This document shows, in pieces, positions 1-51,101 of a DNA stretch of 51,101 nt (position 1 is its first letter; each line of letters begins with the position of its first letter). A model generated the notes under the pieces. It was given only the letters and a program-made list of their open reading frames with translations, made no database searches and had not been told where the DNA came from. A program made the translations under genes and the position numbers. Origin of the DNA: Bacteroidota bacterium (GTDB lineage Bacteria; Bacteroidota; Bacteroidia; B-17B0; Aurantibacillaceae); the NCBI GenBank assembly GCA_023251755.1, contig JAHEYF010000021.1:8869-59969 (forward strand). The letters are read 5' to 3'.

Positions 1-2038
1 TTTCCTGTGCCTGGGTGTTGAGTTTTCGGGAATTGTTAAAAGGGTTGGGACGGAAGTTACCGATATGAAACCCGGAGACCGGGTAATTGGCTTAAGCCCT
101 AAGCACGATTGTTTTGGAAAATACACAATTTGTAAATCGCTGCAGGCAGTGAAAATTCCTGATCATATAGATTTCCTGAATGCTGCAACAATAGGTGTTG
201 CTTATGGAACAGCTTATGCCTGTTTGATTGCGCATGGAAACCTGAAAAAAGGTGAAAGGGTGCTTATACATTCAGCTACGGGCGGGGTTGGACTTGCTGC
301 TATAGAGATTGCAAAACACGCAGGCGCTGAAATTTATGCAACTGCCGGAACGCCGGAAAAGAGAGAACTTTTAAAAAGCATGGGCGTTCATTATGTAATG
401 GATTCACATTCACTGGATTTTGTAAAAGAAATTAAAAAATACACCAACGGAGAAGGTATTGATGTTGTTTTAAATTCCTTAACCGGCGAAGCAATGCTCC
501 AGAGCATTAAATTACTTCGTGGATTTGGACGTTTCCTGGAAATAGGCAAAAAAGACATTTATGAGAACAGCAGTTTAAAGATGGATATTTTTAAGGAGAG
601 TATCAGCTATACCTTCTTTGACCTTCATAAAATGATTATTGAAAGACCTGATCTTGTAAGAGGTCATCTGGATGCAATTATGCAACACTTTGCACAGGGA
701 GATTACACGGCCATTCCAAAAACTGTTTTTTCGGCTTCCAATATGCTGGACGGCTTTAATAAAATGGCCCGGGGCCAGCACATCGGTAAAATCGTCTTTA
801 ACATGGATGATCCGGAACTGATGATAGAGCCTGCAAAAAAATTGTTTTCAAAAAATGCAACCTACCTGATTACCGGTGGTATGGGAGGACTGGGCTTTGC
901 GCTTGCAACCTGGATGTGTGAAAACGGTGCTACAGATATAGCGCTTGTTGGAAGAAACAAACCTGATGCGGCAAAACAAAAAGAAATTGATAAACTGATT
1001 GCAGCTAAAAAGAATATACAGATCCTAAGCGGAGATATTAGCAACCCAACGGATGTAAAACGTATGCTGAACCAGGTCAGAACCTCCATGCCTGAATTAA
1101 AAGGAATTTTTCATGCTGCAGGATCTTTATCAGATAGTTCTATTGCGAAGCTGGACCTTGAAACATTCAGAAAACCAATAGGCCCGAAAATACAGGGTGC
1201 ATTCAACCTGCATGAAGCTACTTTAAATGATAAGCTCAACTACTTTGTGTTGTTCTCCTCTGTAGCCTCATCAATAGGCTCTATGGGACAGGCGAATTAT
1301 GTGGCCGGAAATGCTTACCTGGACGCTTTGTCGAAAGAAAGACAGCTGTTAAAATTACCTGTGAATTGTATCAACTGGGGGCCTGTTGCCGATGTTGGAT
1401 TGGCTGCTGAAGATGCTATACGCGGTAGCCGCCTTGCTGATGAAGGTATATCAAGCTTCACTGTAAATGAATACCTGGAAGCCATAGGTCTTGTATTGGC
1501 CAATCAATTAACAGATGTAAATGTTTTTGATTTTGACCATGCAAAATGGATTGAACACAATCCTTCTTATGCAGTGGATAAAATGCTGGATGACCTTGCC
1601 AATGCGAATCAACTAACAGTTGAAAACAGTTTTGTGCAAAGCCTAAGGGAAACTGGTTCTTTTGAAGATGCAGCAGCCATAATGGAAGTGCAGCTGCAGG
1701 AAATTCTGGGAGGCATTCTTAAATCCCCGGCCAACAAAATTGATGTAGACCTTCCCTTCGTTAATTTGGGATTGGATTCTTTAATGGCTATACAGTTGAG
1801 AAACAAATTGCAAAAACTCACCGGTGTACCTATCTCAATAACCATGTTCTGGAATTATCCGAAAGTCCGTTTACTGGCGCTTCATTTATTGGATCAGCTG
1901 GGAGTGAAGCAGCACCAGGAAAGCACAAACGATAAAAAAGAACTTAGTGCTGAGAAAGCAATTGATCAATTGGTAGACGGAATGTCGGATACAGAAATGA
2001 TGGAAGAATTGGACAAGGAATTAAGTGATCTCAATTAA
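1..2038 (+). CDS. Type I modular PKS, C-terminal part (ER-KR-ACP), 5' truncated
   Basis: The reading frame is open from the first bases (codons start at 2), so this is the end of a larger gene beginning outside the window. The first visible residues (GVEFSGIV...GDRVIG) belong to a medium-chain dehydrogenase enoylreductase; its NADPH loop HSATGGVG lies near 266-290. A ketoreductase follows (TGGMGGLG near 870-895; catalytic Tyr codon 1298-1300 in QANYVAGNAYLD). An acyl carrier domain carries the phosphopantetheine Ser in GLDSLMA (Ser codon 1778-1780). With ER and KR present, and probably a DH upstream, the module should deliver a fully reduced two-carbon extension. The C-terminal tail (SDTEMMEELDKELSDLN) is short, acidic and helical, like a PKS docking tail. 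It overlaps the next gene by 14 bases, implying translational coupling. The PKS assignment is secure; loading unit and KS/AT are not visible. Confidence 0.95.
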   Translation, partial: FLCLGVEFSGIVKRVGTEVTDMKPGDRVIGLSPKHDCFGKYTICKSLQAVKIPDHIDFLNAATIGVAYGTAYACLIAHGNLKKGERVLIHSATGGVGLAAIEIAKHAGAEIYATAGTPEKRELLKSMGVHYVMDSHSLDFVKEIKKYTNGEGIDVVLNSLTGEAMLQSIKLLRGFGRFLEIGKKDIYENSSLKMDIFKESISYTFFDLHKMIIERPDLVRGHLDAIMQHFAQGDYTAIPKTVFSASNMLDGFNKMARGQHIGKIVFNMDDPELMIEPAKKLFSKNATYLITGGMGGLGFALATWMCENGATDIALVGRNKPDAAKQKEIDKLIAAKKNIQILSGDISNPTDVKRMLNQVRTSMPELKGIFHAAGSLSDSSIAKLDLETFRKPIGPKIQGAFNLHEATLNDKLNYFVLFSSVASSIGSMGQANYVAGNAYLDALSKERQLLKLPVNCINWGPVADVGLAAEDAIRGSRLADEGISSFTVNEYLEAIGLVLANQLTDVNVFDFDHAKWIEHNPSYAVDKMLDDLANANQLTVENSFVQSLRETGSFEDAAAIMEVQLQEILGGILKSPANKIDVDLPFVNLGLDSLMAIQLRNKLQKLTGVPISITMFWNYPKVRLLALHLLDQLGVKQHQESTNDKKELSAEKAIDQLVDGMSDTEMMEELDKELSDLN
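2015..2019 (+). promoter_or_regulatory. Ribosome binding site supporting the GTG start at 2025
   Basis: AAGGA lies five bases before the GTG at 2025, inside the last codons of the upstream PKS gene. No in-frame ATG exists between here and the KS core (first internal Met is in IGMACK). The GTG with this site is therefore the best start, and it keeps the coiled-coil N-terminal docking segment. TTG at 2040 is an alternative without an obvious site. Confidence 0.5.
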
Positions 2039-5000
2039 TTTGATTAATAAATCATCATCATTAAGAACTATCATTGTGGAAAAGGAACAGCTAACTGAAA
2101 AGCTCAAACAATCGCTGAGCGCCATTAAAAAGTTAAAGGGAGAAATCCAACAATTAAAGGAGAATGACGGCCCCATTGCTGTTATTGGTATGGCCTGTAA
2201 ATTTCCAGGCGAGGTAAACAGTACCACAGACTTTTGGAAATTGTTAATGGACAACAGGGATGGGATTGTTGATATTCCCGCTGATCGTTGGAACGCGGCT
2301 GAGTTTTACAATAAAGATACAGCTGTTGCCGGAAAAATGTGTGTTCAGAAGGGCGGATTTATAAAAGATGTAGACCAGTTCGACGCACATTTTTTTGGTA
2401 TTTCCCCTGTTGAAGCCGAAGCATTGGACCCACAACAACGTATACTGCTTCAAACAACCTGGCAGGCGATAGAGTCTGCCGGAATAGCAAGCGATAATCT
2501 GAAAGGTTCTTTGTCCGGTGTTTTTATTGGAATTGCCTCACCTGAATATGTTCAGCAAAGGGCGGCTACAAAACAATACCACCTGATGGATGTTTATGAT
2601 GTTACCGGAAATACGCCCTGTACTGCATCCGGAAGAATATCCTACACCTTTGATTTAAAAGGGCCTAATCTTGCGCTCGATACTGCTTGTTCTTCCTCAT
2701 TAGTGGCTGTGCATTTAGCCTGCAATAGTTTATTGAACGGAGAGTCGGACATGGCTGTGGCCGGAGGTGTGAGCCTGATGTTGCAGCCCAATGCACACAT
2801 TATTTTTTCGAAAATGGGAGCGCTTTCCCCTGAGGGTAAATGCCGGACATTTGATGCAGGCGCCAACGGTTTTGTACGAAGTGAAGGTTGTGGAATTGTA
2901 GTGCTGAAAAGATTAAAAGACGCCGAAAGGGATGGCGATACGATCATGGCTGTTATTAAAGGAACAGCCATAAACCAGGATGGAAAAAGCAATGGCCTGA
3001 TAGCGCCCAATGGACTGGCTCAACAGGAGGTACTGAAAAGCGCACTCTTAAAAGCAAAAATGGCTCCTTCCGAAATTGATTATATTGAAGCGCACGGTAC
3101 GGGTACCCCGCTTGGAGATCCGATTGAAATAGAAGCCATCAATAAAGTTTACGGCAAAGAAAGAACAGCCGGTAATGTTTTACACATAGGTTCTGTAAAA
3201 ACAAATTTCGGGCATTTGGAATCAGCTTCCGGTATCGCTTCTTTTATAAAGGCCGTTTTATCCCTTCAAAACAAATGCATTCCTGCACACCTTAACTTCA
3301 AAACAGCCAATCCACACATTGAATGGAAAGATTTTGTAAAGGTCCCGGTAGAAAACACCAGGTACAAAATCGCTGAAAAACCTATGGCTGTTGGTGTAAG
3401 CGCTTTTGGTTTTAGTGGCACCAATGCACATTTAATACTGGAAGAATACAAGACCGGTGCAACTCGTTTAAAGGAAGATGCAAAGGAAAACATTTTATTT
3501 TTGTCGGCCAGGACAGATCAGGGTTTACGCGATGCAGCAACAAACTACGGAGCTTACCTCACAAACAATGCGCTGGTATCGCTCGCCGATTTTTCTTACA
3601 CCAGCGGAAGCGGTCGCTCACATTTTAGCAACAGGGCTGCTGTTGTTACTTCTTCCATTGGCGATTGTTTAGTGCAACTGGAACACATCGCGAAAAATAA
3701 AAAGGACGGTTTGGCCATCTCAGCAACATTTCCTGAGGCCACAACACTTATTACCTCGTTTCTATTTACAGGCCAGGGATCGCAGTACGCTGGTATGGGC
3801 AAGGCACTTTATCAAAGCGAACCGGTATACAAAGCCGTGGTTGATGAATGCCTGGAGTACCTGCACAAAGAGATTGATTTTTCATTTCTTGACTTATTAT
3901 TGGGAACTGAGGTTAAAAAGGACATTGATCAGACCGAGTGGGCGCAACCTGCTATTTTTATTGTAGAATATGCACTCAGTAAATTATGGGAGCATTGGGG
4001 AATAAAACCAAATTACCTTCTCGGGCACAGCATCGGTGAATTTGCCGCTGCCTGTTACGCCGGGGTTTTTAGTTTAGAGGACGCCTTAAAAATGATTACA
4101 GCCCGTGGACGATTGATGCAGGCTTTGGACAAACCCGGTAAAATGATTTCCATTGTTGCCGGTGAAGAAAGAGTGAACAACCTGATCAAAGGCTTCGAAA
4201 ACATTTCTATCGCAGCGGTAAACGGAGATGGAAGTACCGTGATTTCAGGGGATGCAGAACAGATCGATCAATTTGTTTCCATTCATGGAGAAAAGTTTAA
4301 ACTAAAAGCACTCAATGTTTCACATGCTTTCCATTCGCCCTTAATGCAGCCCATGCTCGGTGAATTCAGAAAAATTTGTAAAACAATTGCCTATCATACT
4401 CCCAAAGCCCAGCTTGTTTCATCTGTAACAGGAAAAATCGTTTCAACAGAAATGAGTACAGCAGAGTATTGGATCAACCAGGTAAGTAAACCGGTACGAT
4501 TTAAAGATGGCCTGGAAACATTAATTACCCAGGGAGCAAATGTGTTCCTGGAAATTGGTGCCGAACCTGTTTTAAGCGGGCTCACAAAAATGAAAGTAGA
4601 TTCGACATCTACACTTGTGATCAGCAGTCTTAATAAAAATAAAAATGACCGCGAGAGTATTCTTTCGGCTTTGGCTCATTTGTATGTCAATGGGGTCAAC
4701 ATCTTCTGGCACAATTTTTATAAGCACAAGTCCCATACAAAAACAACCCTTCCAACTTATCCCTTTCAAAACAAAAGGTACTGGCTGGAAATGCCTGAAG
4801 ATCTTTTAATCACAAAGAATAAAGAGGAGAGTCATCCGCTGTTGGGAACGAAAAGAAAACTTGCCGATAGCACAAACACCTATATCTGGGAACAACAATT
4901 CAACCTTGCTTCCATACCTTACCTGAAGGACCATCAGATTGAACACACCATTATTTTTCCGGCCGCCTGTTATACAGAAATGGCTGTTTCCGCTGTGAAA

Positions 5001-8000
5001 GAACTCAGCAGACATGAACACATCCAGGTAAGCGGCATTAAATTTGAAAAAGTTTTTATTCTGAAACCTGAAGAGACTTATGAGCTTCAGATGCAGGTAA
5101 AAAAATCAGCAGACAGTTTTGATTTTGCAATTTACAGCAGAAGCATACGAAAAGGGAAAGATTCGGAATGGGTGTTTAGAATGAGTGGAAAGGCACTTGC
5201 ACAAGAGCAAGTAAAAGGCCTTGTTCTGCCTGACTTTGAAGCAATAAAGAAAAGATCTTTAAGACAGGTATCAGGCAATGATTTTTATGCAGAATGGTTT
5301 AAAGCAGGGAATCACTGGCAAAATACCTTTAAAGGTGTTCAGGAGATCTGGATCGGTAAAGATGAAATACTTTCAGTGAGCCGCGTTCCTGCCGATGTTT
5401 CCAGTCAAATGAACGACTATCATTCTCATCCTGCCCTGATGGACATCTGCGGCCAGCTACTGGCTGCCGGTATTGAAGGGGAGAAAGAAAGTGCTTTTGT
5501 TGGAAAAGGAATCGGAGCCATTAACATACATGGACGCTTAGAGGATCATGAATTCTGGAGTTATGCAAAACTTTCAAAAAATACGGGCGATAACCGAAAA
5601 CTGTTGGGTGATGTGCAGGTGTTTGATTCAAAAGGGCAATTGCTGGCCGAAACAGTCAATGTTGAGTTTGAATTCATCGGTAGCCAGTCTGCTGAAGTAA
5701 AAGCAGAACAATGGATGCATGAGGTTAAATGGATTGATTCAGACCTACAGCCTGTGACAGAAGAACAAACATCTTCCTGGCTTGTATATGATCCCGCTAA
5801 CACAAAGGCCAGTAAATTGTTATCCGCATTAAAGCAAAACGCTTACACAGCAATTCAGGCAAATGAGTTAGAAAACCTTGAACATAGTCTTCAAAACAAT
5901 CAAAAAATTATTTTTATTCCCCCTGTTTTGGGAGAAAAAAAACTAAACGACCTGAACGAATTAATACCCATTGTTCAGGATATTAAAAATATAATTAAAA
6001 AACTGACTGCTTCCCTGGGTGAAAATCAGGCCTTGTGGGTACTCACGCAGGGTGCATGGAGCGCTTCAACAGGAGAGGGCTTGCTACACGCCAGCTTATG
6101 GGGCTTAGCAAAATCATTAGAGCTGGAAGCAGAAAATTACTGGGGTGGAATTATTGATATTGGCAATGCAGAAGAAGCAGCGGAATTTAATTTTTCCACA
6201 CTACCTCCAATTATTGTGGATAAACAAGCGGAAAAACAAATTCGTTTCAACAAGAATAAAATCCTGGTTCCCCGTTTAAGCAAAGTAAAAACAAATGTCC
6301 CCGCAGTAAAAAATGAATTGCGAAAAGATGCAGCTTACCTGATCACCGGTGGCCTGGGCGATTTGGGCCTGCTTACAGCGGGATGGCTTATGAAACAAGG
6401 GGCACGCAGGCTCCTGTTAATGAGCCGCACCGGCTTGCCCTCCAGAAATAAATGGAAAGATACAGACCCCTTATCCAACACCGGTAAAAGAATAAAGGCC
6501 ATTAAAGAATTAGAAGCAGCGGGGGCTCATGTTGAAGTTGTTGCTGTGGATGTATCGGATAAAAAAGCTTTTTCAAACTGGTACGATGATTATACATTAG
6601 CATCATTTCCTCCCGTTAAAGGTGTAGTACATGCAGCCGGAAATGTTAGTTACAGTCCCTTTGAAGATACGAAAGAACAGGATATACGGGAGCAGTTCAA
6701 TCCTAAAATTTCCGGGGCAATTAACCTGGATAATATACTTGATAAAGATCTTGATTTTTTTGTCCTGTTCTCATCCGCATCAGCTGTACTGGCTTCTCCG
6801 GGACTGAGCATATATGCAGCTGCCAATAGTTTTATGGATACACTTGCATTGTCAAGAAGGCAACGTGGGTTAAAAGCGCTGAGTATTAATTGGGCGGCCT
6901 GGTCCGAAATAGGTTTAGCGGCGCAGGCACTGAAAAATCAGAAATCAACTTACAAGTTGATGGACCTTATTTCTCCGCAGAAAGGACTTGAGGCACTTGA
7001 ATTGATTTGGAATTCAACACTTAGTCAAATAGCTGTATTGCCTGTGAATTGGCTCGCCTGGAAAACGGTGTTCCCTGCCGCTGCTGCTATGCCCTTCTTT
7101 AGTGACGTGATGGGAAGCCATCATCAAACAGAAACTGGTAATTCAGAATGGATGAACCTGTTGAATGAATTAACAGGAGACCAGGAAGCAATTACAGTTG
7201 AGATAGAAAAATACCTCAGTAAAAAACTAAGTGCCTTGTTAAGATTGGATGAAAACGATCTTAGCCTGCGAACCTCTCTTGCCGAATATGGGCTCGATTC
7301 CATGATGGCCATTGAATTAAAAAACAAAATTGAAGCAGACCTGAAAGTCAGCTTAAGTATGGTTGACCTGATTCAGGGGCCCAGCATTAAAGAATTAGCG
7401 GGTATCATAACCAGCAAATTAAATAACGGAATTGTTGCCGATTCCATTGAACCCAAACATGAAGAATTAGTAGCGGGCAAACACCTGAAATTAAGTTCCG
7501 GACAGGAGTCTTTATGGACACTGTATAAAATGAATCCTTTAAGTCCGGCTTACAATGTAGCTTTTACAACAAGGATCATTCATGGGCTTCAACCCGATAC
7601 CTGGAAACAGGCATTTGCAATACTTGTAGACCGGCACGAATCGCTGAGGATAACTTTTAAAACGGACGAAGCAGGTGTTTACCAGCTTGTACGCCCTGCA
7701 GGAGAAGAAGGCCTGTTCGATTTTAATACGACGAATGCACACAATTGGAACAAGGATCAATTATATGACCGTGTTAAATCGGCTTATGAAAAACCATTTA
7801 ATTTAGAAGCAGACCCTCTTCTCAGGGTGGATATGTTTGATGAAGGAAATGAATGTTATGTGATGTTGCTTACGATCCATCACATGGCTTGTGATGGTTG
7901 GTCGTTGTGGGTGTTGTTGGATGAACTGAAAAGTGTATATGCAGCACTGAGGAAGAATGAAGGTATCGTTCTGACAGAAAACACCTTCAATTATTTCGAT

Positions 8001-11000
8001 TTTATTTCCTGGCAGGACCAGATGCTGGAAAGCAGCGAAGGAAACAGGCTTTGGAACTTCTGGAAAAAGCAACTGGAAGGCGAACTTCCTGTATTGAGTT
8101 TACCGCTTGATTCTCCACGAACAGTAAGCACTGAAAATGCCGGAGCCACATATAGATTTGATATTGATGCTGAACTCGTAAAAAAACTCAGAGAATTGTC
8201 TCAAAAGGAATCGGCGACACTTTATATGTCGGCCCTGGCTTTATTTAAAGTGTTATTATACAGATACACCGGTGTAGAAGATATTATTATAGGCTCACCT
8301 ACTTCAGGCCGTGGTAAGATGGAGTTTGCCGGTGTTATTGGCGACTTTATCAATATGACTGTTGTTCGTACAAAACCTTCACCCCGTCTTTCATTCAGGG
8401 AGTATGTGCAACAAGTGAGGAAGACGGTGCTTGATGTACTTTCCAACCAGGATTTCCCCTTTCCTTTAATTGTTAAAAAACTTAATCCTGCAAGACAGGC
8501 TGGACAGACACCCATTTTTCAAAGTTTATTCAGTCTTCAAAAACCACAGAAGTTCGAAGAGATTATTGAACTTATGGAAGGGAACGATGTGAATTGGGGT
8601 GAACTGGAACTTAGTCCGTTTGCAATGCCGCAGCAGGAAGGGCAGTTTGATGTTACACTCGAACTGGTTGAGAACAACAAGGGCATGGCCGGTATTTTTA
8701 AATACAACAACAAACTTTTTAACGAAAGTACAATTGTCAGAATGCAGGAACACTATGTAAACCTGATTACTGCATTGGTTGAAAACCCGGATCAACTTAT
8801 TTCAAAGGCGTCCCTGCACAGTAAAAAAATTCAGGAAATACTTTTAAACAAATGGATAGGCCCTGTTATAGAGTTACCTGCAGCAGGTGTACACAGGCTC
8901 ATTGAAGAGCAGGTGCTTAAAACGCCTGCAACAATAGCCCTGGTGGATGGAGAAGAGGAGCTGACTTACCTGGAAGTGGATAAGAGGGCGAACCGGCTTG
9001 CAGCTCATTTACTAAGTAAAGGAGTTAAAAAAGGTCAATTGGTAGGCTTGTGTACCGAACGATCAGTCAATATGGTTATTGCATTGTTGGCTGTTCTTAA
9101 AGCGGGTGCAGCTTATGTTCCGCTGGATGCAACTTTTCCATTGGAGCGTTTGAACTTTATTGCTGCTGATTCGGGCATAGCTTATCTGATCACAGAGAAC
9201 GATCATGTTAAGTTGTTTACTGAGTATAAAGGAATTGTAATTGACCTTGAACGTGAGGTTCGTGCGATAGAACAACAATCGTCGCATCAGCTTCACATCG
9301 CCACATCAGCGGATGATCTGGCTTATGTAATATACACTTCCGGTAGCACGGGCAAACCCAAAGGTACCTTGATCACCCATCAGAATGTTGTTAATTTCTG
9401 CAAGGGTATGGATGCTTCACTTGGTGCTGAACCAGGCACACTGCTTGCTGTTACCACCATTTCATTTGATATTGCTGTACTGGAACTCATCTGGACCTTG
9501 CGTAATGGTTTTAAAGTTGTACTGCAAAGCGATGATATCAAAAGCCTGACAACTGTTCCTTCCACAGCCGGGTCACCGGACAAAAACATGGACTTTAGTC
9601 TGTTTTATTTTTCGAGCGCCGACCAGGACTCCGCAAATAAGTATGACCTGTTGATCAATGGTACCAGGTTCGCCGATGAAAATGGTTTCAAAGCCGTGTG
9701 GACACCTGAAAGGCATTTTCATGAATTTGGAGGATTGTTCCCCAACCCTTCGGTAACAAGTGCAGCTTTATCGACTATTACAAAAAACATTGCTCTGAGA
9801 GCCGGAAGCGTGGTGGCTACTTTGCACAACCCATTGCGGATAGCAGAAGAATGGTCGGTAGTTGACAACTTGTCCAATGGCCGGATAGGAGTGGCCTTTG
9901 CTTCCGGCTGGCAAGCCAATGACTTTGTATTGTCCAGTAACAACTATAAAAACAGGTACGGGGTTTTTGATGATAACATTGCAAAAGTAAAAACCTTGTG
10001 GAAAGGTGAAGCTATTATGATGGAGAATGGCGAAGGAGAATTGATCCCCTGTCGTTTATTCCCTAAACCCATACAAGCTCAATTGCCTGTTTGGATAACA
10101 GCCTCGGGGAATATCCAGACATTTAAAAATGCAGGGGCAATGGGGGCAAACCTGCTGACCCATTTGCTGACCCAAAATACAGAAGAACTAAAAGAAAAAA
10201 TAGCCGCTTATAAACAAGCCAGATCAGAACATGGGCATGACCCGGAAGCAGGACAGGTAACCCTGATGCTGCATACATTTATAGGCAAGGACCTTGAAGA
10301 AGTGAAAGAACTTGTATACGAACCCTTTACAAAATACCTGCGCAGTTCTTTCGACCTGATGAAGAATATGGCCAAAACTTATGGCATTGATGCTGATGAT
10401 CCTTCCTTTGCAGAGAGTGGGGTGGCGGCCCTGATGCCCCGTGTGTTTGACCGATACTTCAACACATCGAGCCTGATGGGTACAGTTGAAAGCTGTAGTG
10501 CAATGGTAGACAAGCTGATCGGAATTGGTGTAACAGAAATAGGGTGTCTTATCGACTTTGGTGTAGATTACACCAACACCATGAACGGCTTGAACCAGCT
10601 AAAAGAGTTGAAAGACAATTACCGGTTATCAGGTTCCTGTAAGAAAAGGAAATACGCTGTTGCAGAAAATATTTTAAGAAACAAGGTATCACACCTGCAA
10701 TGTACACCTTCTTTAATGCGAATATTATTGGCAGACAAGTCGACCCGGGATGAGCTGGCCGGAATTAAAAAGCTGATGCTGGGCGGAGAAAAACTCCCGC
10801 TTGAATTGGTCAAAGAAATTGCAACACTATCAAAGACAGAAATTTTTAACATGTATGGCCCCACAGAAACAACAGTCTGGTCGTCGGTTAAAAAAGTAGA
10901 TCCCCAAACAGATAAGATCACCCTGGGCGCACCCATATCAAATACCCAACTGTATGTTTTGGATACGTTTTTAAACCCTGTACCGGAAGGAATGATAGGG

Positions 11001-13160
11001 GAATTATTTATTGGAGGCAAAGGCCTTACGTCGGGGTACCTGAACAGAACAGCGTTAACGGAAGAGCGGTTTATTCAAAACCCCTTTGTGAAAGAACAGT
11101 GTTTGATTTACAAAACAGGCGACCTTGTTCGTTTTGATCAGGCTGGAGAAATCGAGTATATAGAACGGGCCGATTTGCAGGTTAAAATCAACGGTCATCG
11201 TATAGAAACAGAAGAGATAGAATCCGTCCTGAACCAGGTTTCAACAGTAGAACAGAGCGCAGTAGTTTGTGTAAAGGGGGCAGGTAAAGATGTGCTGGTG
11301 GCCTATATTGTAGCCAGAGCCGGCCAACAGGTAGAAACGAAGGACCTGCGCAACGAATTAAAATCAATTCTTCCTGCTTACATGATCCCCGGTTTTTTCC
11401 ACCTGATTGCAGAAATGCCACTCACAGCCAATGCAAAAATTAACCGGAAAGAACTCATGAGCCGGGGCATCCAAAGTGGAGTGTCCAATACCGTTTATGT
11501 TGAACCTGCATCAGCCCTTGAAAAAAGTTTAGTACAGCTGTGGCAGGATGTAATAGGAGTTGCAAAGATTGGTGTGAACGATAACTTTTTCGAATTGGGT
11601 GGTGATTCCATTCTGAGTATTCAGCTCACGGCCAAAGCCAAAGGCCTGGGGCTTCAGTTTACCGTTAATCAATTGTTCCAGTACCAAAGCATCCGGGAAC
11701 TAGCAAGAGTTGTTAAACAGGTGGAAGTAGTGTATGTAGAGCAAAACGATGTAGAAGGAAGCGGGGACTTGTTGCCCGTTCAATCCTGGATGATGGGACT
11801 GAATATGCAAAACAGGAACCATTACAACCAGGCCATCCTATTGAACCTTCCGTCAACCGTCAACAAAGAAGACCTTCACAAAGTTATTGATAAAATAGCC
11901 CGTTACCACGATGCCCTGCATTCCCGCTTTGAACAAGTGGAGTATACATGGAAGCAGATTTTTAAAGCGGCACCGGAGGGAGAAAACGGCTGGTTCACCA
12001 GCATTGACCTGAGTGGAATAGAAGAGAAGGAAATAGAAAATTACATAGAACAGGATGCAGGCAGGCTTCAGCAATCCTTAAATATTGCTGAAGGCCAGGT
12101 ATTCAAAGTGCGTTTGTATATGTCCGGTACAAACCAGCCAGCCCGTCTCTTTTTAGTGGCCCATCACTTGGTCATTGATGGAATTTCCTGGCGTATTATT
12201 CTGGGGGATATTTATTTAAGCCTCTCTCAATTAAAGAAAGGACAGGACATTCAGCTTCCTCCCAAAACCCTTGCCTTTAAAGACTGGGCACAGCGTTTAC
12301 AACAAAAAGTAGTTAGCGATCAAATGACAGAACATCGTCAATACTGGTCTGCTTACGTGAACAAAAAGACTGCAGCTCTTCCATTAAAAAAGAATGCCGG
12401 CATGAACAGTGTAGCGTCAACAAAAACAATTACCACGACTTTAAATGCAGAGGACACAGAAGAAATTTTGAAAGCTGTACCCAAAGTGTACACCACCAGG
12501 GTGAACGATATATTACTGGCCGCACTTTACCTTAGCCTGCGTGAGTGGATGAACACAGAGGAGGTCATCATCGATCTGGAAGGGCATGGACGGGAAGACT
12601 TGTTTGAAGGGGTAGACATTTCCCGCACGGTGGGCTGGTTTACTTCCATGATGCCTATTGCCTTAAAGGTCGAAAAATCAGAGGACCCCGGTGTAGTGAT
12701 CAAAACAATAAAAGAAATCGTTCGCCAGGTACCTGAAAACGGGATAGGTTATGGCATGTTAAAATACCTGGCTGCCCCCGGTCAGCGTGAAGGCCTGGAA
12801 ACGATTGCCAATGCGCCTGTTCTGTTTAATTATTTAGGTCAGGTAGAAATACCTGTTGAAGGGTGGAGTGAGTCTGCTATCAATACTGGTCCTTTGTACG
12901 ACCCTGAAAGCGAACGAAGCCATCAGCTCGAAATAATAGGTATTCATAACCAGGGGCAACTCCGGTTCAGCTGGAACTATAGTTCTAACCTTCATTCAGC
13001 AGACACAATTGAACACCTTGCTGAAGAGTTTAATAAAAACCTGATTGAACTAAAAGAGCATTGTCTGGGAAGAGAACAGGTGGGCTATACACCTTCTGAT
13101 TTCCCTGCTGCACGATTGAACCAGAATGATTTGGATAAGCTAATGATGAAATTTAAATAA
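2025..13160 (+). CDS. Hybrid PKS-NRPS: KS-AT-DH-KR-ACP-C-A(luciferase-like monooxygenase)-T-E
   Basis: A 3711-residue two-module megasynthase with a GTG start and a charged N-terminal coiled coil (residues ~15-45) that looks like a docking helix for the preceding PKS tail. KS: Cys222, His357, His397. AT ~580-890: GHSIGE with Ser669 and HAFH at 767-770, the malonyl-type motif. DH ~935-1225: His970 and Asp1140 present, but the usual HxxxGxxxxP glycine is His. KR ~1230-1690: TGGLGDLG, Tyr1597. ACP: Ser1759 (GLDSMMA). C ~1825-2280: HHMACDG (H1952, D1957). A from ~2286: YTSGSTGKPKG near 2436. This A domain is split after A4 (SFDIAVLEL) by a monooxygenase domain (~2522-2865) and resumes before A5 (NMYGPTE). 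Specificity residues read by eye are D-I-L-Q-M-G-M-V-W, closest to glycine codes. T: LGGDSI, Ser3195. E ~3240-3700: HHLVIDG (H3380), EGHGRE, RTVGWFT. The PKS module should give an enoyl unit joined to a glycine-derived residue. An E domain after a Gly-type A domain is odd unless the alpha carbon is first oxidised. Confidence 0.95.
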   Translation: MISINLINKSSSLRTIIVEKEQLTEKLKQSLSAIKKLKGEIQQLKENDGPIAVIGMACKFPGEVNSTTDFWKLLMDNRDGIVDIPADRWNAAEFYNKDTAVAGKMCVQKGGFIKDVDQFDAHFFGISPVEAEALDPQQRILLQTTWQAIESAGIASDNLKGSLSGVFIGIASPEYVQQRAATKQYHLMDVYDVTGNTPCTASGRISYTFDLKGPNLALDTACSSSLVAVHLACNSLLNGESDMAVAGGVSLMLQPNAHIIFSKMGALSPEGKCRTFDAGANGFVRSEGCGIVVLKRLKDAERDGDTIMAVIKGTAINQDGKSNGLIAPNGLAQQEVLKSALLKAKMAPSEIDYIEAHGTGTPLGDPIEIEAINKVYGKERTAGNVLHIGSVKTNFGHLESASGIASFIKAVLSLQNKCIPAHLNFKTANPHIEWKDFVKVPVENTRYKIAEKPMAVGVSAFGFSGTNAHLILEEYKTGATRLKEDAKENILFLSARTDQGLRDAATNYGAYLTNNALVSLADFSYTSGSGRSHFSNRAAVVTSSIGDCLVQLEHIAKNKKDGLAISATFPEATTLITSFLFTGQGSQYAGMGKALYQSEPVYKAVVDECLEYLHKEIDFSFLDLLLGTEVKKDIDQTEWAQPAIFIVEYALSKLWEHWGIKPNYLLGHSIGEFAAACYAGVFSLEDALKMITARGRLMQALDKPGKMISIVAGEERVNNLIKGFENISIAAVNGDGSTVISGDAEQIDQFVSIHGEKFKLKALNVSHAFHSPLMQPMLGEFRKICKTIAYHTPKAQLVSSVTGKIVSTEMSTAEYWINQVSKPVRFKDGLETLITQGANVFLEIGAEPVLSGLTKMKVDSTSTLVISSLNKNKNDRESILSALAHLYVNGVNIFWHNFYKHKSHTKTTLPTYPFQNKRYWLEMPEDLLITKNKEESHPLLGTKRKLADSTNTYIWEQQFNLASIPYLKDHQIEHTIIFPAACYTEMAVSAVKELSRHEHIQVSGIKFEKVFILKPEETYELQMQVKKSADSFDFAIYSRSIRKGKDSEWVFRMSGKALAQEQVKGLVLPDFEAIKKRSLRQVSGNDFYAEWFKAGNHWQNTFKGVQEIWIGKDEILSVSRVPADVSSQMNDYHSHPALMDICGQLLAAGIEGEKESAFVGKGIGAINIHGRLEDHEFWSYAKLSKNTGDNRKLLGDVQVFDSKGQLLAETVNVEFEFIGSQSAEVKAEQWMHEVKWIDSDLQPVTEEQTSSWLVYDPANTKASKLLSALKQNAYTAIQANELENLEHSLQNNQKIIFIPPVLGEKKLNDLNELIPIVQDIKNIIKKLTASLGENQALWVLTQGAWSASTGEGLLHASLWGLAKSLELEAENYWGGIIDIGNAEEAAEFNFSTLPPIIVDKQAEKQIRFNKNKILVPRLSKVKTNVPAVKNELRKDAAYLITGGLGDLGLLTAGWLMKQGARRLLLMSRTGLPSRNKWKDTDPLSNTGKRIKAIKELEAAGAHVEVVAVDVSDKKAFSNWYDDYTLASFPPVKGVVHAAGNVSYSPFEDTKEQDIREQFNPKISGAINLDNILDKDLDFFVLFSSASAVLASPGLSIYAAANSFMDTLALSRRQRGLKALSINWAAWSEIGLAAQALKNQKSTYKLMDLISPQKGLEALELIWNSTLSQIAVLPVNWLAWKTVFPAAAAMPFFSDVMGSHHQTETGNSEWMNLLNELTGDQEAITVEIEKYLSKKLSALLRLDENDLSLRTSLAEYGLDSMMAIELKNKIEADLKVSLSMVDLIQGPSIKELAGIITSKLNNGIVADSIEPKHEELVAGKHLKLSSGQESLWTLYKMNPLSPAYNVAFTTRIIHGLQPDTWKQAFAILVDRHESLRITFKTDEAGVYQLVRPAGEEGLFDFNTTNAHNWNKDQLYDRVKSAYEKPFNLEADPLLRVDMFDEGNECYVMLLTIHHMACDGWSLWVLLDELKSVYAALRKNEGIVLTENTFNYFDFISWQDQMLESSEGNRLWNFWKKQLEGELPVLSLPLDSPRTVSTENAGATYRFDIDAELVKKLRELSQKESATLYMSALALFKVLLYRYTGVEDIIIGSPTSGRGKMEFAGVIGDFINMTVVRTKPSPRLSFREYVQQVRKTVLDVLSNQDFPFPLIVKKLNPARQAGQTPIFQSLFSLQKPQKFEEIIELMEGNDVNWGELELSPFAMPQQEGQFDVTLELVENNKGMAGIFKYNNKLFNESTIVRMQEHYVNLITALVENPDQLISKASLHSKKIQEILLNKWIGPVIELPAAGVHRLIEEQVLKTPATIALVDGEEELTYLEVDKRANRLAAHLLSKGVKKGQLVGLCTERSVNMVIALLAVLKAGAAYVPLDATFPLERLNFIAADSGIAYLITENDHVKLFTEYKGIVIDLEREVRAIEQQSSHQLHIATSADDLAYVIYTSGSTGKPKGTLITHQNVVNFCKGMDASLGAEPGTLLAVTTISFDIAVLELIWTLRNGFKVVLQSDDIKSLTTVPSTAGSPDKNMDFSLFYFSSADQDSANKYDLLINGTRFADENGFKAVWTPERHFHEFGGLFPNPSVTSAALSTITKNIALRAGSVVATLHNPLRIAEEWSVVDNLSNGRIGVAFASGWQANDFVLSSNNYKNRYGVFDDNIAKVKTLWKGEAIMMENGEGELIPCRLFPKPIQAQLPVWITASGNIQTFKNAGAMGANLLTHLLTQNTEELKEKIAAYKQARSEHGHDPEAGQVTLMLHTFIGKDLEEVKELVYEPFTKYLRSSFDLMKNMAKTYGIDADDPSFAESGVAALMPRVFDRYFNTSSLMGTVESCSAMVDKLIGIGVTEIGCLIDFGVDYTNTMNGLNQLKELKDNYRLSGSCKKRKYAVAENILRNKVSHLQCTPSLMRILLADKSTRDELAGIKKLMLGGEKLPLELVKEIATLSKTEIFNMYGPTETTVWSSVKKVDPQTDKITLGAPISNTQLYVLDTFLNPVPEGMIGELFIGGKGLTSGYLNRTALTEERFIQNPFVKEQCLIYKTGDLVRFDQAGEIEYIERADLQVKINGHRIETEEIESVLNQVSTVEQSAVVCVKGAGKDVLVAYIVARAGQQVETKDLRNELKSILPAYMIPGFFHLIAEMPLTANAKINRKELMSRGIQSGVSNTVYVEPASALEKSLVQLWQDVIGVAKIGVNDNFFELGGDSILSIQLTAKAKGLGLQFTVNQLFQYQSIRELARVVKQVEVVYVEQNDVEGSGDLLPVQSWMMGLNMQNRNHYNQAILLNLPSTVNKEDLHKVIDKIARYHDALHSRFEQVEYTWKQIFKAAPEGENGWFTSIDLSGIEEKEIENYIEQDAGRLQQSLNIAEGQVFKVRLYMSGTNQPARLFLVAHHLVIDGISWRIILGDIYLSLSQLKKGQDIQLPPKTLAFKDWAQRLQQKVVSDQMTEHRQYWSAYVNKKTAALPLKKNAGMNSVASTKTITTTLNAEDTEEILKAVPKVYTTRVNDILLAALYLSLREWMNTEEVIIDLEGHGREDLFEGVDISRTVGWFTSMMPIALKVEKSEDPGVVIKTIKEIVRQVPENGIGYGMLKYLAAPGQREGLETIANAPVLFNYLGQVEIPVEGWSESAINTGPLYDPESERSHQLEIIGIHNQGQLRFSWNYSSNLHSADTIEHLAEEFNKNLIELKEHCLGREQVGYTPSDFPAARLNQNDLDKLMMKFK
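9588..10620 (+). other. Luciferase-like flavin monooxygenase domain inserted in an A domain (A4-A5)
   Basis: An insertion of about 365 residues starting after the A4 segment. It opens with MDFSLFYFSS and continues with WTPERHFHEFGG, a gap of family-typical sequence, then GSVVATLHNPLRIAEEWSVVDNLS (split here only in description), RIGVAFASGWQ and LPVWITASGN. These are the hallmarks of the MupA/Atu3671-type FMN-dependent luciferase-like monooxygenases that occur within natural-product synthetases. The frame is unbroken on both sides and A5-A10 follow normally, so this is a designed in-cis tailoring domain and not a separate gene. From memory, the monooxygenase domains of the myxothiazol and melithiazol synthetases MtaG and MelG sit in a similar position and act on glycine. 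By inference this domain oxidises the alpha carbon of the carrier-bound glycine residue. Confidence 0.88.
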
Positions 13161-13166
13161 GAAGTT

Positions 13167-16100
13167 ATGAAAAATATTGAAGACGTATATGAATTATCAC
13201 ACATGCAGCTGGGCATTTTGCTGGACACGATTTACACACCAGGTGCCGGAGGATACCACCAACAGCTTTGTTTTAAACTACAGGGCAATTTAAATGAAGA
13301 AGCTTTTAAAAACGCCTGGAAAAAATTAATTGATACACATGAAGTTTTCAGAACTTCTTTTCATTGGGAAGATCTTGAAAAGCCCATGCAGGTGGTACAC
13401 AAAGAGGCTGAATTGGTCTGGATATACAAGGACAACAGTCACCTTGAAGAAACATGTGCTCAACAATCGGCAACAGATTTATTGGTTACAGATAAAACAC
13501 AGGCTTTTGTTTTAGATAAATTACCCTTAATAAGGTGTTATTTGACAAAAATAAAAAAAGACGAATGGAACTTTATTTTTAGCTATCACCATTTACTGTT
13601 GGATGGGTGGTGCCTGCCAATTATTTTAGGTAATATTTTTAATTTTTACAGCACAGCTGTTAAAGGTGTAAATCTGCCTGTTTCGAAGGGGGAGCCGTAT
13701 AGAAATTATATTCAGTGGCTGCAAAAAAAGGATGCAGGTGCCGCAAAAAAATATTGGGAGAAAAAACTCAGTGGTTTTTATGAAGCCAACAAACTTACTC
13801 CGCTTCCAATGGATTATGATACGAAAACATATCAATACAAAGAACATAATTTCTCCCTGCCGGCCAAAGAATCGGCTGCTATGCTTGAACTGGCCAAACA
13901 ATTGCGAATTACCCCGTATACCATTCTACAGGGATTTTGGGCGCTTACATTAAATAAATTTACACTGGACAATGACATTGTATTTGGTACAACTATATCG
14001 GGCCGGACAGAAGAGATAAACGGTGTGGACAATATGGTTGGCTTATTCATCAATACAATCCCAATACGAGTGGGGATTGATAATGAAGCCCTTGTCAGCG
14101 ACTGGTTGGTCAACCTGTTTGAAGAAAACAATGAAAGTGGAAAGTATTCGTATGCATCATTAAGTGATGTGAAAAAATGGAGCAAAGTTGCGCACAACGA
14201 ACATCTTTTTGAAACAATCATCGTATATGAAAATTACCCGATGGGTGATTTATCAAACGATAGCATAGGTTTAAAATTAAGCAATTTTGAACTTATTGAG
14301 CGACCAAACGTTCCGCTGGCCTTGCTTATTATTCCTGGCGAAGTGTTTAATTTTAAAGCCATCTACAACGGAGAACGTTTCAATGCTGAATTTGTTGACA
14401 GCGTATTGCAAAGTTTGTTATGTGCAGTACAGGATTTTATTGCAACATCTTCCAAATCAATAAAACAATTGAATTGGACCAATGGAAAAACTGATTCCTT
14501 CTTTTCATCTGCCTTTCAGTTACCTGCACAAAAAGAAAACGACAATGCCTGGTCACGTTTTTTAATACAGGCTAAGGCTTTTCCGGCCAAAACACTTGTT
14601 AAAGAAAAGCAGGGAACATATACCTATAAAGAAATGACAGACTGGTCAAACCAGGTTGCTGATGTACTTCATGCAAATGGATTACACAAAGGAGACCGGG
14701 TAGCCATATACATGGAAAACAGCGCCGGTATGATTGCCACCTTATTAGGGGTTCTGAAAATTGGAGCCGTGTATGTACCCATTGACCCTGAAACACCTGC
14801 TTCCAGGATTGATTTTATTTTAAAAGACAGTGCTATTCAATTGATTGCATGCGATGCCCTTTTGATAAATAAATTAAAAGCCAATCATGAACTTAAGTGT
14901 AAAGCGCTGGCAATAGAATCCTGTAACCCTGATTTAGTTGCTATCACCAGCATGGAGTCGAATGTTAGTGGAACGGATATCGCGTACATCATTTATACTT
15001 CAGGATCTACAGGCACACCCAAAGGTGTGCAAATAGCACACAGCAATTTATTAAATTACATTGACTGGGCTGCAGGGTATTATGTAAATGGAGAAACTGA
15101 TTTTCCTTTGTACAGCTCCTTAGCTTTTGATCTTACAGTTACTTCTATTTACACACCACTGTTTACAGGTAATGCCATTGTTGTATACAGTGGTATTGAC
15201 AAAGCATTGATTGTTCAGGAAATTATTGCAGACAACCAGGTTGATATTATTAAATTAACTCCTTCACACCTGAAAATTGTGAGATCGGTTGGAGCTATTC
15301 AAAGCAGGGTGAAAAAAATGATAGTGGGTGGAGAAAATCTAGAACGTTCACTGGCCGATGATGTAATTAATAATTTTGGTAAAGACCTGGTGCTGTACAA
15401 CGAATATGGCCCGACAGAAGCTACAGTGGGTTGCTTTATTTTCAGCTACGATGGTTCGGGGCTTAATGGACAAAATGTTCCGATTGGTTTCCCTGTTACA
15501 AACATGGAAGCTTATGTAATGGATGAAAATTTGAACACTGTTCCAAAAGGTGCAAAAGGAGAATTGTGTTTAGCAGGGCTTAGTCTTAGTCCGGGGTATT
15601 TGCACAATGAAGAATTGAATGCAAGTCGTTTTGTAAACAATACAGCGGGAAATAAATACCCAAAACTATACCGCACCGGAGATATTGTGCGTCAAAATGA
15701 AAACGGACTACTTGAATTTATTGCAAGAAAGGACGATCAGATTAAAGTAAGGGGCCACCGCATAGAAATGGGAGAAATTGAAACCATTTTAGAATTGCAT
15801 CCTGATATTAAGTCTGCTGCGGTTTCTTTGGTTCAGCTTAAAAGAAAGGCATGGGACATAGAAGATGTTTATTATTGTACATCATGCGGCATTCAATCGG
15901 TGTACCCGAACATTACTTTTGATAACGATGGCGTTTGCAGCACCTGTAAAACGTATGAGAGCAATAAACTCAGGGCGCAGGAGTATTTCAGGTCAATGGA
16001 CGATCTCAAAGAGATTTTTAACAAAACGAAAAATAGTAAAAGTGAATACGACTGCCTTGTACTTCTTAGCGGCGGAAAAGACAGCACTTATGCATTGTCA

Positions 16101-17405
16101 AAATTAGTAAGAGAACTGAAGCTCAGGGTACTTGTTTTCACTATGGACAACGGGTACATTTCGGAGCAGGCAAAAGACAATATGAAGAACATTTGCTCCA
16201 CATTAAATGTAGAACTTGTTTTTGGAAGCACAAAAGCAATGAACACTATTTTTAAAGACAGCCTTCAGAAATACAGCAATGTATGCCAGGGTTGTTATAA
16301 AACAATTTACACCCTGAGTATTGAACTGGCGAAAAAAAGAAATATTCCTTATATCATCACAGGGCTTTCAAGGGGCCAGCTTTTTGAAACAAGGTTGGAT
16401 GAATTATACAATGCTAAAATTTTTAACCCGGATAAAATTGATGAATGGGTGTTGAATGCAAGGAAAGAGTACCATAGAAAACACGATGCTGTTTCAGAAA
16501 ATTTAAATGTAGGAATGTTTAAAGAGGACAAGATATTTGAAGAAGTTCAGTTTATTGATTTTTACAGGTATTGTGATGCAACACTGGGAGAAATGTATAC
16601 TTATCTTGAAGAGCAGGTGAAATGGGTAAGGCCGGAAGACACAGGCCGCTCAACAAATTGCCTGATCAACGACCTGGGTATTTATGTGCATAAAAAAGAA
16701 AGGGGCTTTCACAATTATTCATTGCCTTATTCATGGGATGTTCGCCTGGGCCATAAAAAAAGGGAAGAGGCTTTGAAAGAACTGGACGATGAGATAGACC
16801 TGACCAAGGTAAAAGAAATAATGCAGGAGGTTGGGTACCAGCTTGAAAAAGCACCTGCTGTTGAAGAGCAATTGTTTGCATTTTATGTTTCAGAAAAAGA
16901 AATTCCAAATCATGAATTAAAGGCCTGGTTAACTAAGTATATCTCTACGGCAGTAATTCCTACAGGGTTCATCAAATTAGATGCTTTACCACTTACAATA
17001 AATGGTAAAATTAACAGGAATGCACTGCGTCATGAAAGTAAAGCCGCTTCGTTTAACAGGGCAGAATTTCTTGCCCCGGGCAATCAGCTTGAACGCGATA
17101 TAGTAGACGTGTGGAAAGAGGTGTTGGGAATTGACAACATTGGTGTTAAAGACAATATTTTTGATATAGGAGGCCACTCCATGACAATGACATTGATCTT
17201 TAATAAATTAAAAGACAAAATAAACCTGTCTTTATCCCTTGTCGAAATGTACGAGTACCCAACTGTTTTTGACCTGGCGGAACGAATCAAAGCAGTTGAA
17301 AAAGAACTTCAAACAGAAGATTTCCCAACAGAAGAAAACAAGCGAAGGGTAAATCGGAATTCATCGAACCGCAAATTAGCGAGAGCAGAAGCCAGCGACA
17401 ATTAA
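13167..17405 (+). CDS. NRPS module C-A(PP-loop ATP pyrophosphatase)-T, predicted Asn
   Basis: A 1412-residue single module starting six bases after the previous stop. C domain: HHLLLDG at residues 141-147, intact; it follows an E domain, so it should accept an epimerised donor. A domain from ~450: YTSGSTGTPKG near 609, NEYGPTE (A5), YRTGDIV (A7), RGHRIEMGEIE (A8, ~862). Specificity residues by eye are D-L-T-K-I-G-E-V-G, essentially the asparagine code. Between A8 and A9 lies a ~340-residue insertion (~892-1229) with two CxxC pairs (C904/C907, C924/C927) and a PP-loop SGGKDS at 968-973; the A domain then resumes with FAFYVSEKEI, VIPTGF (A9) and NGKINR (A10). T domain: IGGHS, Ser1338. The tail after the T domain is basic. 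No separate tailoring gene of this family is in the window, so the inserted domain probably acts in cis on the Asn residue or its backbone. Module assignment is secure; insert chemistry is inference. Confidence 0.94.
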   Translation: MKNIEDVYELSHMQLGILLDTIYTPGAGGYHQQLCFKLQGNLNEEAFKNAWKKLIDTHEVFRTSFHWEDLEKPMQVVHKEAELVWIYKDNSHLEETCAQQSATDLLVTDKTQAFVLDKLPLIRCYLTKIKKDEWNFIFSYHHLLLDGWCLPIILGNIFNFYSTAVKGVNLPVSKGEPYRNYIQWLQKKDAGAAKKYWEKKLSGFYEANKLTPLPMDYDTKTYQYKEHNFSLPAKESAAMLELAKQLRITPYTILQGFWALTLNKFTLDNDIVFGTTISGRTEEINGVDNMVGLFINTIPIRVGIDNEALVSDWLVNLFEENNESGKYSYASLSDVKKWSKVAHNEHLFETIIVYENYPMGDLSNDSIGLKLSNFELIERPNVPLALLIIPGEVFNFKAIYNGERFNAEFVDSVLQSLLCAVQDFIATSSKSIKQLNWTNGKTDSFFSSAFQLPAQKENDNAWSRFLIQAKAFPAKTLVKEKQGTYTYKEMTDWSNQVADVLHANGLHKGDRVAIYMENSAGMIATLLGVLKIGAVYVPIDPETPASRIDFILKDSAIQLIACDALLINKLKANHELKCKALAIESCNPDLVAITSMESNVSGTDIAYIIYTSGSTGTPKGVQIAHSNLLNYIDWAAGYYVNGETDFPLYSSLAFDLTVTSIYTPLFTGNAIVVYSGIDKALIVQEIIADNQVDIIKLTPSHLKIVRSVGAIQSRVKKMIVGGENLERSLADDVINNFGKDLVLYNEYGPTEATVGCFIFSYDGSGLNGQNVPIGFPVTNMEAYVMDENLNTVPKGAKGELCLAGLSLSPGYLHNEELNASRFVNNTAGNKYPKLYRTGDIVRQNENGLLEFIARKDDQIKVRGHRIEMGEIETILELHPDIKSAAVSLVQLKRKAWDIEDVYYCTSCGIQSVYPNITFDNDGVCSTCKTYESNKLRAQEYFRSMDDLKEIFNKTKNSKSEYDCLVLLSGGKDSTYALSKLVRELKLRVLVFTMDNGYISEQAKDNMKNICSTLNVELVFGSTKAMNTIFKDSLQKYSNVCQGCYKTIYTLSIELAKKRNIPYIITGLSRGQLFETRLDELYNAKIFNPDKIDEWVLNARKEYHRKHDAVSENLNVGMFKEDKIFEEVQFIDFYRYCDATLGEMYTYLEEQVKWVRPEDTGRSTNCLINDLGIYVHKKERGFHNYSLPYSWDVRLGHKKREEALKELDDEIDLTKVKEIMQEVGYQLEKAPAVEEQLFAFYVSEKEIPNHELKAWLTKYISTAVIPTGFIKLDALPLTINGKINRNALRHESKAASFNRAEFLAPGNQLERDIVDVWKEVLGIDNIGVKDNIFDIGGHSMTMTLIFNKLKDKINLSLSLVEMYEYPTVFDLAERIKAVEKELQTEDFPTEENKRRVNRNSSNRKLARAEASDN
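15840..16853 (+). other. Zinc-ribbon + PP-loop (N-type ATP pyrophosphatase) domain inserted in an A domain (A8-A9)
   Basis: The insert begins with YYCTSCG, followed by PNITFDNDGVCSTCK: two CxxC pairs forming a probable zinc ribbon. Then comes YDCLVLLSGGKDSTYALSKL, the PP-loop that binds ATP pyrophosphate. Further on are TMDNGY, a third Cys pair NVCQGCYKTIY (C1040/C1043) and IPYIITGLSRGQLFETR. This layout most resembles the WbpG/PseA-type N-acetyl sugar amidotransferases, which adenylate a carbonyl oxygen and replace it with nitrogen. Related PP-loop families make thioamides, nitriles and thiolated bases. Inside an Asn-type A domain the natural candidates are the Asn side-chain amide or a peptide amide being turned into an amidine, thioamide or nitrile, or Asp being amidated on the carrier. 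Family level is confident; reaction is not. Confidence 0.85.
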
Positions 17406-17432
17406 GCCAACGAATGTTTTAAACAGAGCCTT

Positions 17433-20400
17433 ATGGAAGAATACAACGGAACAGAAATCGCAATTATAGGAATGTCCTGCAGAATGCCGGGGTCCAAAAA
17501 TACAGATGAGTTTTGGAACAACATTAAAAACGGTGTTGAATCAATTTCCTTTTTTACAGAGGAAGAGCTGCGTGATGCGGGAGTGGAGCAACAATTGCTG
17601 GACAATAAAAATTACATCAAAGCAAACGGGCTATTAGAGGACGCTGATAAATTCGACGCCTCTTTTTTTGATATAGGCCATAAAGAAGCTGAGATAATGG
17701 ACCCGCAGCACCGGGTGTTTTTGGAAGAAGCTTACAAGGCATTGGACGATGCAGGATATTCTCAGTCTAAGCACAGAGGACGAGTGGGTGTTTTTGCAGG
17801 CTGTGATATGAACACCTATTTACTTCACAATATATTGCAAAGCCCTGAAAAAATAAGAGCCCTGGGTGATTTTATGCTGATGTTATCGAATGACAAGGAT
17901 TACCTTTCAACAAGGGTTTCTTATATGTTAAACTTAACAGGCCCCAGCATGAATGTTCAAACGGCCTGTTCAAGTTCGCTGGTGGCCATTCATACAGCTT
18001 GTCAGAGTTTGCTGAACGGAGAATCCGATATTGCCCTGGCCGGAGGTGTGTCTATACGGCCACCCATGAAGCAGGGCTATTTGTTTGTAAAGGACATGAT
18101 CAATTCCCCCGATGGGCATTGCAGGCCCTTTGATGCGAATGCAGAAGGAACCATTAGTGGAAATGGAGTAGGGGTGGTGGTGTTAAAAACACTGGCTGAT
18201 GCTTTGCGCGATAAAGATAATGTGATAGCAGTTGTGAAAGCATCCGTTATCAATAACGACGGGGCCAATAAAGTCGGCTTTACAGCGCCCGGTGTTAAGG
18301 GCCAGTCGGATAGTATTACAGAAGCCATCAACCTTGCGGGTATTGATCCGAACACCATTCGTTTTATTGAAACACATGGCACAGGAACAAAGATGGGCGA
18401 CCCTATTGAAATTCAGGCCCTGGACCGCGCCTTTAAAAAATTTACAGATGAAAAAGAGTTTTGTGCATTGGGTGCGGTTAAAGCGAATATAGGCCATACA
18501 AGCGCAGCAGCAGGTGTTGCCGGCTTTATAAAAACCGCATTGGTGCTTCGCAACGGATTGATCCCTCCCATGGTAAATTACCAGCAGGCCAATCCGCATA
18601 TTCAGTTTTCAAAAACAGCTTTTTATGTTCCCACCAAAGCAATTGAATGGCCCGGAAAACAAACACGCAGAGCTTCTGTCAGCTCATTTGGTATTGGCGG
18701 AACAAATGCACACCTTGTTCTGGAAAATGCACCTGCTACTAAACAGGAAGCACAGGCGGTAAACTATAATGTGATTTCCCTGTCTGCAAAAACAGGCAAA
18801 AGCCTGCAAACAACAGCAGAAAACCTGGCCGCTTATTTACAAACAAACGAAAATACTTCACTCAGTGATATAGCTTACACATACCATATTGGCCGTGAAT
18901 TTCATGCTTTCAGGAGGTCTTTTATTTGCCAATCAAAAGATGAATTGATTGAAGCCCTTTTAAGTAAGGATCCTAAAAAATATATTTCCGACCAGGTTAC
19001 AGATGAATCATTACCTGTGTTTTTTCTTTTCCCCGGACAAGGGAGCCAGTACGATGGAATGTTTTCACAACTTTACATTGAGAATACATTTTTCAAAAAT
19101 CAGTTCGATCAATGTACAGAACTATTAATTAAGCACCTTGGTTTGGATATTCGTGATTTAATACTGGACCGAAAAAATAACGCTTTCCGTCCCGAACTGG
19201 CGCATCAGACGGAATACGCCCAACCCTTATTATTTGCAGCCGAGTATTCACTGGCCATGGTATTGCTTGATTGTGATGTTAAGCCGGAAGCTGTTATCGG
19301 GCATAGCCTTGGTGAATATGTTGCAGCTACAATTGCAGGTGTATTTACACTTCCGGATGCTTTAACAATAGTAAGTAAACGCGGGAAGTTAATGCAGGCT
19401 TGTGAACCCGGTGCAATGATTTCTGTGATGATGTCCGAAGAAAAGGCGGCCACATTGATCGGAACCGATTTATCTGTTGCAGCAGTCAACACATCTTCAA
19501 GTTGTGTGGTATCCGGGTCTTATACGGCTATTCAGGAGTTCGAAACACGTTTAACGGATTTAAAAATTGCTTATCAACGCCTGAATACATCGCACGCTTT
19601 TCATAGTTCGATGATGGAGCCCTGCGTTGAAGAGTTCAGAAATACCGTCAGTGAAATTAAATTAAATCCACCTGCCTTAACTATTATCTCCAATATTGAT
19701 GGAACAGTTTTAAGTGCAAAAGAAGCACAGGACCCTGTGTATTGGGCCTTGCAAATACTAAAGCCTGTTAATTTTAATAAAGGAATTAAACAGCTGTTGA
19801 AGTATACCAATGCTGTGTTTGTAGAAGTTGGACCCGGTACAACGCTTATCAACTTAACACGTGAAAATGCATCAAAAAAAGACAGCCATATTTTAATTAA
19901 CCTGTTGCCCACAGCAAAAGAAAAAAAGGCAGACTTTGTTCAATTTCTGGAAGGTATAGCTAAACTCTGGTCAAAAGGGCTTGCTGTTAATTTTAAAAAA
20001 ATGTACCAGGACAAGACTTGCCAACGCTGTTCACTTCCCCCTTATCCTTTCGACAGCAGGTCGTATTGGATAAATACAACAACTGATCTTCCCGGTACAA
20101 AAGCTCCTAAATCAGCAGTATTGTCTTCTTCCGCACAATTTTATGTGCCTGTATGGAAACAAAGTTTAACCCTACCTGATGCGTTTTCCGATAACACAGA
20201 TCCTGTTTTAATTTTTTCATTTGGGAAAACGGTACTGGAAAATAGTTCGTTTCCACATTTGAAAGAAAGCAATGCTGTATATTACATCGGGAGAGGAGAA
20301 AGTTTTGAAACGCTTGGCAACAACCAGTACCAGGTAAATGCAGAAGAACCGGAAGATTACCGCAAGCTTTTTGAACACTTAAATTTAAAAGGCACTGCAC

Positions 20401-22028
20401 GGATTAACATCATTTTTAGTTCCGATAGTACTTCTGCAAAACCTTCCAAAGCCTGGAAGGAGCCTGAATATGCGAACTTTTTTGAATTAATCGGCTTGGC
20501 CAGGTTCCTTGGTAGCAGATCAGGCACAACATTTTTTCTGAATGTAATTTCCAGGGGAATACACCTGATCACCGGAACAGAAAAATTAAACCCGGAGGAA
20601 AGCCTTGTACAGGGCGCGGTTAAAATTATTCCTTTAGAATATAAAAATATCCGTACCCGTTTAATTGATTTATCGTCTACAGATAAATTTTCTAAAGAAG
20701 ATATGGGAAGGGTACTTGTGAATGAATTAAATATTGAGGAATCGCAGGCCGTTGTTGCGTATAGGGGGAATCAGCGTTTTGAGACGGATTACGAAAAAAT
20801 TACCTTGACAGAAAATAACAATCGTGTAAAATTAAAACCAACTGGATCGTACCTGATTACAGGTGGTACAGGAGGAATTGGTTTGGAGATTGCCCATGCT
20901 GTTGCAACAAAAGTTGCGGGTACCAAAATAGCCCTTATGGGCCGTTCAAAAATTCCTTCTGAAAATTTATGGAATGAAATTGCGAACGAGCCAGCACATG
21001 AGTACCACGCCCTTGTTTTACGACTTATTGAACTGCAGAAAAAAACAGGCGCATTAAAAATAATAAATGCAGATGTTTCAGTCTACAAGGAGTTGAAACC
21101 GGCAATGAAGGAACTAACAAAAGAGTGGGGCGCACTCAACGGGGTTGTACATGCAGCCGGTGTAGCGGATTACAAGGGTGTAATTGAAAACAGAACAAAA
21201 GAGAACCTTGCAGAAATCCTCCTCCCAAAGGTAAATGGAACCCTTGCGCTGGATAATTTAATTGACTATGAAAAACTGGACTTTTTTGTATTGTTCTCTT
21301 CTTTAAGCACTGTTTTTTATAAATCGAAAGTGGGGCAAGTCGGCTACATTGCAGCAAATGAATTCAACGATGCTTTTTCAGCTTACCATAAAAGCATCGG
21401 CAAAAATAAAACAAGCACCTTCAACTGGAACGACTGGAAGGAAGTGGGGATGTCTGTAAAAGCAAATGTTCGTTTAGCTAAAATGCTGGGTATTACTACT
21501 GAGCACTCTATTTTCCAGGACGCTCTAACAAACGAAGAAGGCAGGCAGGTGTTTCTCACTTCCCTTCTTTCAAACCACCCACGGCTCATTGTATCAAAAA
21601 AAGACATCCGTGAAGAGTTTGCAAATTACAGGGATTACAATTTAACTGAATTCGTAAAAGAAATCAGGCTTGATTCAGCTGCGCGGAACAGGGATGAAAC
21701 AAATGTTGATGCTAACATTGATTATATAGAGCCCTCTACTGATTTGCAGAAAGCCATTGCTGCTATTTTAGAAAATTGCCTGGGAGTAAATAAAATAGGG
21801 CTAAAGGATAATTTTTTCGACTTAGGAGGCCACTCTTTACTGGCTATACAAGCCATTGATCAAATTAAAAAAGACCCCTTAGTTGAATGTGAACTCTCAC
21901 TTGAAGTGTTTTTTCAGCACCCCACCATTATAGAGTTAAGTGAATACATAGAGAATATACACTGGCAAAGGAAAGCAAATGAAACAACGGAAGAAGTGGA
22001 ACAGGAAGAAGAGGAAGGTATCATATAG
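17433..22028 (+). CDS. Type I PKS module KS-AT-KR-ACP
   Basis: A 1531-residue single PKS module starting 27 bases after the NRPS gene, with no N-terminal docking coil. KS: Cys179 in QTACSSS, His315 in ETHGTG, His355 in IGHTSAAAG. AT ~525-830: GHSLGE with Ser625 and HAFH at 721-724, predicting malonyl-CoA. No DH motif lies between AT and KR; the stretch ~850-1110 fits the structural half of the KR. KR: TGGTGGIG near 1141 and Tyr1305 in VGYIAANEFND. ACP: LGGHSLLA with Ser1468. It should elongate the Asn-derived acyl chain by one malonate and leave a beta-hydroxyl, giving a beta-hydroxy (statine-like) unit. The C-terminus is a strongly acidic tail (EEVEQEEEEGII), a plausible partner for the TubC-type docking domain starting the next protein. 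Domain calls are secure; KR stereochemistry was not called. Confidence 0.95.
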   Translation: MEEYNGTEIAIIGMSCRMPGSKNTDEFWNNIKNGVESISFFTEEELRDAGVEQQLLDNKNYIKANGLLEDADKFDASFFDIGHKEAEIMDPQHRVFLEEAYKALDDAGYSQSKHRGRVGVFAGCDMNTYLLHNILQSPEKIRALGDFMLMLSNDKDYLSTRVSYMLNLTGPSMNVQTACSSSLVAIHTACQSLLNGESDIALAGGVSIRPPMKQGYLFVKDMINSPDGHCRPFDANAEGTISGNGVGVVVLKTLADALRDKDNVIAVVKASVINNDGANKVGFTAPGVKGQSDSITEAINLAGIDPNTIRFIETHGTGTKMGDPIEIQALDRAFKKFTDEKEFCALGAVKANIGHTSAAAGVAGFIKTALVLRNGLIPPMVNYQQANPHIQFSKTAFYVPTKAIEWPGKQTRRASVSSFGIGGTNAHLVLENAPATKQEAQAVNYNVISLSAKTGKSLQTTAENLAAYLQTNENTSLSDIAYTYHIGREFHAFRRSFICQSKDELIEALLSKDPKKYISDQVTDESLPVFFLFPGQGSQYDGMFSQLYIENTFFKNQFDQCTELLIKHLGLDIRDLILDRKNNAFRPELAHQTEYAQPLLFAAEYSLAMVLLDCDVKPEAVIGHSLGEYVAATIAGVFTLPDALTIVSKRGKLMQACEPGAMISVMMSEEKAATLIGTDLSVAAVNTSSSCVVSGSYTAIQEFETRLTDLKIAYQRLNTSHAFHSSMMEPCVEEFRNTVSEIKLNPPALTIISNIDGTVLSAKEAQDPVYWALQILKPVNFNKGIKQLLKYTNAVFVEVGPGTTLINLTRENASKKDSHILINLLPTAKEKKADFVQFLEGIAKLWSKGLAVNFKKMYQDKTCQRCSLPPYPFDSRSYWINTTTDLPGTKAPKSAVLSSSAQFYVPVWKQSLTLPDAFSDNTDPVLIFSFGKTVLENSSFPHLKESNAVYYIGRGESFETLGNNQYQVNAEEPEDYRKLFEHLNLKGTARINIIFSSDSTSAKPSKAWKEPEYANFFELIGLARFLGSRSGTTFFLNVISRGIHLITGTEKLNPEESLVQGAVKIIPLEYKNIRTRLIDLSSTDKFSKEDMGRVLVNELNIEESQAVVAYRGNQRFETDYEKITLTENNNRVKLKPTGSYLITGGTGGIGLEIAHAVATKVAGTKIALMGRSKIPSENLWNEIANEPAHEYHALVLRLIELQKKTGALKIINADVSVYKELKPAMKELTKEWGALNGVVHAAGVADYKGVIENRTKENLAEILLPKVNGTLALDNLIDYEKLDFFVLFSSLSTVFYKSKVGQVGYIAANEFNDAFSAYHKSIGKNKTSTFNWNDWKEVGMSVKANVRLAKMLGITTEHSIFQDALTNEEGRQVFLTSLLSNHPRLIVSKKDIREEFANYRDYNLTEFVKEIRLDSAARNRDETNVDANIDYIEPSTDLQKAIAAILENCLGVNKIGLKDNFFDLGGHSLLAIQAIDQIKKDPLVECELSLEVFFQHPTIIELSEYIENIHWQRKANETTEEVEQEEEEGII

Positions 22029-22066
22029 TTATTATACATATTAGTTAAAATACAAGACATACAGAT

Positions 22067-25000
22067 ATGATAGCATTGAATAAAATATTATCTACACTAA
22101 GAAATAAAAAAATAAAAGTTTGGACAGAGGAGGGAGAGCTTAAATACAAAGCTCCCAGGGGGGCTTTGGATGAAGAGACCAGGGCGGCGCTGAAAGAGAA
22201 CAAGGCAGCGATTATTAAACACCTTGAATCAATTGAAACCAAAGCTTTGGTTAAGCCTATTGTAAAAATTTCCCGCAACGAAAACCTCCCGCTTTCATAT
22301 ATTCAACAAGGAATTTGGTATGCCTGCCAGTTTAAAGAGAATGCATCCCTTTACAACATGGTGATGGCTTTTGAGATGTCAGGTGAATTAGAATTTACTG
22401 TTTTTCAGTCGGCGATTAATAAATTAATTGACAGGCATGAAATTTTACGGACTAATTTTTTGGAAATTGAAGGGGAAGTAAAACAAATCATTCACGAAGA
22501 AAGGCCTGTTAAAGTTTATTACGAAGAATATACGCATGGAGCAGAATCAGCAAAAGCTGTTTTTGAAAACCGGCTCAGCAAAGAAAAACAACATCGTTTT
22601 GATTTAATAAACGATCCATTATTTAATATTGGCCTGGTCAAACTGGAAGACACGAGGTGGTATGTTTGGTTAAACATCCACCATATTATATCGGATGGTT
22701 GGTCTTCCAATGTTTTTTTCGCGGAACTGATTAAATTGTATACAGCTGAAATAAAAAATGCTGAAACAACATTAACACCACTTGCCATACAATACGCCGA
22801 TTATTCGGCCTGGCAAAGAGATCAACTATCAGGAGAATCTTACGAAAAGCTTTTAAACTTCTGGAAAAATAATTTAGCAGGTATTCCTGAGCTTCTTCAG
22901 ATACCCAATCAAAAAGCAAGAACAACCAAACAAACCTATAAAAGTGCTGTTGTAAGTGTTGAATTAAACACCGGTACTACGAAAGAATTTCTTGACCATA
23001 CCAATAAACTGGGTTTAACTCCCTTTATGGCCTTTCTTTCGGTTTTTTCGCAGGTTATTGCTAAATACACCCGGCAAAATGATATTGTAATTGGTACTGC
23101 AAGTGCCAACAGGTCAAATACACAGGTTCAATCGCTGATCGGTTGTTTTGTAAACGTTCTTCCTTTAAGAATTTTAGTGGACCCTTCTTTTACCTTTGAT
23201 CAATTCGCCTCTTCATTAAAACAAAATATGCTAGACTGTTATAATCACCAGGAGATGCCTTTTGATAAGCTTGTAAATGAATTAAATCCAAAACGAAACT
23301 TAAGTTACAATCCGATTGCACAGGTTATGTTTAATATGAACACCACTGTATCGGAGAAAATAAACATGGATGGCTTTAGCCTTCTGCCTTTTGAGACAGA
23401 AGCCCCGGCAGCTGGTAATTACGACCTTCAGCTTGAAATTAAAGAGAAGTCCGGTTTTTATTCAGCTCAATTTACCTACAATGACGAATTGTTCGATCAG
23501 CATTTTATTGAAGGATTTGCAAGTCATTATACAACTATTCTTTCAAACTGTTTCCGAAACCCTGAAATAAATATTTCTGAAATGAACTATTTAAGTCCAC
23601 AGGAAACAAATCAATTGTTGTTTGAATTTAATGATACTCAGGCAAATTACCCTCAGCATAAAACACTGATCAGCTTATTTGAAGAACAGGTGCTTAAAAC
23701 ACCTGATGAGATAGCTCTTGTATTTCAGGAAAAGGAACTCAGTTACCGGGACCTGAATGAAATGTCAAATGCTTTGGGTAATTATTTAAGGAAACAATAC
23801 GATGTAAAGCCGGATGATTTAATAGGCCTAAAGCTGGAACGAAGTGAGTGGATGATTATCTCTATATTGGGTGTATTGAAGAGCGGAGGAGCTTATGTTC
23901 CAATAGATCCTGAATACCCGGAAGACAGGGTAACGTATATGGTATCAGACAGTCGATGTAAAATTTTAATAGATGAAAATGAACTTATAAAATTCCATAA
24001 AGAAAAGAATAAATTCAGTACGGAAAATTTACCGGTTGTTAATAAACCCAATGACCTGGCTTATGTTATTTATACGTCTGGCTCAACAGGTAAACCTAAA
24101 GGTTGTATGCTGGAACACAAAGGTGTAATCAACAGGATTGAGTGGATGTGGAAGGCCTATAATTATTCCCGGGAAGATATTATATTGCAAAAAACCACGT
24201 TTACCTTTGATGTTTCTGTGTGGGAAATTTTTATGCCCTTGTGCTGGGGAGCAAAAATGGTACTGTGTTGCAAAGAGGATATTGGTTCACCCCAAGGTAT
24301 TTTAAAATTAATAGAAGCTCAAAAAATCACCTGCCTGCATTTTGTTCCCAGTATGCTCAATGCTTTTATAGCTGATTTATTTTCTGAGACTGAGCATATA
24401 AAATCATTGGCAAGCCTTAGAAGGGTGATAACCAGCGGGGAAGCATTGTCGGCTGAAACGGTGAAAAAATGGTATGCAAAAACCGATATCGTTATTCATA
24501 ACCTGTATGGACCCACAGAAGCTTCTGTGGATGTAACACATTATTCAACCAACAGGGAGGATACACATATTCCAATTGGCCGCCCTGTATGGAACACGCA
24601 GATGTATGTTTTGGATGAGCAATTGCAATTGGTGCCGGTAGGAGTAACAGGAGAGTTGTGCATTGGCGGGGATGGGCTTGCGCGGGGTTATTTAAATAAA
24701 CCTGAACTAACGGAAGAAAAATTTATACAACATCCATTTAAACCAAATGAGCGTATCTATAAAACCGGTGACCTGGCTAAGTGGACGCCGGATGGAACAA
24801 TTGATTTTTTAGGCCGGAAAGATGACCAGGTGAAGATACGCGGTTACAGGATAGAATTGGGGGAAATTGAAGATAAACTGTTGAATCACCCATTGATTAA
24901 TGCCGCCGTTGTTTTAGCCAAATCAAACCAACAGGGAGAAAAAGAACTCATTGCTTATATTGTTAGTAAAGAGAATTTTAACAGTTCCACTTTAAGAACT

Positions 25001-28000
25001 TATTTAAATACTTCTCTTCCCTTGTATATGATACCGGCTCATTTTGTGGCCCTGGAAACTTTACCACTTACACCAAATGGCAAAGCTGACAGGAAGGCGA
25101 TTTCACAGATAGACAGTTTGGGACTGGCCAGAGAAACAGAATACATACAACCAAAGAATGAGGTACAGGAAAGATTAGTAAGGATATGGCAGGATGTATT
25201 GGCGATAGAGAATATAGGAATAAATGCTGACTTTTTCGAATTGGGTGGTCACAGTTTAAAGGCGATCATGTTGTTAAACCATATTAATAAAGGGTTTGAA
25301 GTAAAGTTAAGCTTAAAGGAATTATTGGAAAATCTGGTGTTGGAAGACCAGGCCCAACTAATACAAAATGCAAAGAAGATTGTTCACAATCCAATTGTAC
25401 CTGCCCCTGTACAACCAAGTTATCCATTGTCTTCTTCACAGCGAAGAATGTGGACCCTGAGCCAGTTTGAAGAAGGCAACATAGCTTACAATATTCCCGG
25501 CGTATTTGTATTTGAAGGGCTTTTAAACAAAGCCGCTTTGGAGCATTCTTTCAAAAAATTGATTGAACGGCATGAAATACTGAGAACATTATTTGTAGAA
25601 AATGAGCAGGGGGAAGTGAGGCAGCTGGTATATCCATACGGGGATTCAAAATTTAAAATAAACTACCACGACCTGATGAACCAGCAAGAGCAGGAGGCTA
25701 CACTTAAGGAGAGGATACAGACGGAATGCAATGCATCTTTCGGTCTTGCCTCGGGCCCTTTGTTGCGGGCAAGTCTATATGGCCTGGCAAACAACAAATG
25801 GGTTTTTACGTTTATCATGCATCATATAATTAGTGATGGCTGGTCGATGGATATTTTGTTGAAAGAGTTGTTGATGTTTTACCATTCATATTCTCAAAAA
25901 ACAGACCATCTGCCGGAACCACTGGCCATCCAGTATAAAGATTATGCCTCCTGGGAACAGGAACAACTAAAAGGAGATGCAATAAACGATCACAAAGAAT
26001 ACTGGATCAATCAATTTAAGGGCGGGCTGCCCGTATTGGAGCTGCCAGTGGACAGGCCCCGTCCCGCTATAAAAACGTACAATGGCGGAGTTATAAGTGG
26101 GAATATTAATCCTCAGATCAGCAAAGGACTAAAAGAACTTTGCAATGCACAGGACTCTACTTTATTTATGGGATTACTGGCTTCTGTAAATGTTTTACTG
26201 AACAGGTATACAAATCAGGAAGACATTATTATAGGCAGTCCAATTGCGAACAGGGAACATGCTGACCTCGAAAATCAGATCGGTTTATATTTAAATACAC
26301 TGGCCTTAAGAACCAATTTGAAAGGGAAGGACAGTTACATAGAGGTATTGAAAAATGTAAAGGACAATACCCTTGATGCATATAAAAATCAGGCTTATCC
26401 GTTCGATGAACTGGTGAATGAGCTGAACCTGACTCCTGATAGAAGCCGTAGTATCCTGTTTGATGTGATGATTGATTTAAAGAACAATGAATCTACATTG
26501 GACACGCACGTTCAGCATATCGGAGACCTGAAAATAAGTAATTATGAGGGCAGCGAGTATGTGATCAGTAAATTTGACCTGGCCTTTAATTTCGAAGATT
26601 CAACAAATGGAATAGACCTCTTACTGGGATACAACAATGATATTTTAAACAAGGAAACAGCCCAACGATTAGTTCAACATTTTACACAACTTATTGATGC
26701 AATTGTTGAATTCCCTGGCCATGCAATAAATACATTAGACTATATCGGGAAAGAAGAGCGCCAGGAACTACTGGTCAATTTCAACAATACGGCTCTGGCA
26801 TTTCCAAAAGATAAAACCATTGTCGGATTATTTGAAGAACAGGTGGCTAAAACCCCGGACAACATTGCCCTGGTGTTTGAAGAAAAACAATTTAGTTACA
26901 AGGAACTGAACGAAAAATCGAATCAGCTTTCGTCTTATTTACGGACGAAGTATAAAATAGAGCCCGATGACCTGGTTGGAATAAAATCAGAGCGCAATGA
27001 ATTGCTGATCATATCCATTTTAGCCGTACTGAAAAGCGGAGGGGCCTATATTCCAATCGATCCGGAATACCCGCAGGAACGGATAGATTTTATGATAAGC
27101 GACAGCAACTGTAAGCTTGTGCTGGACGAAGAAGAACTTCAACTGTTTACTACAAAACGTGCCATTTATAGTAAGGCAAATTCGAAGCATATTAATAAAT
27201 CAAGCGATTTAGCTTATGTGATTTATACATCAGGATCAACCGGTAAGCCTAAAGGCGTAATGGTGGAGCATCAATCATTGGTAAATTTATGCAGCTGGCA
27301 CATTGCAAATTTTGGAGTAACTGAAACAGACCATGCAAGTGTATACGCCAATCAGAGTTTCGATGCTTCGGTATGGGAGATTTTTCCATACCTGGTTTCC
27401 GGAGCCTCCCTTTATATCATCCCAAAAGAAATAAGATTAGACATTCCTGCATTAACAGCTTATTTCGAAGCAAATAAAATATCAATCAGTTTTTTACCTA
27501 CTAAAGTCGGGGAACAATTTTTTGAAGTAGAAAACAATTCGTTGCGCTATTTGTTAGTGGGTGGCGATAAATTAAATTCATTCGTAAATAAGAATTACCG
27601 CATTGTAAATAATTACGGTCCAACGGAAAACACGGTTGTAACTACCAGCATTGTACTTGGTACTGAAAACAAAAACATCCCGATTGGATCTCCCATTTCC
27701 AATACATCCGTTTATATTCTCGACAAGCAAAACCAGTTGTGCCCGATTGGTGTTATTGGTGAAATATGCATTTCGGGTGAAAGCCTGGCAAGGGGCTATT
27801 TAAATCAGCCTGATTTAACAGCCGAAAAATTTGTCACAAACCCTTTTAAGGAAGGCGAACGAATGTATAAATCGGGTGATATGGGCCGCTGGGGTGCTGA
27901 TGGAACGATTGAGTTTGCCGGCCGTAAAGACGACCAGGTAAAAATACGGGGGTACAGGATTGAATTGGGCGAGGTAGAAAATGCATTGCAACAACAGGAA

Positions 28001-31000
28001 GATGTAGATGCTGTTGTTGTAATTGCCCGGGCAAACGCTGATGGTTACAATGAATTAGTTGCATACGTAGTCTCCAAAATCACCCTGAACACTTCTGTTA
28101 TCGGATCGTATTTAAGTACAATTTTGCCGGCTTATATGATCCCCGGTCATTTTATACAATTGGAAGCATTTCCATTAACGCCCAATGGAAAAATAGATAA
28201 AAAAATGTTAGCCGGTATGGATAGCCAGGGAATGTCGACCGGCTTAAAATATATTGCCCCAACAAATAAAACAGAAGAGGTACTTGTTGCAATATGGCAG
28301 GAACTATTAGACAAAGAAAAAATTGGAATTGAAGACAATTTTTTTGAGATAGGCGGACATAGTTTAAAAGCAACCCGTATTATTTCCGGGGTGTATAAAC
28401 AGTTGAACAGAAAAATTACCCTCAAAAATATATTTCTTCAGCCTACAATCAGGCAGCTGGCTCAGCTCATTCAATCCACAGACGAAGTGCAATTTACAGA
28501 TATTCCTAAACTGCCTCTTCAGGAAGATTATGAATTGTCTCATTCCCAGCAGCGCATTTGGGTGTTGGAGCAACTGGTGGAAAATTCTTTGGCCTATGTA
28601 ATGCCAATGGCTTTTGAAATCACAGGTAAATTAGATGCGGCTGCTATGAATGTTGCTTTCCAAAAAATTGTGAAACGTCACGAGAGCCTTCGTACCGTTT
28701 TTATCAATAAAGGCGGTTATCCACGGCAGGTTATTAAGGAAGCTGAAGAACTACAGTTTGCGCTTGAGCTGAAAGATTTAACAGGAATAGCAAACGCAGA
28801 GTTGCTGATTGAAAAACAGTTGAAAGAAGATTCCTCTTCTGCGTTTGACCTGGAAAAAGGCCCGTTGTTGCGAGGTGTTATCCTGAAGATAAATGAAAAC
28901 AAAACTATTTTTTCTTTTTCAATGCACCACATCATATCCGATGGATGGTCCCTGGATGTTTTTGTAAAAGAATTAATGCATTTCTACCATCATGTTGTTT
29001 CGAATACAGAACCGGCCCTACCAGCTTTAAGAATTCATTACAAGGATTTTAGCGGTTGGCAAAATAAACAACTGCTTGATAAATCAACGGTCAATAGCAG
29101 GAAGTATTGGCTTTCAAAATTTGAAGGAGAAATTCCTGTATTGAATTTACCCGCAGATTATAGCCGTGTCAACAGCCTTAAAAATTATGGACAGGCCACC
29201 ATCGTCAATTTTGACAAAGAGCTGGCCGCAAAAGTTTATGCCTATTGCAAGAAAGAAGATGTGAGTAATTTCATTTTCCTGTTGGCATTGGTTAAAACAC
29301 TGTTGATTAGATATACGGGACAAAAGGATATAGTGATAGGAACCCCTGTGGCGGATCGTAACCACCCTGATTTAGAAGATCAGATAGGAGTTTTTATAAA
29401 TACATTGCCGTTGAAGTCAGCATTAAGTGCGGATAAATCTTTTTCTGTATTTCTTTCAGAACTTCGCGAACAGGTAACTGATGCTTACCATCACCAGGAT
29501 TACCCCTTCGATAAATTAGTGGATGAGCTTAATTTAGAAAGGGACAATACAAGGAATCCACTTTTTGATGTGTTGATCAGGCTGGATATACTGGATGATA
29601 ATAAACACAGGTATGCGGGACTTGAGATCAAACTAATTGGCGAAGGAAGCGGGGTGAGTAACTTTGACCTGGTTTTTAATTTTGAGCTGAAAGGTGAAGA
29701 ATTAAAAATGGTTATTGGATCAAATACAGCCCTGTACAAACCCGAAACAGTAGAGCGCATGGGCGAACACCTGTTAAGTATTGCGTCAGCGGTGATCGGT
29801 GCGGATAAAATTGTATTGGGGGATATCAACTATCTCTCAGACAATGATCATCACTTGCTCAGCTCGTTTAACAACAACAAGGCAGCGTGTATTCAGCAAA
29901 CAATAGATCAGCTGGCAACAACACTTGCTTTAAATAATCCAAATGGTATTGCTATACAGCAGGTGGATCAAACACTTACCTATAAGCAATTGCACTTGGA
30001 TTCCAATCGCATAGCCGCTTATCTGCATTCCAACAATGCTCAGCCCGAAGAAGTAATTGCGGTGATTGCGACTCCGGGGATAGCAATGATAAAAATAATA
30101 GTGGGGGTACTAAAATCCAATTGTGCTTACCTTCCAATAGATGCAGACCTTCCGGAGGAACGCATAAAGTTTATGCTGCAAAATGCAGGTGTTAAAAAAA
30201 TAGTACTGGACAAAAAGGAATACATTTCGAAATTTAAATTAGATGCGGATCAGTGCAGGGTAATTGATGCGGAATGCAAAGCTGTTGAGGAATATTCATC
30301 TGAGGACCTTCACCTTGAAAAAAGGCAGGATCAATTGGCTTGTGTATATTACACTTCCGGGTCAACAGGAATTCCAAAAGGAGTCATGCTCCAACACGAT
30401 GGCCTGGTAAACCGGATTGCCTGGTTCTGGAAAAACTTTGAATGCACAGCAAAGGACGTCTATCTTTTTAAAACACCTTTTACATTTGATGTTTCCATGA
30501 GTGAAATGTTTATGCCCGTCTGCTTTGGATGTAAAATGTTAATACTTGAGGAACACACCATATTAAATCCTCATGAATTAAGCAGGGCCATTGATAAGTA
30601 CGGCATTACCATTACACATTTTAGTCCGACAGTACTCAACTCATTTTTGGAAACACTCGATCAGGAAGAATTTCTGAAACTTGATTCATTAAGATATGTA
30701 CTTTCCAGCGGTGAAGCTTTGCCAAGAAGTGTTGTTCAAAAATACTATGCAGGGATGAAGGCTCCCCTTGTAAATCTTTACGGGCCAACAGAAGCCTCTA
30801 TAGAAGTGAGCTGGCACGTGTGTTCGTCCAAAGATGAAAGCATACCCATTGGAAAACCAATTGTAAATGTTGGCCTTCATATTTTAGATGATAAGGGCAG
30901 GGAAGTCGCTATTGGAGTTGAGGGGGAAATTTGTATCTCTGGAATTGCATTGGCAAGAGGATACCTTAATAATCCGCTGATGACCGCTGAAAGGTTTGTA

Positions 31001-33997
31001 AGCGTTGAAATTAATAAAAAGGCGACCCTGGTTTATAAAACAGGTGACGTTGGGAAATGGAACGACCGTGGGGAAGTTGAATATTTAGGCCGCAAAGACA
31101 ACCAGGTCAACCTTGGCGGATACAGGATTGAATTGGGAGAGATTGAACAAAATCTGAGCGAATATGCAAGTGTGAGCAATTCCTGTGTAACGACCACAGC
31201 CGGAAACGATGGATCAATGGCACTTACGGCCTACATCATTAAAAAAACAGATGCGCATGAGTTGCCTGAAGAAGATGCCGTAGACCCATCAGGAACAACG
31301 GATGAAAAAGAGCTTTTAACGCTATCAGAATTTAATAGCGCTTATAGAACTTATGATCAAAATAAATTGGTGCAGGAACTATTCGAACAACAGGCTGCTG
31401 TTGCTCAGGGGGAGGCTGCTGTCTTTTTTAAAGAAAACAAACTTAGTTACGGGGAGCTGAATACACAGGCCAATCAATTGGCAAATGGTTTACGGGAGAA
31501 GCACGCTGTAAAGCCGCAGGACAAAATCATTATTTTGGCCGAAAGGTCAGAAAGATTATTTGTGGCCATGTTGGGTGTGTTAAAATCCGGAGCAACTTTT
31601 ATCCCTCTTGACCCTGAAAACCCAACAGACAGAATAGCCTCAATTATTGAAGACTGCGGCTGTAATCTTGTTCTCACTGATAAGGTAAAGCTTGTACAAT
31701 CAATTAATAATGGTATTACAGTTATTAATATCAACCAGCTGCAGGAAGATTTTAAAAACGAAGAAGATGTAAATCCTTCCATCGTCAATCAATTTTCTGA
31801 TGCAGCTTATATTATTTACACTTCGGGAACTACTGGTAAACCCAAAGGGGTTGTGGTTGAACATCGCAACCTGTGCAGTATTACCGCTGCCTGGATAACA
31901 GATTACAGGTTAAATACATTTAAACCTCATGTATTGCAGGTTGCAAGCATGGCCTTCGATGTTTTTATAGGGGATGTCTGCCGCTCATTATTAGCCGGTG
32001 GATGTATAACACTTTGTCCTTCCGATCTTCGTTTTGACCTGGACTATCTTGCGCAAACCATTTACGAAAATAAAATAACTGTTTTTGAATCAACTCCGGG
32101 TCTCATCGTTCCTTTAATTCAATCCATGGCACAAAGTCCTGAAAAGTTGGCCTGTATGAAACTGCTGATTATGGGCTCGGATGCACTTTATGCAAAGGAT
32201 TATGAAGCCATCAGAAAACAATTACCACCTGCCTGTCGCTTAATTAATAGTTATGGTACAACAGAGACAAGTATTGATTCCTGTTTTTATGAGGGCGGGG
32301 TGCAGGAGAAAAAGCAGGGACAAATGATGCCAATTGGCAAACCAATGAGCAATACATATTGTTATATACTCAATAAAAATAAAGAGCAGGTGGGTATTGG
32401 AGTAGTAGCCGAACTTTATATTGGTGGAAACGGAGTAAGCAGGGGCTACATAAATAACACCGCCTTAACAGGTGAACGTTTCATAAGCGATCCATTTAAC
32501 AAGGCTGCGCGTTTATACAAAACAGGTGACTTAGCTTATTGGCTTCCCGATGGTAACATCCAGTTTATCGGTCGTTCAGATCACCAGGTGAAAATTCGCG
32601 GGTACCGCATAGAACTGGATGAAGTACAGGGTGCTGTAGAAAATTACCCCGATATAGAAAGAGCTGTTGTTATTGCTTTAAAAGAAGAAGGGAATAATTC
32701 GTTGATGGCCTATTTCCAGTCTAAAATTGTTATTGAAAAAGAAAAAATAATTGATTTTTTAGCAAAGATTCTTCCAGCGTATATGATCCCCTCTTATTTT
32801 ATGCAAGTGGAGGAATTCCCCCTGACTAAAAACGGGAAACTTGACCGGAGCGCCTTGCCAAAACCATTGGTACTACAGCAAAGTTTTGAATATGCAAACG
32901 AAATCAGAACCTATTTAAGAGGGCGCTTACCAGGTTACATGGTTCCCACCAATATTGTTGTTATGGCTAAATTCCCACTTACATCGAGTGGAAAAACAGA
33001 CCGCAAAAATTTACCACATCCATCCAATCTTTTAAGTGATAATCAACGCGATTGCATTTTACCACGCACCAAAGCAGAAGAACAACAGCTGAAAATATGG
33101 CAGGAGGTTTTATTGCTGGATAAAATAAGTGTTACGGATAATTTCTTTGATTTAGGCGGGCACAGTTTACGTGGCATCCAGCTGATATACAAATTAAACA
33201 AAGCAACAGGAACCTCTTATCGTCTTGCTGATTTGTTTAACTTTCCCACAATTGAAAAATTAGCAGCCGCTGCGAAACAAACCGTGCAGGACCAGGTGAT
33301 TCGTTTTGGAGAAATGTCTGAAGAAAAACCGGCTCTTTTTATGATCCCTCCGGTAACAGGTTCTGCAACAGTTTTCAGTCCGCTGGCTGCTGTTTTAAAC
33401 GAACAGTTTAATTGTTATGGAATTCAGTATTCGGGCCTGGAGAAAGGAGAACAAATGGACAATTCTATTGAAGCCATTGCTGAGCGTTTCAGTACGATTA
33501 TAAAACAACTAAATAAAACCAAAAAATGTTATCTTCTGGGTTATTCTATGGGCGCATTGGTTGCATTTGAAATTGCAAAACAACTTGAACGGGAAGGTAT
33601 TGAAATTAATCTTCAGTTAGTGGATAGGGAAGCCTCCGGAGGAGATACGTTTCTTTCATTTTTCACAGATGAAAACATAGACCTTGAAATTGAAAGACAA
33701 ATGCAGGTACATAATTTTGTGAGTGATGCCGGGATCAGGGCCACTTACTCAGCCATGTATAAAAACAATTTAAAATTAGTGTCAGAATACAAATTAGAAG
33801 GAATCATTCATGGAGATTTGACTGTTTTTGAAGCCAGGGGAAATGAACGAAGAGCAAATATGAATGATTGGAAAAAGAACACCGGTGGGCATTTCTCTTA
33901 CATTGAATTGACCGGCAATCATGAGCAGGTATTTGAGAAAGACAACATCCGTATTATTGAATCGAAAGTCAGGATAAAAGAGGAAATGTTGCAATAG
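22067..33997 (+). CDS. NRPS: TubC docking-C-A-T-C-A-T-C-A[A]-T-TE (Ser, Leu-like, Ser-like/Orn)
   Basis: A 3976-residue trimodular terminal NRPS. Residues ~4-55 (ILSTLRNKKIKVWTEE...YKAPRGAL) match the TubC N-terminal docking fold. C domains: HHIISDG at 205-211, 1252-1258 and 2287-2293, all intact. A1: YTSGSTGKPKG near 668, residues D-V-W-H-I-S-L-V-D, serine-type. T1 Ser1063. A2: residues D-A-W-x-L-G-N-V-V, leucine-like (278 uncertain). T2 Ser2099. A3 outer: YTSGSTGIPKG near 2760, residues D-V-S-H-L-S-L-I-E, Ser-like but with W239 and D331 replaced. Its A8 reads QVNLGGYRIEL instead of the usual QVKIRG. It is interrupted by a complete second A domain (3063-3611) with residues D-V-G-E-I-G-S-I-D, the ornithine code; the outer A9-A10 (LPGYMVP, SGKTDRK) then follow. 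T3 Ser3700. TE: GYSMGA Ser3827, Asp3853, His3952. The TE probably cyclises or hydrolyses the finished chain. Which A core loads T3 is unknown. Confidence 0.95.
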   Translation: MIALNKILSTLRNKKIKVWTEEGELKYKAPRGALDEETRAALKENKAAIIKHLESIETKALVKPIVKISRNENLPLSYIQQGIWYACQFKENASLYNMVMAFEMSGELEFTVFQSAINKLIDRHEILRTNFLEIEGEVKQIIHEERPVKVYYEEYTHGAESAKAVFENRLSKEKQHRFDLINDPLFNIGLVKLEDTRWYVWLNIHHIISDGWSSNVFFAELIKLYTAEIKNAETTLTPLAIQYADYSAWQRDQLSGESYEKLLNFWKNNLAGIPELLQIPNQKARTTKQTYKSAVVSVELNTGTTKEFLDHTNKLGLTPFMAFLSVFSQVIAKYTRQNDIVIGTASANRSNTQVQSLIGCFVNVLPLRILVDPSFTFDQFASSLKQNMLDCYNHQEMPFDKLVNELNPKRNLSYNPIAQVMFNMNTTVSEKINMDGFSLLPFETEAPAAGNYDLQLEIKEKSGFYSAQFTYNDELFDQHFIEGFASHYTTILSNCFRNPEINISEMNYLSPQETNQLLFEFNDTQANYPQHKTLISLFEEQVLKTPDEIALVFQEKELSYRDLNEMSNALGNYLRKQYDVKPDDLIGLKLERSEWMIISILGVLKSGGAYVPIDPEYPEDRVTYMVSDSRCKILIDENELIKFHKEKNKFSTENLPVVNKPNDLAYVIYTSGSTGKPKGCMLEHKGVINRIEWMWKAYNYSREDIILQKTTFTFDVSVWEIFMPLCWGAKMVLCCKEDIGSPQGILKLIEAQKITCLHFVPSMLNAFIADLFSETEHIKSLASLRRVITSGEALSAETVKKWYAKTDIVIHNLYGPTEASVDVTHYSTNREDTHIPIGRPVWNTQMYVLDEQLQLVPVGVTGELCIGGDGLARGYLNKPELTEEKFIQHPFKPNERIYKTGDLAKWTPDGTIDFLGRKDDQVKIRGYRIELGEIEDKLLNHPLINAAVVLAKSNQQGEKELIAYIVSKENFNSSTLRTYLNTSLPLYMIPAHFVALETLPLTPNGKADRKAISQIDSLGLARETEYIQPKNEVQERLVRIWQDVLAIENIGINADFFELGGHSLKAIMLLNHINKGFEVKLSLKELLENLVLEDQAQLIQNAKKIVHNPIVPAPVQPSYPLSSSQRRMWTLSQFEEGNIAYNIPGVFVFEGLLNKAALEHSFKKLIERHEILRTLFVENEQGEVRQLVYPYGDSKFKINYHDLMNQQEQEATLKERIQTECNASFGLASGPLLRASLYGLANNKWVFTFIMHHIISDGWSMDILLKELLMFYHSYSQKTDHLPEPLAIQYKDYASWEQEQLKGDAINDHKEYWINQFKGGLPVLELPVDRPRPAIKTYNGGVISGNINPQISKGLKELCNAQDSTLFMGLLASVNVLLNRYTNQEDIIIGSPIANREHADLENQIGLYLNTLALRTNLKGKDSYIEVLKNVKDNTLDAYKNQAYPFDELVNELNLTPDRSRSILFDVMIDLKNNESTLDTHVQHIGDLKISNYEGSEYVISKFDLAFNFEDSTNGIDLLLGYNNDILNKETAQRLVQHFTQLIDAIVEFPGHAINTLDYIGKEERQELLVNFNNTALAFPKDKTIVGLFEEQVAKTPDNIALVFEEKQFSYKELNEKSNQLSSYLRTKYKIEPDDLVGIKSERNELLIISILAVLKSGGAYIPIDPEYPQERIDFMISDSNCKLVLDEEELQLFTTKRAIYSKANSKHINKSSDLAYVIYTSGSTGKPKGVMVEHQSLVNLCSWHIANFGVTETDHASVYANQSFDASVWEIFPYLVSGASLYIIPKEIRLDIPALTAYFEANKISISFLPTKVGEQFFEVENNSLRYLLVGGDKLNSFVNKNYRIVNNYGPTENTVVTTSIVLGTENKNIPIGSPISNTSVYILDKQNQLCPIGVIGEICISGESLARGYLNQPDLTAEKFVTNPFKEGERMYKSGDMGRWGADGTIEFAGRKDDQVKIRGYRIELGEVENALQQQEDVDAVVVIARANADGYNELVAYVVSKITLNTSVIGSYLSTILPAYMIPGHFIQLEAFPLTPNGKIDKKMLAGMDSQGMSTGLKYIAPTNKTEEVLVAIWQELLDKEKIGIEDNFFEIGGHSLKATRIISGVYKQLNRKITLKNIFLQPTIRQLAQLIQSTDEVQFTDIPKLPLQEDYELSHSQQRIWVLEQLVENSLAYVMPMAFEITGKLDAAAMNVAFQKIVKRHESLRTVFINKGGYPRQVIKEAEELQFALELKDLTGIANAELLIEKQLKEDSSSAFDLEKGPLLRGVILKINENKTIFSFSMHHIISDGWSLDVFVKELMHFYHHVVSNTEPALPALRIHYKDFSGWQNKQLLDKSTVNSRKYWLSKFEGEIPVLNLPADYSRVNSLKNYGQATIVNFDKELAAKVYAYCKKEDVSNFIFLLALVKTLLIRYTGQKDIVIGTPVADRNHPDLEDQIGVFINTLPLKSALSADKSFSVFLSELREQVTDAYHHQDYPFDKLVDELNLERDNTRNPLFDVLIRLDILDDNKHRYAGLEIKLIGEGSGVSNFDLVFNFELKGEELKMVIGSNTALYKPETVERMGEHLLSIASAVIGADKIVLGDINYLSDNDHHLLSSFNNNKAACIQQTIDQLATTLALNNPNGIAIQQVDQTLTYKQLHLDSNRIAAYLHSNNAQPEEVIAVIATPGIAMIKIIVGVLKSNCAYLPIDADLPEERIKFMLQNAGVKKIVLDKKEYISKFKLDADQCRVIDAECKAVEEYSSEDLHLEKRQDQLACVYYTSGSTGIPKGVMLQHDGLVNRIAWFWKNFECTAKDVYLFKTPFTFDVSMSEMFMPVCFGCKMLILEEHTILNPHELSRAIDKYGITITHFSPTVLNSFLETLDQEEFLKLDSLRYVLSSGEALPRSVVQKYYAGMKAPLVNLYGPTEASIEVSWHVCSSKDESIPIGKPIVNVGLHILDDKGREVAIGVEGEICISGIALARGYLNNPLMTAERFVSVEINKKATLVYKTGDVGKWNDRGEVEYLGRKDNQVNLGGYRIELGEIEQNLSEYASVSNSCVTTTAGNDGSMALTAYIIKKTDAHELPEEDAVDPSGTTDEKELLTLSEFNSAYRTYDQNKLVQELFEQQAAVAQGEAAVFFKENKLSYGELNTQANQLANGLREKHAVKPQDKIIILAERSERLFVAMLGVLKSGATFIPLDPENPTDRIASIIEDCGCNLVLTDKVKLVQSINNGITVININQLQEDFKNEEDVNPSIVNQFSDAAYIIYTSGTTGKPKGVVVEHRNLCSITAAWITDYRLNTFKPHVLQVASMAFDVFIGDVCRSLLAGGCITLCPSDLRFDLDYLAQTIYENKITVFESTPGLIVPLIQSMAQSPEKLACMKLLIMGSDALYAKDYEAIRKQLPPACRLINSYGTTETSIDSCFYEGGVQEKKQGQMMPIGKPMSNTYCYILNKNKEQVGIGVVAELYIGGNGVSRGYINNTALTGERFISDPFNKAARLYKTGDLAYWLPDGNIQFIGRSDHQVKIRGYRIELDEVQGAVENYPDIERAVVIALKEEGNNSLMAYFQSKIVIEKEKIIDFLAKILPAYMIPSYFMQVEEFPLTKNGKLDRSALPKPLVLQQSFEYANEIRTYLRGRLPGYMVPTNIVVMAKFPLTSSGKTDRKNLPHPSNLLSDNQRDCILPRTKAEEQQLKIWQEVLLLDKISVTDNFFDLGGHSLRGIQLIYKLNKATGTSYRLADLFNFPTIEKLAAAAKQTVQDQVIRFGEMSEEKPALFMIPPVTGSATVFSPLAAVLNEQFNCYGIQYSGLEKGEQMDNSIEAIAERFSTIIKQLNKTKKCYLLGYSMGALVAFEIAKQLEREGIEINLQLVDREASGGDTFLSFFTDENIDLEIERQMQVHNFVSDAGIRATYSAMYKNNLKLVSEYKLEGIIHGDLTVFEARGNERRANMNDWKKNTGGHFSYIELTGNHEQVFEKDNIRIIESKVRIKEEMLQ
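31253..32899 (+). other. Complete Orn-type A domain nested inside another A domain (A8-A9)
   Basis: The outer A domain proceeds through A8 and the strand ALTAYIIKKTD. A stretch resembling a normal C-to-A linker (LTLSEFNSAYRTYDQNK) then leads into a new A domain start (LVQELFEQQAAV, LSYGELN), with its own YTSGTTGKPKG, NSYGTTETSID, YKTGDLA, RSDHQVKIRGYRIEL, LPAYMIP and NGKLDRSAL. Only after this does the outer A9-A10 follow (EIRTYLRGRLPGYMVP, SGKTDRKNL), directly before a single carrier domain. No condensation or carrier domain lies between the two A units. The frame is intact throughout. Core-motif order is directly visible; function is inference. Confidence 0.85.
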
Positions 33998-34024
33998 ATA
34001 AAAGAAATTTTTAAATAATAGTCT

Positions 34025-35668
34025 ATGTTTTTTATCAAATATTATAAATTCTTAAAAGAAAACAGTTCTTTTTCCCTCTTTAAACTAATGGCAATGGGGC
34101 TGATTGCCGGGGTGTCGGGAACAGCATTGCTTATTATCATCAACAATGTAATTGCCCTCGATCCGCAAAATGAAAAATTTTGCCCCAATTTATTTATAGG
34201 CTTTATTGCAATTATGGGCGTACACTTTACTGTGCAAACCTTTTACCAGGCAAGTTTAATCAGGCTCTCCATGGATTTAATATGGAAGGTCAGGATGAAA
34301 GCCCTAAGTAATATACGGCATGCCGATCTTCTGAAATACGAAGCATTCGGAATAAGCAGGATATACAATATCCTTACTTCCGATGTAGCCAGCATCAGCC
34401 GGGTGGGCCAGATGCTTTCGGCAATTATTGTAGCAGCTGTTACCATTCTTTCCTGCTTGATTTACCTGGCCTGGCTTACACCAATTGGCTGTTTAATTTC
34501 CATAGCGGTAATGGTGTTTATTGCAATTGTGCATGCAATTGGGGAAAAGAAAAACAATAAACGTTTCAGGGAATCGGTAGAAGTGGAGGACAAATTTTTC
34601 AGGTACTTCTCCTATATTTTGTATGGTTTAAAAGAGTTAAAACTCGACAAGCATAAAAATGACGACCTCTTCCATAATCATGTGGAAAAGGCGGCGATGG
34701 AAGCGAAAGAATTACGAACCCGCGTGAACATAAAGTTTTTACGCAATTCCCTGTTGGGCCAGTTTTTTTTCTTTGGTGTTATTGCTTTGTTTTTATTCGT
34801 GTTTCCTTTTTTTAAAATTTCATTGCTCTCTAATAGTGCGCAGTATATATTAATTACCCTGTATATTATGTCCCCGGCACAAACAATTGCCCAATTTATT
34901 CCTGATTTTTTTCAGGCAAGCATAGGCTTAGACCGTTTTCGGGAATTGGAAAAATTAGAACAGGCCAAAGGAAACGACGACGGTAAAAATATTTTATTTT
35001 CTGCTACTACTTTATCACTCAGCTTCAAAGAAGTAGTCTTTAAATATGAAGCTCAACACGGTGAAAAAGGATTTGAATTGGGGCCGCTCAATTTTAATTT
35101 TTGTAAGGGGGAACTTGTATTTTTGACAGGAGGAAACGGATCGGGTAAATCAACTTTTATACGATTGCTGACAGGCTTGTATGCTCCGGGTTCCGGCTCT
35201 ATTATAGTTGATGGGAATGAAATATCAACTGAACATGGCGAATCTTACAGGTCTTTGTTTTCTGTTGTTTACACAGATAGTTTTCTTTTTGACAAGGTCT
35301 TCGGGATGAAAGAAAATCAGGATCAACAAATGAATAAAATTCTTAAAGACATTGGCCTGGGTTCAAAAGTTAAATTCAAAGACCATGCTTTTTCAACAAC
35401 AGATTTATCTTACGGCCAAAAGAAACGATTAAGCCTTGCCACGTGCCTGTTGGAGGACAATGAAATTTACATTTTCGATGAACTGGCGGCCAATCAGGAC
35501 CCGGAATTTAAAGATTATTTTTACCACCAGGTACTTTCGGATCTTCGGAATAAAGGGAAGATTGTTTTGGTTGTAACACACGATGAAAAGTATTTTTACC
35601 TGGCAGATAAACATTATAAAATGGAAATGGGAAAAATTGTAAAATATGAAGAGTATGCAAAAGTATAA
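34025..35668 (+). CDS. Cyclic-peptide-type ABC exporter (TMD-NBD fusion)
   Basis: A 547-residue half-size ABC transporter starting 27 bases after the terminal NRPS. The N-terminal ~300 residues contain several hydrophobic segments (for example ~20-45, 55-75, 130-180 and 240-290). The C-terminal ATPase has Walker A GGNGSGKST (~370), signature LSYGQKKRLSLA (~462) and Walker B EIYIFDEL (~482) followed by AANQDPEF. Length, layout and the short ATPase resemble the PvdE/SyrD group of cyclic peptide and siderophore exporters. The position right after the TE-ending NRPS points to export of the product across the inner membrane, and it may confer self-protection. A canonical Walker B Glu is present (FDE). 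Substrate is inferred only from context. Confidence 0.9.
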   Translation: MFFIKYYKFLKENSSFSLFKLMAMGLIAGVSGTALLIIINNVIALDPQNEKFCPNLFIGFIAIMGVHFTVQTFYQASLIRLSMDLIWKVRMKALSNIRHADLLKYEAFGISRIYNILTSDVASISRVGQMLSAIIVAAVTILSCLIYLAWLTPIGCLISIAVMVFIAIVHAIGEKKNNKRFRESVEVEDKFFRYFSYILYGLKELKLDKHKNDDLFHNHVEKAAMEAKELRTRVNIKFLRNSLLGQFFFFGVIALFLFVFPFFKISLLSNSAQYILITLYIMSPAQTIAQFIPDFFQASIGLDRFRELEKLEQAKGNDDGKNILFSATTLSLSFKEVVFKYEAQHGEKGFELGPLNFNFCKGELVFLTGGNGSGKSTFIRLLTGLYAPGSGSIIVDGNEISTEHGESYRSLFSVVYTDSFLFDKVFGMKENQDQQMNKILKDIGLGSKVKFKDHAFSTTDLSYGQKKRLSLATCLLEDNEIYIFDELAANQDPEFKDYFYHQVLSDLRNKGKIVLVVTHDEKYFYLADKHYKMEMGKIVKYEEYAKV

Positions 35669-36380
35669 AGTGTTGTGTTTTAGTTTTGCAGGAGGAAGTA
35701 AGTATTCGTTCCGTGCAATGGAGAAAAACATGCCGGCTCATATAGAGTTGGTTACAACGGATTATCCCGGGCGTGGAAGCCGTATGGCAGAAGGCTTGTT
35801 GAAAGATGTGAATGAGCTGGTAACAGACATGTATCAACAAATTAAGCACCACATTGATGCACCCTATATGATTTATGGCCACAGCATGGGCGGCCTTGTT
35901 GCATACAAGATGCTACAGTTGTTGAGAACCGAAGGGAAAAAACTTCCCGACAATGTTTTAATAACGGGCTGTCGTGCGCCCTCCAGCTGGGATAAAAGGA
36001 AAAGGCTGCACGACCTGCCTTATGATGAATTGGTAAAGGAATTAACAGTGATGGGTGGTGTGCCGCAGGAAATTTTAAAGGACAAGGATTCGATGCTTTT
36101 TTTTGAACCAATCATGCGCGCCGATTTCTCGGTTGTTGCATCACATATCTATCAAAAAACGGCCCCTTTTTCAATACCTTTTAAAATAATTACAGGAACG
36201 CAGGAAGAAATCAGCCAGGAAGACGCGTTAAAATGGCAAGAAGAAACAACAATACCCTTATCTTATGAACGATTGGAAGGAGGTCATTTTTTTATCTTCG
36301 ACCACCCTCAAAAAATTGCAGAAGTAATAACCGCTTGTTTCCAAAAAAACTTAATGTCAAACACACTGGAATCATTATAA
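35646..36380 (+). CDS. Type II (editing) thioesterase
   Basis: A 244-residue alpha/beta hydrolase of the GrsT/SrfAD family: LCFSFAGGSK at the N-terminus, GHSMGG with nucleophile Ser80, and the catalytic His in EGGHFFIFDH (His214). It overlaps the exporter by 23 bases from ATG 35646; an in-frame ATG at 35655 would shorten the overlap to 14. Type II thioesterases hydrolyse wrong or stalled acyl groups from carrier domains, which suits a synthetase with seven carrier domains in view. The third catalytic residue is usually Asp in a GxxD segment; here the segment reads TGTQEEISQED, so Glu may replace it or the Asp may be shifted. It is the last gene of the biosynthetic operon; the next gene is convergent. 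Confidence 0.92.
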   Translation: MKSMQKYKVLCFSFAGGSKYSFRAMEKNMPAHIELVTTDYPGRGSRMAEGLLKDVNELVTDMYQQIKHHIDAPYMIYGHSMGGLVAYKMLQLLRTEGKKLPDNVLITGCRAPSSWDKRKRLHDLPYDELVKELTVMGGVPQEILKDKDSMLFFEPIMRADFSVVASHIYQKTAPFSIPFKIITGTQEEISQEDALKWQEETTIPLSYERLEGGHFFIFDHPQKIAEVITACFQKNLMSNTLESL

Positions 36381-36420
36381 ACCCTCTCAATACTAATATC
36401 TCAAATCTAAAGTCTAACTA

Positions 36421-37593
36421 CTAATCCACAAACAACACAAGTCCTTTCAGGTATTCTCCTTCGGGGTGAAATACATTGATGGGATGATCGGCAGGCTGGC
36501 TGAGTACATGTATTATTTTAACTTTCCGTTTGGCTTCAATAGCCGCTGCGGTGATGGTATTAAAAAATAAAAATTTATCAATCACCTGCGAGCAGGAGAA
36601 AGTGAAAAGGATACCCCCTTTTTTTATTTGTTTTAAAGCGGCCGAGTTCAGTTTTTTATAACCGATAACGGCATTGTGTTTAACATCGCGGCTCTTCGCA
36701 AAGGCAGGAGGGTCCAGTACAATTACATCGTAAAAATTTTCTTTGTTCTTTAAAAAATCAAAGGTGTCTTCGCAATAGGCTTCGTGATTAGTACAATTGT
36801 TTAAGTCTGCATTTTGATTGCAAAGCTCAATGGCTGTTTTTGAAACGTCAACCGAATGCACCATTTTAGCGCCCGCTTTAGCTGCGTATACCGAAAAACC
36901 ACCGGTGTAACTAAAGGTGTTGAGTACGGTTTTATCCTTACAATAAGTCGCTAATAATTTTCGGTTTTCGCGCTGATCGATAAAAAAACCTGTTTTTTGT
37001 CCGCTTTCCCAATCAACCAGAAAACGGTGGCCATACTCCATCACTTCAGTTTTTCCGGTATCTCCAAACAGGAATTCATTTTTAAGTGAAGCACTATAAT
37101 TTTTAGGAAGGGTTTCCTTGCTTTTATCGTAAACAGTTTTTAACTCTGTTCCGTATAACTTTTGCAGGGCCTTTACCAGTTCATGTTTTACAAGGTGCAT
37201 CCCGATGCTGTGTGCCTGCATAACCACATGACCCTTGTAAAAATCAATAATTAAGCCGGGCAATTCGTCTGCCTCTCCAAAAACAAGGCGGTAAACATTG
37301 TTATCTTCCTTTCCGATGATACCAATTTGTTTGCGGTAATTATACGCGTTCTCAAGCCTTCCGAACCAAAAGTCTGCGTTAATTTCACATTTGGTAAACG
37401 AAAACATCCTCACGGTAATGCTTCCATCCTGGTAATGGCCAATGCCCAGAAACTGGTTGTGGGAACTGTATACTTCAACTACGTCGCCGTCTTTAGGCTC
37501 TCCTTCTTTTATTTTAACCGCTCCCGAAAATACCCAGGGATGAAAGCGGAGCATAGATTGTTCTTTTCCTTTGTTCAGTATAATTTTTACCAT
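36421..37593 (-). CDS. rlmI: Class I SAM-dependent rRNA methyltransferase, RlmI-like (PUA + MTase)
   Basis: A 390-residue protein whose N-terminal ~75 residues (KIILNKGKEQSMLRFHPWVF, then GDVVEVYSS) form a PUA RNA-binding domain. A Rossmann methyltransferase follows, with FIDQRENR, VLNTFSYTGGFSVYAA (SAM-binding motif I), the catalytic IVLDPPAFAKSR and the TFSCSQ motif. This matches the RlmI/YccW family that methylates a 23S rRNA cytosine to m5C in E. coli. The family assignment is strong; the exact target nucleotide in this organism is assumed by homology. It faces the end of the biosynthetic operon and is separated from the next upstream gene by a hairpin terminator, so it is probably not part of the cluster. 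Confidence 0.9.
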   Translation of the reverse strand: MVKIILNKGKEQSMLRFHPWVFSGAVKIKEGEPKDGDVVEVYSSHNQFLGIGHYQDGSITVRMFSFTKCEINADFWFGRLENAYNYRKQIGIIGKEDNNVYRLVFGEADELPGLIIDFYKGHVVMQAHSIGMHLVKHELVKALQKLYGTELKTVYDKSKETLPKNYSASLKNEFLFGDTGKTEVMEYGHRFLVDWESGQKTGFFIDQRENRKLLATYCKDKTVLNTFSYTGGFSVYAAKAGAKMVHSVDVSKTAIELCNQNADLNNCTNHEAYCEDTFDFLKNKENFYDVIVLDPPAFAKSRDVKHNAVIGYKKLNSAALKQIKKGGILFTFSCSQVIDKFLFFNTITAAAIEAKRKVKIIHVLSQPADHPINVFHPEGEYLKGLVLFVD

Positions 37594-37665
37594 GTACTTT
37601 TAATTAAATCCGGTTTAGTGCAAGGCGGTAAAATTACACAATTTTATGGTATTGCTACCATAACA

Positions 37666-37697
37666 AAAGCCCCTTATACCTGAATATAAGGGGCTTT
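37666..37697 (-). terminator. Rho-independent terminator after the Omp28-like gene
   Basis: A perfect 13-bp stem (AAAGCCCCTTATA paired with TATAAGGGGCTTT) around a six-base loop CCTGAA. Read on the minus strand it is followed by TTTTGTTA. It sits 29 bases past the stop of the minus-strand gene ending at 37726 and ends transcription before rlmI. Confidence 0.85.
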
Positions 37698-37725
37698 GTA
37701 AGAAAAGAAACAGTACTCTATAGAA

Positions 37726-38841
37726 TTACTGATTGTTTACAAAAACCATTGGTCTTGTAATTTGTGTTGAAGAAGTTGCAATAACACAGTGGTATACACC
37801 GGTTGAAACTAAGCTACCATCGGTGTTGTTACCAGCCCAGTAAAAAGTATGGTCACCAGGAGTAAGTTTGGTATTTACTAATGTATTTACCAATTGACCA
37901 TAAGAGTTGTAAACTTTTACAGAAACATTATCAGTGGTGTTTAATTTAAACTGAAGCGCAGTAATGTCGCTGAATGGGTTCGGGAAACTTTGTTTAACCT
38001 GAATTGGGTCAACCGAAGTATTTTCCTCAACTCCAACGGTGTTTGATCCGATTAAAACCCTGGCTGCGTTTAAAATTTCATTGGTAGTTGTAGTAGTACC
38101 ACGTTTGTTCACCATCCCAACTACATATACTTTGTTGGCATTCCAGGTGGAAGGCACTGTGTAAGTGTATGTTTTGTTATAGGTACCTCCAGCCGTAACA
38201 GATGCGGGTATTACACCGGCTGTTCCCCAAATATCGTTTGCGAGGTTCATACGGGCCACACCGTTGTGAACATAATTGGGAATTGTGGAACCCTGCCCGT
38301 ACCATGGATCACCAACGGTCGCATCCATATAATTGTGCTGAGGGTCGCTGGGTGTAACAACAGCGTCTTCGGTTAAAAGACAGCTTATTCTGATATCGCC
38401 CGAAGCAGCACCCACAAAATTAGCAGTTACAGTTACGCTTAATGCCCTGGTGCTTGTATTATAAGTAGTGGTTATGCCAACATTTACAGGTGAAGTTGTG
38501 TTTAAACGTGTGGCGACTTTTGATTTCCATACGTTTGTACTAAAGCAGGCTGTTGTTCCACTAAAAGCAAAACGATCAATCGCCCCGTTTGGATAACCAC
38601 TTGGGGAAAGGCCTGTAATAATACCTTCCGAATAGGTGGTTGCGTGCGTGTCGCCGGTATGCACTTCCATACCAATGGTAGTTGGGTAAGTGGTGATGCA
38701 ATCTTCAATTGTTGTTTTTCCACGGGGGCAATAGCCGCACCAGGTACCGGTAAAATCTTCGACCACCACTTTTCGGGGAGCCTGGGCAAAATCTGAATTG
38801 CTGACCAAAGTGGCAATTAATAGTAATGTAAGTTTTTTCAT
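37726..38841 (-). CDS. Omp28-related secreted protein with T9SS type A sorting domain
   Basis: A 371-residue protein with a signal peptide (KKLTLLLIATLVSNSDFAQA). The mature part starts with RKVVVEDFTGTWCGYCPRG, a thioredoxin-like CxxC segment typical of Omp28-related lipoprotein/outer-membrane families. A beta-rich middle follows. The C-terminal ~80 residues (FPNPFSDIT, VKVYNSYGQLV, STGVYHCVI) are a type IX secretion sorting domain, so the protein is probably exported by the T9SS and surface-anchored or released. Its own terminator and divergence from the TPR-LuxR gene indicate a single-gene unit. Biological role is unknown; the CxxC might allow redox or metal-related activity. Confidence 0.85.
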   Translation of the reverse strand: MKKLTLLLIATLVSNSDFAQAPRKVVVEDFTGTWCGYCPRGKTTIEDCITTYPTTIGMEVHTGDTHATTYSEGIITGLSPSGYPNGAIDRFAFSGTTACFSTNVWKSKVATRLNTTSPVNVGITTTYNTSTRALSVTVTANFVGAASGDIRISCLLTEDAVVTPSDPQHNYMDATVGDPWYGQGSTIPNYVHNGVARMNLANDIWGTAGVIPASVTAGGTYNKTYTYTVPSTWNANKVYVVGMVNKRGTTTTTNEILNAARVLIGSNTVGVEENTSVDPIQVKQSFPNPFSDITALQFKLNTTDNVSVKVYNSYGQLVNTLVNTKLTPGDHTFYWAGNNTDGSLVSTGVYHCVIATSSTQITRPMVFVNNQ

Positions 38842-39030
38842 GTGGTTGTTTTTTTAGTTGAGGTTTATTTATTATTGTTTAGGTGGGTGCAAGTAAAAGT
38901 AATTTAAGAAATTTTAAAAGTAAAAAGGGAACTCTTTTGAGGAATTATTAGGCTTCGAAAACACACAAAAGAAGCTGAAACCTTCCTTTGTGCTAAGCAA
39001 ATACTGGGAATTTTTTGTATTTTCATCCCA

Positions 39031-39135
39031 TTAGTAGTGAATAGGGATTAGGCAATAGTTAATAGGGATTAGCGATTAGGTAATAGTTAATAGGAGTGGT
39101 AAACTATTCGCTATTAACTAATCCCTATTAACTAC
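39031..39135. repeat. Intergenic degenerate repeat array with a 16-bp inverted repeat
   Basis: The 314-base gap 38842-39155 between divergent genes holds no ORF. Its first ~190 bases are AT-rich, with no box I could call. The rest is an array of words built on AATAGGGATTAG and TAATAGTTAATAG. AGTTAATAGGGATTAG (39057-39072) is perfectly inverted at 39118-39133, so the array can fold into a long hairpin. The array ends about 20 bases before the TPR-LuxR start and could affect its leader. Confidence 0.75.
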
Positions 39136-39155
39136 AAAAAAGTTACAGGCTTACC

Positions 39156-40523
39156 ATGGAAGGAATAGAAGAGCTTAAAAAACGATACCGGACAATTTCA
39201 AATGAAATTGAAAAAGCGGATGCGCTCTTTATTCTTATTCGTGAAAGTATTCAGCAATTTCCCGAAAACACTGAAAGCAACAAAGCCTACTTATCCGAAT
39301 TAAAAGGACTTGTTTCACGGAATAAACCTCAAAAAGGACTTGCTCATGTTCATTTTTGTGAAGGGCTTCTTTTTTCTGAAGAGTATAGTGAAAAAGCATT
39401 GAATGAATATTTAGCCGCCTTGAACATATACAGGGAATTACACGAATATCACGGTGTGGCGCAGGTGTTAATGAAAATGGGAGCAATTTTTTTTAACATT
39501 AAACAGTGTGATAAAGCCGAAGAGTATTACAACGAAGCTTTAAAAGTGGCCCGGCGTGTAAACGACGAGCTTACCCTTGGCAGGGCCTTGGTTAACCTGG
39601 GATTGGTTCTTGTAGAAAAGAAACAACAAAATGAGGCCCTGGCCTGTTTTACTGAGTCTATTAAAATTACACAACAAAGCGGGGATAAATTTGCTCTTAA
39701 AAGGGCGTATTCAAATCTGGTAATAATGTACGGTTCATTTAAACAGTACGACAAGGCGAAAGAAGCCTGCCTGAATGCCCTTAAAATATTACGTAAGGAT
39801 CAGGATCAGCGTTTTTACGGCAGAATGCTGAATAACATCGCAATAATTTATACCTCCACTCAGGAATACGACAAGGCCCTTCGTTATTTTAACAAGTCTA
39901 TCCGGATAAAAAATGAAATTGATGATAAAACGTATGCCAGCAGTATTTTAAATGCCGGTGTTGTTTACCTGCATTTAAAGCGTTACAACAAGGCTTTAGT
40001 TTTTTATAAAAAAGCGCTTAAGTTAGCCTTGCAGGTAAAGGATACAATAACAGCATCGTATTGTTATGCTGAAATGGCCGCGTGTTATGCGCTTTTGAAA
40101 GATTTTAAAAATGCATTCAACAGCCAGTTGAACGTTGAGAAGTTCAGGGAACAATCCGGAAATATAAAAGACGCGCCCATTTATATTGCAGCCCATAAAG
40201 GCCTGAAGGAAACTGCAAAAGAATTTGAATCCATTCAAATAGAAAAGGATTCGGATCCGGAAAAAGATGTTTACAAACAGCTCTTTGAAAAAAGCCGTGT
40301 TGAAAAACTTCCCGAAGGCCTTCAGGATTTATCCAAACGTGAAATGGAAACGCTTTCGGTTATAAGGCTGGGTATGACGGATAAACAAATTGCCGAAAAA
40401 TTGTTTGTTTCTGTTGCCACCACCAAGACCCACCTCCGTAGCATTTTTGTTAAATTGTCGGTAAAAAGCCGGGCCGAATTAATTACGCTGATCCATCGTT
40501 TCAGGTTGTTTGATAAACAATAG
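39156..40523 (+). CDS. TPR-repeat protein with C-terminal LuxR-type HTH
   Basis: A 455-residue regulator. Residues ~75-330 are a run of tetratricopeptide repeats (for example DKAEEYYNEALKVARRVND, YDKALRYFNKSIRIKNEI and YNKALVFYKKALKLALQV). The last ~65 residues form a GerE/LuxR-type helix-turn-helix: LSKREMETLSVIRLGMTDKQ, IAEKLFVSVATTKTHLRSIF. No receiver domain, signal peptide or transmembrane segment is visible, so it is probably a cytosolic DNA-binding protein that senses a protein or peptide partner through the TPRs. It is divergent from one Omp28/T9SS gene and convergent with a pair of T9SS genes, which makes regulation of those neighbours possible but unproven. Confidence 0.88.
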   Translation: MEGIEELKKRYRTISNEIEKADALFILIRESIQQFPENTESNKAYLSELKGLVSRNKPQKGLAHVHFCEGLLFSEEYSEKALNEYLAALNIYRELHEYHGVAQVLMKMGAIFFNIKQCDKAEEYYNEALKVARRVNDELTLGRALVNLGLVLVEKKQQNEALACFTESIKITQQSGDKFALKRAYSNLVIMYGSFKQYDKAKEACLNALKILRKDQDQRFYGRMLNNIAIIYTSTQEYDKALRYFNKSIRIKNEIDDKTYASSILNAGVVYLHLKRYNKALVFYKKALKLALQVKDTITASYCYAEMAACYALLKDFKNAFNSQLNVEKFREQSGNIKDAPIYIAAHKGLKETAKEFESIQIEKDSDPEKDVYKQLFEKSRVEKLPEGLQDLSKREMETLSVIRLGMTDKQIAEKLFVSVATTKTHLRSIFVKLSVKSRAELITLIHRFRLFDKQ

Positions 40524-40551
40524 CCCAAGCACGTTTTTTTAAAAGATGAAT

Positions 40552-41307
40552 TTATTTACTGTGGTTCACAATTAATTTTGTGGTATGTATACCATTTTTA
40601 AATACAACTGAAACCGTGTAAAAACCATCGCTGAACAACTCAATATTCAGGTTTAAAGTATTCTTTCCCATGAGTAAATTGTTTTGGCTTTGCGCACCAA
40701 CCAATTGCCCCACAGAATTGTATATGTTTAGAACAGCCTCTTCACTTGTTGTAGTATTCAGTTCCAATACAAACCGGTCTGAAGCCGGGTTTGGATATAC
40801 CTTCATACAATCATCAAAGCCGTATTCCGCAACAGCGTTTTGATCCGTAGCATTGTAAATTACATTCAAAAAAGTTGAATCAAGCGGGTTGTTGACATTG
40901 TAAAACACATAACAATATTCACTTGCTCCTGCCTGTCCATTAGGCCGGTAATGCCCCGAAAAAGTTGTATTGGTATCGCTTAAAGAAACCACATCCGACA
41001 AAGCGTAAAAATAATGCTGCCCGCCCTGGTGCGCACTTACCATTTCGCAATGCCCGTTCCAGCACATTGAATTATAGGTGCTGGGTATATACGAAACTTC
41101 ATACCTTTTTAATTTAACCTGAAGTGTATTTGCCGATGAATTAACTAAGGCAATGTGCTCCACCATTAATTCAACATCACTTGAAGAACCATTAACAGTA
41201 ATGGTAGTGCCACTTATTACAGTTCCATTTTGCAACAACTTCAGTGATTGGCCTGCTGCCCTTTGAATAAAGGGCAGCAGGCACAGTAATAAAAATACAG
41301 ACCTCAT
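40552..41307 (-). CDS. Secreted protein with T9SS type A sorting domain
   Basis: About 251 residues if started at ATG 41307, which begins a clean signal peptide (MRSVFLLLCLLPFIQRAAGQ). An in-frame start at 41346 would add 13 residues before the signal peptide and overlap the upstream gene; I prefer 41307. The mature region is beta-rich with no catalytic motif I recognise. The C-terminus (YPNPASDRFVLEL, LNIYNSVGQLV, DGFYTVSVVF) is a T9SS sorting domain. It lies just after the Omp28-like gene at 41333-42523 with a gap of 25 bases, so the two are likely cotranscribed and may act together at the cell surface. Function is unknown. Confidence 0.8.
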   Translation of the reverse strand: MRSVFLLLCLLPFIQRAAGQSLKLLQNGTVISGTTITVNGSSSDVELMVEHIALVNSSANTLQVKLKRYEVSYIPSTYNSMCWNGHCEMVSAHQGGQHYFYALSDVVSLSDTNTTFSGHYRPNGQAGASEYCYVFYNVNNPLDSTFLNVIYNATDQNAVAEYGFDDCMKVYPNPASDRFVLELNTTTSEEAVLNIYNSVGQLVGAQSQNNLLMGKNTLNLNIELFSDGFYTVSVVFKNGIHTTKLIVNHSK

Positions 41308-41332
41308 GATCAATTGGTTTAGGTGATTTATT

Positions 41333-42523
41333 TTATCTGACAACAATTATTTTCCGGGTGTGGAAGACTCCGTCTGCCCTCAGGCTTACAAAGTAGATGC
41401 CTTCAGCCAGGCCAGATACATCTATTGTTTTACTTGAATTGGAGGGGCTGTATTCAATGTTGCGAATAACTTTAATTATTTCTCCTGAAGCATTGTAAAG
41501 GTAGAGTTCAGCTTCACCTTTGTTTGTTGCCGAGTAATTTACAAGCAGGGAGCTGCTTACCGGGTTGGTTGCACTGAATTGCACGCTGTTTTTCACCGTT
41601 TGGGCGATAGAATTTGCCCCAGTAACCAGGTATTTTTTATTGGCATTAATAACCTGTCTTTGTTTGAACGGGCCATTTCTTACAACTGCTGCAACAATCT
41701 GTATTCTGTTCGCATCAATATCTATGGCTTCCGATGGATCGTTTTTGAGAGGGAGTGTAAATGAAAAATTTTCGGTATAACTACTACCCTGTATGGGATG
41801 GGCAGCTATGATCCCTGCATTCCCGAAAAAACCGGAAGGCTGGTATTTAACAGGGTTGATAAATGAGTAGGAGGGTATCCACGAAGCACCACCCCAACCC
41901 GGATATTGCACTACAGGGTATCCATCAAGCGTAGTTCCCGCAGAGGCATTCACGTTTTGGGAATAAGGCTGCCCGGCCGGACCTTTCACGGTGTCCTGGG
42001 TTAATACAAGGTAAAACCTTAAATCGCCCGAGGCGGTATCACAAAAATTAGCTGTTACATTAATGTTTACTGCGCGTGTTTGTGCATTATAGGTGTTGCT
42101 AATATTGACGGACACAGGTACATAAGTAGAATTAATCTGATCATTAAAAGCAGTGGATTCGGTTTCAACACCTTCTGATGTAGGGCCTTGTTGCAAAAGG
42201 TAATTGTTGGGAAAAAATGTGCGGTCCATCATCACCATTGATTGGTATTGCAGATTAAAAATATCACCAAAAGCATAATAAGGTTTGGTAAGCTCCGTCC
42301 AGGTGCCAACCCCAATTGGGGCCTGGTTGTATACCACCATCGCCATTTGATTGATATGGCTGGCGTAAAGCGGGTTGATGTAATCGCGGCAATGAAAGTA
42401 GCAGGGCCCGCAATTTTTAGCGCAGGCTTCTTCCATTAATACCATTTTAGTGGCGCAGGGGCTTTGTGCCTGCACTGCATTAAATGCCGGTATAAACAAG
42501 CTGATGAATACTAATTTTTTCAT
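41333..42523 (-). CDS. Omp28-related secreted protein with T9SS sorting domain
   Basis: A 396-residue protein with signal peptide KKLVFISLFIPAFNAVQAQS. The mature N-terminus has MVLMEEACAKNCGPCYFHC, a CxxC segment placed like the one in the protein at 37726-38841. The middle contains the recurring pattern of a beta-rich domain (INVTANFCDTASGDLRFYLV) that is shared with that paralogue (VTVTANFVGAASGDIRISCL). The C-terminal ~80 residues (LYLYNASGEIIKVI, LAEGIYFVSLRADG) are a T9SS sorting domain. The two Omp28-like proteins are clear paralogues separated by a regulator and a small T9SS gene. Export by the T9SS is likely; substrate and function are unknown. Confidence 0.83.
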   Translation of the reverse strand: MKKLVFISLFIPAFNAVQAQSPCATKMVLMEEACAKNCGPCYFHCRDYINPLYASHINQMAMVVYNQAPIGVGTWTELTKPYYAFGDIFNLQYQSMVMMDRTFFPNNYLLQQGPTSEGVETESTAFNDQINSTYVPVSVNISNTYNAQTRAVNINVTANFCDTASGDLRFYLVLTQDTVKGPAGQPYSQNVNASAGTTLDGYPVVQYPGWGGASWIPSYSFINPVKYQPSGFFGNAGIIAAHPIQGSSYTENFSFTLPLKNDPSEAIDIDANRIQIVAAVVRNGPFKQRQVINANKKYLVTGANSIAQTVKNSVQFSATNPVSSSLLVNYSATNKGEAELYLYNASGEIIKVIRNIEYSPSNSSKTIDVSGLAEGIYFVSLRADGVFHTRKIIVVR

Positions 42524-42660
42524 GGTGGATTGGTTTAAGGTTAATTAGAGTGATGTGATTGCAGCTGTTGAATGGATTTACAGCCTGAAATCTTTCATTT
42601 TTGCTAAACTAATGCAAGTACCCAGCGGTACCCTCATCCAAAAGGATGAATTTTGTGGGA

Positions 42661-42785
42661 ATTAGCGATTAGCGAATAGTAAATAGTCAATAGTTAATAG
42701 CAAATAGTGGACAATGATTAGTAAATAATAGTTGGCCACACCTCTTCGCTATTCGCTAATGCCTAATCGCTAAAATCGCTAATAA
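42661..42785. repeat. Intergenic repeat array, second copy of the ATTAGCGAATAG family
   Basis: Most of the 278-base gap 42524-42801 is an array of words such as ATTAGCGATTAGCGAATAG and TAGTCAATAGTTAATAG. ATTAGCGAATAG (42668-42679) is perfectly inverted as CTATTCGCTAAT (42749-42760), allowing a stem with a long loop. The words match those of the array at 39031-39135. Confidence 0.75.
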
Positions 42786-42789
42786 CCAT

Positions 42790-42797
42790 TAACTTTG
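42790..42797 (+). promoter_or_regulatory. Bacteroidetes-type -7 box TAACTTTG before the methyltransferase gene
   Basis: TAACTTTG fits the Bacteroidetes -7 consensus TAnnTTTG exactly. It ends only four bases before the ATG at 42802, so transcription from it would start at or next to the start codon, giving a leaderless or nearly leaderless mRNA. No clear -33 TTG box is seen, so this stays tentative. Confidence 0.4.
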
Positions 42798-42801
42798 CCC
42801 A

Positions 42802-43290
42802 ATGCTTTATACCAGTTTTTATCATTCGCCGGTGGGTGTATTAAGGATTAAATGCGATGCTATCCATTTAACTGCACTTGAATTTGTAGAGGATGAGTAT
42901 CAAAATACAAAGGATTTCGAAGCCAGTCCGATTAGAGATAACTGCAGGAAGCAATTAGACGAGTATTTTAAGGGAAGTCTGCAACAATTTACTATTCCAT
43001 TGCAGCAACAGGGAACAGATTTTCAAAACAGGGTATGGAATAAATTATGCGACATACCTTATAGCGACACCATTACTTACCTTGAACTGGCCAAACGCTT
43101 AGGCGACCCTAAATGTATACGTGCAGCAGGTACTGCCAATGGTAAAAACAACATTGCCATTATTGTCCCCTGCCACAGGGTAATTGGGTCCAACAATAAA
43201 TTAGTAGGTTATGCTGGTGGCTTGTGGCGCAAACAATGGTTGCTTGAACACGAAGCTAAATTTGGTAAAGGGGCCTTAAGGTTGTTTTAA
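42802..43290 (+). CDS. ogt: Methylated-DNA-protein-cysteine methyltransferase
   Basis: A 162-residue suicide repair enzyme that transfers the alkyl group from O6-methylguanine (and O4-methylthymine) to its own cysteine. The acceptor motif IVPCHRVIG contains Cys124; the DNA-binding helix-turn-helix precedes it (YSDTITYLELAKRLGDP, RAAGTANGKN), and GYAGGLWRKQWLLEHE completes the family signature. Length is typical of Ogt and of the C-terminal half of Ada; there is no Ada N-terminal domain. It stands alone, preceded by a repeat array and followed by another repeat at the border with the convergent GNAT gene. Confidence 0.95.
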   Translation: MLYTSFYHSPVGVLRIKCDAIHLTALEFVEDEYQNTKDFEASPIRDNCRKQLDEYFKGSLQQFTIPLQQQGTDFQNRVWNKLCDIPYSDTITYLELAKRLGDPKCIRAAGTANGKNNIAIIVPCHRVIGSNNKLVGYAGGLWRKQWLLEHEAKFGKGALRLF

Positions 43291-43292
43291 TC

Positions 43293-43323
43293 ACTTACTA
43301 CTTACGACCTGCTACCTGCTACC
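43293..43323. repeat. Repeat of the CTTACGACCTGCTACC family (copy 1)
   Basis: ACTTACTACTTACGACCTGC continues with CTACC words. The 12-mer TACGACCTGCTA at 43303-43314 recurs at 43861-43872 and 45014-45025. The copy overlaps the 3' end of the GNAT gene and supplies its last codons (VAGSRS) and stop. Confidence 0.7.
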
Positions 43324-43757
43324 AAAATAGATTTAGTCATCAGGTAATGTTGTATTAATCCCCACAAAAGATAAGACTTTTCCTGTGTAATGTATCCACA
43401 GCTTTTGTAAAATTCAACAGCATTTTCGCGGGCATGGAGGTGTATGGCTGTAAAGCCTTGTTCTTTGGCAAGGCCTTCTGTGTAATTCATTATTTGTTTG
43501 CCCAAACCTTTTCCATGCAGGTTTTCTTTTATGGCCATGTAACGTATCTGGGCAATGTCCTTATCTACGGCTTGTAAACGGCATACGGCTATAATTTCGT
43601 CCTGCTCATTTTTAATGCAGACATGTGTACTTGTTGCTTCGTCCGCATCCTTTTCGCTGCCCAAAGGCTGGTTCCAGGGTTTTCTTAGTACTTCATACCG
43701 CAAGCGGTAATAGGCTTCAAAGTCATGTTCGGTAATGGGCTGGGTGCATGTGTTCAT
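43302..43757 (-). CDS. GNAT family N-acetyltransferase
   Basis: A 151-residue GCN5-related acetyltransferase that should transfer acetyl from acetyl-CoA to an amine. The central region IAVCRLQAVDKDIAQIRYMA runs into the acetyl-CoA pyrophosphate loop NLHGKGLGKQIMNYTEGLA, and HLHARENAVEFYKSCGYITQ closes the fold. The N-terminus (YRLRYEVLRKPWNQPLGSEK) resembles the ElaA-like subgroup often found in bacteria. The last six residues (VAGSRS) and the stop are encoded by a repeat copy, so they are probably not part of the ancestral protein. Substrate is unknown. Confidence 0.88.
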   Translation of the reverse strand: MNTCTQPITEHDFEAYYRLRYEVLRKPWNQPLGSEKDADEATSTHVCIKNEQDEIIAVCRLQAVDKDIAQIRYMAIKENLHGKGLGKQIMNYTEGLAKEQGFTAIHLHARENAVEFYKSCGYITQEKSYLLWGLIQHYLMTKSILVAGSRS

Positions 43758-43802
43758 TGGTTCTTAGTTCAAAGTTCTTAGTTGATAAGGGATAGCGAAT
43801 AG

Positions 43803-43882
43803 TTTAACTATAAAAAGTAACAAGTCGTAAGTAGCAGGTTTTGGTACAATACTTACTACCTACGACCTGCTACCAACTACCA
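43803..43882. repeat. Intergenic repeat region, CTACGACCTGCTACC family (copy 2)
   Basis: The gap 43758-43884 has words like GTTCTTAGTTCAAAGTTC near the GNAT start. It then has AAGTCGTAAGTAGCAGG, and further on TACTTACTACCTACGACCTG followed by CTACC in the opposite sense. The two halves can pair (CGTAAGTAGCAGG with the downstream copy), suggesting a hairpin downstream of the CoA-transferase gene. Confidence 0.65.
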
Positions 43883-43884
43883 AT

Positions 43885-44952
43885 TTACGAAATGTGAAAA
43901 GGAACGGAAGTAACGGCCTGCAACTTATTTTTTTTATCGATGGTGCGCAACAATTTTTTTGTTTCTTTTAACTCAAATACTTCTTTCAGGTTTCTTATTT
44001 TACCACAGGGTATTTGTTCGGTAGCAGCAAAACCAAGTATATCCTCACAATTAAAGCGACTGATTTTACTAACCAATAAACTATAAAGTGTTACACGGTT
44101 TGTAACCCGTGCCTGATTGGTGTAAAATTTTTTGTCTTCCGGTAAATCTTTCAGTTGCAGGTATTGGCATAAGTTATAAAACTGTTTATCCGATCCAATG
44201 GCAAAGGTTATTTGCTGTTTGTCTTTTGTTTCAAAAATTTCGCCGTAAGGGGCAATGTTGGGGTGCAATGAACCGCTAAGCTGCGGAAGCTGTCCGGCAA
44301 TCAACCAATTGGCGGACTGGTTGACTAAGGAAGCGACAGCCGCATCGAACAGGGAAACACTTACCCGTGAACCTTTGCCAGTTTTCATTCTTTTTATCAG
44401 GGCCAGTAATACGGCTTCTTTTAAATGATGTGCCGCCAATAAATCAATTAAAGCAACAGGCATTTTAACAGGACCGCTTTCGGGGGTACCGTTTATTCCC
44501 ATAAAACCGGTTTCGGCCTGTAAGATTAAATCGTAAGCGAGGCGATCATCCCCTTCACCAAAGCCACTTATCTGCGCGTAAATTAATTTGGGGTTTATTT
44601 TTTTTAAGGAGGCGTAATCCATCCCTAATTTTTTATCGTCACCCTTTTTATAATTCACAATAACGATGTCGGCTTGTTTAATTTTTTCGAGGCAGGTATT
44701 TTTATCCTTGTTTTTTTCAAAATCAAGGAACAAATGTTTTTTATAAAAATTAACGGAATAAAAGTAAGCGGATGTTTCTGCGTTCTTGTCTTCTGTAGGA
44801 AGCTTCCAGTTGCGGGTTACATCGCCTCCCGTGGTTTTATTTTCTATTTTAATGACCTTAGCCCCCAACTCGGCAAAAAACAAACCCACCGAAGGCCCGG
44901 CCAGCACACTGGCTAATTCAACTACGTGAAGGTCTTTAAAAAAGTTTTTCAT
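43885..44952 (-). CDS. Family III CoA-transferase (CaiB/BaiF type)
   Basis: About 355 residues from ATG 44952 (MKNFFKDLHVVELASVLAGP). A longer frame from 44985 would add residues encoded by a repeat and is unlikely. Family III enzymes move CoA between carboxylic acids through an enzyme-bound anhydride on an Asp. That Asp is visible in RLAYDLILQAETGFMGINGT, preceded by LIYAQISGFGEG. Other family marks are GAKVIKIENKTTGGDVTRNW and the C-terminal IPCGKIRNLKEVF. The substrate cannot be read from sequence. It is flanked on both sides by repeats and shows no operon partner. Confidence 0.9.
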   Translation of the reverse strand: MKNFFKDLHVVELASVLAGPSVGLFFAELGAKVIKIENKTTGGDVTRNWKLPTEDKNAETSAYFYSVNFYKKHLFLDFEKNKDKNTCLEKIKQADIVIVNYKKGDDKKLGMDYASLKKINPKLIYAQISGFGEGDDRLAYDLILQAETGFMGINGTPESGPVKMPVALIDLLAAHHLKEAVLLALIKRMKTGKGSRVSVSLFDAAVASLVNQSANWLIAGQLPQLSGSLHPNIAPYGEIFETKDKQQITFAIGSDKQFYNLCQYLQLKDLPEDKKFYTNQARVTNRVTLYSLLVSKISRFNCEDILGFAATEQIPCGKIRNLKEVFELKETKKLLRTIDKKNKLQAVTSVPFHIS

Positions 44953-45028
44953 ATTAAGTAGCATGTATTTGGTAGTAAGTAGCAAGTTTGTAGGATACCT
45001 GATACCAGCTACCTACGACCTGCTACTA
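44953..45028. repeat. Intergenic repeat, CTACGACCTGCTAC family (copy 3)
   Basis: ATTAAGTAGCATGTATTTGG continues with TAGTAAGTAGCAAG, and later ACCTACGACCTGCTACTAAG. It fills the gap between the CoA-transferase start and the histidine kinase stop, and provides the kinase's TAG at 45026-45028. The two halves are in opposite sense. Confidence 0.65.
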
Positions 45029-47008
45029 AGTACCCATCTTTATCCTCTCCAGTTCCTTCGCAACCTCCTTTATGGGGCCTTGTAAATCGATAAATTCTTT
45101 TTGTATAGCCGGTATGGGTTTTTTGTTTTTACCCAGTTCTTCTATCTGGTACAGTTTTTCGTAAATGTCGTTCAGTTCGTAAAGGCCAAAGGTAGACTTT
45201 AACTTATGGGCAATCGCTTTTATATCTGTATGACTTCCGCAATCAATGGCTTCACCTAATTTTTGTGTATCGGTGTAAATATTGTTTAAAGACAGGCTGA
45301 TTAATTCGGTAATCATTGTTTTATTATCACCTGCAATTGAAAACACACGGTTCATGTTTATTGCAGTAGCTGCCATTGGGGCTGGTTCTGTAGCAGGTTC
45401 TTCCTCTTCGGGTGTTTGAACAAACTGATGAATAGCCATTAAGAGGGTTTCTTTTGTAAAGGGCTTTTGAATCACGCTGTTCATGCCTGTTTTCAGGCAT
45501 TTGCTTTCTACCTGCTCAACCAATGATGCGGTAAGGGCTATAATGGGAACATCCAGGTTTAATTTATTGCGTATGCGTTCTGTTGTTTTGTAACCATCCA
45601 GAATGGGCATCTGAATGTCCATTAAGATCACATCAAAACTTTCGGTCTTAAGCAGCTCCAGGCACTCTTGTCCGTTTTCGGCTGTAACAACAACAATGTT
45701 TTTATTGTTGAATAAATGACTAACGTAAAAACGGTTCACTTCATTATCGTCTACGGCTAATATTTTAACGGTACTAAGACCCGGCTGGTTTTTAGCTGAG
45801 GGTTGAAGTGGTAGTTTATGCTGTTGCAGCTGGGCAACAGGGTAGGGCAGTTCAAAAGTAAAACAGGTGCCCTTGTTTACAGTTGAAATAACTGCAATAC
45901 TTCCTTTCATCAGTTCGACTAAGTGTTTGGAAATGGACAAACCAAGCCCTGTGCCACCGTATATTTTGCTGGTACTGGACGATACGGTGGTGAAGGAATC
46001 AAAAACCTTATCGAGGTTTTGTTTGGCTATTCCAATGCCAGTATCGCAAACGGTAAATTGTAAACGGGCGATGTCCTTGTCTATGCCTAATAATTTAACG
46101 CCAAAGCTTACCTCTCCTTTTAAAGTAAATTTAAACGCATTGTTTAAAAGGTTGTTGATGATTTGATTTAAGCGGTATTTATCGCCAATTAACAGCGCAG
46201 GGATTTCAGGGTCTGTTTCAACCTTAAAACTTAACTTTTTATTGGAAGCAATAATTTTAAATGCCGGAACAATATTTAAGAGGGCCTGTTGCAGGTTAAA
46301 GGGCAGGTTGTCGAATTTAAAATCGAATGAATTTATTTTTGATAAATCAAGCAGGTCGTTAATAATGTTGAGCAGTTGTTCGGAAGAATTAATGACTGCA
46401 TTGATGAACTCCTGCTGTTTGGTATCAAGCGGGGTATTGGACAATAATTTTGTAATACCCAGTATACCATTTAAAGGGGTGCGTATTTCGTGGCTGATGC
46501 TGGCAAAAAAATGTTCCTTGGCTTTAATGGCTTCCTGCTCGGCCCGGCGCGCTTCCACTAATTTTAAATTGGTGTTGTGCAGGCGTTTCATGTTCAAATC
46601 GGCAATGCGGTTGGCCGAATCGATTTCAATTTGCAACTGGGCGGCTTTGTGTGGATCGTTCAAAGAAAGTATAAAATACGAAGGGGCTACTTCGTTTTCA
46701 TACATCGGAAAAAAAATGAGACTGGCGGTTAACACCCCCTCTGCTGTTATAAACTCAATGTGGTCTCTGAATTTTTTTAGTTTGGATGAAGAAAGAAGTA
46801 TTTTGTTGACTTTTTTTATGGAGGCATCGCTAAGGAATGAAAAAACAGACTTGCCTACCAAATCATTCCGTTGAAGGTTAAATATGCTTTCTGTATCAGG
46901 GTTTATATCAATGATCTCGCCCTGAGCTGTAACAGCCATAACCGGGAAATCAGCGCCCCTCGAAAATTCAGCAATGGAGAGAAGGAATGGATTCATAGCT
47001 TTTGGCAT
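45026..47008 (-). CDS. Hybrid sensor histidine kinase (PAS-HisKA-HATPase-REC-HPt)
   Basis: A 660-residue cytosolic hybrid kinase without transmembrane segments. PAS domain ~15-120 (FPVMAVTAQGEIIDINPDTE); coiled linker ~125-165; dimerisation/phosphoacceptor box FFASISHEIRTPLNGIL with His173; N box NQIINNLLNNAFKF; G1 CDTGIGIAK; G2 GGTGLGLSISK. Receiver domain ~413-530 with phosphoacceptor Asp464 (VILMDIQMP). C-terminal HPt domain with His601 in AIAHKLKSTFG. It can therefore run a full His-Asp-His relay, handing phosphate to an unlinked regulator. It follows the SiaC-like gene by 124 bases on the same strand. A TACTTTTG box (47021-47028, minus) could be its own promoter. ATG at 46996 is an alternative start. 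Signal and output are unknown. Confidence 0.93.
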   Translation of the reverse strand: MPKAMNPFLLSIAEFSRGADFPVMAVTAQGEIIDINPDTESIFNLQRNDLVGKSVFSFLSDASIKKVNKILLSSSKLKKFRDHIEFITAEGVLTASLIFFPMYENEVAPSYFILSLNDPHKAAQLQIEIDSANRIADLNMKRLHNTNLKLVEARRAEQEAIKAKEHFFASISHEIRTPLNGILGITKLLSNTPLDTKQQEFINAVINSSEQLLNIINDLLDLSKINSFDFKFDNLPFNLQQALLNIVPAFKIIASNKKLSFKVETDPEIPALLIGDKYRLNQIINNLLNNAFKFTLKGEVSFGVKLLGIDKDIARLQFTVCDTGIGIAKQNLDKVFDSFTTVSSSTSKIYGGTGLGLSISKHLVELMKGSIAVISTVNKGTCFTFELPYPVAQLQQHKLPLQPSAKNQPGLSTVKILAVDDNEVNRFYVSHLFNNKNIVVVTAENGQECLELLKTESFDVILMDIQMPILDGYKTTERIRNKLNLDVPIIALTASLVEQVESKCLKTGMNSVIQKPFTKETLLMAIHQFVQTPEEEEPATEPAPMAATAINMNRVFSIAGDNKTMITELISLSLNNIYTDTQKLGEAIDCGSHTDIKAIAHKLKSTFGLYELNDIYEKLYQIEELGKNKKPIPAIQKEFIDLQGPIKEVAKELERIKMGT

Positions 47009-47132
47009 ACCTTATTAAGTCAAAAGTAAAAAGTTAAAAGTAAAAAGCCGGGAGCCGCTATTGGAATTAGGTTTCCATTTTTTTGAAATCGCCATTTTGT
47101 ACCTGACATAACATTAAAGCCGGGGAAATCGT

Positions 47133-47507
47133 TTAAATAGATTTATAATCGAATTTGAGGTCGAGGAATTTTTCAAATTCTTTACCAATGGTCATCAGGT
47201 CTTCATCATCGCTGCAATACATCCATTCTACTTTTACACTTAAACTCATTTTATGTATACGGTTGAGTTCTTTTAATATTTCGGCCAGAAATTTTTGGGA
47301 GGACGTATTAAAATATTCAATATTGCATTTAAACAGGGTATCGTTTAAAGGGTGTTTGCCATATTCTTTGATCCAGTTCAATAAAGGACCGTAAAATTTA
47401 TTTACATCCTGGGGAAAGGAACGACCAGAAATTTCAAGGTAACCTAAGTCAGCGTCAAATTTAACGTAGGGCAATTCATCGGTGGGTGATAGTTCAATCT
47501 TGTTCAT
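47133..47507 (-). CDS. SiaC-like regulatory phosphoprotein (DUF1987)
   Basis: A 124-residue protein of the DUF1987/SiaC family, recognised from LPYVKFDADLGYLEISGRSF, then DVNKFYGPLLNWIKEY and the IEYFNTSSQKFLAEILKELN segment that holds the candidate phospho-acceptor Thr/Ser. In Pseudomonas, SiaC binds a diguanylate cyclase and is switched by phosphorylation through SiaB and dephosphorylation through SiaA. Here it sits eight bases after a SiaB-like gene, so the kinase/substrate pair is conserved. No SiaA phosphatase or GGDEF partner is in view. The hybrid kinase downstream may be the functional neighbour. Confidence 0.82.
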   Translation of the reverse strand: MNKIELSPTDELPYVKFDADLGYLEISGRSFPQDVNKFYGPLLNWIKEYGKHPLNDTLFKCNIEYFNTSSQKFLAEILKELNRIHKMSLSVKVEWMYCSDDEDLMTIGKEFEKFLDLKFDYKSI

Positions 47508-47515
47508 TTGTAAAA

Positions 47516-48046
47516 TTATCGTTTCAAGGATATTTTTAAGATGAAAAGATAGTTATTTTCTTCCTTATTCTGGAAGCTGAATGAAATATTTTTTTCAGAA
47601 TTAATGAAGAGGTACAGCAAACCGAGTTTAGCACCCTTTTCAGGATCAACCCAGTCTTCGTTGATGCGGGTCATGTATTGCCCTTTTAAAGCATCAATTG
47701 AATTCGCAGATAATTCAGTGAGTTGTTGTTGAATTGAGTTTAATTGTCCGCTGTTTATTTCGTTGCTGCATTCAAACACAAAATCATTCTCATCGTAACA
47801 GCTCGCAAATTTTCCTTCCGGATAACCGGTGTTGTTTTTCAGCCCATACCGCGTTACATTTTGCAATGTTTCGATGATGGAAGTAATCACTTTTCGTTTA
47901 AAGGAATGGCAGGCATTAATTTTACTGAAAATTTCTTCATGAAAATTAACTACTCTTTTCAGTAGTTCCTGATCGATAACCCCACTATAGTCAAAAAGCA
48001 TAGTCTTAGATTCGTGATTGATAGAATATGGTTCGCTTACTTTCAA
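47516..48046 (-). CDS. SiaB-like family protein kinase
   Basis: A 176-residue protein matching the small SiaB-type kinases (GHKL-related fold). Visible are the first segment MLFDYSGVIDQELLKRVVNF and the conserved helix ITSIIETLQNVTRYG, an N-box-like ExxQN pattern. Then come FECSNEINSGQLNSIQQQL and GAKLGLLYLF near the C-terminus. The frame opens with TTG at 48046; ATG at 48001 would give 161 residues but starts inside the first strand, so the longer form is preferred with reservation. It is the first gene of a probable siaB-siaC unit and should phosphorylate the SiaC-like protein. The 233 bases upstream (48047-48279) hold no gene or clear box. Confidence 0.75.
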   Translation of the reverse strand: MKVSEPYSINHESKTMLFDYSGVIDQELLKRVVNFHEEIFSKINACHSFKRKVITSIIETLQNVTRYGLKNNTGYPEGKFASCYDENDFVFECSNEINSGQLNSIQQQLTELSANSIDALKGQYMTRINEDWVDPEKGAKLGLLYLFINSEKNISFSFQNKEENNYLFILKISLKR

Positions 48047-48279
48047 CGGTTTTACTACGATTTACAATAATCATTATAGCCGGAAGCAATATTAAACATA
48101 AGGTTTTAGACGGCTAAATTTTTTAGATTTTAAGTACAAAAAAATCGACCATTTGACGAAACCTTCCTACAACCGGCTAATTAGTTCAGTCGAATAAGAA
48201 TCAATTTTCCTGAAAAATAGTTGAAAAGGGTAAAAACAGAAGTAATTCTGCATAAGGAAAGCCTAAATAGTGGGCAAGT

Positions 48280-48924
48280 TTATTTTTTAAGCCTGGATTT
48301 AAAATATCCGATAATAATCGGTAAAACGGAGATGCCAATAATGATAAAAATTACTTTTTCGAAATTGTTTTTTACTATTTCTATATTTCCCAGAAAGTAC
48401 CCGGCTAAACTCAGTAAAGGTACCCACAATACCGCACCGGCCAGGCAGAAGCCAATGTATTTGCGGTATTGCATTTTACCCAGGCCGGCAGCAAAAGGGG
48501 CAAAGGTGCGCACAAAAGGGACAAAACGGGCTATTATTATGGCGCCACCTCCGTGCTTTTCAAAAAACACATGGGTTTTATCAAGGTATTCCCGCTTCAC
48601 TAATTTGTTGAGGAATTTAATGTCGAAAATCTTTTCTCCTATTTTTCTCCCAATAAAATAATTGACGTTATCGCCAATAATGGCTGCTAAAATCAGCAGG
48701 ATAATCAATAACCAGATGTTTAAAATACCGGTTGAAGCAGTTAACATACCCGCAGTAAATAACAATGAATCGCCGGGTAAAAAAGGAGTGGCCACCAAAC
48801 CTGTTTCACAAAAAATAATCAGGCATAAAATAATATAGGTACTGGTCTGGTATTCGGTAATTAAACTGGTAAGTGTTTCTTTTGTATGCAGTACAAGGTC
48901 GAGGAGGAAATGAAGAATATCCAT
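48280..48924 (-). CDS. DedA family membrane protein
   Basis: About 214 residues from ATG 48924. A longer frame from 48996 would add residues encoded by a repeat array, so I reject it. Several hydrophobic segments (YIILCLIIFCETGL, ILNIWLLIILLILAAIIGDN, the C-terminal VIFIIIGISVLPIIIGY) and the family motifs FLPGDSLLFTAGML, GDNVNYFIGRKIG, FFEKHGGGAIIIARFVPFVR and TFAPFAAGLGKM define the DedA/VTT family. Members act in lipid-carrier or phospholipid translocation and support envelope integrity; the Arg-containing RFVPFVRTF segment is the conserved functional core. It is the last of a run of minus-strand genes after the rhodanese, but the repeat array between them makes cotranscription uncertain. 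Confidence 0.9.
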   Translation of the reverse strand: MDILHFLLDLVLHTKETLTSLITEYQTSTYIILCLIIFCETGLVATPFLPGDSLLFTAGMLTASTGILNIWLLIILLILAAIIGDNVNYFIGRKIGEKIFDIKFLNKLVKREYLDKTHVFFEKHGGGAIIIARFVPFVRTFAPFAAGLGKMQYRKYIGFCLAGAVLWVPLLSLAGYFLGNIEIVKNNFEKVIFIIIGISVLPIIIGYFKSRLKK

Positions 48925-48927
48925 AAT

Positions 48928-49040
48928 TAAGTTTATTCGTTTATTAGTTCTTTGGTTTATAAGTTTATAAGTCCATTCGTTTAATTGATACCGCAAACGA
49001 GTAAACTAAAAAACGAGCAAACGGGTGAACGAAAAAACGG
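48928..49040. repeat. Intergenic repeat array, TTCGTTTA/AACGA family
   Basis: The gap between the DedA and rhodanese genes is made of words such as TTTATTCGTTTATTAGTTC and TTTATAAGTTTATAAGTCC. Past a central ATACCGC they are answered in the opposite sense by AAACGAGTAAACTAAAAAAC and GAGCAAACGGGTGAACGAAA. The whole can fold as an imperfect hairpin. Confidence 0.7.
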
Positions 49041-49042
49041 TT

Positions 49043-49360
49043 CTAATATTTATTGATGGAAGGATCAACCTCGTCGGCCCAGGCCAATATGCCGCCTTTT
49101 AAGTTGTAAAGGTTGGTAAAGCCGTGTTGCTGCTCAAGCGCCATGATAACGGATGCAGAACGTTTTCCACTGCGGCAATGAAGAATAACTTTTTTGTCTT
49201 TTGCAATTTTATCCGCACTGTCCATTATATCGCCCATTGGAATTAAATCTCCACCGATGTTACATATATCATATTCATGTTCTTCACGAATATCAATCAG
49301 TTGAAAATTTTCTTTGGCATCCTGCATGGCCTTTAATTCCAGAGCGGTAATTTCTTTCAT
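49043..49360 (-). CDS. Rhodanese-like sulfurtransferase
   Basis: A single-domain rhodanese of about 105 residues from ATG 49360 (MKEITALELK). A start at 49384 would add eight residues and almost touch the upstream gene. The family pattern is complete: FQLIDIREEHEYDICNIGG, then VILHCRSGKRSASVIMALEQ with the persulfide-forming Cys (about residue 62) and the terminal NLKGGILAWADEVDP. Such proteins carry sulfane sulfur or act in redox signalling. Its position a few tens of bases after the phosphosulfolactate synthase gene suggests one transcript and a link to sulfur metabolism, which is inference. Confidence 0.9.
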   Translation of the reverse strand: MKEITALELKAMQDAKENFQLIDIREEHEYDICNIGGDLIPMGDIMDSADKIAKDKKVILHCRSGKRSASVIMALEQQHGFTNLYNLKGGILAWADEVDPSINKY

Positions 49361-49393
49361 TGTTGTAACGTTATTGAATTTCAAAAATACTAA

Positions 49394-50185
49394 TTATAGT
49401 TCAGCTTTTAAATTTTCGGGCAAAAAAGTAAAAAAAGTGTCGCCGCGCAAGCCAAGCCTGAGTGTTTCGAGGGGGATCACATCATCGTAGCCTATATTTC
49501 CAACATTTACATTGGAACCCATCATTTTAATAAAGTAGACCTGCTGAGATTTTTGAGGGGTTTCCCAGATAATGTCTTCCTTTTTAATTTTAGCGGTTAT
49601 TTTATTGATTAAAAGCGTGTGGGCACTACCGTTGCGGTGAAAAATCCCTACGTTTCCGCTTTCACGCGCTTCGGCAATTACTTTGTAAGAGCCTGCATCC
49701 AATTCTTTCCTCATCATACTGATCCATTTTGCAGGATGTATGATAATCCCTTCTTCTTTGGAACCAACTTCAGAAAGAACAGTAACATGTTTTGAAAGGG
49801 TGGAGATGTATTCACATTTTTTATCGTGGGGCATCACAATTGATCCATCTGAAACTTCGGCCATTTCAAGCCCTAATTTATCCATCAGTTTCAGGTAATC
49901 GGTAAATTTATTGCGTACAATAAAAGCTTCAAACAAGGTGCCTCCCAAATAAGTACGAATATTGTTGTTTTTGTAAAGCTTAATTTTTTCGACTAAGTTT
50001 TTACTCACCATGGAAGTTCCGAAACCAAGTTTTACAAAGTCTACATAATCGCCGCTTGCACTTATAAAGTCTTCGGCCTGCCTTGTACTCAGGCCTTTGT
50101 CCATTACCATGGTGAGGCCTTCGGTTCTTGGTTTTTTACTGCGTTCGGGAATGTGGGGTAATTCGAAATTATAGTTCATTTTCAA
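49394..50185 (-). CDS. comA: Phosphosulfolactate synthase (ComA family)
   Basis: A 263-residue TIM-barrel enzyme that joins sulfite to phosphoenolpyruvate to give (2R)-phosphosulfolactate. Family marks: KPRTEGLTMVMDKGL near the N-terminus, GDYVDFVKLGFGTSMV, IRTYLGGTLFEAF and LEMAEVSDGSIVMPH. Others are VTVLSEVGSKEEG, a catalytic-face VIAEARESGNVGI segment and the C-terminal IPLETLRLGLRGDTF. In methanogens this starts coenzyme M synthesis, and in Bacillus it leads to sulfolactate. Coenzyme M is not expected in Bacteroidetes, so sulfolactate or sulfonate-lipid precursors are possible roles. Later pathway genes (phosphatase, dehydrogenase) are not nearby. ATG 50185 or 50179 could be the start. 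Confidence 0.85.
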   Translation of the reverse strand: MKMNYNFELPHIPERSKKPRTEGLTMVMDKGLSTRQAEDFISASGDYVDFVKLGFGTSMVSKNLVEKIKLYKNNNIRTYLGGTLFEAFIVRNKFTDYLKLMDKLGLEMAEVSDGSIVMPHDKKCEYISTLSKHVTVLSEVGSKEEGIIIHPAKWISMMRKELDAGSYKVIAEARESGNVGIFHRNGSAHTLLINKITAKIKKEDIIWETPQKSQQVYFIKMMGSNVNVGNIGYDDVIPLETLRLGLRGDTFFTFLPENLKAEL

Positions 50186-50244
50186 AATTAAAGGTGACAG
50201 AATTCCGGGACGAAGTTAACAAACTTTCGGAAAAATGATGAAAA

Positions 50245-51101
50245 TTACTGTTTTTTATAGGTGTTGATGACCTCTACAATGGCGTTGTTGTCTTTTAAGG
50301 CGGGGGCGTATTCAAACAGCTCGTTGTGTTTTTCGTAATCGAGTGATAATGCGTTTTGCAGGTACACCAGGGCTTCCTGCTTCTTATTGTTTTCAAGCAA
50401 AAGGGCGCTCATCCGGTAATGCAGTTCGGCTACTTCGGGGAATTTTTTTAAGCCTTCCTGTAACATAATAATAGCGGTATCGGCATGTCCGGCTTCCATC
50501 AAGAGGTCTGAATAGTCGAGCCAAATATCAAAATGCTCGTAACCCAATTCTATTACCGTAGCATAAGCATCTCCGGCTTCTTCGTGAAAGCCTAATTTTT
50601 GCTGCACTTCGGCATACACGTACCAGAACTCGGCTTCTTTAGGATTAAGGTCGAGGGCCTTTTTAATATAATGAATACCTTCGGTGAGTCTGTTTTGTGC
50701 ATCCAGCACAATACCTATGGCTAACCAGGCATCGGCATAATTGGGGTCTATTTTTACGCAACGGTTGTAATACACCAGGGCATTGTCGTAATCTTCAAGG
50801 TTTTCGAAGCATTCGCCAATGTAATACAAAGCGTTGGGATCGGCTTTTTCGTACGAAAATGTTTCTTTGTACACGTCAATGGCCTCCTTGTATTTAGCCA
50901 TATTGGCCAGGGCATTTCCTTTGTTAAAGTAAGCCGAAGAAAAATCTTCTTTAATGGCAATACAATAATCGTAAGCATCAATGGCTTTTTCGTGATCGCC
51001 CAATCGGCTGTAACTAACACCTAAGTTAAACCAGGCGTAATGGTTGTAAGGGTTTTCGTCAATAAATTCAGTAAAAAATTCAACAGCGGCTGCGCTTTCT
51101 C
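50245..51101 (-). CDS. TPR-repeat protein, 5' truncated by the window end
   Basis: A protein of tandem tetratricopeptide repeats. The frame stays open from the Met codon at 51003 to the window edge and encodes more repeat sequence (NPYNHYAWFNLGVSYSRL), so the true start is beyond 51101 and the Met at 51003 is internal. Repeats visible include GDHEKAIDAYDYCIAIKEDF, then YKEAIDVYKETFSYEKAD, YDNALVYYNRCVKIDPNYAD and RLTEGIHYIKKALDLNPKEA. No enzymatic domain, signal peptide or membrane segment is visible in this part. It probably acts as a protein-interaction scaffold. It lies 59 bases upstream of the phosphosulfolactate synthase gene, which may be cotranscribed. Confidence 0.88.
   Translation of the reverse strand, partial: ESAAAVEFFTEFIDENPYNHYAWFNLGVSYSRLGDHEKAIDAYDYCIAIKEDFSSAYFNKGNALANMAKYKEAIDVYKETFSYEKADPNALYYIGECFENLEDYDNALVYYNRCVKIDPNYADAWLAIGIVLDAQNRLTEGIHYIKKALDLNPKEAEFWYVYAEVQQKLGFHEEAGDAYATVIELGYEHFDIWLDYSDLLMEAGHADTAIIMLQEGLKKFPEVAELHYRMSALLLENNKKQEALVYLQNALSLDYEKHNELFEYAPALKDNNAIVEVINTYKKQ

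What the first reader, a model, noticed from the sequence alone, without database searches (positions are those of the whole stretch)
15840..16853. PP-loop ATP pyrophosphatase with zinc ribbon embedded in an asparagine-type A domain
Seen: two CxxC pairs, SGGKDS and a third CxxC, in frame between A8 and A9 of an A domain whose specificity residues read D-L-T-K-I-G-E-V-G. Known: the nearest-looking family (WbpG/PseA sugar amidotransferases) swaps an oxygen for nitrogen after adenylation; other PP-loop enzymes make thioamides, nitriles and thio-bases; A8-A9 is the site where methyltransferase and Ox domains are inserted in other NRPSs. Inference: this is a new class of interrupted A domain that activates Asn (or Asp) and then adenylates its side-chain or backbone amide to form an amidine, thioamide, nitrile or new amide in cis. 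I know of no described example.
Basis: partly seen in the sequence, partly recalled or inferred. Interest (0 to 1): 0.93.

Follow-up and report, generated by a model that had tools for sequence, protein, structure and literature searches.

The report
Asparagine-to-nitrile domain inside peptide synthetase
Inside the asparagine-activating part of a bacterial peptide-assembly enzyme sits an extra PP-loop (ATP-site) domain of a family already known from the antibiotic cystobactamid, which likely dehydrates the asparagine side chain to a nitrile and, from three unvarying cysteines that most sampled amidotransferase relatives lack, is predicted to hold an iron-sulfur cluster.

Summary
In detail: residues 892-1229 of a 1412-aa C-A-T NRPS module (15840-16853) are a PP-loop domain with a four-cysteine ribbon, inserted in frame between A8 and A9 of an Asn-coded A domain. 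It is not a new class: it is the AMDH (aminomutase/amide dehydratase) domain that Gross et al. 2021 (PMC7966384) tested in CysH of cystobactamid biosynthesis, where carrier-bound Asn becomes beta-cyanoalanine. Against the Cystobacter sp. Cbv34 module that I take for CysH the insert is 52% identical, with the same Asn code, SGGKDS and seven cysteines; 74 inserts form one clade. New here, for a family whose mechanism is unsolved: C1040, C1043 and C1165 are invariant in 344 listed relatives and near all-or-none in the wider amidotransferase family (59 of 61 ORFs). CxxC-C is the [4Fe-4S] motif of LarE, which would explain why purified CysH is brown. Triad proteins mostly lack a nearby HisF-type partner (1 of 12, against 39 of 47). 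The likely reaction is adenylation of the Asn amide and loss of AMP to a nitrile, not amidine formation. Activity and cluster are untested; the third cysteine could not be equated with LarE's by profile.

The parts
13167..17405 (+). NRPS module C-A(AMDH insert)-T, 1412 aa
13179..14483 (+). Condensation domain, HHLLLDG present
   Evidence: Pfam PF00668; motif
14568..15839 (+). A domain up to A8, Asn code DLTKIGEVG
15840..16853 (+). AMDH-type PP-loop insert
   Evidence: TIGR03573 and QueC matches; 52% identical to the CysH-type insert; AlphaFold2 pLDDT 89.6, pTM 0.89
15876..15947 (+). four-cysteine ribbon C904/C907/C924/C927 (Zn site in the NASAT crystal structure)
   Evidence: PMC10607449 passages
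16068..16085 (+). PP-loop SGGKDS (968-973)
   Evidence: 340 of the 341 rows that cover it; the other reads SAGKDS
16284..16295 (+). C1040xxC1043, first two cysteines of the proposed [4Fe-4S] triad
   Evidence: 344 of 344; aligned with CxxC of LarE
16659..16661 (+). C1165, third cysteine of the proposed triad
   Evidence: 344 of 344; of 14 wider-family ORFs with any of the three cysteines 12 have all three
16854..17066 (+). remainder of the A domain, A9-A10 (NGKIN)
17097..17288 (+). T (carrier) domain, IGGHSM
   Evidence: Pfam PF00550
2025..13160 (+). upstream PKS-NRPS with a luciferase-like monooxygenase in its A domain
17433..22028 (+). downstream PKS module KS-AT-KR-ACP
22067..33997 (+). terminal NRPS with TE
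34025..35668 (+). peptide-export ABC transporter (TIGR01194)
35646..36380 (+). stand-alone thioesterase

Best explanation
The insert is an AMDH-type PP-loop domain, homologous to that of CysH, which likely converts the asparagine that its own module is predicted to load into beta-cyano-L-alanine at the cost of ATP. Shown by sequence: in-frame insert between A8 and A9, Asn code, intact SGGKDS, seven cysteines, homology to the CysH-type insert along the whole domain. Shown by others for CysH, not here: carrier-bound Asn loses 18 Da when the AMDH domain is present and not when it is deleted. Inferred: (1) the A domain loads L-Asn on the T domain; (2) the carrier brings the Asn side chain to the PP-loop; (3) the amide oxygen attacks ATP, giving PPi and an O-adenylyl imidate (adenylation, not the phosphorylation proposed for albicidin); (4) AMP leaves and the nitrile forms, as proposed for QueC/ToyM and PesC; (5) the cyano-alanyl unit enters the chain and passes to the PKS module. 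Also inferred: C904/C907/C924/C927 bind zinc, and C1040/C1043/C1165 bind a [4Fe-4S] cluster whose free iron would orient or polarise the amide rather than give up sulfur.
Against: No activity, metal or metabolite data for this protein. The window insert sits with P0004 and P0005 on its own branch, outside the CysH subclade, so its outcome may differ (isoasparagine, or no change). The [4Fe-4S] PP-loop enzymes met in the passages read move sulfur. The fold does not single out Fe-S enzymes: NcsA 13.6 and LarE 13.4 are tied with an NAD+ synthetase (13.0), a GMP synthase (12.7) and ArtA (12.7), and Foldseek ranks YcfA above TtuA and LarE. Sequence profiles do not establish that C1165 equals the third LarE cysteine: the piece alone scored no better than two control pieces, and the whole-length global profile alignment does not pair them. 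The CysH authors held a radical mechanism unlikely and left the metal open. CysH also isomerises Asn, which simple dehydration does not explain.
Confidence: 0.7

Rival explanations
1. The domain works here mainly as an aminomutase: Asn on the carrier, perhaps after beta-hydroxylation, is isomerised to isoasparagine.
For: In the CysH pathway isoasparagine forms from hydroxylated Asn and, less, from Asn, and needs the AMDH domain (PMC7966384). A CmlA-type diiron beta-hydroxylase gene, running off the contig end, lies on the same contig upstream of the window, minus strand.
Against: The CysJ-type TauD hydroxylase gene found beside the CysH-type module in both myxobacterial genomes has no match at E <= 1e-10 in the window's genome, which is 93% complete; deletion of cysJ gave substantial nitrile product. 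The CmlA protein may act on another residue.
Confidence: 0.15
2. The domain transfers sulfur through a [4Fe-4S] cluster and makes a thioamide of Asn.
For: CxxC-C is the motif of the sulfur transferase LarE, and TtuA and NcsA also hold [4Fe-4S]; all are structural matches.
Against: The linkers listed for cystobactamids and albicidins in the introduction of PMC7966384 are nitrile, Asn, isoAsn or acid forms, with no thioamide; CysH in vitro lost 18 Da.
Confidence: 0.05
3. The domain is an amidotransferase like WbpG/WbuX and makes an amidine from the Asn amide and ammonia.
For: Nearest named family TIGR03573; same fold as 8WEX.
Against: Below the TIGR03573 cut-off; no listed HisF-type match near the module in any of 23 genomes with one; no GATase match among the window ORFs scanned with Pfam; CysH gives -18 Da, and -1 Da was not among the shifts seen in the passages read.
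Confidence: 0.05
4. The insert is present but catalytically silent in this module, which delivers plain Asn.
For: Not tested here. Lapcin was predicted with plain Asn although its LapB is called a homologue of the cystobactamid and albicidin modules (PMC8837603 passage; whether LapB has the insert was not checked).
Against: PP-loop and all seven cysteines are intact here, as in nearly all of the listed relatives and in the alignment of loci from 12 phyla.
Confidence: 0.05

Closest known systems
AMDH domain of CysH (cystobactamid); by the same paper also of AlbIV (albicidin)
   Same: Insert in an Asn A domain, SGGKDS, seven cysteines, 52% identity over the domain, identical nine-residue code. 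AlbIV was not compared here.
   Different: CysH is a stand-alone module loading the line in trans with CysJ/CysQ/CysB; here the module is C-A-T between PKS-NRPS genes, on a separate branch of the tree, and no TauD match is found in the genome.
N-acetyl sugar amidotransferases (WbpG, WbuX, LpNASAT 8WEX; TIGR03573)
   Same: Whole-domain fold, PP-loop, zinc-type tetracysteine ribbon.
   Different: Most sampled members lack the C1040/C1043/C1165 triad (47 of 61 have none) and most of those have a HisF-type gene within 8 kb (39 of 47).
[4Fe-4S] PP-loop sulfur transferases LarE, TtuA, NcsA
   Same: PP-loop core; CxxC aligned by profile with that of LarE; a third, distant Cys.
   Different: Extra ribbon and helices; third Cys not aligned with significance; reported AMDH products carry no transferred sulfur.
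QueC/ToyM, ArtA and PesC nitrile synthetases
   Different: Different substrates; none described there as an insert in an NRPS A domain; QueC and ArtA only weak matches to the AMDH profile (E 0.03-0.24).

Membership tests
AMDH domain (CysH type) | Inserted in an A domain with Asn code | tested here: met
   code identical to the CysH-type module; that this code means Asn is taken from recall and from PMC7966384
AMDH domain (CysH type) | Sequence homology to the CysH insert | tested here: met
   52% over 327 columns, E 3.4e-123 (alignment)
AMDH domain (CysH type) | SGGKD ATP-binding motif | tested here: met
AMDH domain (CysH type) | Falls in one clade with CysH inserts | tested here: met
   74 of 74 inserts, SH-aLRT 100, quick tree
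AMDH domain (CysH type) | Amide dehydratase and aminomutase activity | not testable with these tools
   needs enzyme assay
Cystobactamid-type system | Stand-alone A-T module with pABA modules and CysJ-type TauD hydroxylase | tested here: not met
   C-A-T in a PKS-NRPS line; no TauD match in the genome. pABA specificity of the other A domains not tested
N-acetyl sugar amidotransferase (TIGR03573) | Score over curated cut-off | tested here: not met
   141.1 against 203.2 bits
N-acetyl sugar amidotransferase (TIGR03573) | Tetracysteine ribbon and PP-loop | tested here: met
N-acetyl sugar amidotransferase (TIGR03573) | HisF-type partner gene nearby | tested here: not met
   own genome: both matches on contig C160, module on C85
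[4Fe-4S] PP-loop enzymes (LarE type) | CxxC at the LarE position | tested here: met
   hhalign probability 98, CxxC aligned; 8cnz alignment
[4Fe-4S] PP-loop enzymes (LarE type) | Third Cys at the equivalent position | tested here: inconclusive
   piece-wise profile score no better than two controls; not paired in the global alignment
[4Fe-4S] PP-loop enzymes (LarE type) | Bound iron-sulfur cluster | not testable with these tools
   needs spectroscopy

The most novel reading that the evidence does not exclude
The AMDH domain is an iron-sulfur, ATP-driven amide dehydratase: a PP-loop enzyme of the LarE cysteine pattern whose [4Fe-4S] cluster has been turned from sulfur donor into Lewis acid, so that one site adenylates the Asn amide and lets it collapse to a nitrile or rearrange to isoasparagine, much as aconitase uses its open iron. 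It would have been recruited once into Asn A domains from a stand-alone, ammonia-independent branch of the sugar amidotransferase family and spread over at least 12 phyla.
Probability: 0.4. Interest if true: 0.75.

Novelty: new member of a known kind. Interest (0 to 1): 0.5.

Why it matters
The AMDH mechanism was left open in 2021: ATP site seen, brown protein, no metal motif recognised. The seven conserved cysteines, the all-or-none pattern of three of them and the lack of a HisF-type partner give a testable answer, an Fe-S, ATP-dependent amide-to-nitrile step on a carrier protein. The window adds a case built into an assembly line in cis, and the family is a handle for finding nitrile- or isoasparagine-bearing peptides.

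Tried and rejected
Rejected: 'new class' (PMC7966384 found, passages read). Rejected as main reading: amidine and thioamide formation (see rivals).

Led nowhere: combined literature searches on NRPS with PP-loop or iron-sulfur terms returned no paper; one search listed 30 of 924 papers, many of them animal names that begin like AlbIV, and among the listed rows only PMC7966384 holds the words AMDH domain. So 'no published Fe-S proposal for AMDH' rests in this open-access library only. Passages of PMC8949500, PMC10212144 and PMC4598715 added nothing on the domain. PMC13329287 (section 8 and passages read) puts proteins of 900-2603 aa beside N-sugar amidotransferases in its QueC cluster 5 without naming AMDH; that these are AMDH modules is my inference. 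A regex count of C-domain motifs (52 of 214) looked too low beside the Pfam column and is not used. Neighbours of two stand-alone triad proteins scanned with Pfam gave no clear pathway. Model coordinates were not found in the box, so cysteine distances were not measured.

Rows dropped and limits: P0260. The 344 proteins are the rows listed by three searches capped at 120 each, so they are the nearest relatives. 132 of 344 had too little A domain for the code count. A3 holds 62 of the 80 loci, two myxobacterial modules and the window; in it one row of 65 lacks C924. First triad tables took 6 and then 16 sequences by a narrow pattern; one search replaced them with an HMM over 52 fetched windows, chosen by me from the stronger matches, with two windows from each of two genomes. 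Ten of its 61 ORFs lack the full ribbon. The two mixed rows (two and one Cys) are left out of the Fisher test. The HisF list typed comes, whose output says that more matches are not listed; TIGR03572 matched 13 of 14 control genomes, so it finds ordinary HisF too, and only 3 of 72 genomes passed the WbuZ cut-off. Several AMDH and triad genes lie on short contigs. L195-L198, next to AMDH in the tree, are long branches of unsure place.
Full report
Observation. The ORF 13167-17405 (1412 aa) encodes C-A-T. Its A domain is opened between A8 and A9 by 338 residues, 15840-16853, with no stop or frame change. The insert carries C904xxC907...C924xxC927, SGGKDS, C1040xxC1043 and C1165. The specificity residues by alignment are DLTKIGEVG; that this is an Asn code is recalled and agrees with what Gross et al. 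say of CysH and its homologues. C-domain HHLLLDG, A3, A5, A8, A10 and the T-domain serine motif are present, so the module looks functional.

What family. Alone, the insert matches TIGR03573 (WbuX, N-acetyl sugar amidotransferase) at E 5.4e-41 but below that family's cut-off, and Pfam QueC just above its cut-off. A protein search restricted to the insert finds 2113 proteins at E <= 0.001; the 119 listed besides the query are 54-84% identical, and most carry an AMP-binding domain. A scan of GTDB genome contigs found 319 relatives, 80 kept. The AMDH rows placed in the tree carry labels from 12 phyla, among them Bacteroidota, Pseudomonadota, Cyanobacteriota, Acidobacteriota, Actinomycetota, Chloroflexota, Planctomycetota and Myxococcota. 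The domain is uncommon: in samples it occurs within an NRPS-sized frame in 2 of 296 Bacteroidota genomes, the window's own included (G000 and G203), and in 3 of 195 genomes of the phylum of G296, the genome of a Myxococcota record.

Prior description. Gross et al. 2021 (PMC7966384; abstract, introduction and passages read) describe this domain: inserted in the Asn A domain of CysH (cystobactamid) and, they say, homologous in AlbIV (albicidin) and in many unassigned clusters. CysH loaded with Asn loses 18 Da to give beta-cyanoalanine; without the AMDH domain it does not. With the hydroxylase CysJ the domain isomerises instead. They saw SGGKD, found the protein dark brown, found no CxxCxxxC motif and left the mechanism open; for albicidin a phosphorylation of the amide oxygen had been proposed.

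Is the window's insert an AMDH domain? One search found CysH-sized modules in two myxobacterial genomes. For one (L153) Pfam shows cystobactamid-like gene content: chorismate-binding plus GATase protein, two-module NRPS with TE, O-methyltransferase, A-insert-T module, TauD dioxygenase; the other (L151) shows like-starting ORFs and a TauD match beside the module. The query region of the L153 module is 100% identical to a UniRef entry of Cystobacter sp. Cbv34, the strain from which CysH was cloned; the entry is not named CysH, so the identification is mine. The window insert is 52% identical to it over 327 aligned columns, E 3.4e-123, and shares the nine-residue code, SGGKDS and all seven cysteines. 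In a quick maximum-likelihood tree of 133 rows the 74 NRPS inserts form one clade, SH-aLRT 100. The window, with P0004 and P0005, is a branch of its own, not inside the CysH subclade. Of relatives with enough A domain, 212 of 212 have DLTKIGEVG (180) or a one-residue variant of it (132 of 344 could not be read).

New point 2: no ammonia partner. Using TIGR03572 (a model that finds WbuZ and ordinary HisF), a match lies within 8 kb of 39 of 47 triad-less proteins but of 1 of 12 with the triad (Fisher 2.7e-6; relatives are not independent, the match list was cut and some contigs are short). From the listed positions, compared by eye, none of the 23 genomes with an AMDH module has a match near it. 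This fits a reaction that needs no outside nitrogen.

Mechanism. I commit to adenylation of the carrier-bound Asn amide and loss of AMP to a nitrile. PP-loop enzymes cleave ATP to AMP and PPi (PMC10607449 passages); QueC/ToyM, ArtA and PesC make nitriles with ATP, and for PesC adenylation is supported by ATP analogues (PMC13060819 passages). The Fe-S site is proposed to bind or polarise the amide. Shown: anatomy, homology, conservation. Inferred: reaction, metal, product.

Surroundings. The module sits in a line of PKS modules, an A domain with a luciferase-like monooxygenase insert, this module, a PKS module and a terminal NRPS with TE, then a peptide exporter and a thioesterase. No TauD match at E <= 1e-10 is found in the genome (93% complete), which by the CysH results favours nitrile over isoasparagine; a CmlA-type hydroxylase gene near the start of the contig could act instead.

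Verdict.

Noticed in passing
window 9594-10613: A second interrupted A domain in the same line: a MupA/Atu3671-type FMN luciferase-like monooxygenase (TIGR04020, 489 bits) sits inside the A domain of ORF 2025-13160.
   Followed up: partly
L002:1-1743 (minus strand; G000 contig C85 start): CmlA-type diiron beta-hydroxylase running off the contig end upstream of the PKS genes; could hydroxylate a carrier-bound residue of this line.
   Followed up: partly
window 22067-33997, about residues 2762-3251 of the protein: Two A-domain A3 motifs about 490 residues apart with no carrier-domain motif found between them (4 AMP-binding and 3 carrier stretches in Pfam): perhaps an extra A domain in the terminal NRPS.
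   Followed up: no
L195, L196, L197, L198, L199, L200, L201: Stand-alone relatives with the cysteine triad and no listed HisF-type match on the same contig; four of them (L195-L198, long branches) lie next to the NRPS inserts in the tree; function unknown.
   Followed up: partly
L202, L203, L204, L206: Longer (609-680 aa) sugar-amidotransferase-like frames in Bacteroidota without the triad and without a listed HisF-type match within 8 kb: a separate, unassigned branch.
   Followed up: no
L162, L167: Triad-bearing stand-alone proteins whose PP-loop reads SFGKDS instead of SGGKDS.
   Followed up: no
window 37726-42523: Three genes with type IX secretion C-terminal signals, one of them Omp28-like, beside a TPR-LuxR regulator gene.
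   Followed up: no
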